The notes beneath the pieces are model-generated. The model did not search any database. It saw only the letters and a list, made by a program, of their open reading frames with translations, and was not told the DNA's origin. A stretch of DNA of 50,293 nucleotides, taken from positions 1 through 50,293 of the IMG/VR virus record IMGVR_UViG_3300028044_000972; one strand, written 5' to 3'. This DNA is from a virus. This document shows positions 1 to 50,293 of the stretch, in pieces. Each line of letters begins with the position of its first letter. The stretch's first letter is position 1. A program made the translations under genes and the position numbers.

Positions 1-3000
1 CTCCAACCGCTTCTATTTGTGCAAAAGATTGCGTTGTTACACCTTTTTTGCCCATTGCCTTTGATGCATACAAAAGTTCCAAATATGCAGTTCTTCCGCT
101 TCCTTTTTTAAAAGATTGGCTCCATTGAATAAACGGATAAGTTTCGGCGTTTTGCAAAGCAAAACCGCCATTTTTAGTTTCAAAAATATCCATGTAGTCC
201 GAAGAATCTCGGCCGCCATAATTTTTTGATTTGTTTTCTTTCCACAAAGACTTCGGATCTTTCGACACTCTTGGGTCAGGTTTTGCTAAATCGTCCACGC
301 CGCCGAGGTAGCCTTGGTTCTCCTCGTACTCGCGGAGCAGGCGGTCGGTGTCGAGGGTGCGCACGGGGGCCACCTCCGGCATCGCCTGCCCGCGGGTGCG
401 GCCTGTTGCTGCACCTTGCGGAGGTCTCGCCGCCGACACAAAGATGTCGTCAGGATTGTCCACCAGCCACAGCTTCTTGCCGTCAATGTCCATCGTCTTC
501 GGGTTGCGCAGATACGCCTCGACGACCACCGGGTTGGCTGGCTCGTTGACCTGCTTGGCGGCGTCACGCAGGCGAGCGGCGAGATCCTTGGGGGTGCGCT
601 TGGCGAGGTCATTGAAGTAGCTGGCCAGTTCGTCCATGTCGTCCACATAGCGCACGTTGAACTCTGGCAGTTCGCTGACATCAGCAAACTCGCGCAGCTT
701 TAGGCCAGCCTCCATGCGGGCGCCAAGGTCGCGCATCACGTCATTGGCGCTGTCCACGGCAGCCTGCGCCGAGTCGATGGGCGCGGCAGCATAGCCGTCT
801 GCGGAGGCGACATCGTCACTGAAAGAAAAGCCGCCGCGGGAAATGCCCGAGCTGCGGGCGCGATACTTGGGGTCGAACTTGCGTCCCTTGAAGTCGGGCG
901 AGCCGTGGTAGACCGGGCCGACCAGCCCTCTGCGGCGCGCTTCGTCTGGCGTGATGGTGATGTCCGGCATAGCCTGTCCACGCACCTCCGGCATCGCCAT
1001 GCCAGCCTGCGGGAGGGCGCTGGGCATGCGGTTGTTGTTGATTTTGTCGTAGTCGAAGAAGTAGCCGGTGCGGCCGGTCGGCTTGGCATCGTTGAGCCGG
1101 TCCACGCGCCAAGCACGGATGCTGCCGCGCGGGTTGAGGTCCGAGTACAGCGGGTTGGCTGTGCGCTGCACTGCGGTGCCGGTGCCGATGAGGCCGTTGA
1201 GCATGTCCCGCTTCTGCTGTCCGATGGTCATCTCGCCGGGCCTGCCGTTGCGGTGGTTGGCGAGGTAGGTCTTGAGGTCGGCCTCCACCTGCCGCATGTC
1301 GTTGTTGAAGAGCCCGAGGTCGCCCTTGTTGATCGCCTTCATGGCGGACGCGCGGAAGGCGTTGAGGTCAAGCGAGGCGGCGAGCAGGTGGTTGGCCTTG
1401 GTCACCTGCCAGCCAAACGGCACGGTCTCGCGCTGGATGGCGCGCACGTTGCCCAGGTTGGTTACGCGGTAGCGTCCCGAGGCTCCGGTGCCGATGGCGT
1501 TGTAGTCGATGTCCCAGCTGCCGCCCTCGGCGCGGCTTTGCTCCATGGAGCGGGCAAACTCGCGGACGTGCTTGGGGAAGTTGGTGAAGAAGTCGAACTG
1601 CGGCGGCAGCACCGGCCCTCCGACCACCTCGCGGCCGTTGACCTTGCGTTTGCCGAACTCCTGCGAGTTGACCGGGACAAACTTGCGCGCATCGTAGAGC
1701 GTCTTGATCTGCGCGCTGCGGGCGTTCTCGGTGAGGTTGACCGTCTCCTGCGCCTTCATGGTGTAGGTGCCGTCTGGGCGTTGAACCATGAAGTCGTTCT
1801 CCAGGACTCCGTTGCCCTCATCGCGCAGCTTCACATGCGTGCTGCGGGCCAAGTCCTCCGGCTTGCTGCTGCGGGCCAGCTCCACGCCGCGCAGCTCCTT
1901 AGCCCCGGCTTCCTCGAGGCCGGCGAGGTACTGGTCGTAACTACGCACGTACTCACGCACCCGCTTCTGCATGATGCGGTCTTGGAAAAGAGGATTGTCG
2001 CGGAAAAGCACCGAGGGGCTGTCCATTAGCTTGCCGGTGCCCGGGTCAAGGCGAGCGCCCATGACCTCCAGAACGCGCCCGCCGGCCGACAGCATGGACT
2101 CGGCGAGGCGGGGGAACAGTGCGTCACGGCGGACGGCGCGGAAGTCGATGGCCGGAGCCTCGGAGGCGAACGTCTCGGCGATGATCTCGTCGCGTGCCCA
2201 GTCCAGCGCGTCCTCGCCCTTTTCGATGCTGCGCTGGGAAAGCTCTTCGACACGCTGGTCAATAAGACGCTGCCGCGCCTGCTCAGAAACCGGCTGACCC
2301 TTCAGCACGTCCGCCAGCGTTGTCTTGCCGCTGGATACGTCATTGATCTGCGCCTCAGTCAAGTTGACCGGGGCGTCCTCGATGGCGCCGACCAGGATGT
2401 CATTGTCCACCAACCGCGTTGCATATTCCCTGCCGCGCGCCGCCACACCGTCCGTTGCATACTGCTGGTTGACTAGGTTTCGCAGGTCATTGCGCGGCTG
2501 ACCACCGAGGATGTCGCTAGTTAGGATGGCGTGGCCGATTTCGTGCGGGACAATGCGCGTGGGCGACAAGTCCTGCGCCAGTCGTTGGTTTGCCGACACC
2601 GTGTCTCCCGCCTTGACCAGCAGCCGGATGCCCTGTGGCACATGCGTTGAGTCCACCGTGCCGTCCGCCGCGGTGATGTCGATTACGTTGCCGCCCTTGT
2701 CCGCGTCCGGCCTTACAGACACCTTGCCGTCCACCGGAGCCGTGTGCCCCATGTTGACAAAGATCCTCGCCGATCCGTTTGCGTCCTTTTCGATGTAAAG
2801 GCCCGCCGCCGTCTCGCCGCCCTCCGCGCGAAGGTCGGTGTTGGCCCGGTAGTCCTGGCCGCGGAGCGGGATAAATTTGACCTTGTTGCGCAGCACGCCC
2901 TGCATGGCCGCCAACCGCGAGAGGCTGTCGTGCGAAAGGGACATGAGGGACGCCGCGTCGCCATTGCTTTCAGTCACATCGACCAGCATTCTGGCGATGT

Positions 3001-4720
3001 CGGCGTCCACTTCAGCCGGCCGCCTACCAAAAGCCCTTGTCGCCGTCCCCGCCAGCGTGCCCAGCATCACGGCGCCGCCCACAATCTGACCGCCCTGCTC
3101 GGCATCGGGAGCCACCAAGGCAAATGGAGCCGCCGTAAGCCCGGAGACCACAGCGGAACTGACAGCGTCATCCGCTAGCCGAAACGCCTGCGTTGCGCCC
3201 AAGTTGTTTGCCGTGCGCGACAGCCGGCGCAGCATCTGCGGATTCTCGGGGTCTTGCGCTACGCGCCGCAGGGTGCTGTCAGCAGACGCTCCGCCGGGCC
3301 GCATATGGCGGGCGTAACGCTGGGGGAAGGCACCACTGCCGGCCATCGCTTGCGCGGTTTCAGCGCCCGCAGCACCCGCACCACCGGCGCCCATCTCGCG
3401 CACGATGGCGTAGCCACCGCCTGCCGTTGCGCCAGTGCGCCTCAAGATCGCCCCGCCAAATTTCATGATGGGCAGGATCGAAAGCACGCCCGTGGCCACG
3501 CCGCCCAATGCCGCCGGCGCGCCTTGGCCCTGAGTGCTCAAATAGCCCACGCCACCCGTCAGGGCAGTCGCGGCCGCCGTCTGCTGCATCGCGTTCATTC
3601 CCGTCAAATCCTGCACCCTGTCCGTGATCCGCATCGCGCTACGCTGTAATGCGTCGGCGCCCGCATTGGCCACCTCCCCAGTCATCTTGAGCGGCACGCC
3701 CGTGATCGACGACAGGCGGCGCAAGATACGCACCTTGGATAGTGCGCCCGCACCGACCGGCAGCAAGTTGTCAGGAGCCAAAGCCATCGACCCTCCGGTC
3801 GCCAAAGCGCGCTGCGGCTCCATCACCTCGCCGGTGATCGGATTAGTCGCCCGCGCCTCACTGCTCTCCTGCGTCACCGGCGTCTGGCCGATGCTAAAAT
3901 TTCCTACGCCCGCAATTTCACGGTCAAAGTTCTTGCCGCGGCGGTAGTCTTCAAACGCCTGTTTGACATCGGCGTTCTCCTCCAGCGGAGTCGGCGCCGT
4001 CTCGCCGCGTTCTTTAGCTGCGGCAAACTCGCGATTGATGATCTCGATGTCTCCGCGCAGGTCGCCCGACAGCTTTCCCTCGGCCTGCAGCTTTTGGGCG
4101 ATGACGCTGCGCACCTGCTCCTGACGGCGAACGTCTGTGGCGTGATCGCGCGCCGTGTTGCCGATCCAGTCAACGAGTTTGGCGAACTCAAGGCCCGCCT
4201 TGCGGCCCGCCTCTTTGAGTGTGACGAAGTTCTGCGTAGCAAAGCGGTCTGGCCGATAGAAGTTTGAAGTGGCGTTGTCCTTCAGCTCTTGGCCCATCTC
4301 TGCAGTCAAAGACACCAGCCCTTGGCCAGCCGCCACCGCCCCATCCACAAAGCTGCCCACCGTATTCTTCTCCTGCTGCCTGCGCGCATGCACTGGAGCA
4401 AACTCCTCGAAAGGCATCTCGTAGGATGGATCGTAATAAAGGTTGTCATCCTGCGCATTCAGCTCCGCATCTGTCAGCGGCTTGGGCGGCTCTCGGAAGT
4501 CTGCCTGCGGAGGCTGCGGCGCCGACTGTGGCATAGTCTTCTGGCCGAAAGGCGTGGCCTGCATGAGACTGTCTGACGTGGCGCGTTGATCCATCTGCGC
4601 GTCTGTCATCGGCACAGCGGCCGGCGACTCAAGCACTCTAGCGGCAGTTCCGTAAAGATTCTGCCGCGCCTCCATCTCGTCCATTGCGTCGAGCTGGGCG
4701 TCTGTTAAGCCTTTTGCCAT
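1..4720 (-). CDS. Giant polyvalent protein 1, C-terminus cut by window edge
   Basis: Reads open for at least 1573 residues from ATG at 4720 to the left edge. The N-terminal ~370 residues are polar and helical. Residues ~380-420 are hydrophobic, Gly/Ala-rich possible membrane segments. HEIGH at 726-730 is a zincin metallopeptidase motif. A linker RGQAMPD (1247-1253) precedes a domain beginning GPVYHGS (His1272) with GGFSFSDD and VEAYLRNP further on, the pattern of the ADP-ribosyltransferase domain of polyvalent proteins. A second linker RGQAMPE (1443-1449) follows, then an AT-rich unknown domain (from ~1470 on). Polyvalent proteins of this type are thought to enter the host with phage DNA. It ends the late operon after two small virion-type genes, 3 nt after the stop of the preceding one. 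The start is clear; the functions are family inference. Confidence 0.85.
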   Translation of the reverse strand, partial: MAKGLTDAQLDAMDEMEARQNLYGTAARVLESPAAVPMTDAQMDQRATSDSLMQATPFGQKTMPQSAPQPPQADFREPPKPLTDAELNAQDDNLYYDPSYEMPFEEFAPVHARRQQEKNTVGSFVDGAVAAGQGLVSLTAEMGQELKDNATSNFYRPDRFATQNFVTLKEAGRKAGLEFAKLVDWIGNTARDHATDVRRQEQVRSVIAQKLQAEGKLSGDLRGDIEIINREFAAAKERGETAPTPLEENADVKQAFEDYRRGKNFDREIAGVGNFSIGQTPVTQESSEARATNPITGEVMEPQRALATGGSMALAPDNLLPVGAGALSKVRILRRLSSITGVPLKMTGEVANAGADALQRSAMRITDRVQDLTGMNAMQQTAAATALTGGVGYLSTQGQGAPAALGGVATGVLSILPIMKFGGAILRRTGATAGGGYAIVREMGAGGAGAAGAETAQAMAGSGAFPQRYARHMRPGGASADSTLRRVAQDPENPQMLRRLSRTANNLGATQAFRLADDAVSSAVVSGLTAAPFALVAPDAEQGGQIVGGAVMLGTLAGTATRAFGRRPAEVDADIARMLVDVTESNGDAASLMSLSHDSLSRLAAMQGVLRNKVKFIPLRGQDYRANTDLRAEGGETAAGLYIEKDANGSARIFVNMGHTAPVDGKVSVRPDADKGGNVIDITAADGTVDSTHVPQGIRLLVKAGDTVSANQRLAQDLSPTRIVPHEIGHAILTSDILGGQPRNDLRNLVNQQYATDGVAARGREYATRLVDNDILVGAIEDAPVNLTEAQINDVSSGKTTLADVLKGQPVSEQARQRLIDQRVEELSQRSIEKGEDALDWARDEIIAETFASEAPAIDFRAVRRDALFPRLAESMLSAGGRVLEVMGARLDPGTGKLMDSPSVLFRDNPLFQDRIMQKRVREYVRSYDQYLAGLEEAGAKELRGVELARSSKPEDLARSTHVKLRDEGNGVLENDFMVQRPDGTYTMKAQETVNLTENARSAQIKTLYDARKFVPVNSQEFGKRKVNGREVVGGPVLPPQFDFFTNFPKHVREFARSMEQSRAEGGSWDIDYNAIGTGASGRYRVTNLGNVRAIQRETVPFGWQVTKANHLLAASLDLNAFRASAMKAINKGDLGLFNNDMRQVEADLKTYLANHRNGRPGEMTIGQQKRDMLNGLIGTGTAVQRTANPLYSDLNPRGSIRAWRVDRLNDAKPTGRTGYFFDYDKINNNRMPSALPQAGMAMPEVRGQAMPDITITPDEARRRGLVGPVYHGSPDFKGRKFDPKYRARSSGISRGGFSFSDDVASADGYAAAPIDSAQAAVDSANDVMRDLGARMEAGLKLREFADVSELPEFNVRYVDDMDELASYFNDLAKRTPKDLAARLRDAAKQVNEPANPVVVEAYLRNPKTMDIDGKKLWLVDNPDDIFVSAARPPQGAATGRTRGQAMPEVAPVRTLDTDRLLREYEENQGYLGGVDDLAKPDPRVSKDPKSLWKENKSKNYGGRDSSDYMDIFETKNGGFALQNAETYPFIQWSQSFKKGSGRTAYLELLYASKAMGKKGVTTQSFAQIEAVG

Positions 4721-4723
4721 TAG

Positions 4724-5695
4724 TTATTGAACAGGGTTCCAGAGTCCGTCTTCACCCTTTTCGTAGGTGATCCCGCCAGAAACGCGCCGAGGCTTGGCCG
4801 GCGCGGACGGTTGTTGGACAATCTCGCCGCTCGTAGCGCGCTTCTCGGCCTTATCAAGGACCGACATAAAGTCATTCATCGATTTCTTGAAGCCCTCCTC
4901 ACTCTGCGACTGCTGGGCGCGGACGATGGCCTGCGTGGCTTTCTCGCCCTCAACCTGGGTGATCTGCCCGCCGCCCTTGAGACTTTCAAACGCCTGCAAG
5001 AACGCAGCGCCCTGCACCTGCTCGAGCATCGCCTTGAAGTCCGCTTCCTTGGTGCCAGCCACAGGGTTGCTCTTCAGCCCAAACAAATAAGATGCATTCT
5101 TTGCCCCAACCGAACCGGAGAAGCCTGGATGGCTCGTCAGGTCATTGATCGTGCCGCGCATGCTGCCGATGGTGTCGAGCGCGGACTGCTGCTTTTGTGC
5201 TAAGGCTTTCCTCTGCGCGTCAGTTGCCGCCGTGTCGCGCTGGACCGATGCAGCGACTGCGGGATCAGACTGCCGCAGCTTGATTTTCTGCTCAGTCTGC
5301 AGACGCGCATTGGTCTGACCCAAGATAAACTCGGCCGCTGACTGCGGGGTGAACTGCACGCCGCGCTTCATTGCCTTGAGCAACTCTTTCTGCTCAACAG
5401 GCAGAGCCTTAAAATCTTCTTTGGTCTGCACGTTTAGGGAATTGAAATCAAACGCCATGCCAGTGGACGGAATTTCCATGGCCGCAACATCGTTGGCAAC
5501 GTCCTTCGGAATAGGAGCGCCAGCATAAGGATCGGCCGACACGCCGTTCATCGCGTCCATGGCGTCCAGTGGAACTGTGTCAACAGCTGGAAGTGGCGTC
5601 ATTGGGTCGTCTTGCATAGGAGACGGTAGCGTCTCTTCGTAGATGGCCTGACCAGTCTGCTGGTCGTAGCCTAAAACTTTTTTGCGAGGGGGCAT
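4724..5695 (-). CDS. Putative internal virion / DNA-ejection protein
   Basis: 323 residues, polar and alanine/glutamine-rich. The second half contains a helical stretch around FESLKGGGQITQVEG, a motif I recognise from many phage structural or DNA-transfer proteins that accompany ejected enzymes. No signal peptide or membrane segment. ATG at 5695 is chosen; a TTG at 5707 would overlap the previous stop (TTGA) and add four residues. It sits between a 160-residue gene and giant protein 1, where podophages usually keep ejection proteins. The counterpart in the second module is the 218-residue gene at 44357, but I see no clear sequence similarity. Confidence 0.65.
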   Translation of the reverse strand: MPPRKKVLGYDQQTGQAIYEETLPSPMQDDPMTPLPAVDTVPLDAMDAMNGVSADPYAGAPIPKDVANDVAAMEIPSTGMAFDFNSLNVQTKEDFKALPVEQKELLKAMKRGVQFTPQSAAEFILGQTNARLQTEQKIKLRQSDPAVAASVQRDTAATDAQRKALAQKQQSALDTIGSMRGTINDLTSHPGFSGSVGAKNASYLFGLKSNPVAGTKEADFKAMLEQVQGAAFLQAFESLKGGGQITQVEGEKATQAIVRAQQSQSEEGFKKSMNDFMSVLDKAEKRATSGEIVQQPSAPAKPRRVSGGITYEKGEDGLWNPVQ

Positions 5696-5703
5696 ATTAT
5701 TCG

Positions 5704-6186
5704 TCAATTATCGTCAATTACGCTGGCGTTTACTCCGGGAGGAAATCCCCTATAGGTGCCGCCGCCGGCCGCGACTTGGGCTGCGGCGTTGATCTGCGCG
5801 CGCTGCGCTGGCACTCCTGCTTGGATCTGCTGCCCACTCTGCTGCAAGCCCAACCTGTCCTGACCTAGCTGCAAGTTGATCAGCGACGGCAGAATCGGCA
5901 TGAACGCCTCACTGGCGCGGAACCAGTCATTGTCATTTTTAAGCGATTCCGTGCCGACAACTTGGGCCAGCTTGTCTGTCGTCATGTTCAGTGCCGGCGC
6001 CAGGACATTGAACGTATTCTTGAAGGCGCGGCCCTTGGCTTTCCGTTCTTCTGCCTCCATGTAGGAGCCGGCGATGCTTCCCATCGCGCTCGTCACGCCT
6101 GCCATTAGGTTTTCAGCGCCCTGCTGTTGCATGTTGCGGTCGCTTTCGATCATGCGACCATACCATCCCATTGGGTCTTGGCTCAT
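5704..6186 (-). CDS. Small putative internal virion protein
   Basis: 160 residues with an alanine/glutamine-rich second half and no cysteine cluster or enzyme motif. The N-terminus has a glycine-rich helical stretch (MAGVTSAMGSIAGS) of a kind common in phage ejection proteins. Its ATG overlaps the stop of the cysteine-cluster gene (ATGA). By position it matches the 176-residue gene at 45023 in the second module. Function is inferred from place and composition only. Confidence 0.6.
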   Translation of the reverse strand: MSQDPMGWYGRMIESDRNMQQQGAENLMAGVTSAMGSIAGSYMEAEERKAKGRAFKNTFNVLAPALNMTTDKLAQVVGTESLKNDNDWFRASEAFMPILPSLINLQLGQDRLGLQQSGQQIQAGVPAQRAQINAAAQVAAGGGTYRGFPPGVNASVIDDN

Positions 6187-6485
6187 AATGTTATTTCTTT
6201 CTGTTGTGTGATTCCTGCCGCTTGTCGCGCCTCAAGGCACAGCGCTGATCCCGGCACAAACGCGCGGCAGGCATTCGGTCGGTTGTTGTAAATTGAGCAG
6301 CCCACATCGCAGCCGACCCCGCCGGTCAGTGCCACGCATCTGCTGTTGGTTGTCTTCATCAGTGGGTAGTCATCTCGCAGCATCCATTGCGGGATGCCAG
6401 CAGCGTCAGATCGGTCTCGTCGCAGGACAGGCCAGGACCACTTGTGAGAGCAGCAGGCGCCGCATCGTTGGCAGTCGTATTCCAT
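6183..6485 (-). CDS. YkgJ-type cysteine-cluster protein
   Basis: 100 residues. The N-terminus has CQRCGACC (5-12). Later come CDVGCSIYNNRPNACRAF and a GSALC, the usual spacing of YkgJ/UPF0153 zinc- or iron-chelating proteins. The start is fixed because the first cysteine is residue 5. The first 127 nt overlap the 3' end of the upstream sulfotransfer-type gene in another frame. The pair is missing from the equivalent place in the second tail module, so it looks like cargo. It may supply or hold a metal cluster for its partner; that is inference. Confidence 0.8.
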   Translation of the reverse strand: MEYDCQRCGACCSHKWSWPVLRRDRSDAAGIPQWMLRDDYPLMKTTNSRCVALTGGVGCDVGCSIYNNRPNACRAFVPGSALCLEARQAAGITQQKEITL

Positions 6486-7315
6486 ATTGGTTTGAAGCCC
6501 AGGTCGGGGAAGACCATGTCTTCATAGGGCGCGTGATGACTTACGTTGCTGACGGTAGCCGCCAACTTTGGACAATGAACGTGCCGCCCTTGGTGCCGGT
6601 CCACGCAGTTGAAGCAGATGGGGTAAAAGTCAGCGTTGAGCGATTTGTCGGGATTGTTGCCCCAGCTGCCTTCGCGTTTTACATACCGCGTCGGATCAGC
6701 CGCCACTCCTTCGGTCTCCAAATATTCAAACACGTCCTCATCAGACCAGTCTCTGATTGGGTAAAGGCTGGCCGGCATTCCGTCCACGCAGCGAATATCC
6801 ATTGCCAGCGGGATCTCGCCCTTGATGAGATCGGTGTCGCCGCCCTTGGTTCCGACAAACATTGCAGACCATGGAAAGTCAAACGTGCCGGTTGGCCGGC
6901 TGAGAAAGTCCTTGACGGCACAAAGGTATTTCCCGCTTTCTAGCTCAGACTCAGTGGGGCGCTCGGTGCCCAAGGTGAGGACCGTGGCGGCGCTTCCACA
7001 CTGGTAGTATTTCAGCATGTCAAAGCGGACTTCTCCCGTTTCAACATCCGGGCCGTCCGCTATGGCAACCCTGGAGGGCGCGTAGTCATAAACCTCCAAG
7101 CCCCACTGCTTGATAAGCTCGTCGCTGTATGCGTAGCGCTCGCGGAATTTTGGCTCGCGGTATTGTATGACCGGCAAATCAATACCTGCCTTAAATTTGA
7201 GAACGTGCAGAAGCGCTGTTGAATCTTTTCCGCCACTCCACAAAACGGCAGAGTTTGGCCACCGTGCATGCCAAGCGCGCATCTTTTCTGCCGTCTTTAA
7301 GACAAGGTTTTTCAT
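6359..7315 (-). CDS. PAPS reductase / adenine-nucleotide hydrolase family protein
   Basis: 318 residues. SGGKDS at 27-32 is the PP-loop that binds ATP or PAPS in CysH, CysD and DndC-like enzymes. IRDWSDEDVFEYL near 190 is the family's usual downstream motif. A cysteine patch CFNC...HVHC near 240-255 could bind iron-sulfur or zinc; the classic CysH ECGLH end is absent. Possible roles are sulfate or phosphosulfate chemistry, or sulfur modification of nucleic acid. Its start overlaps the previous stop (TAATG), and its last ~42 codons share DNA with the cysteine-cluster gene. It is embedded in virion genes rather than replication genes. Confidence 0.8.
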   Translation of the reverse strand: MKNLVLKTAEKMRAWHARWPNSAVLWSGGKDSTALLHVLKFKAGIDLPVIQYREPKFRERYAYSDELIKQWGLEVYDYAPSRVAIADGPDVETGEVRFDMLKYYQCGSAATVLTLGTERPTESELESGKYLCAVKDFLSRPTGTFDFPWSAMFVGTKGGDTDLIKGEIPLAMDIRCVDGMPASLYPIRDWSDEDVFEYLETEGVAADPTRYVKREGSWGNNPDKSLNADFYPICFNCVDRHQGRHVHCPKLAATVSNVSHHAPYEDMVFPDLGFKPIWNTTANDAAPAALTSGPGLSCDETDLTLLASRNGCCEMTTH

Positions 7316-8094
7316 TAGGCGATAATCATGGCCCCGCCAATCGTCCCGGCTGCTGCAAGCCCGGCTCCTCCGATTGTTCCGCCGAGCATCATGTTCTGCC
7401 CTGCCGTCCCGGGGCTGCCACCAGAGTACATTGGGTTCATGCCCTGCGCCCCGCCCACCATAGACATGGAGTTCTGCGTAAGGTTGGCATACGGCGAACC
7501 CATGCCCATCGCCATGATGGCAGGGTTGGTGGACATGCCGAAGTTGTAAGCGTCCTGCCCAACGCCCATCCGCCGCATGCGCTCCTGCTCGGCGAGCTGG
7601 GCCGACTGGCCGAGGATGCCGAGGTCTTGCGCCCGGCGCTGCTGGACAAAACGGTCGCGGTTGAGTAGCTCGGCGCCGAGGCCAGCACTGCCGGTCGCCA
7701 TGCCGCGTGCTGCCATTCCGGCGCGGGCCTGCTGCGTGGCGTCCCGGGCGTCCTGCGCGGAGAGCATGCCGGCCCGCTCGCCGACTGCACCTTGGAGCTG
7801 CTCCTGCAGCCTAGTGTATTCCGGAGCGGCTGATTGGGCGGCGTCGAGCTGACCGAGCAGGCTGGTGCGGCGGCGCATCTCGTCGGGCAGCGCTGCCTCG
7901 TAGCTGCTGCGGAGCCGCTGGTCGCCGAGCAGACGGAGGCCAAAGTTGATGTTGCGGCGGCTTTCCTGCCTTGAGGCGTTGCCGGCGGCGCGCGCCATGG
8001 CTGGCAGTTCCTCACGCTGGATGGCAAGCTGCTGCCGCAGCAGGCTTGAGGACTGTTCTAAATCGAGCGTTGGTGCTGTTGGTGATGATCCCAT
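7315..8094 (-). CDS. Virion protein, short homologue of the S74-domain protein
   Basis: 259 residues. ATG at 8094 is chosen because AAAGGAG lies just upstream; a longer reading to 8178 would have no support. The middle has GMAARGMATGSAGLGAE, almost the same as GMAARGMATGNAALGAE in the 356-residue protein at 45576, so the two are homologues. This copy ends in a Gly/Met-rich tail and hydrophobic residues instead of an S74 chaperone domain. It is probably a helical tail or ejection-associated protein. The exact role is unknown. Confidence 0.7.
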   Translation of the reverse strand: MGSSPTAPTLDLEQSSSLLRQQLAIQREELPAMARAAGNASRQESRRNINFGLRLLGDQRLRSSYEAALPDEMRRRTSLLGQLDAAQSAAPEYTRLQEQLQGAVGERAGMLSAQDARDATQQARAGMAARGMATGSAGLGAELLNRDRFVQQRRAQDLGILGQSAQLAEQERMRRMGVGQDAYNFGMSTNPAIMAMGMGSPYANLTQNSMSMVGGAQGMNPMYSGGSPGTAGQNMMLGGTIGGAGLAAAGTIGGAMIIA

Positions 8095-8096
8095 AG

Positions 8097-8459
8097 TTAC
8101 TCCTTTTGTCGCTGTGTTCGTTTCAAAATGTCCACGCACCGGCGGGCGCGTATGCGGCCGTCGTTGCGGCGTTGCCACAACACGTATTCGTGCGGCTTGG
8201 CTGCCGAGCTAAGAAACCTTTCGTGCGCGTTGGTCCCGTCGCCGGCCGCTGCCAGCTGGACGTACCAGGCATTCGGCTCGCCCGGTGTAATGCTCCGCGC
8301 TGCCGCGTCCCAGTGGACCTCCTGGCCCATGACGAAGACATCGTTGAACGAGACGACAAAGCCGTCTGGCCGCGCAATGTTGGCTGCCAGGGCGAGCCCG
8401 AAGTTTTGTCCAGGGAAATACTGGTCATACCATTGGTGTGCTTTTTCCCATGGCGTCAT
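8097..8459 (-). CDS. Conserved tail-module protein, unknown function (copy 1)
   Basis: 120 residues starting MTPWEKAHQW. It is clearly related to the 114-residue protein at 46651 (MTPWQKAKQW; NAWYVQLAAA against NCWFVRLAAA; KPHEYVLWQRR against KPHQYVAWHRR). Both sit directly after the fiber gene. The ATG overlaps the fiber stop (ATGA), so translation is probably coupled. No signal peptide or known motif. Conservation next to a variable fiber suggests an assembly factor or minor tail part. Confidence 0.7.
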   Translation of the reverse strand: MTPWEKAHQWYDQYFPGQNFGLALAANIARPDGFVVSFNDVFVMGQEVHWDAAARSITPGEPNAWYVQLAAAGDGTNAHERFLSSAAKPHEYVLWQRRNDGRIRARRCVDILKRTQRQKE

Positions 8460-9292
8460 CGGATAAACATTGCCGTGACTAGCGGGCATGACGTGAGCTG
8501 TGATCCGCCGCCGGTAGCAGCTCTGATCACGCAAGCGTCTGCCGTCTTCACATCGGTGGACCTGGCCGTGACGATGCTGTCTTGGGCGGCTGAGCGGGCC
8601 GCAAGGCCAGAAACAGCATAGTCAGCGTCCGGGAGCGCTACTGCAAAGTTGACTGCAAATTCCGCGCTCGCCTCTGTGTCGTAGAGTGGAGACACGCAGG
8701 CGACGTTGCCAGAGGCGCGCACAGTCCTTCTGCGCACCTCTCCCTGGCCGGTTGTATCTGAAATTTTAACATCACCAACGGCATTAAGCCTTGTGCTTTC
8801 CGGCCCCACCGCGGTCACCGTGTAAGCCCTGCTTGTTGGGCGCTGCGGCCCGCCGGTTGTAAACTCAAGGTAGACCACATGGCCAACTCTAAGACTGTGC
8901 GCCGATGCCGTGGTCACAAGGACTATTGTGCCGCTGGAATTTGTCGTGTAGTCGAAATTCAGATTGTTTTCCGATGCACCATTGATGTTCACCCACGCCC
9001 TGACCCCGTAGATCGGCGCCGTGCCGGTCTGTGCACCGCTCAACTTGGCAGGAGTGACAGACGCATCGACCATGTTAGCCGTGGTCACCGTGATCGCCGC
9101 GGGCAGGGCGCCGGTTGCCAGCTTGGAGAAGGCGATTGCGGCGCCGGACGATATATCGTCGTTGACGATACTTTCCGCGGTGAGTGCGACAACTGGGGTT
9201 TGTGCGGCGTTAAGCGTGGCAGGTGTGACGGTCTCGCCGGTGACAAATCCGTTCGGTGCGTTGTGTCCTTTTGTGACGGTAATGGTGGCCAT
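8456..9292 (-). CDS. Tail fiber-like protein (copy 1)
   Basis: 278 residues. The N-terminal ~60 residues (TGETVTPATLNAAQTPVVAL, then SIVNDDISSGAAI) match the start of the collar fiber at 46998 in pattern and mark a shared attachment domain. The rest is beta-rich, with no collar domain, so the distal part has been exchanged between the modules. It is likely a receptor-binding or accessory fiber. It lies 6 nt after the nozzle gene stop. Confidence 0.7.
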   Translation of the reverse strand: MATITVTKGHNAPNGFVTGETVTPATLNAAQTPVVALTAESIVNDDISSGAAIAFSKLATGALPAAITVTTANMVDASVTPAKLSGAQTGTAPIYGVRAWVNINGASENNLNFDYTTNSSGTIVLVTTASAHSLRVGHVVYLEFTTGGPQRPTSRAYTVTAVGPESTRLNAVGDVKISDTTGQGEVRRRTVRASGNVACVSPLYDTEASAEFAVNFAVALPDADYAVSGLAARSAAQDSIVTARSTDVKTADACVIRAATGGGSQLTSCPLVTAMFIR

Positions 9293-9298
9293 AATGTT

Positions 9299-11299
9299 TT
9301 AAGCTGCGTGACGTGTTTCGGTTTGCGGGAGGCTGGGGATGGCGGCCTCGACCGAGATGTTGCGGATCTCGGGTCGGTTAGCGTTCGTTAAAATTTCCAG
9401 CTCGCAGTAATGCGCCTTGCGCCGGAGGGGCAACTTTAGGCTGTAGTCGTTGCCGGAGCCCGTGGTGTTTTCCAGCCCGGGCACTAAAGGTTCGGTCTTA
9501 TCAGGGTTGCGCAGGTTGGCCGTCACGGTGATCGACCCGGTGCTGGGCAGCACGGCGTCGGCGAGGGCACGGGTGAAGCGCTTGCTAGACATCGTTCCCA
9601 TGCCGTAGCGACGAGTGACGATCTTGCCCGGGACCGGCTCGGTGAAGTCAACCGTTGCATCCGGCGACTCGTCACCCTCCTCGACCTCGTCCAAAAGCAT
9701 CAGCTTGCCCGCCTGGGAGCTGATCATCACGCGCCGGCGGTTGTTGATGTCTGCGACCAAGAAGTCGTTGACGCCGACTCCGTAGATGTCGCGGGTCTCC
9801 CACGCCTCATTGAGCTGGTTGTAGATGAAGACGCCGTTGTTGCTGCCTGTGCTGGTGGCCAGCGGGGCCGCGAGGAAGTAGCGGTTGTCGAAGTAAAGTG
9901 CCGTGGCGTACTCAAGCAAGTCGGCCCGCAGCCCCTGCAACTGGTCAGCAATGGGATCGCTCAAAGGCTTGGTCTCGCCGCGGAGTTTGAGGTCTAGCTT
10001 GGCGTCCAGCCGGTAGACGCCGGCGTCGGACAGGAAATAGATGAACTGCCCGGCCGTGCAAATCGTCCGGCGGGCCGCGCAGCCGATCTCATCGGTCAAC
10101 AGCTCAAGGCGGGTCACGGCGGTGTCTATGGAAAAGTCGCTGCCGTCCACCGCGGGGTTCTGCGAGATGGCGGCGATCCAGATGCTCTTGCGGCAGAAGA
10201 CCAGGACGTTGTTGTCCACCCAAGGATGCACCGCCACGATCCGGTCGTTGCCGCCTACACCCACGCGGAAGGACTGCCAGAACAAATCGTAAACATCGGG
10301 ATCAAGCACGTCGCTCAGCATGACGTTCTGTTTGCCATCGGGGATGACGAGGCGGTTGTTGATATAGCTGCCCCAGGGCGCCGAGCGCAGGCGCCGGAAG
10401 GTCACGCCAACGTCTGGGACGCCGCCCTCTGCGCGGACAAAGCCGGTCGCGGGGTCGCCGGTCCAGTAAAGCGGTGCCTTGACCCGGCGGACCTTGATGT
10501 TGGCCGAGACGTCTGAGGGTGTGCCGGTCGGCACGGTGATGGTGAAGTCGTCGGCGTTTAGGCTGGCGGCCTCCACTTGAAACTCATGCCCATCGAAGGC
10601 CGCGCTGCTGCTGCCCTCGATGCGGACGCGGGCGCCGGCGGGGTAGTTGTGGCCGGTCACAAAGACTGTGGCGACCGTGCCGAAAACCGAGACGCCGCTC
10701 GCCGCGGTGTACTTCTGCTCGTAGCCGGTCTGCGAGGTGTCGGCCTCCCGAAAGAGGTACATACGGTCGAACGCCTGCACCATCGACACGTTGTCCGAGG
10801 GGTGGACGCTTTCACCGGCGGGGTAAATGAGCGAGGACGGCAGCCGGGCGATGACCAGCTCTTCGCCGCCGCCGAGGTCAAGGTTGTCTGTGGCATCGAT
10901 GGCCAAGACGCCGCTGGCCCAGGCCGCGGAAAACTGCAGGCTGCCGTCCGTCAGGTAAACGAAAGCACGGTCGGATGCCGCTAGTAGCGTGACCTCCATG
11001 CTGTTGGCCTCGTCCGGCGAGCGCATCACGGCCGCCGCGAAAATGCCGCCGTCGTAGCTGGTGCGCACGATGGGGCCGGGATCAGTCAGAACAAAGGGGA
11101 CAGTCAGCGGCACCTGGCCTGGGGAAATGTCGTCGGCCAGCCGCTTGAGGCCACGCCGCGTCACGGCTACGCCACGGTCCAGCCGCATGTTCTCCGAGAG
11201 CTGGAGCATGCCGGCGGGCAAGGTGACAGGGTTCATCCGGCTGGAGTAGCCGATGAATCCCATGTCGCCGTCGCGCTGAACTGGACTTTCTAATGCCAT
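9299..11299 (-). CDS. Tail nozzle / tubular tail protein (copy 1)
   Basis: 666 residues. It begins with two SPVQRDGD...GF.G..SR.NP..LP.GML residues blocks and then NMRLDRGVAVTRRGLKRL, the opening typical of podophage tail-tube/nozzle proteins (T7 gp12-like or P22 gp10-like role). The body is beta-rich and could form a propeller, for example the repeated motif SDAGVYRLD. The C-terminal ~100 residues (KRFTRALADAVLP) are strongly shared with the 789-residue copy at 47645. One inserted beta domain near residue 226 (GHNYPAGARV) is also shared. The start overlaps the next gene's stop. Confidence 0.75.
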   Translation of the reverse strand: MALESPVQRDGDMGFIGYSSRMNPVTLPAGMLQLSENMRLDRGVAVTRRGLKRLADDISPGQVPLTVPFVLTDPGPIVRTSYDGGIFAAAVMRSPDEANSMEVTLLAASDRAFVYLTDGSLQFSAAWASGVLAIDATDNLDLGGGEELVIARLPSSLIYPAGESVHPSDNVSMVQAFDRMYLFREADTSQTGYEQKYTAASGVSVFGTVATVFVTGHNYPAGARVRIEGSSSAAFDGHEFQVEAASLNADDFTITVPTGTPSDVSANIKVRRVKAPLYWTGDPATGFVRAEGGVPDVGVTFRRLRSAPWGSYINNRLVIPDGKQNVMLSDVLDPDVYDLFWQSFRVGVGGNDRIVAVHPWVDNNVLVFCRKSIWIAAISQNPAVDGSDFSIDTAVTRLELLTDEIGCAARRTICTAGQFIYFLSDAGVYRLDAKLDLKLRGETKPLSDPIADQLQGLRADLLEYATALYFDNRYFLAAPLATSTGSNNGVFIYNQLNEAWETRDIYGVGVNDFLVADINNRRRVMISSQAGKLMLLDEVEEGDESPDATVDFTEPVPGKIVTRRYGMGTMSSKRFTRALADAVLPSTGSITVTANLRNPDKTEPLVPGLENTTGSGNDYSLKLPLRRKAHYCELEILTNANRPEIRNISVEAAIPSLPQTETRHAA

Positions 11300-11652
11300 T
11301 AAGTGGCGATGAGGCCGAGGGTGCGCAGGCGCCCGAGCAGGTCATTCAGCCGGGCCTGCGTGCTGGCGGCGTCCGTGGCGTCGGCCACGGCGGCGGGCTG
11401 GACGACCGGCGTGGCGTTGTAGAAGCCGAGCTTTTGTGTCGTCGCCGTGCCGACCTTTGTTCCGGTCGTTGTTCCAAGCACTAGGTTGACACCGTCGAAC
11501 ACGGTCTTGTTGCCCGAGAGATTGAGCGCGGCCGATGCCAAGTTGCTGACCGAGATTTTCTTGGTCACACCGCCATCGGAAATGACCAGAAGGTCGGCTG
11601 CCTCCGGTGTGGCGGCGAGTTCGGCGGTGATCTGTGCGATTGTCTTGGCCAT
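11299..11652 (-). CDS. Small fiber/spike-associated virion protein
   Basis: 117 residues. The second half (VLGTTTGTKVGTATTQKLG, then FYNATPVVQP and a C-terminal RLRTLGLIAT) is a module I recognise at the ends of many phage head- or tail-fiber proteins. The N-terminal half is a short acidic helical region with a small beta part. This gene is absent between amidase and nozzle in the second module. The stop codon overlaps the nozzle start. Confidence 0.65.
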   Translation of the reverse strand: MAKTIAQITAELAATPEAADLLVISDGGVTKKISVSNLASAALNLSGNKTVFDGVNLVLGTTTGTKVGTATTQKLGFYNATPVVQPAAVADATDAASTQARLNDLLGRLRTLGLIAT

Positions 11653-11656
11653 ATAA

Positions 11657-12244
11657 TTAGTTCAGTGCTGCTTTAAGTTTGCTGCGAAATAGTTCCGCAT
11701 CCCCCGGCGAGATGTCGGTCTTCCGGGTCGGGCTGACCTGCTGGTGGGTCACAACCATGTTCATCGGGATGCCCCACTTGCGCATGCGCGGAGCCAGCCA
11801 TTCGATGGCGCTGGCCATGGCGTCATCGCCGAGCGGGTAGTCATAAGTGTTGCCCTCCCAAGCGAGCCCGAGGCTCCATGAGTTAAGGTCTTGCCGGCCG
11901 AACCAGTTGCTCTTTCCGGCGTGCCAGGCGCGGTCGGCGTCTTGGCAGAACACCGTGCGGCGGCCGTCGCGGGCGATGAGGACGTGGTAGGACACCTTAG
12001 ATGCCGGGCTGGCGATCCACTCGCAGCCTCCCCGGTAGCTGCCGTCGCTGTGGTGCAGGACTACTGCCTCCGGCTTGATCGCCTGGTTGCCCTTGTTCGG
12101 CGTGAAGACTTTCCGCTCGTCGAAGCTCGTCAGCGGCGGCGCGACGGTGAAGCTCGTTGTGGATGCGGATGCAGAGTTCGGCGAGGCCGGCGCTGGGGTA
12201 ACGCCGGACTTGCTGCCAAATAGTCTCTTGATCCACGTCCACAT
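11657..12244 (-). CDS. N-acetylmuramoyl-L-alanine amidase (endolysin)
   Basis: 195 residues, Amidase_2 (T7 lysozyme/AmpD) type. Residues 1-55 are a Ser/Pro/Thr-rich lead. The zinc-site pattern is visible: LHHSDG, THQQVSPTRKTDISPG with the second His and the Asp/Cys-position Asp. It cuts the bond between muramic acid and L-alanine in peptidoglycan. It follows two small membrane proteins and a lipoprotein, so it belongs to the lysis cassette. The middle of the gene is identical at DNA level to the partial amidase at the right window edge, while the 3' end has diverged. Confidence 0.9.
   Translation of the reverse strand: MWTWIKRLFGSKSGVTPAPASPNSASASTTSFTVAPPLTSFDERKVFTPNKGNQAIKPEAVVLHHSDGSYRGGCEWIASPASKVSYHVLIARDGRRTVFCQDADRAWHAGKSNWFGRQDLNSWSLGLAWEGNTYDYPLGDDAMASAIEWLAPRMRKWGIPMNMVVTHQQVSPTRKTDISPGDAELFRSKLKAALN
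11829..11936. repeat. 108-bp segment identical to the right window end
   Basis: Identical to 50186-50293, inside both amidase genes and in the same orientation. The base just to the left of each copy differs. Confidence 0.9.
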
Positions 12245-12247
12245 TGC

Positions 12248-12388
12248 TTACTTTTTGTAACCTTTGTTCGGGTCAACCGTTACCGTGGCCTGCTGCTTGA
12301 GGAAGTCGTAGCCGACCGTCACGCAGCCGGGGAGCAGCAGGTAGGCCGCGAAGACCAAAGCGGCGGCGATGAACTTAGCCGCGAGCAT
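12248..12388 (-). CDS. Small lysis-cassette lipoprotein, possible outer spanin
   Basis: 46 residues, below the usual ORF cut-off. A hydrophobic signal (AAALVFAAYLLLPGC) ends in a lipobox LLPGC with the Cys near residue 24. About 22 residues would remain after processing, ending in KGYKK. Its place between two membrane proteins and the amidase fits an outer-membrane spanin partner or a small lysis regulator. No matching inner spanin is recognised. Confidence 0.55.
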   Translation of the reverse strand: MLAAKFIAAALVFAAYLLLPGCVTVGYDFLKQQATVTVDPNKGYKK

Positions 12389-12548
12389 TGTTGTCCTTGG
12401 CCATGACCAAGCCCCAGGCGGCGGCGAGCGAGGCGGCGATCAGGCCGATGTCGGGCAGCGAGCCGGTGGAGAGAAATTCTTTGGCGCCGGTGGCCAATGC
12501 GATGAGCCCCGTGAGGACGCCGAGTGTAGTAGTTTTCCAGTTGTTCAT
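12375..12548 (-). CDS. Small membrane protein, candidate holin
   Basis: 57 residues from ATG at 12548, with AGGAG about 13 nt upstream. Two hydrophobic stretches are visible (TLGVLTGLIALATG and LIAASLAAAWGLVMA) around a short Gly/Ser turn, the layout of a two-helix holin. It overlaps the lipoprotein start by 14 nt. Together with the 68-residue gene before it, it could be the holin or holin/antiholin pair for the amidase. Confidence 0.6.
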   Translation of the reverse strand: MNNWKTTTLGVLTGLIALATGAKEFLSTGSLPDIGLIAASLAAAWGLVMAKDNNARG

Positions 12549-12552
12549 AATG

Positions 12553-12759
12553 TTATTTGTTCTCCTTCTGTTTTTTCCGCAGGTCATGGTAGACCGAAAG
12601 TAATGTGATCACGCCGACAGCGAGGCCGACGCATAGCCCGGCAACGCGTAAGTATAGTTCGACATGGGCGACCATAGAAACCGCCGCCGAGCCGAGGCTG
12701 GCAAACGTGCCGAGGGCGCCGCGCTCGACGGTCGTTAAATGTTGGTGCCAGTAGTTCAT
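12553..12759 (-). CDS. Small membrane protein in lysis cassette
   Basis: 68 residues starting MNYWHQHLTTVERGALG. An amphipathic N-terminus is followed by two hydrophobic segments (FASLGSAAVSMVAHVELYL and VAGLCVGLAVGVITLLSVY) and a basic tail KKQKENK. This could be a holin or an inner-membrane partner of the candidate holin downstream. ATG at 12759 overlaps the stop of the previous gene; longer in-frame upstream reading is Arg-rich and implausible. Confidence 0.6.
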   Translation of the reverse strand: MNYWHQHLTTVERGALGTFASLGSAAVSMVAHVELYLRVAGLCVGLAVGVITLLSVYHDLRKKQKENK

Positions 12760-13142
12760 GGCATTGCGTCTATTGCGGTCCATGCCGCCAAGAGGCCGTC
12801 CCGCAGTTCGGTGGGCAGGCTCTCGCTGGAATAAACCACGGAGCGCGACCCGGCGGCGGCGTGCGCGGTCACGGCGGCGGAGAGTTTGGGGCGGCTTGAA
12901 GTCACAGATTGTGATTCGTTGCCGTCGGCGTCCACCTGCGTCTCGTAATCCGAGTGCGTGCCGTCTGGTTCCAAAAACACTTGGCCGACTGACTCGCCTT
13001 CGGTGAGTTGCGATTGCAGCCATGACAGAAGGGTCTGCGCGGTGAGGGCCAGTTCGCCGTCAAGCGGGATGGCGGTGGTGGTGGCGTAGTCGCCGCTTTT
13101 GCTGTAGCGGGTTAGCTGGTTGTTGGAGAGTAGGAGTTTCAT
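12756..13142 (-). CDS. Hypothetical protein between fiber and lysis genes
   Basis: 128 residues beginning MKLLLSNNQLTRYSKSGDY. Mixed polar composition, with DADGNESQSVTSSRP in the middle and a helical end. No signal peptide, membrane segment or known motif. It overlaps the secreted fiber stop and the next start by 4 nt each, so it is co-translated with them. It may be a minor tail part. Function not recognised. Confidence 0.55.
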   Translation of the reverse strand: MKLLLSNNQLTRYSKSGDYATTTAIPLDGELALTAQTLLSWLQSQLTEGESVGQVFLEPDGTHSDYETQVDADGNESQSVTSSRPKLSAAVTAHAAAGSRSVVYSSESLPTELRDGLLAAWTAIDAMP

Positions 13143-14302
13143 GGGGCAAAAAACACGGCATTATTTAGTCCGACAATTTCAAAACTTCCGCCAGTGTTGG
13201 TGGAGAGGCCGACTAGTCCAAACGTAAAGCAGGTTTGGTTTGTCGAAGCAACCATAGGGCCGTTGCTATATGTGACAGTGGCGTTTGTTGGTTTCTGTAA
13301 GGCCGCGCTAGTTGCGGAATTTCTTTCGGCATAATAAATGTCGCCCGTCCCGTTGGTTTTGTGGTCAATCCACAAACCGAAGCCTAATGGCGATGCCGAA
13401 GTGGTAATTGTGGCGGCGTTGGTTGTGACTACATTTGCCTTGGAAACTAGAACTTCAGCGTTGGTGGCATCAACCCAGTTAAGAGCAACCCAATGGCCAT
13501 TGGTGGGCAGATCGTTGTCGCCTGCGCCAGCGCCAAAAACCAAAAAAGCGCGCGCAACGTTGTTGGTTACTTGGTTCTTGGCGCCCATAACAGCTAAACT
13601 CATTGGGCGAGACCAATCTATACCAAAGGTTCCCTCCGTTCCGTTCCACGGCCCTTGCCTGTTGACTCTGACCGAGGCAAAGCTGTTGGTGCTTCCATTT
13701 ACAATCCTCACATTGATTCGACCTTCGGTAATGGGGCCAGCGTGGACAGCGGTTCCGGGGCCGCTTATATGCGAGGCCATAGCGTATGCCAAATCTCTAA
13801 ACCGATTCGGCGCGTGCATAATGTAGTCAACCATGCGCGTGTCGGTTAAATCCCGCGTCATCAAACTGTCCGCACTGATCGCCGTCTGATGCGGTGCGAT
13901 GTTGCCCACGCCGTTTAGGGTGGCGTTGCCGTTTATGGTGACGTTGGTGGCGAAGGTGGCGGCGTTACTGACTCCGAGGGTTCCGGTGGCCGTGATGTTG
14001 CCGAATGTGACGGCGTTGGTTGTGCCGAGGCCGAGGTTGGTGCGGGTGGTGGCGGCGGCATTGCCAGAAAACAGAATACTTCCCTCATCCACAAAAACCG
14101 TGCCAGCATCCACTTGGACAAACTGAACGTGATTCCACTCCCCAAGGCCGATCGCCGTAGCAGCCGCCGCAGCATTGGTCGCCGTGAGCACCGCACGCCC
14201 GGTCGCCGTGGCGTCCGTGATATTGACCGAGGTCGGCGGGTTGTCGATCTGGCCGTAGGCGGTGCCGGCGGCCAGCAGTAGGATGGTGAGCAGGCGGTTC
14301 AT
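13139..14302 (-). CDS. Fiber-like protein with Sec signal peptide
   Basis: 387 residues from ATG at 14302. The first ~17 residues (MNRLLTILLLAAGTAYG) are a clear Sec signal ending AYG|Q. Next come Ala/Thr-rich fiber repeats (TRTNLGLGTTNAVTFGN and TATGTLGVSNAATFATN), the kind that form beta-spiral shafts in phage fibers. The C-terminal ~230 residues are a beta-rich globular part, possibly a lectin-like head. Virion proteins are normally cytoplasmic, so the signal is odd: it may be exported to the cell surface, or the signal may be a relic of acquisition from a host surface protein. Confidence 0.7.
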   Translation of the reverse strand: MNRLLTILLLAAGTAYGQIDNPPTSVNITDATATGRAVLTATNAAAAATAIGLGEWNHVQFVQVDAGTVFVDEGSILFSGNAAATTRTNLGLGTTNAVTFGNITATGTLGVSNAATFATNVTINGNATLNGVGNIAPHQTAISADSLMTRDLTDTRMVDYIMHAPNRFRDLAYAMASHISGPGTAVHAGPITEGRINVRIVNGSTNSFASVRVNRQGPWNGTEGTFGIDWSRPMSLAVMGAKNQVTNNVARAFLVFGAGAGDNDLPTNGHWVALNWVDATNAEVLVSKANVVTTNAATITTSASPLGFGLWIDHKTNGTGDIYYAERNSATSAALQKPTNATVTYSNGPMVASTNQTCFTFGLVGLSTNTGGSFEIVGLNNAVFFAP

Positions 14303-14304
14303 CT

Positions 14305-14622
14305 TTAGATTCCTTCTTTGGCGACGAACTTTTTGGATGTGCTGCTGCAACGGACAAAAAGCTCCTGCGATGGCACCCAAGCAGCATTGAACGTCACGGA
14401 GCCACCGGGTTGCACCTGAATGCCTTCGTCGTCCGAGGCGGTTTGTCCAAAGTCGATGCGCATCAGCGTGTCGGAAATGTTCTGGAACACTAAGTAAGTC
14501 CGGCTTGCGTTAGCGGGCATAACTGATTGCGTGCCAGCGGCTGCCGTGGTGACGGCCGTGCTGCTGCTGTAGTCAATGACATTGCCGGTGGATGGTTTAG
14601 TTTTTACGTTAGGGAAGCCCAT
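14305..14622 (-). CDS. Small virion-type beta protein
   Basis: 105 residues. It contains RTYLVFQNISDTLMRIDFG and VQPGGSVTF, a pattern I associate with small phage head or tail decoration proteins with a beta-sandwich fold. No membrane segment. It lies 2 nt before the secreted fiber gene and 16 nt after the adaptor gene. Probably a virion accessory protein. Confidence 0.55.
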   Translation of the reverse strand: MGFPNVKTKPSTGNVIDYSSSTAVTTAAAGTQSVMPANASRTYLVFQNISDTLMRIDFGQTASDDEGIQVQPGGSVTFNAAWVPSQELFVRCSSTSKKFVAKEGI

Positions 14623-14638
14623 AGGTTTTAGTAGTTGG

Positions 14639-15259
14639 TTAGTATTGCGAGACCTGCGCGGTCCATCGGCGGGTTTGCTTTTGCTGGTAGGTGAATTTCT
14701 CGGTCTCCTTGACGATGCTCAGTTCGGCCCGGCCATACATGACCTGCGCTTTGTCGAGCTGACCGTCCTCGGTCAAAAGGTCGCCGGTGAGGGAGAATTT
14801 GAGGTAGTCGGCCAAAATCTGCGGGACCGTCTGCGCGAGGGCCGTGGCGAGCACGGTCGATATGACCGTGGGCGGCAGCCGGAATTTGACGTAAATGGTG
14901 TCGGGGCAGTCGCTGGGCAACCGGATCTTATCGAGGTCGAGACTGAACGCGATTTCTCTCGGGGCTGCGTGTGTATGCGGATTGTCTTGAAACACGCTAA
15001 ACACGTCGCCGATCTCAGTCTCGCTGGCTTGCGCGAGGTCGATATAAATGTCCTCGTCCACTCCGGTCTGGGTGGTCCGCTCTTCGGTGCGCGTGAGGTC
15101 GGGCCAATCGTAAAACTCCCACGCATCCCGAAGGTGGCTGGCAAGGTTATCCACCATGATCGTCTTGGTGGTCGTGGGCAGATTGTCGATGCTGCTGCCA
15201 TCCAAGCCAGCGCGGCTGGCGGCGTTGGTCACGATGCTGGAGACGGTCACGGTTTTCAT
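14639..15259 (-). CDS. Candidate head-to-tail adaptor protein
   Basis: 206 residues from ATG at 15259 (the longer reading to 15412 has no support). The N-terminus has ASHLRDAWEFYDWPDLTRTE, a motif seen in podophage adaptor/tail-tubular-A type proteins. The rest is helical with a central beta region. Its place four genes after the start of portal and before fiber genes fits a portal-ring adaptor (P22 gp4 or T7 gp11 role). Similarity is weak, so this is a role guess. Confidence 0.5.
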   Translation of the reverse strand: MKTVTVSSIVTNAASRAGLDGSSIDNLPTTTKTIMVDNLASHLRDAWEFYDWPDLTRTEERTTQTGVDEDIYIDLAQASETEIGDVFSVFQDNPHTHAAPREIAFSLDLDKIRLPSDCPDTIYVKFRLPPTVISTVLATALAQTVPQILADYLKFSLTGDLLTEDGQLDKAQVMYGRAELSIVKETEKFTYQQKQTRRWTAQVSQY

Positions 15260-15537
15260 TGCGCGGCCTCCTTGATCACGATGATCTGCGCGGCCTTCCC
15301 GGCGAAGGTGTAGTCGCTGTCGCGGTTGACGTTGCCAGCAGCCGACCGGACGTAGACTCCGGGCGAATGCCGGTTGTAGAGCGGGATGCCGGAACCAGCC
15401 AGAACACGCCAAGCCGAGCCAACCGGCGCCGAGGAATCCAGCGGCAGGTCAGCGTAGGTGCCCACCTCGCGGGCCAGCGGCGCGGCGGCCGATGGTGCGC
15501 TGGGAGCAAAGCCTCCGGTTAGAGCGTTGTAGGTCAT
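15256..15537 (-). CDS. Small fiber-domain protein
   Basis: 93 residues. GTYADLPL...APVGSAWRV followed by NRHSPGVYVRS is a widely shared phage fiber/tail motif. The N-terminus is Ala/Pro-rich. Start and stop overlap neighbours by 4 and 1 nt, so it is translationally coupled between a 72-residue gene and the adaptor. Likely a minor structural protein. Confidence 0.6.
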   Translation of the reverse strand: MTYNALTGGFAPSAPSAAAPLAREVGTYADLPLDSSAPVGSAWRVLAGSGIPLYNRHSPGVYVRSAAGNVNRDSDYTFAGKAAQIIVIKEAAQ

Positions 15538-15755
15538 TAGCTGCGGGTCACCGTGGCCAGGGGTGTGTTGTCCACGGTCGGCGGTTGGGTGGTGTAGGTG
15601 AAGGTGACGGTGGCGACGACAGTGCCGGTGGCGCCGCCCTCGCGGTAGGTCACGGTCTGGGCGTTGTTCGTCGCGCCGTGGTAGGTAAAGGCGATGTAGT
15701 CGTGCTGCGGGATGTTGAGCCCGGCCACGTTGCGGATTTTGACGTTCGGGGTCAT
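15537..15755 (-). CDS. Hypothetical small beta-rich protein
   Basis: 72 residues, rich in Thr and Val with alternating hydrophobic residues (TVVATVTFTYTTQPP), so probably a single beta domain. It follows the portal gene by 7 nt. No known motif. Likely a small virion part. Confidence 0.55.
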   Translation of the reverse strand: MTPNVKIRNVAGLNIPQHDYIAFTYHGATNNAQTVTYREGGATGTVVATVTFTYTTQPPTVDNTPLATVTRS

Positions 15756-15762
15756 GGGAAAG

Positions 15763-17895
15763 TTAGGCGGCGGCCGCGGTGGGCTCCGCGGTCTGCATCA
15801 TCTGGCCTTGGAGGGCGGGAACGGCGCCGACCCGGCCGATCTGGGCGTTTTGGGTTTGCTGCACTTGGAAGGCGAAGGCTTTCAACCGGGCTTCGATCAT
15901 GGAGCGGAAGATTTCGTCTTGCTGGAATCGCTGACTCACGGCGGGATTGGCCTGGACAATGCCCTGGAGAACCTGCGTGCGGAGCTGGGCGTTCATGCCT
16001 TCGGTCGGGAGCGGCGGCTCGGTGCCGGCCGCGATCTTCGTGTAGGCGAGCTGCTCGTCTTCGGCTTCGGCCGCGGTGGCCACTTCCTGGGGGCGCACGA
16101 TCTTCTGGGCCAGGGACGGATCGATGGCGTTCATCACGAATTGGACGAGGCCGGCGCGGTCAATCGTGCCGGCCACGTCGAGGGGAACAGCCAGGCGGGT
16201 GATCGCGTCGAGGCGCTTGGCCAGCAACTCCACGTCGAGGTCGCGCACGTCGTATTCGGCGACCAGGTCGAAGCGGCCCTGGATGCCTTCGCGGGTCAGT
16301 TGGAACGGGGCGGGCATGGCGCCGGCCACGCGGAAGAATTCGATGTCGGTGATATATTGCTGCATCAAGGCAAAGGCCTGGGCGACCATGGCTTTGCAGC
16401 TGCGGAGCCAGCGGTCGACCTGAGTTTGCTGCTGCAGCATGGTAAGAGGCTGCGGGACGCTTTGGGCAAAGCGGCCGAAGTATTGGTCGACGTCGGCCCG
16501 GGTGCTGGCCTCGATCTCGATCGTTCCCTGGTCAAAGCGGGGTGGCTCCATCCAGCCGAATTCATTCGGCCGGCGCTCGGGGATCTGGGCGCCAGGGCCA
16601 AAGACGAGGTTGATCTTGCCGCGGTTGCTGGGCACGCGGATCGGGGGAAGGACGGCGATGCTGGCGCGGTCGGAGCGGAAGTCGCGCTGGGTCTTGATCT
16701 CGAGCTGCTGGGATTCGACCAGCTCGGGGACGCCGCGGCTTTCGAGGATGTTGCGGCTGACCCGCTCGCGGCAGAATTCGACAAAGGGGTATTGCTGGTG
16801 ATGATACGGGAGGAGCTCGGAGAGGCCGGTCACGTTCGAGACGCTCTCGTGCAGCACGCTGTAGGTGATCCGGGTGGTCTGGTCTTTGTTGTGCTGCTTC
16901 TCGTAATAATGCCAGAGCTCGATCATCTCGCGCTCGGTATCAAGGTTGATCAGCTCTTGCCTGTAGTAATTGCGGATCGGCCGGCGGTAGGCGCCTTTGT
17001 GCTTGAGTGCGGACTCGACGAATTCCTCGTCGTAGCCGGCCGTGACGATGCGTTCGCGCAGCTCGGTCTCGCTCACCACTTCGCGCCAGGCAACGAAGCG
17101 GGCGCGTTGCAAGTCGCCGGTTTGGGCGGGGAAATAAATATCCTCCCAGGGCTCGAGGGCGACAAACTCCGGACGGTTCTCGAAGATATAGGGGTTGTCG
17201 TATTCGGCGCCGCCGGTGTTGCGCAGGTCGCGGATCACGCTCACCTTGGCCGCGGCCGGGCTGACCAGATCCTTGAGCATGCGCACGGCGTCCGCTTCCT
17301 GCAGCGGATCGAGGATGCTCTCCAGGAGGATCTGGATCATGGGGTCGCCGGTCTCGGCGAGCATGGCTTGAAATTCGTCCAGGGTGATCGTCTTGCGCTC
17401 GGTCCGGGTGGTCCGGCGCCAGTTGATCGCCATGATGCCGAGCCCATACATCTCCTGGTATTGGGCCACGAGTTCCACTTCCCTCCTCAGATCATCGGCG
17501 GCGTGCTGAAAGAGCATCCAACGAAGGGCGGTCTCCGCGGCCACCTTCGAGGCGGCGTCGCCGGATTCGATCGGCTGGAGTTGCAACTTGCTCCGGAAGA
17601 ACGCATTAGAAAGCAAGCTAACATTCTCATTTACGATCTGATCAGCCAATCTCACACGGGCGTCCGATGCGTTTTCCCATGGAAATGCTTGTCGCCCAAT
17701 GGCTTGCGACTTCTTGCGACCGCTCGGGTCTTGTCCGTTCCAAAGGGCGTGCCGGGTCTCGTAATTCCTCTGCTTCTTGTCCAGGTAGCCGCCGACGTCG
17801 GACTCAGCTTCTTGGATGTTGAGCAGGTAGCCGCGGATCGTCTCGACGTCGGGGGCGCCGAGGACGGCCGAGGTGTCGTAGCCGGCCGCCATCAT
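15763..17895 (-). CDS. Portal protein
   Basis: 710 residues, close to the length of the P22-type portal (about 725). Features of podophage portals include an N-terminal acidic helical region, the central WEDIYFPA and ELWHYYEKQ segments, a long helical wing, and a Gln-rich C-terminal part (QTQNAQIG) that could form a barrel. It forms the dodecameric ring through which DNA is packaged and ejected. ATGATG at 17895 overlaps the stop of the preceding 150-residue gene. It is placed after scaffold and capsid genes, which is unusual. Confidence 0.85.
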   Translation of the reverse strand: MMAAGYDTSAVLGAPDVETIRGYLLNIQEAESDVGGYLDKKQRNYETRHALWNGQDPSGRKKSQAIGRQAFPWENASDARVRLADQIVNENVSLLSNAFFRSKLQLQPIESGDAASKVAAETALRWMLFQHAADDLRREVELVAQYQEMYGLGIMAINWRRTTRTERKTITLDEFQAMLAETGDPMIQILLESILDPLQEADAVRMLKDLVSPAAAKVSVIRDLRNTGGAEYDNPYIFENRPEFVALEPWEDIYFPAQTGDLQRARFVAWREVVSETELRERIVTAGYDEEFVESALKHKGAYRRPIRNYYRQELINLDTEREMIELWHYYEKQHNKDQTTRITYSVLHESVSNVTGLSELLPYHHQQYPFVEFCRERVSRNILESRGVPELVESQQLEIKTQRDFRSDRASIAVLPPIRVPSNRGKINLVFGPGAQIPERRPNEFGWMEPPRFDQGTIEIEASTRADVDQYFGRFAQSVPQPLTMLQQQTQVDRWLRSCKAMVAQAFALMQQYITDIEFFRVAGAMPAPFQLTREGIQGRFDLVAEYDVRDLDVELLAKRLDAITRLAVPLDVAGTIDRAGLVQFVMNAIDPSLAQKIVRPQEVATAAEAEDEQLAYTKIAAGTEPPLPTEGMNAQLRTQVLQGIVQANPAVSQRFQQDEIFRSMIEARLKAFAFQVQQTQNAQIGRVGAVPALQGQMMQTAEPTAAAA

Positions 17896-18344
17896 GCGGC
17901 CTCCGGCCGCAGGCTTGCGGAGTTTTCAGTTTTCAGTGTTTGGTCAGTTTTCAGTTCTGAACCACTGAACACTGAATCACTGGACACTGTGTCGGGGCAG
18001 ATGCCGGTGTTTTCACTGGGGTTGCAGTCGAGGCCGGCAAAACTGACCCGAGTTTTGCTGGACTTGGATTCGACCCGACACTCCGGATTGTCGCGGAGGA
18101 GAGATTTCCACCAGTCCTTTTGCCGGGTGATGCCGGGGTGGCGGCGTTCCCAGTCGATGAAGCTGAAGGCGTCGATACTGGCGACGTGCTGCCCTACCCC
18201 TTCGATGTGGGCGTGCTCGAGGCGGGCGTTGGCCGCGGCGATGCGGAGCTGGCGGGCCTTGGCGTTGACCGCCTGGGCATACCAGCCGCGGCAGAGTTCC
18301 TCTTTGACCAGGAAGCCGAGTTCACCGTCGAGAGAGTCGAGCAT
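17892..18344 (-). CDS. Hypothetical head-region protein with repeat-encoded tail
   Basis: 150 residues. The first ~100 are helical (AKARQLRIAAANARLEHAH; WERRHPGITRQKDWWKSLL). The last ~30 residues are Ser/Thr-rich (DTVSSDSVFSGSELKTDQ) and are encoded by a TTTTCAGTGTTCAG-type interspersed repeat. Four 8-bp repeats lie directly upstream of the ATG, with no Shine-Dalgarno. It overlaps the portal start by 4 nt. It could be a head or connector part. No family recognised. Confidence 0.6.
   Translation of the reverse strand: MLDSLDGELGFLVKEELCRGWYAQAVNAKARQLRIAAANARLEHAHIEGVGQHVASIDAFSFIDWERRHPGITRQKDWWKSLLRDNPECRVESKSSKTRVSFAGLDCNPSENTGICPDTVSSDSVFSGSELKTDQTLKTENSASLRPEAA
17921..17990. repeat. TTTTCAGTGTTTGG / TGAACACTGAA interspersed repeat
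   Basis: AGTTTTCAGTTTTCAGTG followed by CACTGAACACTGAATC. Lies inside the 3' end of the 150-residue gene and codes for its Ser/Thr-rich tail. Other copies at 23130-23229 and 24039-24072. Confidence 0.75.
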
Positions 18345-18351
18345 TGGAAGA

Positions 18352-18383
18352 GAGACTAAGAGACTAAGAGACTAAAAGACTAA
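18352..18383. repeat. Four tandem 8-bp GAGACTAA repeats
   Basis: Three exact GAGACTAA units and one AAGACTAA lie directly upstream of the ATG at 18344. On the coding strand this is a run of TTAGTCTC. The unit size would let copy number change by strand slippage without entering the coding frame. Confidence 0.85.
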
Positions 18384-18401
18384 GAGCCGAGGGGCGGACG
18401 C

Positions 18402-18523
18402 GGCGGGCCCGGAGGTCCCGCCCTACCTTGGTTGTTTGAAGTTTCACGCTGTTGCGCCCCTGGGATCTTTCCTAAATCCCACCATGAGTTGCTGCCGAGT
18501 TGGCGACATGCCCAGGGGCGCAA
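18402..18523 (-). other. Structured intergenic region with 13-bp inverted repeat
   Basis: Between the 149- and 150-residue genes. TTGCGCCCCTGGG (18452-18464) pairs perfectly with CCCAGGGGCGCAA (18511-18523) across 46 nt. A competing hairpin TGGGAT/ATCCCA (18461-18466, 18476-18481) shares bases with the first arm. A third hairpin GGCGGG/CCCGCC lies at 18402-18422. No T-run follows, so it is not a classic terminator; RNA processing or attenuation after the capsid genes is possible. Confidence 0.6.
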
Positions 18524-18539
18524 AGTGCGTGCTACTTCA

Positions 18540-18989
18540 TCAGGTCAGCGTGTCGAGCTGGGCGACTTCGAGGAAGATGTGCACTTCCCCGGCGTCGAGC
18601 TCGGCCAGGTCATACGCCGCCATGGAGGCGAAGTTGGCGACGATGGCGGTGGCCGCAACGTAGGCAAACGGCGTGGTCGAGGCGTGAGCCTTTGCCAGCA
18701 CTTCGGTGCCGTTCACGTTGAGCTGTTGCGATGCGATGATACGGTTCGTAACGCCGGAATCTCCGACGATAAGGACGTTACTGTTGTAGGCCGCCGTGCC
18801 GGTGAGTTGGAACGGGGTCTTGAGGTAGGTCGCCGCGGACTTAACAACCGAGTTGGCCGGCAGGGTGATCAGGGTGATGTCCTGGGCGGTGTTGTCGGCC
18901 GATGTCGTCAAATCGGTATGATCGATGACGAAGCGGTAGTTGTAGCCACGAGGGGACTCGTGGAGTGAGCGGAATGCGTTAGTTGTCAT
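18540..18989 (-). CDS. Putative head decoration or minor capsid protein
   Basis: 149 residues, beta-rich and Thr/Ala/Asn-rich. It contains ANSVVKSAATYLKTPF and NVLIVGDSGVTNRIIAS, patterns I have seen in small phage structural proteins next to capsid genes. AAGGAAA lies upstream of the ATG. It follows the major capsid gene by 25 nt, and a structured RNA region lies after its stop. A head fiber or capsid decoration role is likely. Confidence 0.55.
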   Translation of the reverse strand: MTTNAFRSLHESPRGYNYRFVIDHTDLTTSADNTAQDITLITLPANSVVKSAATYLKTPFQLTGTAAYNSNVLIVGDSGVTNRIIASQQLNVNGTEVLAKAHASTTPFAYVAATAIVANFASMAAYDLAELDAGEVHIFLEVAQLDTLT

Positions 18990-19014
18990 AAGGCTGATTT
19001 CCTTGGGTTAGGTG

Positions 19015-20028
19015 TTAATCCGCGGTGCTGGCGATTTTGCCGAACATCAGGGGGTTATCGACCTGGAGGCCGGCGATGGTGTCGACGATGCCGCGGGGAC
19101 CGCCACCTTCGTCGTCGAGGGGCATGTAGCGCGGGCGCCGGTTGTAGCGGATGTGCACCGCATCCATGTCCAGGATGTAACCACGGCGCAGCTGCGAAGC
19201 GGCGACCTGGTCCTTGGCCAGAAATAGGGATGGGGTGAGCACAAGCTCGCCGAAGTCACCGACAAACAGATCGACCTTGGCGTAGTAAGACGCGTCGGCG
19301 GAGTCCTGGTTGAAGAGACGGACGGAGCTGCCGGTGTCGTCGGTGCCAAACTGGGTCTGTTGGAACCCGGTGAAGCGGCGTTTGAGGTTCGGTCCGCAGA
19401 GCAACGTGTAGCTCTTCACCTTGCCGGTCTGCTCGTAGAGCGACTGGAGCAGCGCCTGGATGGTGCTGTCGGTGATGCTGCTCGTGCCGGTCGTGCTGAT
19501 CGAGGCGGCCGGGGTGCGATACGCGGCGGGGACGGCTGTGGCCGTATCCGATTGCGCACTGGAAGAAATCCAGCTCCCCAATCCACGCGTGGTGAAGGGG
19601 GTGGCGCCGGACTGTTCCGTGCTGTCGCGGTCGGAGCAGAACACACTCTCCAAATCCCGGGCGATTTCCTGAAGGCTTTTCGTGACGGCTCTCGCCATCT
19701 CGCGTTTGCGGCCGATGCCGGCGACGTCAGAAACTGACTCGGCCAGATCGTCGATTTTGGGCAGACGGCGCAGCTTTTGAATCCGGCCGTAGAGACGCTG
19801 GCGTCCGGCGGCGGGATTGCTGAAGGTTGTCGCGTCAGCGTTGGAGAGAACGCCGGTGAGGACGGGCTCTTCGAGGTTGTCGACCAGCCAGCTGAAGAGC
19901 GGGTTGGTCGGGTCTTTGGATTTGCGGGCCATCGAGAGCAACGGGGTGCTCTTTTGGTCTGCAACTGCGATTAAATCGGCCAGGTCCTCCCTGGCGCCGA
20001 TTTGATTTTGAATTAAAAGCTCAGCCAC
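19015..20028 (-). CDS. Major capsid protein (SU10-like candidate)
   Basis: 337 residues from GTG at 20028. The start LADLIAVADQKSTPLLSMAR followed by NPLFSWLVDNL resembles the opening of SU10/DUF5309-type capsid proteins (degron-free N-arm, then HK97-fold core). The C-terminal end (GLQVDNPLMFGKI) is also like the family. It follows the scaffold gene by 49 nt. The upstream leader is A-rich without a Shine-Dalgarno. A longer reading to 20322 overlaps the scaffold gene and is Arg-rich, so it is rejected. The main capsid role is well supported by position; the exact family is less sure. Confidence 0.75.
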   Translation of the reverse strand: MAELLIQNQIGAREDLADLIAVADQKSTPLLSMARKSKDPTNPLFSWLVDNLEEPVLTGVLSNADATTFSNPAAGRQRLYGRIQKLRRLPKIDDLAESVSDVAGIGRKREMARAVTKSLQEIARDLESVFCSDRDSTEQSGATPFTTRGLGSWISSSAQSDTATAVPAAYRTPAASISTTGTSSITDSTIQALLQSLYEQTGKVKSYTLLCGPNLKRRFTGFQQTQFGTDDTGSSVRLFNQDSADASYYAKVDLFVGDFGELVLTPSLFLAKDQVAASQLRRGYILDMDAVHIRYNRRPRYMPLDDEGGGPRGIVDTIAGLQVDNPLMFGKIASTAD

Positions 20029-20077
20029 TGTATTTGGTTTTTCTAAATATTGGTTTCGAAGTTTGGTCGGAAGGTCA

Positions 20078-21133
20078 TCACACGATGGCTTCCATGAATG
20101 CTTCGAGGGCGCCGCGATCGCCTCGACCCTTGAGCGCCGCCTCGGCCTTCTGCCGCAGGGATGCGCCCGGTGAAGATACCTTCGGGCTGGCCGACGGGTT
20201 CGGGGTGTTCGGAATTCGATCCGTGCCCGCCGTCTTGGCCGGTGCTGGCTTACTGGACTTGCCGACCGATGCTCGCTTTTGCATCTGCTCGACTCTGGCC
20301 ATACGAAGTCGCTGCCCTTCAAACGCGTCGCCTACCACCAACTCCCAGCCGGGAATCTTGGTGATGAACGGATACTGCTTCAGCGTGGCGGCAAGGAAGT
20401 TGTGGGCGCTCGTGCCGGATTTGAAGAAATCGGGATAGAACGCTTGGGCTTCCGGCAAGGTTTGGGCTCGAACCGACAGGTATTCCTGCTGCTTCGGGCC
20501 GGCCTTGACCAGCGACTTGGCGTTTTGGCGGATCTGCTTGACTGCGTCGGCGTCGTAGAATTTCTCCTCGCCGTTCACCGTCACCGTTCCGCCATCGCGG
20601 TTGTCGTCGGTCCAATCAAGGACCGCCTGCGCTTTGGCAATCTCCGCCTCGAGGGCGTAGACGTCTGAGAAGGCACTGAGCGGATTCTCCGGGTCCATGG
20701 TGACGATGGGAGGCTTGGCTGCGGCGGTGGCCGCGGTGGCCTCGAGCTCGGCTTTGATCGCGTCGAGCTGCTCGCGCAACTCGTGCTTCTCGGCCGTGAG
20801 CCGGTCGATGCGCCGTTGGACTTTGTCCGGGGCGACCTTTTCGGTCGCCGCGGCTTCATCCGCGGGCTCGGGTTCCTCGCCGGCTGTTTCCTCCGGGTCG
20901 TCCTCCGTCGTGGGCTCTTCGTCGTTCTGGTCCTGCGCCTCGTCCGTTTCCGGATCTGGCTCGGTGGATTCGTCAGTTGCTGCTTCGTTTGGCTCGGGCG
21001 TCTCTTCGTCGGGTTTGGCTTCGGGCGCTGGCTGCTTAAGTTGAATCCCAAGGTTGGCTGCGACTTCGGCAAAATCGACGTCACTGACGTCCGCTCCGGT
21101 AGGTAGCACCTGCTGTGGTGTATCCGTTGACAT
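20078..21133 (-). CDS. Scaffolding protein
   Basis: 351 residues. Residues ~30-95 are extremely acidic (EEPEPADEAAATEK type), ~100-140 form a coiled coil (RRIDRLTAEKHELREQLDA), and the C-terminus is basic and helical (LRQKAEAALKGRGDRG). This charge and coil layout, directly before the capsid gene, is typical of internal scaffolds that guide procapsid assembly and then leave. No protease motif is seen. Confidence 0.8.
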   Translation of the reverse strand: MSTDTPQQVLPTGADVSDVDFAEVAANLGIQLKQPAPEAKPDEETPEPNEAATDESTEPDPETDEAQDQNDEEPTTEDDPEETAGEEPEPADEAAATEKVAPDKVQRRIDRLTAEKHELREQLDAIKAELEATAATAAAKPPIVTMDPENPLSAFSDVYALEAEIAKAQAVLDWTDDNRDGGTVTVNGEEKFYDADAVKQIRQNAKSLVKAGPKQQEYLSVRAQTLPEAQAFYPDFFKSGTSAHNFLAATLKQYPFITKIPGWELVVGDAFEGQRLRMARVEQMQKRASVGKSSKPAPAKTAGTDRIPNTPNPSASPKVSSPGASLRQKAEAALKGRGDRGALEAFMEAIV

Positions 21134-21352
21134 GGTTTTTATGCGTCCAAGAACGCGACAGCATTGGGGTGGCCGGCGCCGTAGTTGGTGCCGTGCGTGC
21201 GTCGCTCAATGCAGAATGCGGGTCGCATGCCTGGGGAATTACGGGGACGCGGCGCGGAATGATAGGGCGCGGCGGAGGAACGAGCGCGGACGCGCACCAA
21301 GTGGCGCGAATTAGCCGCTATTCACGAATAGCGAACACGAAGATTTGAGATT
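21134..21352. other. Intergenic region with 18-bp palindrome before scaffold
   Basis: Upstream of the scaffold gene (minus strand) and after the acetyltransferase stop. CGCTATTC-AC-GAATAGCG at 21316-21333 is a perfect inverted repeat with 8-bp arms. No T-run follows, so an operator or processing site is more likely than a terminator. An AGATTTGAGATTTTAG repeat overlaps the acetyltransferase stop at 21341-21356. A capsid-operon promoter might be here, but I cannot pick boxes with confidence. Confidence 0.4.
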
Positions 21353-21778
21353 TTAGAGGGCATTGCAGAGGTAGACGGCGGTGGTGCCGCCCCACTTGGT
21401 GGCGGGGACGTAGAAACGGAAACCGCAATTCACCAGGCTGTTAATCGAGGCGACATTGTAGATCATGACGTAGGTGACGAGCTCGTTGACGGCGAGGCGC
21501 CGGGCGGCGGCGACGCGGGCGCGGATGAGACGCTGCTGCAATCCCCTGCCCCGGTGCCCGGGGACGACGCCGGCGCGATTGAGGAAGGCGAGACCGAGGT
21601 TGCGCGGATCTTTGCACAGGCGCATCCCGGCGTAGGCGACGGGAGTCTTATCTTGCCAGACGATCCACCAAAGGCTGTCGGCCGTGGTGATGCGGTCGTC
21701 GTGGGGGAAACAAATCTCGTCGAGGGCCAGCACGGCCACCGGCAGATCAGCCAGGGCGATGCGGTAGGGCGGCTTCAC
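21353..21778 (-). CDS. GNAT-family acetyltransferase
   Basis: 141 residues from GTG at 21778, which overlaps the previous stop (GTGA). The acetyl-CoA loop is visible as VVPGHRGRGLQQRLI, with beta strands and helices before and after (VAYAGMRLCKDPR; NVASINSLVNCGFRFY). The family moves an acetyl group to an amine of a small molecule or protein. Similar small GNATs occur near phage packaging genes; the target is unknown. The longer reading to 21994 is an Arg/His-rich artefact. Confidence 0.8.
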   Translation of the reverse strand: MKPPYRIALADLPVAVLALDEICFPHDDRITTADSLWWIVWQDKTPVAYAGMRLCKDPRNLGLAFLNRAGVVPGHRGRGLQQRLIRARVAAARRLAVNELVTYVMIYNVASINSLVNCGFRFYVPATKWGGTTAVYLCNAL

Positions 21779-22050
21779 TTCTTGAGCAGGCGGTAGTGCG
21801 GGACGGGGCGGGTGCGTTGCTCGAGCTGGATGACGAAGTCTTTGCGTTCGACCTCGCCGTCTTTGACCATCCTGCGCATGCGCTCGCTGATAGTGATCCC
21901 TGCCTTGCCCAATTCCACCGCGAGGGCGGCAACGGTGAACCACCCGGGAGGAACGGTGTCCAGCTTGACCGGCGATTGAGACAACTTCTGACAAAACTCG
22001 GAGAGCGATGTCTCGATCTGCTCGGCCGTGATCTTGGATTTCTTGGTCAT
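21775..22050 (-). CDS. Small helix-turn-helix-like protein
   Basis: 91 residues. A central segment (FTVAALAVELGKAGITISER) followed by RMVKDGEVERKD looks like a winged helix-turn-helix. It could bind DNA, for example as a regulator or a small packaging protein. Start and stop overlap the phosphoesterase and acetyltransferase genes by 4 nt, so all three are co-translated. Confidence 0.55.
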   Translation of the reverse strand: MTKKSKITAEQIETSLSEFCQKLSQSPVKLDTVPPGWFTVAALAVELGKAGITISERMRRMVKDGEVERKDFVIQLEQRTRPVPHYRLLKK

Positions 22051-22874
22051 ATCCGCGTCACTTTAGGCGCCGGCGGGTTGTAGAAGATGTGGGTGGGCGT
22101 GGGCAGTGCGCCTTGCGGCTTCCCTCGCCAATCGAGGATGAGGATGCTCGGCCGCGGGATGCTGTCGGGGACGACTTTGTGACCGTGCCTGGTCAAGAAT
22201 TGCCAGCCGCCGGTCACGCCGATCAGGCCGGAGCCGTCGCTGAAGACGCCGCCGCAGTGCCGGTGGCCGCGGAGATAGACCTGGGCGACGGGATGACCGG
22301 CGCGGACGCTGTTGAGCCGGGTGTTGCCCAAGGTGATCGAGAGGGCGCTGGCCTCGAGGTAGGCGCGGCTGGTCACGCCAATGTGGTGCGTCGCGTCGAT
22401 CGCGCACCCGTGAATGTTGATCAGCCACTTCTCGCGGGCCACATCGTCTTGGGCGCCGATCAGCCGGGCCAAGTAGGTCTCGACGTCATGGGTATGGCAC
22501 TCGGTCCCTTTGGTGACGAAGGTGGCGGCGGCTTTCGCGGTGAGCGGCTTGAGGGCTTCGGCGGCCATGGCGCAGTGGTTCTCGATGAGCGAGGCCACGA
22601 CTTCCGGCGACCGGTGGTGAATGCCTTCGGTCGCGTCGCCATTGACCAGGACGGCGTAGGGATCGCGGCCGGCGATCTTGGCAACTTGGGCCAGGGCATC
22701 TTGCCAGCATTCCCAGAGCCAGGCTTGGTGATGGTTCTTGCCGAAATTGATCGTGTTGCCGGCCAGATTTTCGGAATCCGGCGGCATGAGGCCGACGGAC
22801 GATCCGCAGTGAAGGTCGGAGCAAACGACCAGGATGGACGTTTTGGCCGCGGCCTTCTTTATCCGGCGTGGCAT
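22047..22874 (-). CDS. Calcineurin-like metallophosphoesterase
   Basis: 275 residues from ATG at 22874. Metal-binding motifs appear in order: CSDLHCG (Asp20, His22), VNGDATEG (Asp80), KGTECHTHD (~122-130) and RGHRHCGG (~218). It probably cleaves a phosphoester using two metals; substrates in this family range from DNA ends to nucleotides. Found in some phages beside terminase genes. The 275-residue length fits a single domain. An upstream in-frame ATG at 22946 adds an unlikely tail and is not used. Confidence 0.8.
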   Translation of the reverse strand: MPRRIKKAAAKTSILVVCSDLHCGSSVGLMPPDSENLAGNTINFGKNHHQAWLWECWQDALAQVAKIAGRDPYAVLVNGDATEGIHHRSPEVVASLIENHCAMAAEALKPLTAKAAATFVTKGTECHTHDVETYLARLIGAQDDVAREKWLINIHGCAIDATHHIGVTSRAYLEASALSITLGNTRLNSVRAGHPVAQVYLRGHRHCGGVFSDGSGLIGVTGGWQFLTRHGHKVVPDSIPRPSILILDWRGKPQGALPTPTHIFYNPPAPKVTRI

Positions 22875-23032
22875 GGGATTGGGGAAGGCGCAGAGGGTTG
22901 ATGAGGACCGCTTACCTGCGCGAAACCTTCCCGTAGCATGGACCAAGGAACATGACCGTCTGGGGAATAAATGCAGTCCGCATTGCTTACGCCCTGCCTT
23001 GCCATATTTTTGACGCGTTGCCGTTGATCCAT
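22859..23032 (-). CDS. Possible small protein upstream of phosphoesterase
   Basis: 57 residues from ATG at 23032, with DCIYSPDGHVPWSML in the centre. It overlaps the phosphoesterase start by 16 nt. No motif or Shine-Dalgarno. It may be real because its neighbours are packed the same way, but coding support is weak. Confidence 0.3.
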   Translation of the reverse strand: MDQRQRVKNMARQGVSNADCIYSPDGHVPWSMLREGFAQVSGPHQPSAPSPIPCHAG

Positions 23033-23241
23033 GCGGGGCGAGAGATGCGGGGGGAGACGCGCAATTGCGAGGCGGCCGCGGCGCAACGGGCGCGGGCTGA
23101 CATAAAGAAGCGCGAAGAAGCGCTTCTTTGCAGTGTTCAGTGGTTCAGTGATTGCTCAGACGCCGTCTCGCCGAGCCTCGGCTCAGTGGTTCAGTGGGAT
23201 CGGCTGAACACTGAAAACTAAAAACTGCCAACTGCCCTTGG
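23033..23241. other. Non-coding gap with TTCAG repeats and hairpin
   Basis: No convincing gene. AAAGAAGCG (23104-23112) and CGCTTCTTT (23121-23129) form a 9-bp stem with an 8-nt loop, and AAGAAGCGCTTCTT within it is a 14-bp palindrome. On the minus strand the stem ends in CTTT, so a weak terminator is possible. From 23130 on, CAGTGTTCAG, CAGTGGTTCAGTG and TGAACACTGAAAAC belong to an interspersed repeat family. Confidence 0.5.
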
Positions 23242-23547
23242 CTACAAGTGCTCTGCCATCGCTTCGACTCGCTTGGCTTCAAGGTCGTCGTAGAGTTCAA
23301 CCAGGGCGCAGAGTTGGCCGGCGGCGTGGGCTTGGTAGCCGGGCTCCTTGGCCGTGGCCATGGCGCTGGCCAGGTTGGTCGCGTCGGCCAGGCGATCTTG
23401 AATGGCGGACATCACGGCGAGCCAGACCGGCGGCGCACTCTCGCGGGTGAAGGCGAGCGCCTGGCTGGGATCGAAGTCGTCCGGCAGCGGGTAGAGGTCG
23501 AGCGGCGGCCGGCGCCAGCGACGAAAGAGGCGGCGGAGGAAGATCAT
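23242..23547 (-). CDS. Hypothetical packaging-region protein
   Basis: 101 residues. A basic start (FLRRLFRRWRRPP) is followed by a helical body (VWLAVMSAIQDRLADATNLA) that could form a coiled coil or dimer. Position after terminase and before phosphoesterase suggests a role in head assembly or DNA handling. ATG overlaps the previous stop (ATGA). No family recognised. Confidence 0.6.
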   Translation of the reverse strand: MIFLRRLFRRWRRPPLDLYPLPDDFDPSQALAFTRESAPPVWLAVMSAIQDRLADATNLASAMATAKEPGYQAHAAGQLCALVELYDDLEAKRVEAMAEHL

Positions 23548-23687
23548 TTCGGGCTGAAGGCGCCGATGCCTTTCTTCATCTGGTTGTAGATTTTGGGGCT
23601 GACGGTGCTTTTGCTCTTCGGACGGCTGGTGCCGGCTTTCTTGCGAGCGTTGATATTGGCGTAGAGGCCGGGGTTTTTCTTGTTCAT
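23544..23687 (-). CDS. Small basic phage protein (GLYANI family)
   Basis: 47 residues, too short for standard ORF cut-offs. The start NPGLYANINARKKAGTSRPK matches the GLYANI(H/N)AKR motif of small basic proteins seen in many podophages. Very Lys/Arg/Ser-rich with no fold evident. It may bind DNA or serve in the head. Overlaps the 101-residue gene by 4 nt. Confidence 0.65.
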   Translation of the reverse strand: MNKKNPGLYANINARKKAGTSRPKSKSTVSPKIYNQMKKGIGAFSPK

Positions 23688-23691
23688 AGGT

Positions 23692-23853
23692 TTACCATTT
23701 CACTTTGTTGGATTTTCTCTTCGCCGCCGGCGCAGGCCTTGACCACTTTTCGTTCGGCGCAGCGCCGTAATCACTGGCGGCGGCGTGCGACTTGGTCGCG
23801 TGGCCGGGCGTGCGCTTGGTCGCGTTGCACTTCATCTGAGATTTTTTGATCAT
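23692..23853 (-). CDS. Small basic protein, unknown function
   Basis: 53 residues starting MIKKSQMKCNATKRTPGH, rich in Lys, Ala and Ser, with AAPNEKWSRPAPAAKRK at the end. Probably disordered and nucleic-acid binding. Its ATG overlaps the stop of the helix-turn-helix gene. Together with the GLYANI gene it makes a pair of basic head-region proteins. Confidence 0.5.
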   Translation of the reverse strand: MIKKSQMKCNATKRTPGHATKSHAAASDYGAAPNEKWSRPAPAAKRKSNKVKW

Positions 23854-24029
23854 AGCGTTCCCTCCAACTGCAGGGCTTTGATCACGTCGGAGCGGCGAAA
23901 CCATTTCTTTTTAATGCCTTTGAGTTTCACCGGGCGGAGCAACTTGGCTTCGATCCATTTGCGGTAGGTCGCCGGACTGATCTCGAGCCACTCGAGGAGG
24001 TCGGCGCGTTTGAGGAGTTGTTTGGTCAT
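23850..24029 (-). CDS. Excisionase-like helix-turn-helix protein
   Basis: 59 residues. RADLLEWLEISPATYRKWIE followed by KWFRRSDVIKAL is the MerR/excisionase-like DNA-binding pattern. It lies directly after the large terminase, so it could be a regulator or a small packaging recognition protein rather than a true excisionase. Below the standard ORF cut-off. Confidence 0.65.
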   Translation of the reverse strand: MTKQLLKRADLLEWLEISPATYRKWIEAKLLRPVKLKGIKKKWFRRSDVIKALQLEGTL

Positions 24030-24069
24030 TTGTTTAGAAGTTTTCAGTGTTCGGTTTTCAGTTGGGGAG
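24030..24069. repeat. TTTTCAGTGTTCGG interspersed repeat
   Basis: Gap between the large terminase stop and the helix-turn-helix start. It holds GTTTTCAGTGTTCGGTTTTCAG, the same family as copies at 17921-17990 and 23130-23229. Confidence 0.7.
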
Positions 24070-25779
24070 TCAGTAAGAGCCTGCCGGTTTTACCTCGAGG
24101 TCTTTGGCGTCGACGTAGCTGGCGCCGCTCAGAACGAGATAGCGGAGGACGTCGATCGCGTCCTTGGTGCCGGCGGACTTGGTGTTGCCGTCGCCGGTGT
24201 ATTGGCTCAAGGCGAAGATCATGTTTTTGCAGTTGCTCGAGATGTAAAGATTCGGCTGGTTGAGGGCGCTGATCTCTTGGTTGTCGTCGTAGCTCAGCCA
24301 GTTGATGATCATGGTGACGCCTTCCTTGATCGAATCGCCGGGCGCCGCGGTGAAATCGAGGCCGATGTCGGCGCATTCTTCGATCAGGGTCGTGGGGGAT
24401 TCGCGGGCCACGGTGGCGCTGTTGCCGTAGCGACTGTCCATGAGCCGCTCGAAGATGGTGACGGGCTCATGGAGGCCGAGGTCGCGGCCGTGCTTGAGCT
24501 CGAGGTGCTCGATCTCGAGCTTGTAATGACTGAGGCCGAAGCCAAAGGAGCGTTGCGCTTCGCCCGGGGCGCCGTCCGGATTGTTCCCGCCGGGCACGGC
24601 CCAGGGCCCGGGGAGGCCGACGCCGGGGACTTCGCGGACCTGGCTCGGCCACTCGTCATAGACGAAGCAGCGGCCGGCGTGGTCGAAGCGGGCCCAGATC
24701 ATAAACCAATTCCTGCCGCTGCACGGGTCGACGACGTGATAATTCACCCCGGCCTTGGGCACGCGGTCGGGGGGGATGACGTGGACGCTGGTGTTGAATT
24801 TGGCAAACATATTGGCGGCCTTCTTGGTCGGCACGCCGTAGGCCCGCATGAGGACGCGGTCTTTGGACGACTTGAGCAGCTCGGTCTTCATCGCTTCGTA
24901 GTTGCCGAAGGGGTTGTCCGCCGTGTGGAAATAGACAACGCGGGCCGTGGGCTTGCTGCATTGCTGGACGCGGGGGACGCGGAGCGGGTTGCCCTTGAGG
25001 TCGGTGAGCAGCTCGGCGGGCGCGTCCTCGAGGGTGATGGCGCCGGCCAGGTATTCGGCCACGGTGTCGGTGTAGCCGAGGATCGGGGTGAAGCCGACGG
25101 CGAGCTGGCCGTTGCGGGTGATGAGACGAAAACGCAGGGCCTCGATCCAGGCTGGCTCGACCAATTCGTCCGCCCAGCAGTAGTTCAGCTCGGCACCTTC
25201 TATGGCTTTCACGTCCATGCTGTAAAATTTGAACCAGCACTGGGAGCCATTGGGTAGGACGAACGAGTTTTCCGTGAATCCGCCTTTTTGTGAGTAGGTA
25301 ATATTGGTCACGACCCCTTTGCGCATTTTGCCAGACGCGGCGGGCTTCCATTCCGCGGGGAGATATTCCCAGATGTAGGGTTGCTGGTTCTGGATGCTCG
25401 AGGCTTCGGTCGATTGCAGGCACCAGACGCGGGCGCCGGGGTTTTCGACCATGATTTGCACGGCCCGGCGGGCGAGGTAACGGGACTTCGAGGCACGATT
25501 GCCGCCGAGGATGAGCAACTCGGTGACGCCTTCGGGAAATTCTTCGCGCAGGGCGGCGAATTGTTGGTCCGCGGTGGACCAGATGGGTATGACATACCCG
25601 TAGCGGTAAGGATCTTGCTCCTCGAGGGCGATGCGCTCTTCGAAGCGGCGGTGGAATTCGGTGAGCTGGTCGGCGGTGAGCCGGCGCACGCCGTCCGGAA
25701 ACCGGGCGAGGACATTTCCCGCGGCGTCTTTGCCGAGGATCTCGGGGGGTTTGTGGACTTTGTGGTCGGTGAAAATCAC
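24070..25779 (-). CDS. terL: Terminase large subunit
   Basis: 569 residues from GTG at 25779 (GTGA overlap with the previous stop). Walker-A-like GGNRASKS at 92-99, Walker B/acidic ADE at 203-205 after hydrophobic NYCW, and a nuclease-type Asp in HVVDPCSGRN (Asp351). A later acidic cluster (GTKDAIDVLRY) fits the second nuclease site. It is the motor and nuclease that cuts and packages DNA into the procapsid through the portal. A longer upstream reading in the same frame (to 25989) is Arg/His-rich and overlaps the previous gene. No obvious partner small subunit; the helix-turn-helix genes nearby are candidates. Confidence 0.9.
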   Translation of the reverse strand: MIFTDHKVHKPPEILGKDAAGNVLARFPDGVRRLTADQLTEFHRRFEERIALEEQDPYRYGYVIPIWSTADQQFAALREEFPEGVTELLILGGNRASKSRYLARRAVQIMVENPGARVWCLQSTEASSIQNQQPYIWEYLPAEWKPAASGKMRKGVVTNITYSQKGGFTENSFVLPNGSQCWFKFYSMDVKAIEGAELNYCWADELVEPAWIEALRFRLITRNGQLAVGFTPILGYTDTVAEYLAGAITLEDAPAELLTDLKGNPLRVPRVQQCSKPTARVVYFHTADNPFGNYEAMKTELLKSSKDRVLMRAYGVPTKKAANMFAKFNTSVHVIPPDRVPKAGVNYHVVDPCSGRNWFMIWARFDHAGRCFVYDEWPSQVREVPGVGLPGPWAVPGGNNPDGAPGEAQRSFGFGLSHYKLEIEHLELKHGRDLGLHEPVTIFERLMDSRYGNSATVARESPTTLIEECADIGLDFTAAPGDSIKEGVTMIINWLSYDDNQEISALNQPNLYISSNCKNMIFALSQYTGDGNTKSAGTKDAIDVLRYLVLSGASYVDAKDLEVKPAGSY

Positions 25780-26321
25780 TCGCAGCTGTGGATGTCGCGT
25801 TGGCGGCGGATGCCGGTGGGCCATTCGGGGGTGGTGAAGCTGGTGTCGGCGAAGAGGACGTAGTCGGTGGGCTGGATCGTGAGGCGGCCGTTGTCCAGGG
25901 CGATGAAGGTGAATTCTTTGTTCTGACTCGGCTCGGCGCTGAAGCCGTCGTCGGCCGGGGCGACGCTGAAGAGGTAGTCGCCGTTGCATTCCTTAAGGTC
26001 GCTCAGGCGGGCGATGACCCGTTGGCTGTCGAGATACGGGTAGGCGTTGGCGCTCCATTTCCAGCCGTAGCAGTCCCAGCGTTGGGCGTCGTAGATGGTC
26101 CAGAATTCGGCGGGCTCGGGGTCGAAGGCCAGGGCGTGCGGCGGGAGATTGCGGTAGCAGGCGCCGCACTCGAGGACGACGGTGCAGCCCCAGGCGCGGC
26201 CGGGCCAGCTGGCCAGTGCAAACCAGACGGCGGGGATGAAACCGCGGGGTTCTTTGTAAATGAAGGCGCTGTCGACCCAAAGGTAGCGATGGCGCGGGAG
26301 GGGTCCGGTGAAGGAGTTCAT
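25776..26321 (-). CDS. Hypothetical protein between glycosyltransferase and terminase
   Basis: 181 residues from ATG at 26321. Rich in aromatic residues (YGWKWSANAYPYLD; FWTIYDAQRWDCYG), with WPGRAWGCTVVLECGACYRN near residue 45. Beta-rich, no membrane segment or known catalytic motif. It lies 7 nt after the glycosyltransferase gene and its stop overlaps the terminase start. It may be a partner of the glycosyltransferases (for example a carbohydrate-binding or acceptor protein); that is only positional inference. Confidence 0.55.
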   Translation of the reverse strand: MNSFTGPLPRHRYLWVDSAFIYKEPRGFIPAVWFALASWPGRAWGCTVVLECGACYRNLPPHALAFDPEPAEFWTIYDAQRWDCYGWKWSANAYPYLDSQRVIARLSDLKECNGDYLFSVAPADDGFSAEPSQNKEFTFIALDNGRLTIQPTDYVLFADTSFTTPEWPTGIRRQRDIHSCE

Positions 26322-26328
26322 AAAGTTC

Positions 26329-27090
26329 TCAGCCGGGCCATTTGATGCCTTGGGCGTAAGGGGCGATGGCGGGGCGGTTGAGGAAGGCGGTGCCTTCGCG
26401 GGCGATGCGCTCGCGCTCGGCGGGGCTGGCCGTGCCGCGGGCGCTGAAGCTGGGCTCGGCGGCGCGGGTGGTGAAGGCGGCGTAGGGCCCGGGGACGTAG
26501 ACGGCGCCGGCGCGGAGGGCGGCGAGCATGAAGCCCCAGACGTCGGACAAATAGCCGGACGCGGCGTAGCCTTCGCGTTGCAGCCAGACCAACAAGTCAT
26601 GGCGGATCAGGCTGGCGACGCCGCATTCGGGCCGGACGCTTTTGTGGGCGATGTAGGCGCGATAATTCTCGGGCGGCAGGTGGACCATGACGGGGCTGTA
26701 GCGGACGGTGCGCAGGAGCTGCGCCTGGCTGTCGACGTGGTCGAAATCGGCGAAGATGGCGCCGGGATTCTCGCCTTGGGCGTGGAGGTAGCCGCGGCGT
26801 AGGGCGGCGATGCAGCCGGGATAAAGGTAGTCGTCCGCCCCGATGCCGAGGACATAGTCGGTCTGCAGGCTTTCCACGATGGGCTCGAGGGCGCGGAGGT
26901 GGTCGGTGCTTTTTTCGGGATGGCGGTGGACGGTGATGCCAGGATATTCGCAGGCGACTTCGTAGCTGCCGTCGGTGCTGTGGTCGTCGATGATAACGAA
27001 TTGGTCGGCGCCTTGGCCGGTGGTGGATTCGATGGCGCGGCGGAGCGTGGCGGCGCGGTTCCAGACGGGCATGAGGATGGTGATGTTCAT
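26329..27090 (-). CDS. GT2-family glycosyltransferase
   Basis: 253 residues. The start ITILMPVWNRAATLRRAIES and later IIDDHSTDGS and GIGADDYLYPG are classic GT-A family 2 features: N-terminal nucleotide-sugar fold, DDxSxD-type patch and DxD-like ADD metal site. It would move a sugar from a nucleotide donor to an acceptor. Overlaps the next glycosyltransferase by 4 nt. Targets might be modified DNA, virion proteins or host surface sugars; none is shown by sequence. Confidence 0.85.
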   Translation of the reverse strand: MNITILMPVWNRAATLRRAIESTTGQGADQFVIIDDHSTDGSYEVACEYPGITVHRHPEKSTDHLRALEPIVESLQTDYVLGIGADDYLYPGCIAALRRGYLHAQGENPGAIFADFDHVDSQAQLLRTVRYSPVMVHLPPENYRAYIAHKSVRPECGVASLIRHDLLVWLQREGYAASGYLSDVWGFMLAALRAGAVYVPGPYAAFTTRAAEPSFSARGTASPAERERIAREGTAFLNRPAIAPYAQGIKWPG

Positions 27091-27680
27091 TGCGGACGGA
27101 AGGTGTGGCTGCCGACGTGGCCGAGGCGGACGCCGTGGTGGACGTAGACGGGAATGCCGGCTGCCCAGGCGTGGTGACAGAAGGCGTAGTCTTCGGTTTC
27201 GTATTTGCCGTCGTAAATGCCGGCGGGGAACCAGTGGGTGAAGCTGTCGCAGACGGGCATGCGGGGCCGCATGTCTTCAAGGGCGCGGCGGGTCATGCGC
27301 AGGAAGCCGGTGCCGATGACGTCGACCGCGACGATCCGGGGATCGGTGGCGAGCTCGATGTCGAGCTTGCCGTAGCAGGGCGTGTTGCTGTCGTGGCGCA
27401 GGACGTAGTGGCCGCCGACGATGTCAACGGGGGCGCGGACGATGGCTTCAAAGTCGTCGCGGGTGAAGACGATGTCGTCGTCGATCCAGAGGAAGGCGTC
27501 GGCCGTGGAGTCGGCCAGGACTTTGGTGAGGAGCTTGCCGCGGCCGCGGGCGATGTCGCTCTCGTGGTCGAGGTGGGCCCAGCCGGCAAAATACTCGGAG
27601 GGCATGCAGGCGAGGAGGCCGTCGACGTAGCCGCTGACGAAGGCGCTGCGTCGGGTGCAGGTGAGGATGAGGGTCTTCAT
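27087..27680 (-). CDS. GT-A type glycosyltransferase-like protein
   Basis: 197 residues from ATG at 27680. The nucleotide-sugar fold has AFLWIDDDIVFTRDD (a DxD-type metal site) and the later GTGFLRMTRRALED, with EDYAFCHHAWAAGIPVYV and a His-rich end typical of galactosyl/GlcNAc-transferase-like enzymes. Shorter than most, so it may be a minimal catalytic domain. Probably acts with the GT2 enzyme downstream in one decoration pathway. Confidence 0.75.
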   Translation of the reverse strand: MKTLILTCTRRSAFVSGYVDGLLACMPSEYFAGWAHLDHESDIARGRGKLLTKVLADSTADAFLWIDDDIVFTRDDFEAIVRAPVDIVGGHYVLRHDSNTPCYGKLDIELATDPRIVAVDVIGTGFLRMTRRALEDMRPRMPVCDSFTHWFPAGIYDGKYETEDYAFCHHAWAAGIPVYVHHGVRLGHVGSHTFRPQ

Positions 27681-27997
27681 GGCTCGGTGCTGACTTGGTC
27701 GAGGAGTTGGAGGACGTCGTCGAGGGCTCGAATCATGCCGCTCTGCACGCTGCACATTCTTTCGCCGAGGTCGGCCCGGCGGGCGTCATTCGCGGTGCGG
27801 GCCTGGCCGGCGGCCTGCTGGTGCGTGGCGTAGCGTTCGACGGCGCGGCGGTGCAAGTCGTGGACTCCGGTGCGGATGATGGTGGCTTGGGCGCTGAGGC
27901 GCTCGTTGTGATCGCGCTCGATCTGCCAGCGGCGGGACCAGGCTTCGGTGGTGTTTAGTTCGGCGTTCATGCGGGCGATGGTTTCTTGGTGGCTCAT
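27677..27997 (-). CDS. Coiled-coil protein of unknown function
   Basis: 106 residues from ATG at 27997, mostly helical (WSRRWQIERDHNERLSAQA; RALDDVLQLLDQVSTEP) with no motif. Overlaps the glycosyltransferase start by 4 nt and follows the DnaB gene by 2 nt. A much longer upstream reading in this frame is an Arg-rich artefact across the DnaB gene. May be a small replication or assembly helper. Confidence 0.5.
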   Translation of the reverse strand: MSHQETIARMNAELNTTEAWSRRWQIERDHNERLSAQATIIRTGVHDLHRRAVERYATHQQAAGQARTANDARRADLGERMCSVQSGMIRALDDVLQLLDQVSTEP

Positions 27998-27999
27998 GG

Positions 28000-29424
28000 T
28001 TATTGTCCGTCGGTGTCGTTGAAGTTGTTGGGTTGGTAAGTGGGTTTGCTGGTCGTGGCTTGGCGGGATTCGGTTTTGTTGCTGTAGAGTTTTTCGGTGC
28101 TGTTTTTGAATTTTGTGATCTCGGCGTCGAAGAGGAGCTCGATGCGGCCGACGGGGCCGTTGCGTTGCTTGGCCAGGATCAGGACGGCTTTGCCTTTGTC
28201 TTCTTCCTTGTGACTGACTCGCTCGGGGCGGTGCAGCAACGCGACGACGTCGGCATCTTGTTCGATGCTGCCGCTCTCGCGGAGGTGGCTGAGCTTGGGC
28301 TCGGCGCGTTCTTCGGCGTCGCGGTTGAGCTGGCTCAGGGCGATGACGGGGACGCCGAGCTCCATGGCGGTCTGCTTGAGGCCGCTGCTGATCTCGTCGA
28401 TCTCGAGGCGGCGGTCCTGGGCGGCGCGTTTGCTGGAGCCTTTCATCAGCTGGAGGTAGTCGACGATGAGGAGCTTCACTCCGTATTTGGCCACGGCGCG
28501 GCGGGCGCGGGCCCGGAAGGCGGCGATGCTCAGGGCGGGCGTCTCGTCGATGTAAAGCGGGGCCTGGCTGATTTCGTCGTGCTTGGCGCCGAGGTTTTGC
28601 ATGTCGGTCTTGGACATAAAGCCGTCGCGGATGCGCTGGAGCTTGACGCCGGCTTGGGTGCAGAGGACGCGTTCCATCAAGTCGGCGGCGCCCATCTCGA
28701 GACTGAAGAGGGCGGTGGGGACTTTGTCGGCCAGGCAGGCGTGCTCGGCGATGTTTGTGGCGAAGGCGCTTTTGCCCATGCTCGGCCGGGCGGCGATGAT
28801 GATGAGCTGCGAGGGTTTCAATCCGCTGGTCATGCGGTCGAAGTCGTGAAAGCCGGTGGCGATGCCGATGGGCTTGCCGCGCTTTTTGTAGGCTTGCTCG
28901 ATCCGGTCGGCGGCTTCGCTCACGGCGGTGGCGCAGTGCTGCAGGCCGGTTTGTTTCGTGTCGAGGCGGAGGTCGAGGAGGCTTTTCTCGCTGGTGTCGA
29001 GGATCTCGTCGCTCGTGCGCTGGAAGTTGCGGGCCTCGAACATGAGCTCGACGCCGATGCGGTGGATCTCGCGGCGGCGCCAGTAGTCGCGGAGCTGGTC
29101 GGCCCAATGACTGACGGTGGCGGCGGAGCATTCGACGCGGGTGTATTCGGCGGCGATGAAGCCGGGCCCGCCTTCGATCTTCTCGAGCTCGCCGGTCTGG
29201 CGGAATCCTTCGGTGAAGGTGAGCAGGTCGATGGGCTGACGCTTGGCGCTGAGGGTCTTGAGGACTTGCCAGGCGGTGGCGTTGACCGGGGCGAAGAACC
29301 AGTCGTCGTGCACGAGTTCCATGGCGGCGTCGAGGGCGGTGGTGCCGCCGTTGAGGACGCTGCTGATCAGGCCGGCTTCGGTGGGCTGGGACCAAAGGGG
29401 GATGGCGTTGGGGTCGGGATTCAT
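28000..29424 (-). CDS. dnaB: Replicative DNA helicase DnaB
   Basis: 474 residues from ATG at 29424. An N-terminal DnaB domain (EAGLISSVLNGG) is followed by a RecA-like core with Walker A ARPSMGKS (212-219), Walker B LLIVDYLQL (~315), and ALSQLNRDAE and RESGSIEQDADVV motifs. It unwinds DNA at the fork. The C-terminal tail (NKTESRQATTSKPTYQP) is disordered. The gene starts 3 nt after the stop of an 85-residue gene and is preceded by an AT-rich GAGATTTGAAATTTGAG repeat. Together with the O-type initiator it forms the replication module. No separate loader is evident. Confidence 0.93.
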   Translation of the reverse strand: MNPDPNAIPLWSQPTEAGLISSVLNGGTTALDAAMELVHDDWFFAPVNATAWQVLKTLSAKRQPIDLLTFTEGFRQTGELEKIEGGPGFIAAEYTRVECSAATVSHWADQLRDYWRRREIHRIGVELMFEARNFQRTSDEILDTSEKSLLDLRLDTKQTGLQHCATAVSEAADRIEQAYKKRGKPIGIATGFHDFDRMTSGLKPSQLIIIAARPSMGKSAFATNIAEHACLADKVPTALFSLEMGAADLMERVLCTQAGVKLQRIRDGFMSKTDMQNLGAKHDEISQAPLYIDETPALSIAAFRARARRAVAKYGVKLLIVDYLQLMKGSSKRAAQDRRLEIDEISSGLKQTAMELGVPVIALSQLNRDAEERAEPKLSHLRESGSIEQDADVVALLHRPERVSHKEEDKGKAVLILAKQRNGPVGRIELLFDAEITKFKNSTEKLYSNKTESRQATTSKPTYQPNNFNDTDGQ

Positions 29425-29678
29425 GGGAATTGGAGATTTGAAATTTGAGATTTCAGAGGGTCGGAGTTGCAAGAATGCAAAGCCTCCATGGCGACGAGGA
29501 CGGCGCTGCACTGGGCCGGGCTGGCGTCTTGTGAGGTGTCGAGCCCGGCGACGTAGCGGAGGGCGTCCCGGTAGAGTTCGCTCTCGCGTTCGAGGCGCCG
29601 GATTTTTTCAAGCCGGTCGTGGACGATAATGAGGAGGTGGGCGTTCTCTTTTTCAAGACGCTGAAGGTCGGGGTTCAT
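29421..29678 (-). CDS. Small coiled-coil protein upstream of DnaB
   Basis: 85 residues; heptad-like LQRLEKENAHLLIIVHDRLEK suggests a coiled coil. Its C-terminal end (LKSQISNLQFP) is encoded by an AT-rich interspersed repeat shared with the neighbouring 86-residue gene (LKSQISNPHEP). It overlaps the DnaB start by 4 nt and the next upstream gene by 26 nt. A helicase-linked helper is possible. Confidence 0.5.
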   Translation of the reverse strand: MNPDLQRLEKENAHLLIIVHDRLEKIRRLERESELYRDALRYVAGLDTSQDASPAQCSAVLVAMEALHSCNSDPLKSQISNLQFP

Positions 29679-29705
29679 GAGGATTGGAGATTTGAGATTT
29701 TAGGA
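29431..29705. repeat. Two copies of an AT-rich TTGGAGATTTGAGATTTTAG repeat
   Basis: Copies at 29429-29459 and 29684-29705, with a partial one at 21341-21360. They lie at the junctions of three consecutive genes and supply the C-terminal codons of two of them (LKSQISN). The AT content contrasts with the high-GC surroundings. Confidence 0.7.
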
Positions 29706-29913
29706 CGTTGCGGGCTTGCTCGAGGGCGGTGAAGAGTTCGACGCGGGCGTAGTCGTAGATGGCGTCGGGTTGCTGGAATCGCTGGTGGGCGGCGTCGATG
29801 AGGCGGTGGAGGGCTTGCTCGAGGTGGTCGCGGCGTTTGTGGGCGGCGTCGAGAGCGGCCTCTAAGCGGTCGAGGTCGAAGGCGCTGATGGTGACGTCGT
29901 GGGTGCGGCTCAT
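29653..29913 (-). CDS. Small helical protein of unknown function
   Basis: 86 residues, helical and His/Arg-rich in the middle (ALDAAHKRRDHLEQALHRL). The C-terminus LKSQISNPHEPRPSAS comes from the interspersed repeat. Overlaps both neighbours, typical of this string of replication-region small genes. No recognised family. Confidence 0.5.
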   Translation of the reverse strand: MSRTHDVTISAFDLDRLEAALDAAHKRRDHLEQALHRLIDAAHQRFQQPDAIYDYARVELFTALEQARNVLKSQISNPHEPRPSAS

Positions 29914-30146
29914 GATTGGAGGTCGAATTCGACGGCGGCCAGGGCGGCTTCGCGGGCGGCGAGGGCGAGTTGGTTGCGCGGGGTGCTCAGGCGAAGGGCG
30001 TAGACCAGGAGGGCGACTTGCTCGGCGGCGCGGTCGTAAAGCCGGGCGAGCTCGAGGGCGCTGGGTGCGGGGTTGGTGCCGGTGGGGAATTTGTCGTAGG
30101 GGACAAACTCGATGCGGCCGAGTTGATGGGTGGGCATGGGGTTCAT
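29910..30146 (-). CDS. Small protein of unknown function in early region
   Basis: 78 residues, largely helical (LARLYDRAAEQVALLVYALR; RNQLALAAREAALAAVEF). Start and stop overlap neighbours by 4 nt. The fold looks like a four-helix or TPR-like stub. No motif that names a function. Confidence 0.5.
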   Translation of the reverse strand: MNPMPTHQLGRIEFVPYDKFPTGTNPAPSALELARLYDRAAEQVALLVYALRLSTPRNQLALAAREAALAAVEFDLQS

Positions 30147-30250
30147 GGGTGTGAAGGGATTGCCCCTGCCTGTTTCATGCGGTGCACAGTATTGTGGCGG
30201 CCGGTCGGCGGATCTCCCGCCGCACCATGGGTCAGGGGCAAAGTGTTCAT
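30143..30250 (-). CDS. Tiny hypothetical protein
   Basis: 35 residues, with GAAGDPPTGRHNTVHR in the middle. Linked by ATGA overlaps at both ends to the adjacent genes, which is the only coding argument. Confidence 0.3.
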   Translation of the reverse strand: MNTLPLTHGAAGDPPTGRHNTVHRMKQAGAIPSHP

Positions 30251-30348
30251 GCGTAAGGGCCGCCTCCGTCGTCGTCGAACATGACCAGGAGAATCATGGC
30301 GATGAGGGCTATGAGGGCGGTGTAGGCCAGGAAGCTCTCGGTCGTCAT
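30247..30348 (-). CDS. Tiny single-helix membrane protein
   Basis: 33 residues. One hydrophobic helix (FLAYTALIALIAMILLVMF) with an acidic tail (DDDGG). ATGA overlaps on both sides argue for translation. A membrane-inserted micro-protein, possibly a replication anchor or host effector; unknown. Confidence 0.45.
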   Translation of the reverse strand: MTTESFLAYTALIALIAMILLVMFDDDGGGPYA

Positions 30349-31265
30349 GCGGCCTCCTCTCGTTCGGCGGCGGCGATGACTTCGAGGATCTCTCGGCGGA
30401 GGGACTCGGGGATGTCGGACCACTGGGAATAGGGCATGGTGGCCGGATCGATGTCCGGATAAAGGGCGACCAGGGCGGCGTGCCAGATGTCAGCGGGCGG
30501 GCCCCCCATTTCTTTTTTTTGCGAATTTCCGGAGGCGAGGCCGTGACGCTCGCAATGGGCGGCGGCGCGGGTCAGCTCGCCGGACCAGTTGTTCAGCAGC
30601 GTGGCGAGGTCTTTGCGGCGGTAGTCGTCGCGGCTGGCGATCACGTCGCAGTAGTAGGACTCGAGCTGGCGCCATTCGTCGTCGGTCGTGGCGGCAACGG
30701 CGGCGAGGTTGGTCTTCCACGCCCGGGCTTGGGAGCGGTCGAGCGGGGTGCCGGGGCGCATGCGGAAGATGGCTTTGGCTCGGAGGAGGCTGGGATCTTC
30801 AGCGGGCGGAGCCGATGGTGCCTCGTCCCCGCTTGCGGGGACTATAGGGGTATCCCTTCCCTTCCCTGTTCCATTCCCTGTTCCCTGATCCTGCGTCGAT
30901 TGATCAACGAGGACTCGTCGATCGTTCGTCGAGGATTCGACGAGCGCATATTGCTTGAGACGAGAGGGTTGCGGACGGTCGACTCTTTGGTGCTTGCGGA
31001 AGTTGGTCACGCGTCCAATCGGGCGGTCAGGACTGCCGCAGAGGTCGATCCACTCACTGCGCGACAGCTCGTCGAGCATTCGTCGAACGTTCGACGAATC
31101 TTCGCGGAAGAGAACGGCGCCGCGGATGTAGTCCGGATCAGCGTCAAAGTAGCCTTCGTCGTCGGCGAGATTGAGCAGGCCGAGGGCGAGGATGCGGGTG
31201 TCGTAGGCCAGCCGGCTCATGACGGGGTGGACCCAAAATTCGGGTTTTACTGTGCGGATGCGCAT
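30345..31265 (-). CDS. Phage replication initiator-like protein (O-type)
   Basis: 306 residues. The opening MRIRTVKPEFWVHPVMSRLA followed by TRILALGLLNLADDEGYFD is the winged-helix N-terminus of many phage replication proteins that recognise the origin and bring DnaB. The centre is disordered (Ser/Gly/Thr-rich) and the C-terminal ~120 residues are helical. An A8 run followed by GAAATGGGGGG encodes SQKKEMGGP near residue 255. It lies about 0.9 kb upstream of dnaB. The origin may be inside this gene, but I see no clear iterons. Confidence 0.8.
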   Translation of the reverse strand: MRIRTVKPEFWVHPVMSRLAYDTRILALGLLNLADDEGYFDADPDYIRGAVLFREDSSNVRRMLDELSRSEWIDLCGSPDRPIGRVTNFRKHQRVDRPQPSRLKQYALVESSTNDRRVLVDQSTQDQGTGNGTGKGRDTPIVPASGDEAPSAPPAEDPSLLRAKAIFRMRPGTPLDRSQARAWKTNLAAVAATTDDEWRQLESYYCDVIASRDDYRRKDLATLLNNWSGELTRAAAHCERHGLASGNSQKKEMGGPPADIWHAALVALYPDIDPATMPYSQWSDIPESLRREILEVIAAAEREEAA

Positions 31266-31444
31266 GGCGGGGTCTTTCTTTTCGATTGAGGGATGGTGAA
31301 GCTGCGACGGAAGGGGTTGCCCCAGACGATGCCGCGGCGCTTGGCCCAGGCATCCAGGGCGCGATTAAAGCCGACGCAGTCGAGCTGCTCGTAGCCAACG
31401 GTGCCGGGTTCGATTTGTATGGGGAGGCGGTTCATTTTTTTCAT
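31247..31444 (-). CDS. Small protein upstream of initiator
   Basis: 65 residues from ATG at 31444, with LDCVGFNRALDAWAKRRG and RRSFTIPQSKRKTPP. Basic C-terminus; possibly nucleic-acid binding. Overlaps the initiator start by 19 nt. Unknown function. Confidence 0.5.
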   Translation of the reverse strand: MKKMNRLPIQIEPGTVGYEQLDCVGFNRALDAWAKRRGIVWGNPFRRSFTIPQSKRKTPPCASAQ

Positions 31445-31578
31445 GGGCGGCGGGCGAGGCGCTCGAGGATGGACTTCCAACCGAGATAGCCGACGAGCTG
31501 GTGGCGGCCGTCGCTCTCGCGGGCGACGTCGGGCGCTTTCGCGGCGGTGGGTTTGGGGTCAGTGCTGCTGGTGGCCAT
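31441..31578 (-). CDS. Tiny hypothetical protein
   Basis: 45 residues with a C-terminal helix (HQLVGYLGWKSILERLARRP). ATGA overlap with the next gene supports translation. Unknown function. Confidence 0.4.
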   Translation of the reverse strand: MATSSTDPKPTAAKAPDVARESDGRHQLVGYLGWKSILERLARRP

Positions 31579-31756
31579 GGTAAATTTGCCTTTCGTCTTT
31601 GGTCATGGGGCGGAGTGAGTGAACGCGGTAGAGGCCTTCGACCAGATCCATGACGTCGCGGTTGCAGGGGACGCAAAGGGCGCCGATGTCGTGCACAAAG
31701 GCGGCTTCGCGGGTCTTGCCGTATTCGACGCAGAGGATGCAGTCAGGGGCGTTCAT
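31559..31756 (-). CDS. Small zinc-ribbon-like protein
   Basis: 65 residues with CILC (7-10) and CVPC (~28-31), a CxxC...CxxC pair that could bind zinc. The rest is polar and helical. Overlaps its neighbours by 4 and 20 nt. Could be a small nucleic-acid binding protein in the replication region. Confidence 0.55.
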   Translation of the reverse strand: MNAPDCILCVEYGKTREAAFVHDIGALCVPCNRDVMDLVEGLYRVHSLRPMTKDERQIYHGHQQH

Positions 31757-32091
31757 GGGCGGAGAGCAACGGTGCGGTGATGGGCGGCTTCCCAGGAGCC
31801 GGTGTCGTTGAGCTGGACGGCAAACTTTTCGCCCGCCCGGTAGAAGGCGCTGTCGCGCACGGCGACGTTGATCATCCCGGCCTTGCCTTCAATCTCGCAG
31901 CCAAGCAGGCGGCGGTTGAAGTGATGGCGCCGGGCGATAGCGTAGATGGCAACGTCGTCATCAAGCTCTTCGACTGGAACCTCCGGCGCGGGCCCTGGCT
32001 GCCACTGCGGGGCGTCTTCGGGCGGCTCAGGCACTTCGACGGCCAGACGCCCTGCGGCCGCGGGACGTCGCAGGCGCAGGGCCTCAGCCAT
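31753..32091 (-). CDS. Replication-region protein, possible frameshift partner
   Basis: 112 residues from ATG at 32091, which has GGAGG about 11 nt upstream. The reading frame stays open upstream to 32223 and overlaps the helix-turn-helix gene by 112 nt. The product has an acidic middle (EELDDDVAIYAIARRHHFN) and beta-rich end. If a -1 shift occurs at the A8 site (32134-32141) it would be the C-terminal part of a fusion. Function unknown. Confidence 0.55.
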   Translation of the reverse strand: MAEALRLRRPAAAGRLAVEVPEPPEDAPQWQPGPAPEVPVEELDDDVAIYAIARRHHFNRRLLGCEIEGKAGMINVAVRDSAFYRAGEKFAVQLNDTGSWEAAHHRTVALRP

Positions 32092-32111
32092 TTTGCGGAT
32101 GCCCTCCGGGC

Positions 32112-33149
32112 TCAACACGCGGAGCCCCCCTTCTTTTTTTTGGAAATCGGAGCCTTCTTCAAGGTAGGTTTCCGGGGTGATGAGGCCGGTGTTGGGCCCC
32201 CCTTCTTTTTGGTGCGTTTGCATAAAGTCGTGGCGCCGGGCAACCCCCCAGCTGCACCGCCGCCTTCCACATCGCCGCCCTCACCCCGACCGCCGGCGCC
32301 CCTTATATGTTCGCCAGCAACCGATGCGGTTGCGTCTTCTGTAGAATGGGCCCTTTGCCCAAAATTCTGGTTTTCCGAATCAATCCACCGGGGGGCACCA
32401 TCGCCGACGCCCGCACCCCCCCCGCCCCCCTCACCGGCACCGGGGGGAGGCACGCTCGGCACTCCGTCAGTGGTCCGAGAAGTGGTGCCCTCACCCGCTT
32501 GCACACTGTTAGCAGGTCCGATAACATCTGATTGCAGATCAGACGAGGCCTCGAGCAGCCCGACGACCGAGCCCTCAAGGCCGGCCGCCCTTTGTCCGGG
32601 CGTTTCCGCGGGAACACCCATTGAAATGACCTCGAACTCCGCATCGACCACCGGCAACGCATCGAGGTAGGCCTGCACCTGGTCGGGCTTGACCTCGACC
32701 CGCTCCACCCTGCTCGTCGCCTCGCCGGCCAGCAGTGCATACTTGTCGACTACGACGGCCAAGGTGATGGCAGCGTCCTTGGCACTCTTTAGATCCGGGA
32801 TCAGCTCGATCACCTTCTCGGCTGACAGGCGCCGGGCCGTCCCGAGCATCTTCATCAACTCCTTTTTATCCTGCTCTATAGAAATGCCCTCACGCTCACG
32901 CACCGCAACGACCGTGTTCCGACTGACCCCGAGCGCCCGTGCCGCAGCCGAGATGCTCAGACCCTCGGCCGCCATCCGGACGATCGCCGAGTAGATGCCT
33001 GGCCGATCCCGGAACAACCGCTCCCCGGTGAACTCACCAGCTTGAGCCAGCCTTTCACTGGCTTCCCTTTCCTCCTCAGAAAAAAAAGAGAAGGCGGGCG
33101 AGGCGCGTTCAGCCCGGGCGGCCGCTAGGATAAGCGACGAGTCGGTCAT
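32112..33149 (-). CDS. Helix-turn-helix protein, likely early regulator
   Basis: 345 residues from ATG at 33149, which overlaps the previous stop. A helix-turn-helix is visible at ~65-90 (LSISAAARALGVSRNTVVAV), preceded by an arm that may bind a partner. The middle is helical (VIELIPDLKSAKDAAITLAVV); the last ~120 residues are Gly/Thr/Ser-rich and disordered, ending with Lys-rich motifs (TKKKGGP, SKKKKGGSA). Could be a repressor, an antirepressor or a replication regulator. A slippery A AAA AAG near its end may join it to the next frame. Confidence 0.65.
   Translation of the reverse strand: MTDSSLILAAARAERASPAFSFFSEEEREASERLAQAGEFTGERLFRDRPGIYSAIVRMAAEGLSISAAARALGVSRNTVVAVREREGISIEQDKKELMKMLGTARRLSAEKVIELIPDLKSAKDAAITLAVVVDKYALLAGEATSRVERVEVKPDQVQAYLDALPVVDAEFEVISMGVPAETPGQRAAGLEGSVVGLLEASSDLQSDVIGPANSVQAGEGTTSRTTDGVPSVPPPGAGEGGGGGAGVGDGAPRWIDSENQNFGQRAHSTEDATASVAGEHIRGAGGRGEGGDVEGGGAAGGLPGATTLCKRTKKKGGPTPASSPRKPTLKKAPISKKKKGGSAC
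32133..32142 (-). promoter_or_regulatory. Candidate A AAA AAG slippery site (-1 frameshift)
   Basis: In the helix-turn-helix gene frame the codons are TCC AAA AAA AAG AAG, giving the heptamer A AAA AAG known from dnaX. A -1 shift here would read on into the 31753 frame and give about 465 residues instead of 345. The tract is followed by G6. Not proven. Confidence 0.4.
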
Positions 33150-33370
33150 GCCACGCGCAACTTCGGACGTTTGCTGATCCGGTGAGATTCCAGCCAGGAC
33201 AAGACGGCCGGCTCCGGGATGACCACCCGAGAGCCCACCCGGTAATGCTCGAGGTCGCCGCGGCTCAGCGCCTGGCTGACCGTCGTGCGTCCCAGGCCGG
33301 TCCGCCGGCACAGCTCAGCAACGCTGAAACAGGTCGGCAGGCTGTATGTTTCCGTGTGCTGATTTGACAT
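33146..33370 (-). CDS. Excisionase-family helix-turn-helix protein
   Basis: 74 residues from ATG at 33370. CFSVAELCRRTGLGRTTVSQ followed by HYRVGSRVVIPEPAVLSWLE is a typical excisionase/MerR-type winged helix. It may bind near the att site to control integrase direction, or act as a regulator of the early operon. The longer reading to 33505 overlaps the next gene and is less likely. Confidence 0.75.
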   Translation of the reverse strand: MSNQHTETYSLPTCFSVAELCRRTGLGRTTVSQALSRGDLEHYRVGSRVVIPEPAVLSWLESHRISKRPKLRVA

Positions 33371-33398
33371 ACAAAAAAAGAAAAAGGGGCGGGTGGGG

Positions 33399-33611
33399 TC
33401 AATCCGGCCACGCTTGGCAGTTGTCGGGCGGCATGGCGTGCTCGGCGCAATATGCGGCGATCGCGCCCGCGGCCGATTCCGCATGCACCAGCTCGCGCCA
33501 GGCACCAGTCAGCGGGCAAAATCCCTGCACCATGAAGCGGCGGCGGGCCACCAGCCGCGGCGCCCAGGTCCGGCTCGAGGCCGGCCGCTCCATCGTCGCA
33601 GCCTGGCTCAC
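33399..33611 (-). CDS. Small hypothetical early protein
   Basis: 70 residues from GTG at 33611, overlapping the previous stop (GTGA). VARRRFMVQGFCPLTGAWRE is basic and beta-rich; the C-terminus is helical (AAGAIAAYCAEHAMPPD). No family recognised. Part of the leftward early operon. Confidence 0.5.
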   Translation of the reverse strand: MSQAATMERPASSRTWAPRLVARRRFMVQGFCPLTGAWRELVHAESAAGAIAAYCAEHAMPPDNCQAWPD

Positions 33612-33712
33612 TTGCCACCCCTTTCAAACAAGCGTTCGAATGAGTAGAGCACCCCGGCCGCAGCCACATTGAAAGCCACCAGCAAAATAAAAAGGACGGC
33701 CGAGTCGCTCAT
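33608..33712 (-). CDS. Tiny membrane protein of early operon
   Basis: 34 residues with one hydrophobic helix (SAVLFILLVAFNVAAAGVLY) and a basic end (RLFERGGK). ATGA and GTGA overlaps with the neighbours support translation. Could be a superinfection or membrane effector; unknown. Confidence 0.5.
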   Translation of the reverse strand: MSDSAVLFILLVAFNVAAAGVLYSFERLFERGGK

Positions 33713-33885
33713 GCCGCCACCTCGCACTCCGTATTGAGTAGCGCCGTTTTGCGCCGCTCCAGCTCCTCGATGATTAAACGCCGGACGACCGCGGATCGGC
33801 TCAGATACTGGCTCCGCGCATGGTCATGGATCTGATGAAAGACATCCTCCGGCAACGTCACAGTCAGTGGAACGAGTTTTGCCAT
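33709..33885 (-). CDS. Ribbon-helix-helix (CopG-like) regulator, minus strand
   Basis: 58 residues, missed by common cut-offs. VPLTVTLPEDVFHQIHDHAR followed by SRSAVVRRLIIEELERRK is the beta-strand, helix, helix layout of Arc/CopG proteins, which bind DNA as dimers. It is first in the leftward early operon and faces a second ribbon-helix-helix gene across an 85-bp gap with two inverted repeats, so it is a candidate early regulator. Confidence 0.7.
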   Translation of the reverse strand: MAKLVPLTVTLPEDVFHQIHDHARSQYLSRSAVVRRLIIEELERRKTALLNTECEVAA

Positions 33886-33970
33886 GGGGTCTTAATCCCA
33901 TTATTGTGAGTTCTTGACAAGAAAAACTTAAGAAAGTTGAAGATTCTTGCGGCACTGGTATTTTGTCCCC
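33886..33970. promoter_or_regulatory. Divergent control region with two inverted repeats
   Basis: Between two divergent ribbon-helix-helix genes. TTCTTG-A-CAAGAA (33911-33923) and AACTT-AAGA-AAGTT (33925-33938) are neighbouring perfect inverted repeats. A plus-strand TTGACA (33914-33919) sits in the first one; no good -10 box is seen at the usual spacing. Such short palindromes suit dimeric ribbon-helix-helix binding. Confidence 0.5.
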
Positions 33971-34243
33971 ATGAAACGCACAAAGAAACCCCGTAACCAC
34001 GGCCCCGGCAGCAAGTCAGTTTACATCTCCACCAGCATTCCCAAGCACATCGACGCCGAGCTCCGGCGGCTCGCCTCCCAGTCCGAGCTCACCCGCGGCG
34101 GCATGGCCCGCGAATGCATAGAAGACGCCGTCACCCGAGGCCTGGTCGTCAGTAAGACCCGGCGCAGCAGCACCGTCCTCGAGTATCCCCTGCTCCACCC
34201 CGAAAACCCCACCGTCCGCGCTGCCGACGATGCGGGACTATAA
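33971..34243 (+). CDS. Ribbon-helix-helix regulator, plus strand
   Basis: 90 residues from ATG at 33971 (an upstream ATG at 33947 adds eight residues). SKSVYISTSIPKHIDAELRR then LTRGGMARECIEDAVTRGLV has the strand-helix-helix order of Arc/MetJ-type repressors, with a disordered tail. It is one of only two plus-strand genes here and runs against the leftward operon. A candidate lysogeny regulator. Confidence 0.75.
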   Translation: MKRTKKPRNHGPGSKSVYISTSIPKHIDAELRRLASQSELTRGGMARECIEDAVTRGLVVSKTRRSSTVLEYPLLHPENPTVRAADDAGL

Positions 34244-34283
34244 TCTTGCCAACCGAGTATCTGGAAGGCAATATCCTCCGCGG

Positions 34284-34306
34284 ACCATGGGCCGGCTCAT
34301 GGTTTT
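34284..34306 (+). terminator. Candidate terminator after plus-strand regulator
   Basis: ACCATG (34284-34289) pairs with CATGGT (34298-34303) across an 8-nt loop and is followed by TTTGATTT. It lies 41 nt after the stop and overlaps the stop of the opposing gene. Confidence 0.4.
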
Positions 34307-34602
34307 GATTTAGGCCAGTCCCCGCGCCGCGGCCGCGGCTCCACCGCCGGCGGCTGCAGATACGCGCCGAGCCCCGCCAGCGCCCCACACAAAGCCATCG
34401 CCAGCAACCAACGCCAGGACTCGCCGATCGCGCCCACCAGATTCGTCGCCCAGGAGAATCTCGTGCCCAGCTCCCACGGCTCAAAGACAGCCCCATCCGT
34501 CCACATCGCCGCCGTGATCGGCGAAGCCAGGAGCAAAATCACCACGCCCCAGCCGCCCGCCAGCAGGCAAACCCAACTCAACACCGGCCGCCAACGATTC
34601 AT
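34297..34602 (-). CDS. Small membrane protein, possible three-helix holin or exclusion protein
   Basis: 101 residues. Hydrophobic stretches VLSWVCLLAGGWGVVILLLA and WRWLLAMALCGALAGLGAYL, with a possible third weak one between, and a basic end (RRGDWPKSKP). Its ATG overlaps the stop of a lipoprotein gene remnant (ATGA), so it once followed the lipoprotein in one operon with the integrase. Could be a superinfection exclusion or lysis protein. Confidence 0.55.
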   Translation of the reverse strand: MNRWRPVLSWVCLLAGGWGVVILLLASPITAAMWTDGAVFEPWELGTRFSWATNLVGAIGESWRWLLAMALCGALAGLGAYLQPPAVEPRPRRGDWPKSKP

Positions 34603-34691
34603 GGTCCGAAACTAAGCGCCGGGCCCACCCCCGACAAGCCCCGCAAATCAAAGAGCATCCGCTCCGGCACCGGCTCCCCATAGCGCACCAT
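34599..34691 (-). pseudogene. Remnant 3' end of the lipoprotein gene
   Basis: Encodes MVRYGEPVPERMLFDLRGLS then GVGPALSFGP, nearly the same as the end of the full lipoprotein at 35635. The upstream part (to 34898) has no match and no lipobox. The 76-bp DNA match (34616-34691 against 35649-35724) has four differences. It was probably left by insertion of the segment between the copies. Confidence 0.75.
34616..34691. repeat. 76-bp direct repeat, copy A
   Basis: Matches 35649-35724 at 72 of 76 positions in the same orientation. The two copies flank the 957-bp segment carrying the moron gene. Confidence 0.9.
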
Positions 34692-34740
34692 CAGAGCACC
34701 AGCCCGCGGAGGACAACGCCCGCCAGGCGAAGTTGTCGGA

Positions 34741-34787
34741 GGACCTGTTCCGGCGGCGCCAGTTAACGTCCTGGCCAACACACCACC
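34741..34787. repeat. 47-bp exact direct repeat, copy 1
   Basis: Identical to 35005-35051, starting GGACCTGTTCCGGCGGCGCC. Both lie in the non-coding part of the inserted segment and are separated by 217 bp. Confidence 0.9.
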
Positions 34788-35145
34788 ATGCTGCAACTGC
34801 GCGCCTGAGGGCGCGGCCCCACCAGTTAAGTCCGCGGGATTGAGCAATCGGAACCGATCACTACACGCTCGACACGTTTGCGCGGAGGCGTCGGCCAACG
34901 TAACGCAGAGAAACGCACCTCACTAACTTCCCCCGGAAAGTTGTCTATCGGCGGGGAATGGCCGTCCGCGGTGGTCAGAACCGGCGTTGCAAGTAGTCTT
35001 GTGCGGACCTGTTCCGGCGGCGCCAGTTAACGTCCTGGCCAACACACCACCGCGTTACGTTGAGAGCTTGAACACGACTTCATTTATACCATCCATCCAC
35101 CGCCTCAGGTGCGTAAAAATATTTTCAAACAATGCATTTTTTTTA
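34788..35145. other. Non-coding part of the inserted segment
   Basis: About 360 bp between the remnant and the moron promoter. Holds the second 47-bp repeat (35005-35051) and a GCGCGCC/GGCGCG hairpin near 34803. The last ~60 bp are AT-rich. I see no gene. Confidence 0.6.
35005..35051. repeat. 47-bp exact direct repeat, copy 2
   Basis: Same sequence and direction as 34741-34787. Confidence 0.9.
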
Positions 35146-35173
35146 TTGACATAACCCAACGATTGGTTATTGT
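35146..35173 (+). promoter_or_regulatory. Promoter of the moron gene with operator-like repeat
   Basis: TTGACA (35146-35151), a 16-nt spacer and TATTGT (35168-35173). A near-palindrome AACC(C)AA...TTGGTT fills the spacer and could be an operator. Transcription would begin about 3 nt before the ATG at 35183, so the message may be leaderless. Confidence 0.65.
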
Positions 35174-35182
35174 GATGGCGTT

Positions 35183-35554
35183 ATGACCACCACAAACACA
35201 ACACGTCAGGCTGCCGCAACGCTCGGCAGCATCACCAGCGAATCCAAAGCGCGGGCCGCCCGTCAGAACGGGCTCAGAGGAGGCAGACCAGCTGCTCTGA
35301 CAGGAGGCCGCGCTGCATTCGCCGCAGCCTGCGCCGAGGCGCATTTCAAAAGCGGGGTGCACGATCCCTGCGTGCGCTACTCCACCACTCGCGGGTTTCA
35401 CGTCGAGAGCAGTCTGGTTCCCGCTCGCCGCGGTGTCGTCTGGCAGGAGGAGGCTGTCTATCGGCTCGACACGCTGAAATACATTCCTCGCGTCGGTCAA
35501 TACCGCGAAGTGCGCGCGGAGATTTTGGAGCGTCTGGCCGAGGACGACAACTAA
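35183..35554 (+). CDS. Moron gene of unknown function
   Basis: 123 residues. The N-terminus SITSESKARAARQNGLRGGR is a motif found at the start of various small phage and plasmid proteins, probably helical and basic. The rest is mixed, with VGQYREVRAEILERLAEDDN as an acidic end. It lies opposite to its neighbours, with its own promoter upstream and a strong terminator downstream, and is flanked by direct repeats. This is the classic layout of a gene expressed from the prophage. Function not recognised; host-fitness or phage-exclusion roles are common for such genes. Confidence 0.7.
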   Translation: MTTTNTTRQAAATLGSITSESKARAARQNGLRGGRPAALTGGRAAFAAACAEAHFKSGVHDPCVRYSTTRGFHVESSLVPARRGVVWQEEAVYRLDTLKYIPRVGQYREVRAEILERLAEDDN

Positions 35555-35577
35555 CAGGCCACCAATACGTCGCAGCC

Positions 35578-35616
35578 AACCCCGCCCTGCTCCTGGTTGA
35601 GCGCGGCGGGGTTTTT
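35578..35616 (+). terminator. Rho-independent terminator of the moron gene
   Basis: AACCCCGCC (35578-35586) pairs with GGCGGGGTT (35605-35613) and is followed by TTTC. It starts 24 nt after the stop. Confidence 0.85.
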
Positions 35617-35634
35617 CGTGAGCGTCTCGCAAGC

Positions 35635-35988
35635 TCACCGCCACGACAGCGCCGGGCCCACGCCTGACAAGCCACGCAAATCAAAAAGCATCCGCTCCGG
35701 CACCGGCTCCCCATAGCGCACCATTTTCCGCTCCCAGGCCCCGCTCGAGTGCGTCACCGTAATCGCATTGACCCCCAAAGGATACCCCCGCGCCGACGAC
35801 CGCACCCGCACCGCGATCGGCGCCACCCCCACATAGCCCGAATTATGGTCCACCCAGCACCCCCGAGGAATCGTCTGCACCATCACCTCCTGGAAATGCT
35901 CCACCGGCGGAAAGGATGCCTCCGGCTCCGGCCTCGAAGCACACCCCGCGGCCGCCGCCGCCATAACGAGTAGCACGATCAGCCTCAT
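35635..35988 (-). CDS. Lipoprotein next to integrase
   Basis: 117 residues. The signal (LIVLLVMAAAAAGC) has a lipobox AAGC with Cys16. The mature part is beta-rich (GCWVDHNSGYVGVAPIAVRV; NAITVTHSSGAWERKM) and resembles small outer-membrane lipoproteins. Overlaps the integrase stop by 4 nt, so it is transcribed from the integrase operon. May be a lysogenic-conversion or superinfection-exclusion protein. A copy of its 3' end remains 1 kb downstream. Confidence 0.7.
   Translation of the reverse strand: MRLIVLLVMAAAAAGCASRPEPEASFPPVEHFQEVMVQTIPRGCWVDHNSGYVGVAPIAVRVRSSARGYPLGVNAITVTHSSGAWERKMVRYGEPVPERMLFDLRGLSGVGPALSWR
35649..35724. repeat. 76-bp direct repeat, copy B
   Basis: Lies inside the 3' end of the intact lipoprotein gene; partner of 34616-34691. 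Confidence 0.9.
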
Positions 35989-37139
35989 AACGGCGCCGCC
36001 TCCTCCAGCAAATCATGGTAATAATTCCACGTCGTCTTAAAATCCCCATGCCCCATCACCACCGCCGTCGCCGGCAGTCCGAACCGCTGGCAATACTCCG
36101 CCCCGAACTGTTTACGCAACTCATAAGCCCCCTTCGTCCGCTCCGGCACAAACTTACGCACGAACCCATTGATCGACCGCTCCGTCAACGTCACCGCATC
36201 CGTCATCGACGAACGAGGAATGACATAACCCTCCCGCGACTGCAGCGCCCGCCGCAACTGCCCCAAGATCCGCCACCGCACCGGCACATCACGCGCCGTT
36301 CCCTTCGGGAAATACCACGAATTATCCGGCAGCACCCGCCGCTCAAACGACCAGAGAAACGACCGCTGCCCCCGCTTCAGCCACTCCCAGCGCAGACCCG
36401 CCACCTCCGAATTCCGCAGCCCACACCAGCGCATCAGAGCATACACCGCCCAGATCCGCCGATCCTCCGCCGAGCTCGAGCGCCGCAGCACCTCCGCCGC
36501 CGCATCCATCGCCATTAGGCGGTCCCGCCCGATCAACTTATAGCCCCGCACCCGCAGCTCCCGCGCCGACGTCTCCGCCCGCACCAAGCGCAGCTCCGTC
36601 AAGTCCGGCAACACAAGCCCCGCCTGCGCATACCAACGCCGCGGCTGATCGGCAAACACCGCCCGGATCTGCCGCCAGGTCGAAGCCCGACCCTCCGGCG
36701 AGCCCGGCCACGCCCGGAGATACCGCTCCAACTCCTCCGCCGTCAGCCGAGTCATCGACACCGAGTCCGCATCAGCACCCGCGACCGCCCGCACCCACTT
36801 CCGCAGCGTCGAAGCATTATTGCCCCGCGTCAGCGCCGGCGACCGCTCCAACCACACCGCCAGCAAATCCCCCACCGACGCATACCCCGGGCGCTTCATC
36901 GTCGTCCGCGCCTGGCCATCGTGACGTAATTCGCGGGCAATAACTTTGGCTTGAACGAGAGCCTCCTTGTAATTAGTTTTGCCCGTCGACCGCTTAAACC
37001 GCCTGCCATGCACCTGCGCCCTGTAATAATACACCTCCGAGCCCGGCTCCTTGTAAATGGAGACCTCGGAATGCTTGCGTTGTTGTTGGGCCACTTGGGC
37101 CACTTTCAGTGCCACTTCCATGCGAACAAGATCGAACAA
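35985..37139 (-). CDS. int: Tyrosine recombinase (phage integrase)
   Basis: 384 residues. Residues ~85-180 form the SAM-like core-binding domain. The catalytic set is visible: Arg242 (GLRNSEVAGLRW), Lys279 (FPKGTARDV), Arg342 (YELRKQF), His364 (MGHGDFKTTW) and Tyr373/374 (WNYYHD). The box II His is replaced by Tyr339. It would recombine attP with a host att site. Three TTGGGCCACTT-type repeats lie within and upstream of its start, beside a tRNA-Arg-like sequence, so the att site is probably in 37.1-37.3 kb. Confidence 0.88.
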   Translation of the reverse strand: MFDLVRMEVALKVAQVAQQQRKHSEVSIYKEPGSEVYYYRAQVHGRRFKRSTGKTNYKEALVQAKVIARELRHDGQARTTMKRPGYASVGDLLAVWLERSPALTRGNNASTLRKWVRAVAGADADSVSMTRLTAEELERYLRAWPGSPEGRASTWRQIRAVFADQPRRWYAQAGLVLPDLTELRLVRAETSARELRVRGYKLIGRDRLMAMDAAAEVLRRSSSAEDRRIWAVYALMRWCGLRNSEVAGLRWEWLKRGQRSFLWSFERRVLPDNSWYFPKGTARDVPVRWRILGQLRRALQSREGYVIPRSSMTDAVTLTERSINGFVRKFVPERTKGAYELRKQFGAEYCQRFGLPATAVVMGHGDFKTTWNYYHDLLEEAAPL

Positions 37140-37323
37140 AGCCGAACAGCATGCAAGCCAAATTTCGAAGTAAGATCAGAAACCTCATCAGAGGGCAGTG
37201 GCCCTTTTATGAGAACTTACAAGAACAAACGCGGCCATAGCTCAATTGGATAGAGCATCTGACTACGGAGCAGGCCTTTTTCTCTGTCCGATTCCCTGTT
37301 GGGCCACTTTACGGACCACTTCC
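37086..37323. repeat. TTGGGCCACTT repeats around the integrase start
   Basis: Copies at 37088-37098, 37096-37107 and 37299-37310. The last two extend as TTGGGCCACTTT-N5-CCACTTCC. Candidate integrase arm sites or att repeats. Confidence 0.5.
37231..37274 (+). tRNA. tRNA-Arg(ACG)-like 5' half, incomplete
   Basis: GCGGCCATAGCTCAATTGG then ATAGAGCATCTGACTACGGA matches the acceptor 5' strand, D-arm and anticodon loop (CTACGGA) of tRNA-Arg. The anticodon stem has one mismatch, and no T-arm or matching acceptor 3' strand follows. So it is a remnant or an att half-site rather than a working tRNA. Confidence 0.55.
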
Positions 37324-37340
37324 CTGCCCCGTTTCGCCCT

Positions 37341-40300
37341 CTAAAATCTCCGGTTGAGATACTCCGCGGCCACCTGGTCCGGCGAGCCCTGCGGGATTTG
37401 CTTGAGCAGCTCGAGCGCCTTCTCCAGCTCCGCGATCTGCCCGCGGTTGCCGATGAGCAGACTTTGCGCGTAGCGAGTCTGCACCGTCCGCATGTTCCGC
37501 TCATTGGCGAAATCCCGTTTTAGCGAATAATACTTCGCCACCCCCTGCATGCCCGAGAGCACGCCCATCCCTTTGCGCAGATCCTCCATGTAAGCCAGCT
37601 GCACCTGCAGATGCCGCAGCTGATCACTGCCCAGGTCCTCCGCGGGAAACTCCGGATCGCGCAGCATATTCCAACCCTTCGCCTTCAGCCGCTCATCGAG
37701 CAGCCGCAGCCGGTCCTCCACCGCCGTCACCGACCGCACCGCCTGGCTGCCGAAACCGATCGGATCGCGGACAAACAACCGCCCCACGAACGGCACATCC
37801 GCCATCTCCATCATCGGCCGGCCCCGGTCGATCGACTCCGCCAGGCGCAGCGTCTCATCCGCCTGACGCGAGAGCGCCTGTTGCACGATATATTGCAACT
37901 TCGCTGGCGAGTAATTCATCATCGTCCCCACCTTCCGGTAAAACTCCGGCGTTGTGCTGTAGTATTGCTCACTCGCCGGCAGCTGCACCATCCACGGCGC
38001 CACGATATGCTTCTGGCGAAACGTCGACCAATTCATGTTCGCCTCCATGATCGTCGCCAGCTGCGGGCCGAAGAACTGCAGCCCGCTCCCCGGGTCCACG
38101 ATCCGTTTCAGCAGCATGCCCGCCGTCCGGTCCGCGTCCACCTTCGGCCGCCCCAGGAGATCATCCATCGTCGCATTATAAACCACCGAGCCCATCACGC
38201 CCTCCGGCCCGTAGGGAAACGGCACCGAGAACCCCGCCAGATCCATGAACGACAGCCGATCATCCACCACCCGTTGACGTTCCCGCTCCTTCTCCTCCTC
38301 ATCCATCATGAGGTAGCGAGCGATCGCCGCCCCGCCGAACATCACCGGTATCATCACCAAGAGCCGCGTCCACGCCGTCCCCCGCACCGCCGGGTCCGGA
38401 TCGGAAAGTTTTTGTGCCACATTGCGCACGCCCTGCAGCATCGGATTGAGGAACCCCGGGATGCTCATGGCAATTTTCGCATCGGCAATCCCCGAGTGCT
38501 CATTGAACTGCCCGCTCGCCGTCCAATACTTCGCCAGCGCCTCCTCATCCGTCGCCCCCCGCTGCAGCGCCGCCACCGCCGCACCCTCACGGCCGGCCGT
38601 CTCGAAGAACGCCGCCATCGCCCGCCCACCCGTCACCAGGTTGATCAAATCCCCCGTCTTCCAGATCGGAAACAACCAATTACTCGGCTGCAGCACCGTC
38701 GCCACCGTCTTGATCACCGGGTCCTTCGCCTGGCTCACATAGAAACCCTCACTCAACCACTGCCAGATCGCCCCGTGCTTGATCGAGGCCAGCATCTCCT
38801 GCTCGCTCGGCTGCACCCGCGAAAGCAGCAAACCCTCCGAGAACACCTGCGGATACTTCTTCGTAAATTTATTGACCACGCCCTTCGTATGCGCCCAGCC
38901 CGGCACCCAGCCGATCGGGTCCGGATTGAGCAACGTCTGCGTGAACGTATCGCGGAACAAATTCCTCAACGCAAAGACCGCACCCTGCGTGATGTTCCGC
39001 TTCCAATTCTGCGTCATCGGCCCCACCAGCCAGGACGCCGCCTTACCCATCTTCGACGCCGTCTGCGGAGAAGCAAAGAGCCCGAAGATCGCCGGATCAC
39101 CCAGCTGGTAATACTCCCGCACCCCATCCCGCAGCAGCGACACCACATTCACGTCCGTCGGTTTCACCGGCCGCCACACATCACGGAAGCTCCAGGAGAG
39201 ATTCACGTCCTCCGCCTTCACCTCCGGCCGGAAGCCCAGCACCTTCTCATAGGCATCCCCGATCGACTTCATCACCCAGCCCAGCGCCTCCTCCTTCGAG
39301 ACCGACGCCGCCGCCTTCATCGGCATCTTCATCTTCACCATCGTCGAGCCCGCCAAGATCCGAGCCTCCGCCGGCAGCGACAAGTCCTTCGCCACCGCCG
39401 CCATATTGTCATAGAGTTTCAACCCGAAGCGATTCCAGTAGTAAGCCTCGAACATCTCCCGCGTCCGCTCCTCCGTCACCTCATCGATATTCCGGATCGC
39501 CTCCCCCGAGCCCCGCGCCCGATAGACCCCCGCCGACATATCGCCCCGCCCGCGGCCCGCCGCGCCGCGGCCCGCCGTCATCACCCGCGGCAGCGGCCAA
39601 TAGCCAGGCCTCGCCCCCTGCATCCGCGCCCGGTCCATCCCCGAGATCAGCCCGCCCGCCTCCTTCACCTCCAGGATAAGGTCATGGAAGCGCGACTGCT
39701 CCTTATACATCCGCGTAAAATTTGGAATATCCTGCACCGCCATCGCCACGATCGCCTTCAAGTCCTCCGGCAAGATCCCCTCCCGCATCCCCGGATATTC
39801 GAGGCCCCCATTCTCCCACCGGTTCAGCGACTCCTGCGCCCACGCCGCCTGGTCAAACTGCGCCAACTTCGACGCCGGCACCTTCTTCCGCAAGTCCGTC
39901 CAGGACTCGCCCGTCAGGTAGCGAAAACTCCCATCCTTCTCCACAATGCGCAACCCCTTCGACGTCCCCGTCCCACTGATCGCCAGCTGCGTCTCCGCCC
40001 CGATCGAGAGGATCATGTTGTAAGCCGACATCAACGGCGTCAGATTCGTCGACCGCACCAGCCGCGCCTTAGTCAGCGCCGCCTTGTAAGCCGTCTCCGT
40101 CTCCTTCCGCTGCTTGATGATCGCCCGCGTGATCTTCCGATCCAGCGACGACACCGGCGCCCCCGAAGCGATCGCATTCACCGCCGCCTCGCCCCCGCGG
40201 ATGATCGCCCCGATCAACTCATTGGCCGAAGGCCGCACATTCGGCGGCGCGTTAAACATCGCCCACCGCGTCGCCACATCCTGCCCCTGGAAAGCATTCA

Positions 40301-43300
40301 CCGCCCGCGCCGCATCCCGCAAGAGCTTCGCCATGCCCGGATAAAACCGCTCCGCCGCCGCCGAGATCGCCGCCGACACCTGCAGATTCTGCACCGTCGC
40401 CGGGTCCGTCAGCAGCAGCCGCGTCCACTCCGCCACGCCCTCACCCCTCCGGTAGCTACGCTGACCCTCCGGCGAGAGCGACGCCGGCGGATCACTCGCC
40501 ATGCTGCCCGGCCGATTCGTCAGCGCGATCAGCTCCGCCGCGTGCGGCACGAAGACATCCGGCAACCGTGCCCGCAGCAAATATTCCAACCCATGCCCCG
40601 CCTCATGGAAATTGATCTGGCTCTGCGTCTCCCGCGTGTAAGCCACATGATTCGCCGGCTTATAGTGCGCCGGATGCGTCCGCGACGTCTGCGTCGTCGA
40701 CCGCCGCATCTCCAAGCGCACCGCCTCATTGACGAAGTCCACGATCGACCGGAACCCCCAGCGTTGTCCTGGTCGGAAATTCTCCACCCCCTTGATCAGC
40801 CGGCGCCCCGCCGAAGTCTCCCCCCGAGCCAGCACCCAATCCGGAGTCTGGAGCGCCGCCATCCCCACCGGAATCGCCCCCGGCGGCACCTGCGCCCCCC
40901 CACCCGACCGCACCGTAGCCGGCGGCGTCAACGGATCACTCGACACCGACCCCGGCGGCTCCATCGCCCTCGAGCTCACCGCATACGGAGCATCCGGCAT
41001 CGCCTGCCCGCGGGTTTGCCTGTTGACATCTTTTGGCTGCGTGGTAGCTTGACTTTGGTTTGATCTAACCGCCGCAAGGCGTGAAGCCACCGCTTCGAGA
41101 GGCCCGACGGAAACGTCGGGCTTCTGTATTTTAGGGCGAGGCAGCGATACCCCAATGCGCCCTTCAATGTCTGCCAAAACGCGATCCGGCGCTTGTAGCC
41201 AATCTCCGCGCTTATTTGGCGTCACAAAGTCTTGAATTGCCGCCGTGCTTTTAGAGAAGGCTGATACGTCGGCATGGTCGCTTATTCTCACCGAAACTGA
41301 TGCCTGCTCAACAACTCCAGCATCATCGTCCAAGTCCCAAGCAAAATTGCTGGTGTCACGCTTGTCCTGCACACCGGCATCGTAAAGCCGCTTGCCAAGC
41401 GCTGGCTCGAAATCAATCACAACGTCCATATACATGGAGTTGCTTTTGCTACTGCCCTTGATTCTGGAAAAACTTACACCCGCCACTCCATCTTGACCGC
41501 GCAGCGTTTTTGCGCGCGAAAGACTGTCCCGCATTGCGTCTCGTTCTATCTCGGGCCGAGCGGCGTCTGCCACTTCTGCGCCAACTTCAAGCAATCCTTC
41601 TGCTGCATCTTGCGCCGTGCTATAGGGTCCAAGCTCTCGCTCGCCGGCATCTACGAAATACGTTCCCTTGTTTGTATCAAGCGACACATTTAAGTCTGGC
41701 GTCAAGCGCCAGCTGCGGATGGCTCCATCGGATTCCGTGGGCTCCCCAAAAATTTGCTCTGGTACATCCGGCATTCCCCGAGATCCTGCCACAGGACCAT
41801 CCGGCATCGCCCCCGGCGGCACCTGCGTCCCCCCACCCGACCGCACCGTAGCCGGCGGCGCAAGGGTCAAGTCCGGCCGCTCCTCCACCCGTGGCGCCGG
41901 CGTTGTAGCCGCGGCAGTCTCTGCCGCGCCAGGCATTTGTGGCCGTGCCCCCCGCATCTCCAGCGGCACATCCTCCATGCTTTGCGTCGCCATGCCGAAA
42001 ATTTCCCGCCCCGACCGCAACCGATTACCCAGCAGCTCGATCAGGTCCGCCTCCGTCTCCACCCGGAAGCCCTTCGCCTTCAGCGCCATGGCCATCTCAT
42101 CGAGATCCATGCCATCCCGGCGGAAGAGCTTATTGATAAAGACCCCCTTCTGGTTATCGCCCCCCTTGCCCTTGCCCGCGCCCTTTGCCTCCTCATAGAG
42201 CGCCTTCAGCTCGCCCGACCACACCGCCCGCTTCGCCCCCGACTTCGGCGCCGGCAGTCCGCCCAGGTCGATCACCGCCGCCAGCAACTCCTCCGCACCC
42301 GCGTCCGCCATACTCTCCCGATAGTCCGCATCCTGCCCGCCCAGGTATTCCTCATAATCCCGCAGCGTCTGCGCATTCAGCGTCGCCGTCCCCGTCGCCG
42401 GGTCCAGGTCATAGAACGGCACCGACAAATCATAAACCTGGAACGCCTTCACCGACACCGGCTCCCCCGCATCGATCGCCGACTTCACGATCTGCAAATG
42501 CTCCGAGAGCAGCGCATTCCAGTTATCCGTCTCCGTCTCCTCCAGGTCGATCCCCCGCTCATTCGCCGTATCCAGCGCCCAATTAAAAGGCTCCGCCATC
42601 GCCGCCGAGACCGCCCGCGGCACCGCCACGGCCGCCGAGGCCGCCGGCCCCGGCATCGGAATCGTCACCGTCCCCGAAGGCAGGACATTGACCGGCGCCG
42701 TCCGCGGCACCGAAACATCCGCCGCCGCCGCTTTCCCGGGCGCTGGCAAAGCCTGTGGCACGTCCGCCTTGGCCCGAGCCACTGCACCCGCCGGCAGCAT
42801 CACCGGCACGCGGTAGGGCACGCGAGCCGCCGCACGGCCCACCGAAGGCACGAGGCCCGCCACCGAAGTCGTCGGCACCTCCACCTCGAGCGGACCCGTC
42901 CGCACCCCGCCCGCCGTATCCATCCGGGCAATGGCCGCCGAGATCGGCGGCTGCGCCTCCCAGACCAGCTTCGTCTCCGCCGCCGTCAGCGGCGTGCCCG
43001 CCTTCATCTTCGCCGCCACCGCCGCCACATCCTTCGCCCTGGCCATCCGGTTGTTGAGGAAAAATCCACCCGTCAAAGCACCCACGCCCGCCGCCGCGGC
43101 AAATCCCCCCGGCGTGATCTCCTGGCCCCGCACCGCCGCATCGATCGGATAAGCCACCACACCCGTCCCGGCGCCCAGCCCAGCCGCCGTCCCCGCCGTC
43201 CGAGCCACCTGCGGCAACCCGCCATCCTGGAAAGCCGTCCGCAATCCCCGGGCGCCCTGCGCCACCGAGACCGGCAGCGCCAGCGCCACCATCCCCATCT

Positions 43301-44348
43301 CGCCCCCCGCCTTGTGCATCGGAAACAACTCCGCCGCCTTCATCACATCGTCGTATTCCGTAAAATGTTCGCCCAGCTTCTTGTAGATCGCGTCGTAGCC
43401 CACGCCCGCCGCAATGCCGCCGCCGATCGCGCCCGCCACCCCGCCCACCACCGCCGCCGCCGGTGCAAAGGGAGCACCCGCGACCGTCGCCAAGGCCGCC
43501 GCTGACGCACCCGCCGCCAAGAGCTTCGCTCCCCCGGCCGCGCCCACCGTCATCGCCCCGCCGCGGCCGGCGCCCTGCAAGATCGCCAAGAGCCGAGGGT
43601 CCGCCTGCGCCTTCTCCTCCAGCTTCCGCCGGTCATCCATCACCTTGAAAATTTTCGCCTCGTCCGCCTTGATCTTCTCATAGTTCGACCGCGGCAAGAT
43701 CCCCGCGGCAAACGCCTCCTCGACACCCTGGGTAAATCGCTCCGGCGACGACTGATCAAAGACAATCTGCCCACCCTCCGAAGGCACCAGCCGCGGCCGC
43801 CGATTCAGCACCGGCTCAGCTACCCCGGGCGCCGCCGCCATCGGTCCCCGCGGCGCCACCGGCGCCATCCCATCGAGCCCCTGCTCCGGTCCCGAGGTCG
43901 GGTCCACGACGAGCGACCCCGTAAATTGAAACGCCGGTCCCTTCGCATCGAAAGTCACATCCGTCCCATCCGCCGCCTCCGGCGTCGTCACCGGCTTCGG
44001 AGTCGGCCGCGGCGCCGGCAGCTTAATCTCCGGCGCCCGTTGCTCCGCCCCCTGGAGAAAGGCCAACGCCTCCTCATCCGATCCGAACCCCGGCCCGCTT
44101 GTCTGCTCCGCCTCCAAGGTAGGGCGCGGCGTCTGCGGCAAATCCTCATCCTCCTGCGGCAGCCGCGGTTCCCCCCGCGCATCGAGGTCATTGAGGAAGG
44201 CGGCATCCGCCGCTTGGACCAGCCGATCCGGCCCCGGGTCCATCTCCACCGGAGGTTCCGGTGCAATATCCAACTGCGGGTCCGCCACCGGACCCCCGTA
44301 GAGAAAGTCCAGCGCCTGCTGGTCAGATTGGAATGCGGCGAGGGCCAT
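37341..44348 (-). CDS. Giant polyvalent protein 2 (zincin, LPD38-like)
   Basis: 2335 residues. Residues ~260-330 and ~390-430 are Ala/Gly-rich hydrophobic. A Pro/Ala-rich linker at ~830-861 (RSGGGTQVPPGA, then MPD) precedes a ~250-residue lower-GC domain (862-1112, starting VPEQIFGEP) closed by RGQAMPD (1113-1119) and a second RSGGGAQVPPGA copy. HEAGH at 1248-1252 is a zincin motif. The C-terminal half resembles large polyvalent-protein domain 38, with RNLFRDTFTQ near 1790. Similar proteins are thought to be ejected with phage DNA. It is a homologue in position, not in full sequence, of giant protein 1. Confidence 0.85.
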   Translation of the reverse strand: MALAAFQSDQQALDFLYGGPVADPQLDIAPEPPVEMDPGPDRLVQAADAAFLNDLDARGEPRLPQEDEDLPQTPRPTLEAEQTSGPGFGSDEEALAFLQGAEQRAPEIKLPAPRPTPKPVTTPEAADGTDVTFDAKGPAFQFTGSLVVDPTSGPEQGLDGMAPVAPRGPMAAAPGVAEPVLNRRPRLVPSEGGQIVFDQSSPERFTQGVEEAFAAGILPRSNYEKIKADEAKIFKVMDDRRKLEEKAQADPRLLAILQGAGRGGAMTVGAAGGAKLLAAGASAAALATVAGAPFAPAAAVVGGVAGAIGGGIAAGVGYDAIYKKLGEHFTEYDDVMKAAELFPMHKAGGEMGMVALALPVSVAQGARGLRTAFQDGGLPQVARTAGTAAGLGAGTGVVAYPIDAAVRGQEITPGGFAAAAGVGALTGGFFLNNRMARAKDVAAVAAKMKAGTPLTAAETKLVWEAQPPISAAIARMDTAGGVRTGPLEVEVPTTSVAGLVPSVGRAAARVPYRVPVMLPAGAVARAKADVPQALPAPGKAAAADVSVPRTAPVNVLPSGTVTIPMPGPAASAAVAVPRAVSAAMAEPFNWALDTANERGIDLEETETDNWNALLSEHLQIVKSAIDAGEPVSVKAFQVYDLSVPFYDLDPATGTATLNAQTLRDYEEYLGGQDADYRESMADAGAEELLAAVIDLGGLPAPKSGAKRAVWSGELKALYEEAKGAGKGKGGDNQKGVFINKLFRRDGMDLDEMAMALKAKGFRVETEADLIELLGNRLRSGREIFGMATQSMEDVPLEMRGARPQMPGAAETAAATTPAPRVEERPDLTLAPPATVRSGGGTQVPPGAMPDGPVAGSRGMPDVPEQIFGEPTESDGAIRSWRLTPDLNVSLDTNKGTYFVDAGERELGPYSTAQDAAEGLLEVGAEVADAARPEIERDAMRDSLSRAKTLRGQDGVAGVSFSRIKGSSKSNSMYMDVVIDFEPALGKRLYDAGVQDKRDTSNFAWDLDDDAGVVEQASVSVRISDHADVSAFSKSTAAIQDFVTPNKRGDWLQAPDRVLADIEGRIGVSLPRPKIQKPDVSVGPLEAVASRLAAVRSNQSQATTQPKDVNRQTRGQAMPDAPYAVSSRAMEPPGSVSSDPLTPPATVRSGGGAQVPPGAIPVGMAALQTPDWVLARGETSAGRRLIKGVENFRPGQRWGFRSIVDFVNEAVRLEMRRSTTQTSRTHPAHYKPANHVAYTRETQSQINFHEAGHGLEYLLRARLPDVFVPHAAELIALTNRPGSMASDPPASLSPEGQRSYRRGEGVAEWTRLLLTDPATVQNLQVSAAISAAAERFYPGMAKLLRDAARAVNAFQGQDVATRWAMFNAPPNVRPSANELIGAIIRGGEAAVNAIASGAPVSSLDRKITRAIIKQRKETETAYKAALTKARLVRSTNLTPLMSAYNMILSIGAETQLAISGTGTSKGLRIVEKDGSFRYLTGESWTDLRKKVPASKLAQFDQAAWAQESLNRWENGGLEYPGMREGILPEDLKAIVAMAVQDIPNFTRMYKEQSRFHDLILEVKEAGGLISGMDRARMQGARPGYWPLPRVMTAGRGAAGRGRGDMSAGVYRARGSGEAIRNIDEVTEERTREMFEAYYWNRFGLKLYDNMAAVAKDLSLPAEARILAGSTMVKMKMPMKAAASVSKEEALGWVMKSIGDAYEKVLGFRPEVKAEDVNLSWSFRDVWRPVKPTDVNVVSLLRDGVREYYQLGDPAIFGLFASPQTASKMGKAASWLVGPMTQNWKRNITQGAVFALRNLFRDTFTQTLLNPDPIGWVPGWAHTKGVVNKFTKKYPQVFSEGLLLSRVQPSEQEMLASIKHGAIWQWLSEGFYVSQAKDPVIKTVATVLQPSNWLFPIWKTGDLINLVTGGRAMAAFFETAGREGAAVAALQRGATDEEALAKYWTASGQFNEHSGIADAKIAMSIPGFLNPMLQGVRNVAQKLSDPDPAVRGTAWTRLLVMIPVMFGGAAIARYLMMDEEEKERERQRVVDDRLSFMDLAGFSVPFPYGPEGVMGSVVYNATMDDLLGRPKVDADRTAGMLLKRIVDPGSGLQFFGPQLATIMEANMNWSTFRQKHIVAPWMVQLPASEQYYSTTPEFYRKVGTMMNYSPAKLQYIVQQALSRQADETLRLAESIDRGRPMMEMADVPFVGRLFVRDPIGFGSQAVRSVTAVEDRLRLLDERLKAKGWNMLRDPEFPAEDLGSDQLRHLQVQLAYMEDLRKGMGVLSGMQGVAKYYSLKRDFANERNMRTVQTRYAQSLLIGNRGQIAELEKALELLKQIPQGSPDQVAAEYLNRRF
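40873..40927. repeat. 55-bp in-gene direct repeat, copy 1
   Basis: Differs from 41806-41860 at one base. Encodes PPATVRSGGGAQVPPGA on the minus strand. Together they bracket a lower-GC 878-bp section of giant protein 2. Confidence 0.9.
41806..41860. repeat. 55-bp in-gene direct repeat, copy 2
   Basis: Encodes PPATVRSGGGTQVPPGA. Partner of 40873-40927. Confidence 0.9.
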
Positions 44349-44356
44349 GGACGCTA

Positions 44357-45013
44357 TTATCGCCCACCACGCAACATCTGGACCGCCTGGGCCTCACTGA
44401 TCTGCCCCGCCAGGAAGGCCGCCCGCACCGCCTCCGGCGTTGAAAGCGCCGGCGCCGCCGTCGGCACCGGAACATTCGTCCCCGCCATCGCCGGCATCGG
44501 AGTCGCCGTAGGCTCTGGCGTCGGGCTCGGAGTCGGCGAAGCCGCCGGCGCCCCGCCGCCGAAGCCAAAGAAAGAAGCAATCCCACTTGGTTCCTCCGCC
44601 GCCGCCCCCTGCGGACCCGCCATCTGCGCCAGCGCATCGGCCAAGGCATTCGATTTCGGGTCCATCTCAAACTGATTCGTCGTGCCCTTGATTATAGCCG
44701 GCGCCACTTCCCCCGTCAGCGGGTCGAAGGTGTAAGCCTTGCCATCCTTCCCCTTCGAGAGTTGCTTCGAGCTCCGTTGCACCATCGGCTGCGCCGAATT
44801 CGGCGACGACATAAAGTAAGGCGTCACCTCCTGCGACACCGCATTGGTCGCCATCCCGGTCGTAGGAGTGAACGATTTTTCGGCCGACTGCACATACCTG
44901 GCATATTGGTCTCTGAACTTGGCCAACTCCTTGCCTTTGATCGATTGACCCTCCGCGTAGCCCAACACGGAGCGTCCGTATTCTTGGGCCGACATGATTT
45001 GTGGTTCCGCCAT
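44357..45013 (-). CDS. Putative virion/ejection protein upstream of giant protein 2
   Basis: 218 residues; AAGGAG lies just upstream of the ATG. The N-terminal half is polar and helical (GKELAKFRDQYARYVQSAEK). The middle has a Pro/Thr-rich linker (ASPTPSPTPEPTATPMP), and the C-terminal ~35 residues (STPEAVRAAFLAGQISEAQA) form a short helical hairpin that may bind a partner. Place and composition fit an ejection-associated protein. Confidence 0.6.
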   Translation of the reverse strand: MAEPQIMSAQEYGRSVLGYAEGQSIKGKELAKFRDQYARYVQSAEKSFTPTTGMATNAVSQEVTPYFMSSPNSAQPMVQRSSKQLSKGKDGKAYTFDPLTGEVAPAIIKGTTNQFEMDPKSNALADALAQMAGPQGAAAEEPSGIASFFGFGGGAPAASPTPSPTPEPTATPMPAMAGTNVPVPTAAPALSTPEAVRAAFLAGQISEAQAVQMLRGGR

Positions 45014-45022
45014 AATGTCTCC

Positions 45023-45553
45023 TTAGAACGTAAAGCTATCCCCGCCGCCTGCGCCGGCCCCCGTTCCATCGCCCCGACCACCAAAGGCATTCGACTGTTG
45101 GTTCATGTAATTCAAGCTCATCAGCTTCGAGCCCGTGTTCTGCATCCCGATGATGTTGTCCCCGATCATCGCCTGCTCGCGGGGATCGCGCTTGAGGAAG
45201 TCCTCGAGGTAGCCGGGGTCAAAGCCCAGTTGCTGCCCGTGCCGCTTCATGAAGTCGCCATAGGCGGTGCCCTTTGCCTCCAAGGCTTTGTTGTTGGCGT
45301 AGGCGCTGATGAAGCTACCGAGGACACTGTCATCGCTCCCCCCGCCACCCTCGCCGCCCTGCATCGCCATTGCCGCCCCGGCCGGTCCACCCATGGCGAA
45401 GCCCGCCACGGCCCGTCCTGCGGTGCGGATCGGCTTCGAGATGTCCGAGCCCAGCTGTTGCATCATCGCCGCGTTGGCCTGGGCGGCCCCGAGCTGTCCC
45501 GAGGCGAGGATTTCCCCGCTGCGGTCATTTACTGTAGGTGCATATTGAAACAT
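45023..45553 (-). CDS. Putative virion protein, Gly/Ala-rich
   Basis: 176 residues from ATG at 45553. The first ~70 residues are Ala/Gly-rich and helical, with possible membrane-active stretches (GFAMGGPAGAAMAMQGGEGG). The rest is polar, with AYGDFMKRHGQQLGFDPGYL. The Gly-rich C-terminus ends GDSFTF. By position it pairs with the 160-residue gene of phage 1. Confidence 0.6.
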   Translation of the reverse strand: MFQYAPTVNDRSGEILASGQLGAAQANAAMMQQLGSDISKPIRTAGRAVAGFAMGGPAGAAMAMQGGEGGGGSDDSVLGSFISAYANNKALEAKGTAYGDFMKRHGQQLGFDPGYLEDFLKRDPREQAMIGDNIIGMQNTGSKLMSLNYMNQQSNAFGGRGDGTGAGAGGGDSFTF

Positions 45554-45575
45554 AGTTTTAGTTATTCTGTTAAGG

Positions 45576-46646
45576 TTAAGCCGCCTTCTTCGGGGCCATA
45601 AGTTCTTGCGCGAGGGCGGCACCGATCACGGCCGGCTTGATCGCCAACCGCTTCTTGCCCTGGTGCTCCACCACTTCCACCGCCTCCGGCAGCACCTTCT
45701 GCACGTCCTGCGCCATGAAGCCGACCCGCTTCTGGTCCTCGCCCTTGTAGGCAAACTCATAAGCCTTGAGCCCGAGCACACCCGCCGCCTGGCCCAGCGG
45801 TTTGATGTTCTTCTTCATCCGCTTGTCCGAGAAGATCGACCCACCGATCTGCCCAAACATGCCCATCATCGCCGCGTTATTCATCGCCCCCGCCTGCATC
45901 GAAGCGCCCTGCAGCGCCGCGTTGTTGTTCAGCACCGAATTGCGGTTCGAGGCGAGCATATTCGTGTTGAAGGTTTCGACGCCCCCCGCCGTGCGCAGCG
46001 AGCCGCCAAAGATGTCACCCACCTGCGCCGTCGTATTAGCCAGCGTGCTTTGCCCCAGCCCAAAGGCCGGCCCGATCGATTGACGGAAAGGGTCAAGCTG
46101 GTTGTAAGCACCCGCCAGACCAACCCGCCGCTGTCTGCGCGCAAGGTCCATCTGGTTGACGCCGGCCGCAAAGCCGCGCCGCTGGTCCTGGCGACCAGAG
46201 GCATAGGCGTCCCGGTTAAGGATCTCCGCGCCCAGCGCAGCGTTCCCGGTCGCCATGCCGCGTGCCGCCATTCCGGCCCTTGCCGACTGCGTTGCCATAC
46301 GCTCCTGCTCTGGGCTCAGCGAGCGGCCGAGGGCCAACTCCGCTTCCGCATCCTGCTGGAGCCGCGCCTCGATGGCATTGGGCGCCGAGGCTGCTTGCAA
46401 CTCCTCGCCGACTACACCCTGCGTGCGTTTTAGATATTCGTTGTCTAATTTGCCAGCGAGTTGGTCGGCCGTCTGAAATTGCAGCGCAGTGTATTGCGGG
46501 TAAAGCCGCTTGATCGACTCCTCTTCGGCGGCTATCTGTGCATTGGCTACACGGATCGACGCGGCGGCCATTTTGTCGTAGTCGATTGGTGCCGGTGCCG
46601 GTGGCAGTGGTTGTGGCGCGGGTGCGCTTGGTCCTTTTCCTCCCAT
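45576..46646 (-). CDS. Virion protein with C-terminal S74 peptidase/chaperone domain
   Basis: 356 residues; AGGAGG upstream of the ATG. A Pro-rich start, helical centre (GMAARGMATGNAALGAEIL) and an S74 intramolecular chaperone domain from ~272: SDKRMKKNIKPLG with the Ser273/Asp274/Lys275 set, and VGFMAQDVQKVLPEAV. In spikes this domain drives trimer folding and then cuts itself off. Here it is attached to a non-fiber protein. The phage 1 homologue at 7315 lacks it. Confidence 0.85.
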   Translation of the reverse strand: MGGKGPSAPAPQPLPPAPAPIDYDKMAAASIRVANAQIAAEEESIKRLYPQYTALQFQTADQLAGKLDNEYLKRTQGVVGEELQAASAPNAIEARLQQDAEAELALGRSLSPEQERMATQSARAGMAARGMATGNAALGAEILNRDAYASGRQDQRRGFAAGVNQMDLARRQRRVGLAGAYNQLDPFRQSIGPAFGLGQSTLANTTAQVGDIFGGSLRTAGGVETFNTNMLASNRNSVLNNNAALQGASMQAGAMNNAAMMGMFGQIGGSIFSDKRMKKNIKPLGQAAGVLGLKAYEFAYKGEDQKRVGFMAQDVQKVLPEAVEVVEHQGKKRLAIKPAVIGAALAQELMAPKKAA

Positions 46647-46650
46647 AGTT

Positions 46651-46995
46651 TTATCCTCCTGTTTTTTTTATGATCTTGTCCCAGCGGTAGACGCGGGGCT
46701 CAAATTGTTGACGGCGATGCCATGCGACATATTGGTGCGGCTTCGGCGCCACGCGCAGAAACTCGCCAACAGCATTTGCGTGCCCAGCAGCAGCAGCCAG
46801 GCGCACGAACCAGCAGTTGGGATCGCCGCCTTCAAAGGTTTGCTCCTCCGCATTCCAGCGTGTTTCGCTGGCCAGCAGGAAAACCTTCGGCGAGTTCCAG
46901 ACGTAGCCGCTGGAGAGATGCTCGCCGAGGAGTTCCCAGAAGTCCGTTGTGTCGTGGGCGTCTTGCCATTGCTTTGCTTTTTGCCATGGGGTCAT
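46651..46995 (-). CDS. Conserved tail-module protein, unknown function (copy 2)
   Basis: 114 residues from ATG at 46995, 2 nt after the fiber stop. Homologue of the 120-residue protein at 8097 with the same position. No motif that names a function. Conserved Trp/Pro positions (MTPWQKAKQW; GGDPNCWFVRLAAA) suggest a structured core. Confidence 0.7.
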   Translation of the reverse strand: MTPWQKAKQWQDAHDTTDFWELLGEHLSSGYVWNSPKVFLLASETRWNAEEQTFEGGDPNCWFVRLAAAAGHANAVGEFLRVAPKPHQYVAWHRRQQFEPRVYRWDKIIKKTGG

Positions 46996-46997
46996 GC

Positions 46998-47642
46998 TTA
47001 AAACTTCACGCAATACAACAGGGCGATGTTTGCGGGGCGGGTTTCGTCTGCTGCGGTTCCGGGAACCATTCCGACATCGTATATCCCTGGGCCCGCCCCC
47101 TGGAGAATCGCGCCGCCGCCGCCGCCGGCGGCAATATTTGAATATCGTATTTGGTGATCGTGATTCTTTATGCCGTCTTGCTCTTTAAGAGCAAATGCCT
47201 TGTTGTAAGTTGTCCCGCTGATCGTCTGCGACCCGCTGCCACGCACAAAGATACCGCGCAGGTCGGGCAGGTTAAAGGTCGTGCTGCCGTTGCCACCGCC
47301 GTACGTTGTTCCAATCGCAGCAAACAAATCCGCGTATGTGCCAACTCGCAGGACCGGATCACCATTGGCCGCAAGCCAACCAGCAGGCGCCGAGTTCATA
47401 GCGAAGGGCATGACGGCACCGGCGGGGAGCAACGACTGCTGTGTCACTGTGGCCAACTTCGCCGTAGTCACGTTGGCATCCAAAATGTTCGCCGTGGTCA
47501 CCGCATTCGAAGCAATGTCCGCCGCCACAATGCTCCCAGCCGTCAGCGCCACGGTGCTCTGGCTAAGTTGGTTTAGCTTGACCGGCGTGACGTTCTCGCC
47601 AGAGACAAAGGTTTTGATCGGGGTGATTGTGAATGTTGCCAT
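46998..47642 (-). CDS. Tail fiber with phage tail collar domain (copy 2)
   Basis: 214 residues. The N-terminal attachment part (VSGENVTPVKLNQLSQSTVA) is like the phage 1 fiber. The second half is a collar domain: PAGWLAANGDPVLRVGTYAD, STTFNLPDLRGIFVRGSG and an ETRPANIALLYCVKF end. Collar domains form trimers at fiber tips or baseplates. Likely receptor-binding, and different from the phage 1 fiber. Confidence 0.85.
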   Translation of the reverse strand: MATFTITPIKTFVSGENVTPVKLNQLSQSTVALTAGSIVAADIASNAVTTANILDANVTTAKLATVTQQSLLPAGAVMPFAMNSAPAGWLAANGDPVLRVGTYADLFAAIGTTYGGGNGSTTFNLPDLRGIFVRGSGSQTISGTTYNKAFALKEQDGIKNHDHQIRYSNIAAGGGGGAILQGAGPGIYDVGMVPGTAADETRPANIALLYCVKF

Positions 47643-47644
47643 AA

Positions 47645-50014
47645 TTAAGCTGCGTTGCGGGTGTCGGTTTGCGGGAGACCTTCAAGTGCCGCCTCGATGG
47701 AGACGTTGCGAATCTCGGGACGCTGGAGGTTGGTCTGAAAGATGATTTCGGCGGCGTGGGCCTTGCGCCGGATTGGCTGCTTGAGCGTGTAATCATCGCC
47801 GACGCCGGTGTCGTTGCTCTGCCCGGGCCCCAGGATGATCTCGGCGTCCGGGTTGATGAGGTTGGCCTTGACCGTGACTGAGCCTGCATTGGGCAGGACA
47901 ACATCGCTCAGGGCGCGGGTGAAACGCTTGCTGTGCATGTTTCCCATGTTGTAGCGGCGCGTCTTAATTGTGCCGGAGTATTGGTCCACGTTGCTGCCGC
48001 TCGGCTCGTCGTCTGTGCCGTCAGCCTTCTCGTCGAGGAGGTAGAGCTTGCCGGTGCGGCGGACGCTGAAAACGCGGCGAACATCGCTGTAGGTGCTGAC
48101 GATTAGGGCGTCCACGCCGATGTCGTAAATGTCGCGGCTCTCCCATTGGTCATTGAGGGCGTTCCAAGTGATGACCAGATCGTTCGTGTCGTCCGGTGAA
48201 TCGAGGGTCGGGACGGCCAAGGTGTAGCGGTTGTTGTGCCAGAGGCCAAAGGCCCGCTGCACCTTGCTCTGGTCGATGCGCTCAAACTGGTCGGCGACCG
48301 GGGCACTCAGCGGGCGGGTGTCGCCGCGCAGCTTGAGGTCAAGCTGGGTGTCCAGGCGGTAGACACCGGCGTCCGAGAGGAAGAAGACATAGCGGCCGGC
48401 CGTGGCGATGGAGTTGCGGGCCGAGCAGCCAATCTCGTCGGTGATCAACTCCAGCTTGGCGGCCGCCGTGTCGATGGCAAAGCCGCTGCCGTCTGTGCTG
48501 GGGAACTGGGCCAGCGTGGCCAGCCAGATGCTCTTGCGGGCGAAGACCAAGGCGCTGCTCTCCACCCACGGATGCACGGCGACTATGTAATCACTGCCCC
48601 CGGCGCCGGCGCGGAAGGACTGCCAGAGGGGATCGTAGAGGTCGGCGTCGAGGTAGTCGCTAATGGCCACTTGGTCGCGGCCGTCAGGGATAATTAAGCG
48701 GTTCTGAATGTAGGCCGCCCACGGCACGCTGCGCATCTTCTTGTAGGTCGGACCTTCTGCCGGAATGCCGCCCGCCGCACGGACGAAGCTGCCGGTGCCG
48801 GTCCAGTAGATCGGCGGCTTGACGCGGCGAAGGCGCAGCCCCGCAGTTAGGTCGCTGGCCGTGCCACTCGGAACCGCAATGGTAAAGGTGTGGTCGGTCT
48901 TGGTAGCGACATCAAACTCATGCCCGTCCAAGGCCGCCGACGATCCATCAGTTAGGCGGACTCGGTCGCCCACAACGTAGCCGTGGCTTTTGCTGAAGAT
49001 GGTGCCGGTGGCGGCGCTGACCACGGCGCTGACCGGCGTGAGGGTGTGCGTTCCGCTTTGAGTGCCGGAGGTGTTAACGGCGGCTCCGCCGCTGGACGCG
49101 CTGATCTGAAGCGTGTCGGTCGCCTTGTTGATGACGTAATACACCGTGCCTGCCGTCACGCCGGTCGGCAAGGCGCCGGTCGTGCTGAAGACCACGGCCA
49201 TGCCATTCTCCAAATTGTGAGCAGCCCTTGTGACAATGGCCGGCGAGGCGATGGTCATGGTCGCCGCCCCCGCCTCGCTGGTTCCGCGCCCCACTTCGGC
49301 AAACGTGCCGGTCTGTGCCGCTTCCCGCAAAATGTAAAGTCGGTCAAAGGCTTGCACCACCGAGACATTGTCGGTCGGCTCAATGGTCTCATCGCCGGGA
49401 TAGCCCACCGTGACCACCGTGTCGGTCGGGCTGGTGTTCCGCCAGAGGTAGGCTTCGCTCGGCCCACACATCACGATATACTCGTTGGCGTTTTGGTAAT
49501 TCTGGGAAGCGAAGACGCCAGAGGCAAAGATGCCGCCGCCGTAGGTCGTCCTGACCAGCGGCCCCTTGTTGGCCAACAGCGTGCCGGTGGCGTTAGCGGT
49601 CGGCGTGCCGGTCATGGTGTAGTCAAAGGTCGTCCCGCTGGCGTTGGAGATGGCGAAGTCTCCGTTGTAGAAGGCGGCGTCGGCTCCGGTGGCGCCGGAG
49701 ATGTTGACCTGGCCGCCGTTACTGTAGCCGTGCGCGGCAGCCGTGGTCACGGTCGCGGTGGGTCCGCTAAAGGTGATCGAGGTGATCGCCTTGTCGGCGG
49801 CGAGGTCAAAGGAAAGGGTAAGCGGTTCGTCCGCTGTGCTGATCGCATCGGCCAGCCGCTTGGCCCCCTTGCGGGTCTGCGCCGTGCCGCGCTCCAAGCG
49901 CATGTTGACACTGTCTTGCAGCATGCCCGCTGGCAGGGTCAGCGGGTTTAGGCGCGAAGCAAAGCCAAGGAATCCTTGGTCGCCGTCACGTTGGACTGGA
50001 GAGTCGATGGCCAT
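47645..50014 (-). CDS. Tail nozzle / tubular tail protein (copy 2)
   Basis: 789 residues, homologous to the 666-residue copy at 9299 (same opening NMRLERGTAQTRKGAKRL, same C-terminus KRFTRALSDVVLP). Two extra beta domains are present: ~72-149 (AHGYSNGGQVNISGATGADA) and ~245-327 (AHNLENGMAVVFSTTGALP), the latter a very common phage surface module. A shared third insert lies near residue 344. Start overlaps the amidase stop (TAATG). Confidence 0.78.
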   Translation of the reverse strand: MAIDSPVQRDGDQGFLGFASRLNPLTLPAGMLQDSVNMRLERGTAQTRKGAKRLADAISTADEPLTLSFDLAADKAITSITFSGPTATVTTAAAHGYSNGGQVNISGATGADAAFYNGDFAISNASGTTFDYTMTGTPTANATGTLLANKGPLVRTTYGGGIFASGVFASQNYQNANEYIVMCGPSEAYLWRNTSPTDTVVTVGYPGDETIEPTDNVSVVQAFDRLYILREAAQTGTFAEVGRGTSEAGAATMTIASPAIVTRAAHNLENGMAVVFSTTGALPTGVTAGTVYYVINKATDTLQISASSGGAAVNTSGTQSGTHTLTPVSAVVSAATGTIFSKSHGYVVGDRVRLTDGSSAALDGHEFDVATKTDHTFTIAVPSGTASDLTAGLRLRRVKPPIYWTGTGSFVRAAGGIPAEGPTYKKMRSVPWAAYIQNRLIIPDGRDQVAISDYLDADLYDPLWQSFRAGAGGSDYIVAVHPWVESSALVFARKSIWLATLAQFPSTDGSGFAIDTAAAKLELITDEIGCSARNSIATAGRYVFFLSDAGVYRLDTQLDLKLRGDTRPLSAPVADQFERIDQSKVQRAFGLWHNNRYTLAVPTLDSPDDTNDLVITWNALNDQWESRDIYDIGVDALIVSTYSDVRRVFSVRRTGKLYLLDEKADGTDDEPSGSNVDQYSGTIKTRRYNMGNMHSKRFTRALSDVVLPNAGSVTVKANLINPDAEIILGPGQSNDTGVGDDYTLKQPIRRKAHAAEIIFQTNLQRPEIRNVSIEAALEGLPQTDTRNAA

Positions 50015-50293
50015 TAGTTCAGTGCTGCTTTTAGTTTCGTCCGAAATCTGTCTGCATCTCCCGGCGAGATGTCGGTCTTGCGGGTTGGGCTGACTTGTTG
50101 ATGGGTGACGACCATGTTAAGTGGGATGCCCCACTTCTTCATTCGCGGGACGAGGTATTCGATGGCGCTGGCCATGGCATCGTCACCGAGCGGGTAGTCA
50201 TAAGTGTTGCCCTCCCAAGCGAGCCCGAGGCTCCATGAGTTAAGGTCTTGCCGGCCGAACCAGTTGCTCTTTCCGGCGTGCCAGGCGCGGTCG
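50014..50293 (-). CDS. N-acetylmuramoyl-L-alanine amidase, 5' end cut by window edge
   Basis: About 93 C-terminal codons are visible, with THQQVSPTRKTDISPG and a KAALN end. The last 108 bp of the window are identical to 11829-11936 of the phage 1 amidase, while the 3' part is diverged (many differences). The gene lies directly before the nozzle copy 2, without the 117-residue gene that separates them in phage 1. Confidence 0.88.
   Translation of the reverse strand, partial: DRAWHAGKSNWFGRQDLNSWSLGLAWEGNTYDYPLGDDAMASAIEYLVPRMKKWGIPLNMVVTHQQVSPTRKTDISPGDADRFRTKLKAALN

Follow-up and report, generated by a model that had tools for sequence, protein, structure and literature searches.

Very large multidomain proteins of phages and conjugative elements have been described as polyvalent proteins (Iyer et al. 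2017, PMC5512222). In that study a zincin-like metallopeptidase was proposed to process the polypeptide, ADP-ribosyltransferases (ARTs) were the commonest protein-modifying domain, LPD38 was a phage-type polyvalent domain, and RadC was listed as restricted to the polyvalent proteins of conjugative elements. Recombinational cassettes were raised there merely as a possibility, for one kinase locus, and the word "linker" does not occur. In CdiA, precise cleavage after VENN frees the toxin, and VENN is both the exchange point and the cleavage site (PMC9424206). Domain shuffling and mosaicism have been described for phage proteins (Smug et al. 2023, PMC10684548), and mosaics are reported to come mainly from homology-driven exchange over short or diverged homology, on which Rad52-like phage recombinases act in E. 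coli phages (De Paepe et al. 2014, PMC3945230). The classic modular theory of phage evolution invokes hypothetical conserved linkers between modules.

The window, the DNA analysed here, covers the 50,293 nt (50.3 kb) of virus record IMGVR_UViG_3300028044_000972 (IMG/VR) and comes from a group of uncultured relatives of short-tailed phages. Its SU10-like products are the major capsid protein (141 bits) and, as a weak match, the portal; it also has tail and fibre genes, an endolysin, a DnaB-type helicase and two giant proteins, GP1 and GP2. PAPS-reductase-like, ferredoxin-like and family 2 glycosyltransferase genes, either metabolic or for host takeover, lie at 6359-7315 and 25776-27090. The last 100 bases of the window (50194-50293) are repeated exactly at 11836, and the related contig L252 extends beyond the end of the window, where it carries a second version (1.5 kb, 91% identity) of 11656-13147, the endolysin region; the lysis block is duplicated, and assembly probably stopped at the duplication. 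The features on which this report rests are as follows.

2..4720, minus strand: GP1, giant polyvalent-type protein (open reading frame; 1573 residues within the window)
1007..4720, minus strand: GP1 conserved backbone, residues 1-1238, present in all homologs (24-90% identity in backbone alignment A1)
2531..2545, minus strand: HEIGH zincin-like metallopeptidase motif, residues 726-730, conserved in A1
986..1006, minus strand: first linker-like joint, AGMAMPE, at the backbone end, where homology to L123/L143 stops
962..982, minus strand: linker 1, RGQAMPD, residues 1247-1253
395..961, minus strand: cassette C5, 189 residues (1254-1442), predicted ADP-ribosyltransferase-like domain
374..394, minus strand: linker 2, RGQAMPE, residues 1443-1449
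302..358, minus strand: relic of spacer cassette C1 (LDTDRLLREYEENQGYLG), 68% identical to spacer residues 4-22
2..300, minus strand: terminal cassette C44, start only, AT-rich (35-43% GC), continuing beyond the window
35985-37139: tyrosine integrase
37341..44348, minus strand: GP2, giant protein of 2335 residues with an LPD38 domain (Pfam, 47.4 bits against a cut-off of 27)
41013..41765, minus strand: exchangeable cassette of GP2 (residues 862-1112); L254 carries a replacement and L253 lacks it
40992..41012, minus strand: GP2 linker RGQAMPD, residues 1113-1119, closing the cassette

The original prediction had RGQAMPD and RGQAMPE enclosing a segment of 189 residues in GP1 and a further RGQAMPD closing a different cassette in GP2, and both claims held. 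The start of the window cuts GP1 short; the protein's full length of 1,652 residues is seen in L122/L142, whose GP1 is 100% identical to that of the window over the common part. Searches of IMG/VR with alignment A1 returned 80 loci and searches with the spacer 30 more, which after merging gave 82 non-redundant GP1 homologs. Each consisted of a conserved backbone of ~1,230 residues with the zincin motif, followed by a hypervariable tail of tandem cassettes, for total lengths of 1,040-2,420 residues. With its start set 12 residues before the mapped backbone end, the tail ranged from 21 to 1,284 residues. The GP1s of L187, L189 and L215 end almost at once after the backbone and are almost without a tail, and the tail is therefore dispensable or fully replaceable.

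Residues H726, E727, E845 and E849 were invariant in alignment A1 and H730 nearly so, the pattern of a zincin (HEXXH plus a downstream Glu) and of the polyvalent-protein metallopeptidases in PMC5512222; the profile match of the backbone to zinc endoproteases was weak (E 0.29), and a search of the window protein found no Pfam peptidase above cut-off. A match to Apocytochrome F in the backbone (27.2 bits) fell below the family cut-off and was dismissed. The adjoining gene upstream of GP1 matches phrog_2534, annotated "released from the phage upon host infection" (E 3e-20), and it is because of this context that a virion or ejection role is inferred for GP1. This neighbour, together with the capsid, tail and fibre genes in the window, satisfies the polyvalent criterion of being encoded beside virion genes. 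Comparison of the backbone profile with solved ejection proteins gave no sequence match. No GP1 relative was found among the cultured phages of INPHARED (tblastn; P0001, spacer C1, cassette C5 and cassette C44 as queries). In GTDB species genomes 364 prokaryotic stretches fit the linker pattern and none was confirmed as a GP1 relative; therefore, no host was assigned.

Most cassettes in the GP1 tails had no Pfam match. Those that did included a DNA C5-methylase in C40 (82 bits), for which tblastn against INPHARED returned only generic methyltransferases at 28% identity, DUF7178 in C11, C30 and C42, and ART-PolyVal (PF18760), which cleared its cut-off of 31.2 bits in C31 (45.9 bits) and C34 (47.0 bits) and stayed below it in C13 and C24. 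By their length, their tandem cassettes and the C5-methylase and ART-PolyVal matches, the GP1 relatives thus meet the polyvalent criterion of very large size combined with several different effector or enzymatic domains. The GP1 of the window, including C5, had no Pfam match, and membership of C5 in ART-PolyVal was not met, with the closely related copy in L020 scoring 13.6 against the required 31.2 bits.

The ADP-ribosyltransferase-like label in the original prediction was thus a guess from sequence without Pfam support, and what supports it, moderately, is predicted structure. An AlphaFold2 model of C5 built from 13 sequences that included diverged ART-like cassettes reached a pLDDT of 79.5; a first model, from seven near-identical sequences, was discarded (pLDDT 37.3). 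The top VIA-align row for the retained model was a chain of the cyanophage A4 pre-ejectosome (PDB 9k3a; Z 6.3, 89 residues, rmsd 2.5), and other rows were KptA/Tpt1 (Z 6.1 and 5.8), exotoxin A domain III (5.4), the RCD1 PARP (5.1) and pertussis toxin (4.8). ART-superfamily structures made up five of the top seven rows, and no single Z was decisive. Foldseek against the PDB gave no E below 0.44 for this model, and ART-fold entries surfaced only with VIA; against BFVD it gave one clear match, to an uncharacterised phage protein (E 1e-7), and several weak matches annotated as ART-PolyVal-like. A YHGSPDF motif with H19, the candidate for the NAD-binding histidine of the ART fold, was invariant across the C5 copies, and when C5 was compared by hhalign with the remaining ART-like cassettes, the YHGS motif region alone was aligned (probability 38). 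C5 thus models, with moderate confidence, as an ADP-ribosyltransferase-like fold; the fold is a prediction, and any catalysis would be putative.

Cutting the tails at linkers yielded 156 segments, which grouped into 57 families at 60% mutual coverage, 25 of them with more than one member; this clustering superseded an earlier one that had chained multidomain segments. The 66 GP1s with a complete tail showed 54 cassette orders, and 65 distinct cassette-cassette adjacencies were counted. The number of orders is approximate, as families depend on the clustering threshold and some large segments are multidomain. The decoupling of cassette identity from backbone identity does not depend on that count. 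Backbone identity reached 80% or more in 155 pairs, of which just seven had the same cassette order and 103 had no family in common. Conversely, cassettes 97-100% identical were found on backbones only 22-25% identical, as for C14 (cassette 99.6%, backbone 21.6%), C8 (100% and 23.3%), C3 (97.2% and 23.4%) and C13 (97.2% and 22.1%). C5 itself occurs in seven GP1s (the window and six others), with three kinds of left neighbour (backbone, C1 and C12) and six kinds on its right (C1, C8, C53, C15, C44 and the protein end), although C53 is probably the same family as C8, split by clustering. Between pairs whose backbones were less than 60% identical, DNA at 90% identity or more amounted to 70.9 kb in the tails versus 3.0 kb in the longer backbones. 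DNA downstream of GP1 is also common to divergent phages, and the mosaicism is not confined to the GP1 tail.

No orphan or silent cassettes outside GP1-type genes were found in the loci examined. Elsewhere, cassettes matched only the tails of partly covered GP1s, a pair of distant giant proteins and, in L249, a single short spacer-like stretch. In L002 (10857-12137) and L113 (2123-3391), distant homologs of C6 and C14 (29-32% identity) form the C-termini of other phage proteins, and both end in ..QDQQQNS[IL]NSFIQ.

At the DNA level, the 20-mer TCCGGCATCGCCTGCCCGCG is present exactly at 375-394 and 40993-41012, that is, in GP1 linker 2 and the GP2 linker, and GP1 linker 1 (963-982) differs from it at 3 of 20 positions. 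Exact identity of linker DNA therefore unites GP1 linker 2 and the GP2 linker, not the two linkers of GP1. When up to three mismatches were allowed, TCCGGCATCGCCTGCCCGCG had three sites in the window, compared with 0.05 expected from dinucleotide shuffles. Across the family, tails totalling 50,386 residues contained 81 copies of the pattern [RKQ][GA]QxMP[DE] (0.04 expected when the tails were shuffled), and backbones totalling 86,495 residues contained none; the looser xMP[DE] occurred 197 times in tails versus nine in backbones (8.6 expected in shuffled tails).

The consensus DNA of the joint is CGTGGGCAGGCGATGCCGGAT (RGQAMPD), 21 bp in frame. With one example per family (17 left and 25 right), positions 0-20 were highly conserved and both flanks were near background. 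The codons used are unusual: CGT encodes the arginine in 77% of RGQAMP[DE] linkers versus 8% of Arg codons overall, and GGG the glycine in 90% versus 8% of Gly codons overall. Taking one linker from each left family, GGG was present in 15 of 17 (binomial P 7e-15), with the caveat that the left families are not fully independent of one another. In a second phage clade the joint takes a form peculiar to that clade, xGQAMPD, written GGC CAA GCC ATG CCG GAT, in which the uncommon CCG appears at a frequency of 0.74 against a usage of 0.19. Linker DNA is thus common to unrelated cassettes beyond what codon usage predicts.

Two linker sequence types, RGQ and RAQ, precede C1, and three linkers, all upstream of C1, are chimeric, with an RGQ-type 5' part and an RAQ-type 3' part (patterns 1112222 and 1111122). 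A crossover within the joint is the simpler explanation of these chimeras, although a single one could arise by mutation. The linker is not invariant: variants differ at up to seven positions, the peptide core MP[DE] is retained where the DNA differs (RAQFMPD, EAQGMPD, KPAPMPD and DVRFMPD), and the GP1 lineages of L169, L184, L186, L190 and L202 have no MPD linker and yet change their tails. The heptapeptide RGQAMP[DE] alone, for which a search was originally proposed, was ruled out as a diagnostic marker because many of the 118 pattern matches in IMG/VR were unrelated or due to chance. One group of these pattern matches is a family with a fixed context, ..KQRRAMAARGQAMPDGSFPIA... A phage protein family separate from GP1 (L012, L021, L027, L047, L049 and similar loci) has [RS]GQAMPD in the fixed context ..KQRR[AL]MA[AN]RGQAMPDGSFPIA.., a case of convergence on the same heptapeptide.

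Of 32 comparisons in which the same cassette had different neighbours (C1 and C2 excluded), 26 showed homology ending 0-24 nt from the edge of the cassette and hence in the linker, and the three largest distances were artefacts of family splitting. This test is not fully independent, as the segments had been cut at linkers. In a blastn comparison in which linkers were not used for placing the ends, 38% of homology ends fell in a linker +/-6 nt versus 4.9% at random positions, and 63% fell within 30 nt of a linker versus 11.6%; the remaining ~37% lay farther away, many of them within large cassettes that are themselves mosaic. In 9 of 11 pairs with near-identical backbones, homology stopped within about two codons of an xMPD joint (..QGMPD|, ..QAMP|D or ..RGQAMPD|), the two exceptions being lineages without MPD joints. 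On the other side of the exchanged DNA homology returned at the next joint, at most 12 nt from the GP1 stop codon, or further downstream. Between the window and the 90%-identical L123/L143, DNA homology ended at the first joint, AGMAMPE, and returned ~40 nt past the GP1 stop. The limits of DNA homology are thus a linker or, where the whole tail has been exchanged, the stop codon.

The spacer C1 is a cassette of 73 residues (219 bp) with 22 intact copies in other GP1s, where it has 10 kinds of neighbour on the left and 15 on the right. Its copies are 93% identical in nucleotides regardless of backbone identity (rho -0.07), and it looks like an in-frame module that is mobile and that offers 219 bp of homology as an anchor. 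A spacer-like stretch, 66-70% identical, is also present at L249 5992-6213, in a locus without a recognised GP1. In the window only the first part of C1 is left (302-358), followed by AT-rich sequence. This is C44, which has 35-43% GC inside a gene of ~65% GC (L142 11390-11860 corresponds to window 2-300). C44 had no Pfam or INPHARED match, and PADLOC gave weak matches only; based on its GC profile and the absence of Pfam and INPHARED matches, C44 was apparently acquired recently. It ends in ..TRGQAHGQGGVL, which could perhaps be a damaged linker.

In GP2, homology to L254 broke at residue 851 and returned at 1118, inside RGQAMPD, and homology to L253 broke at 802 and returned at 1131. The cassette site holds a different, RadC-like segment in L254 (read from the sequence, without a profile) and almost nothing in L253. 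The linker of GP2 thus also closes an exchanged cassette, although no more than three relatives exist and the heptapeptide is kept in neither variant. A ~50-nt repeat encoding PPATVRSGGG[TA]QVPPGA at residues ~831-850 and 1142-1160 flanks the exchanged cassette, and this repeat, which is GP2's own, is a possible second joint.

The modular array, the identity of joint DNA, the breakpoints at joints, the sharing of cassettes across divergent backbones and the chimeric joints were all observed directly. The proposal that effector domains are swapped by recombination at conserved linker DNA is supported by these data: many different cassettes between the same linkers, the result named beforehand as its test, were found (57 families and 65 adjacencies), the linker is not unique and the domains are not always co-inherited. 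We consider it likely that GP1 is a polyvalent phage effector protein whose variety arises through recombination at an in-frame joint of 21 bp, and that it is probably ejected, with ejection and effector function both inferred. GP1 would be packaged in the virion and ejected, its N-terminal backbone with the zincin motif being, by inference, part of the ejection apparatus and carrying a C-terminal array of exchangeable effector cassettes. Co-infecting phages or prophages would cross over inside the joint, exchanging a single cassette or the whole tail with the frame intact, and C1 would serve the same role as a longer anchor. Such frame-preserving exchange is possible because the joint is nearly identical between unrelated cassettes. 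The crossover is inferred to occur by homologous recombination with an unidentified host or phage recombinase rather than by a dedicated enzyme; the agent remains unidentified because no recombinase of a recognised family, including Rad52-like ones, was found for this role among the window ORFs scanned. Against this reading, 21 bp is short for recombination. More speculatively, the backbone metallopeptidase may cut at [AFG]MPD to release each effector, making the joint a site of both recombination and processing.

The strongest rival explanation is that the linker is kept for its peptide, as a flexible hinge or protease site, and that illegitimate recombination occurs anywhere, with selection for frame and domain integrity placing the breakpoints. 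It is favoured by the MP[DE] core being kept where the DNA differs and by lineages without the linker also swapping tails, although a constraint on the peptide is also compatible with recombination at the joint. We consider this rival unlikely, as the rare codons are consistent across unrelated cassettes, breakpoints fall inside the 21 bp and not loosely around domains, and chimeric linkers exist. Movement of cassettes by a dedicated site-specific recombinase, either in the manner of a shufflon or by a phage integrase using the linker, would suit mobile units flanked by direct repeats of a fixed sequence, and the window does encode a tyrosine integrase. However, that integrase lies at a distance from GP1, neither silent nor inverted cassettes turned up elsewhere in the loci examined, linker variants differ at up to seven positions, and the differing switch points of the chimeric linkers fit homologous crossover better than a single fixed cleavage position; this explanation is accordingly very unlikely.

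An assembly artefact, in which different phages were joined at repeats, had to be considered since all of the relatives come from metagenome contigs, both the linker and C1 are repeated sequences, and a repeat also marks the end of the window. This possibility is highly improbable: certain architectures are each present in at least two contigs (L127/L128 and L130/L131), and no joint interrupts the reading frame over 1,600-2,400 residues. A 21-bp linker is also far below typical read length, and assemblers would not break or join there. Beyond recombination at the joint, which remains our preferred reading, a bolder one can be framed, in which a large group of uncultured phages would share one pool of injected effector cassettes, kept exchangeable by a 21-bp in-frame joint that is under selection and acts as both recombination site and cleavage site for the protein's own metallopeptidase, with the 219-bp spacer as a dedicated recombination hub. 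The joint would then be to phages what the VENN junction is to CdiA, and it would serve a row of several effectors. The balance of the present evidence tips slightly against this version, and we offer it only tentatively.

Compared with the described systems, GP1 and GP2 resemble the polyvalent proteins of phages and conjugative elements in being giant, multidomain and near virion genes, in the putative zincin motif of GP1 and in the LPD38 domain of GP2. They depart from the published account in the fixed 21-bp joint and extensive cassette exchange of the GP1 family, and in the RadC-like segment that fills the GP2 cassette of L254 despite the reported restriction of RadC to conjugative elements. 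GP1 meets the criterion for CdiA-CT/Rhs proteins of a conserved N-terminal part with C-terminal effectors exchangeable at a short conserved junction. It differs from them in having several tandem cassettes, not one, and in the lack of orphan cassettes in the loci examined. An immunity gene, a feature of CDI/Rhs systems, is not expected for GP1 if its target is the infected host, delivery in the virion being inferred. The comparison with polymorphic toxins made in the original prediction thus stands as an analogy only, no silent cassettes having been found in the loci examined. Unlike a shufflon, GP1 has no inverted silent cassettes in the loci examined and no adjacent recombinase. A likeness to phage ejection (pilot) proteins is suggested by the ejectosome chain as best structural match of the C5 model and by the phrog_2534 neighbour. 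The studies of phage mosaicism cited above (PMC10684548, PMC3945230) do not describe a joint like that of the GP1 family, conserved inside a gene and recurring between domains that are unrelated; the former lacks the words "linker", "polyvalent" and "ejection", and the latter lacks "linker".

The string "RGQAMP" was absent from the open-access literature searched. The kind of protein is known, and within that literature conserved DNA of this sort, joining exchangeable effector cassettes of phages, is apparently undescribed. The GP1 family provides a concrete case of an intragenic linker, with evidence at the nucleotide level, and ties the ejection and polyvalent proteins of phages to the logic of polymorphic toxins. 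The joint also offers a handle for mining phage effectors, as anything between two joints is a candidate. In the biology of these viruses, the joint appears to be the point at which they trade effector parts.
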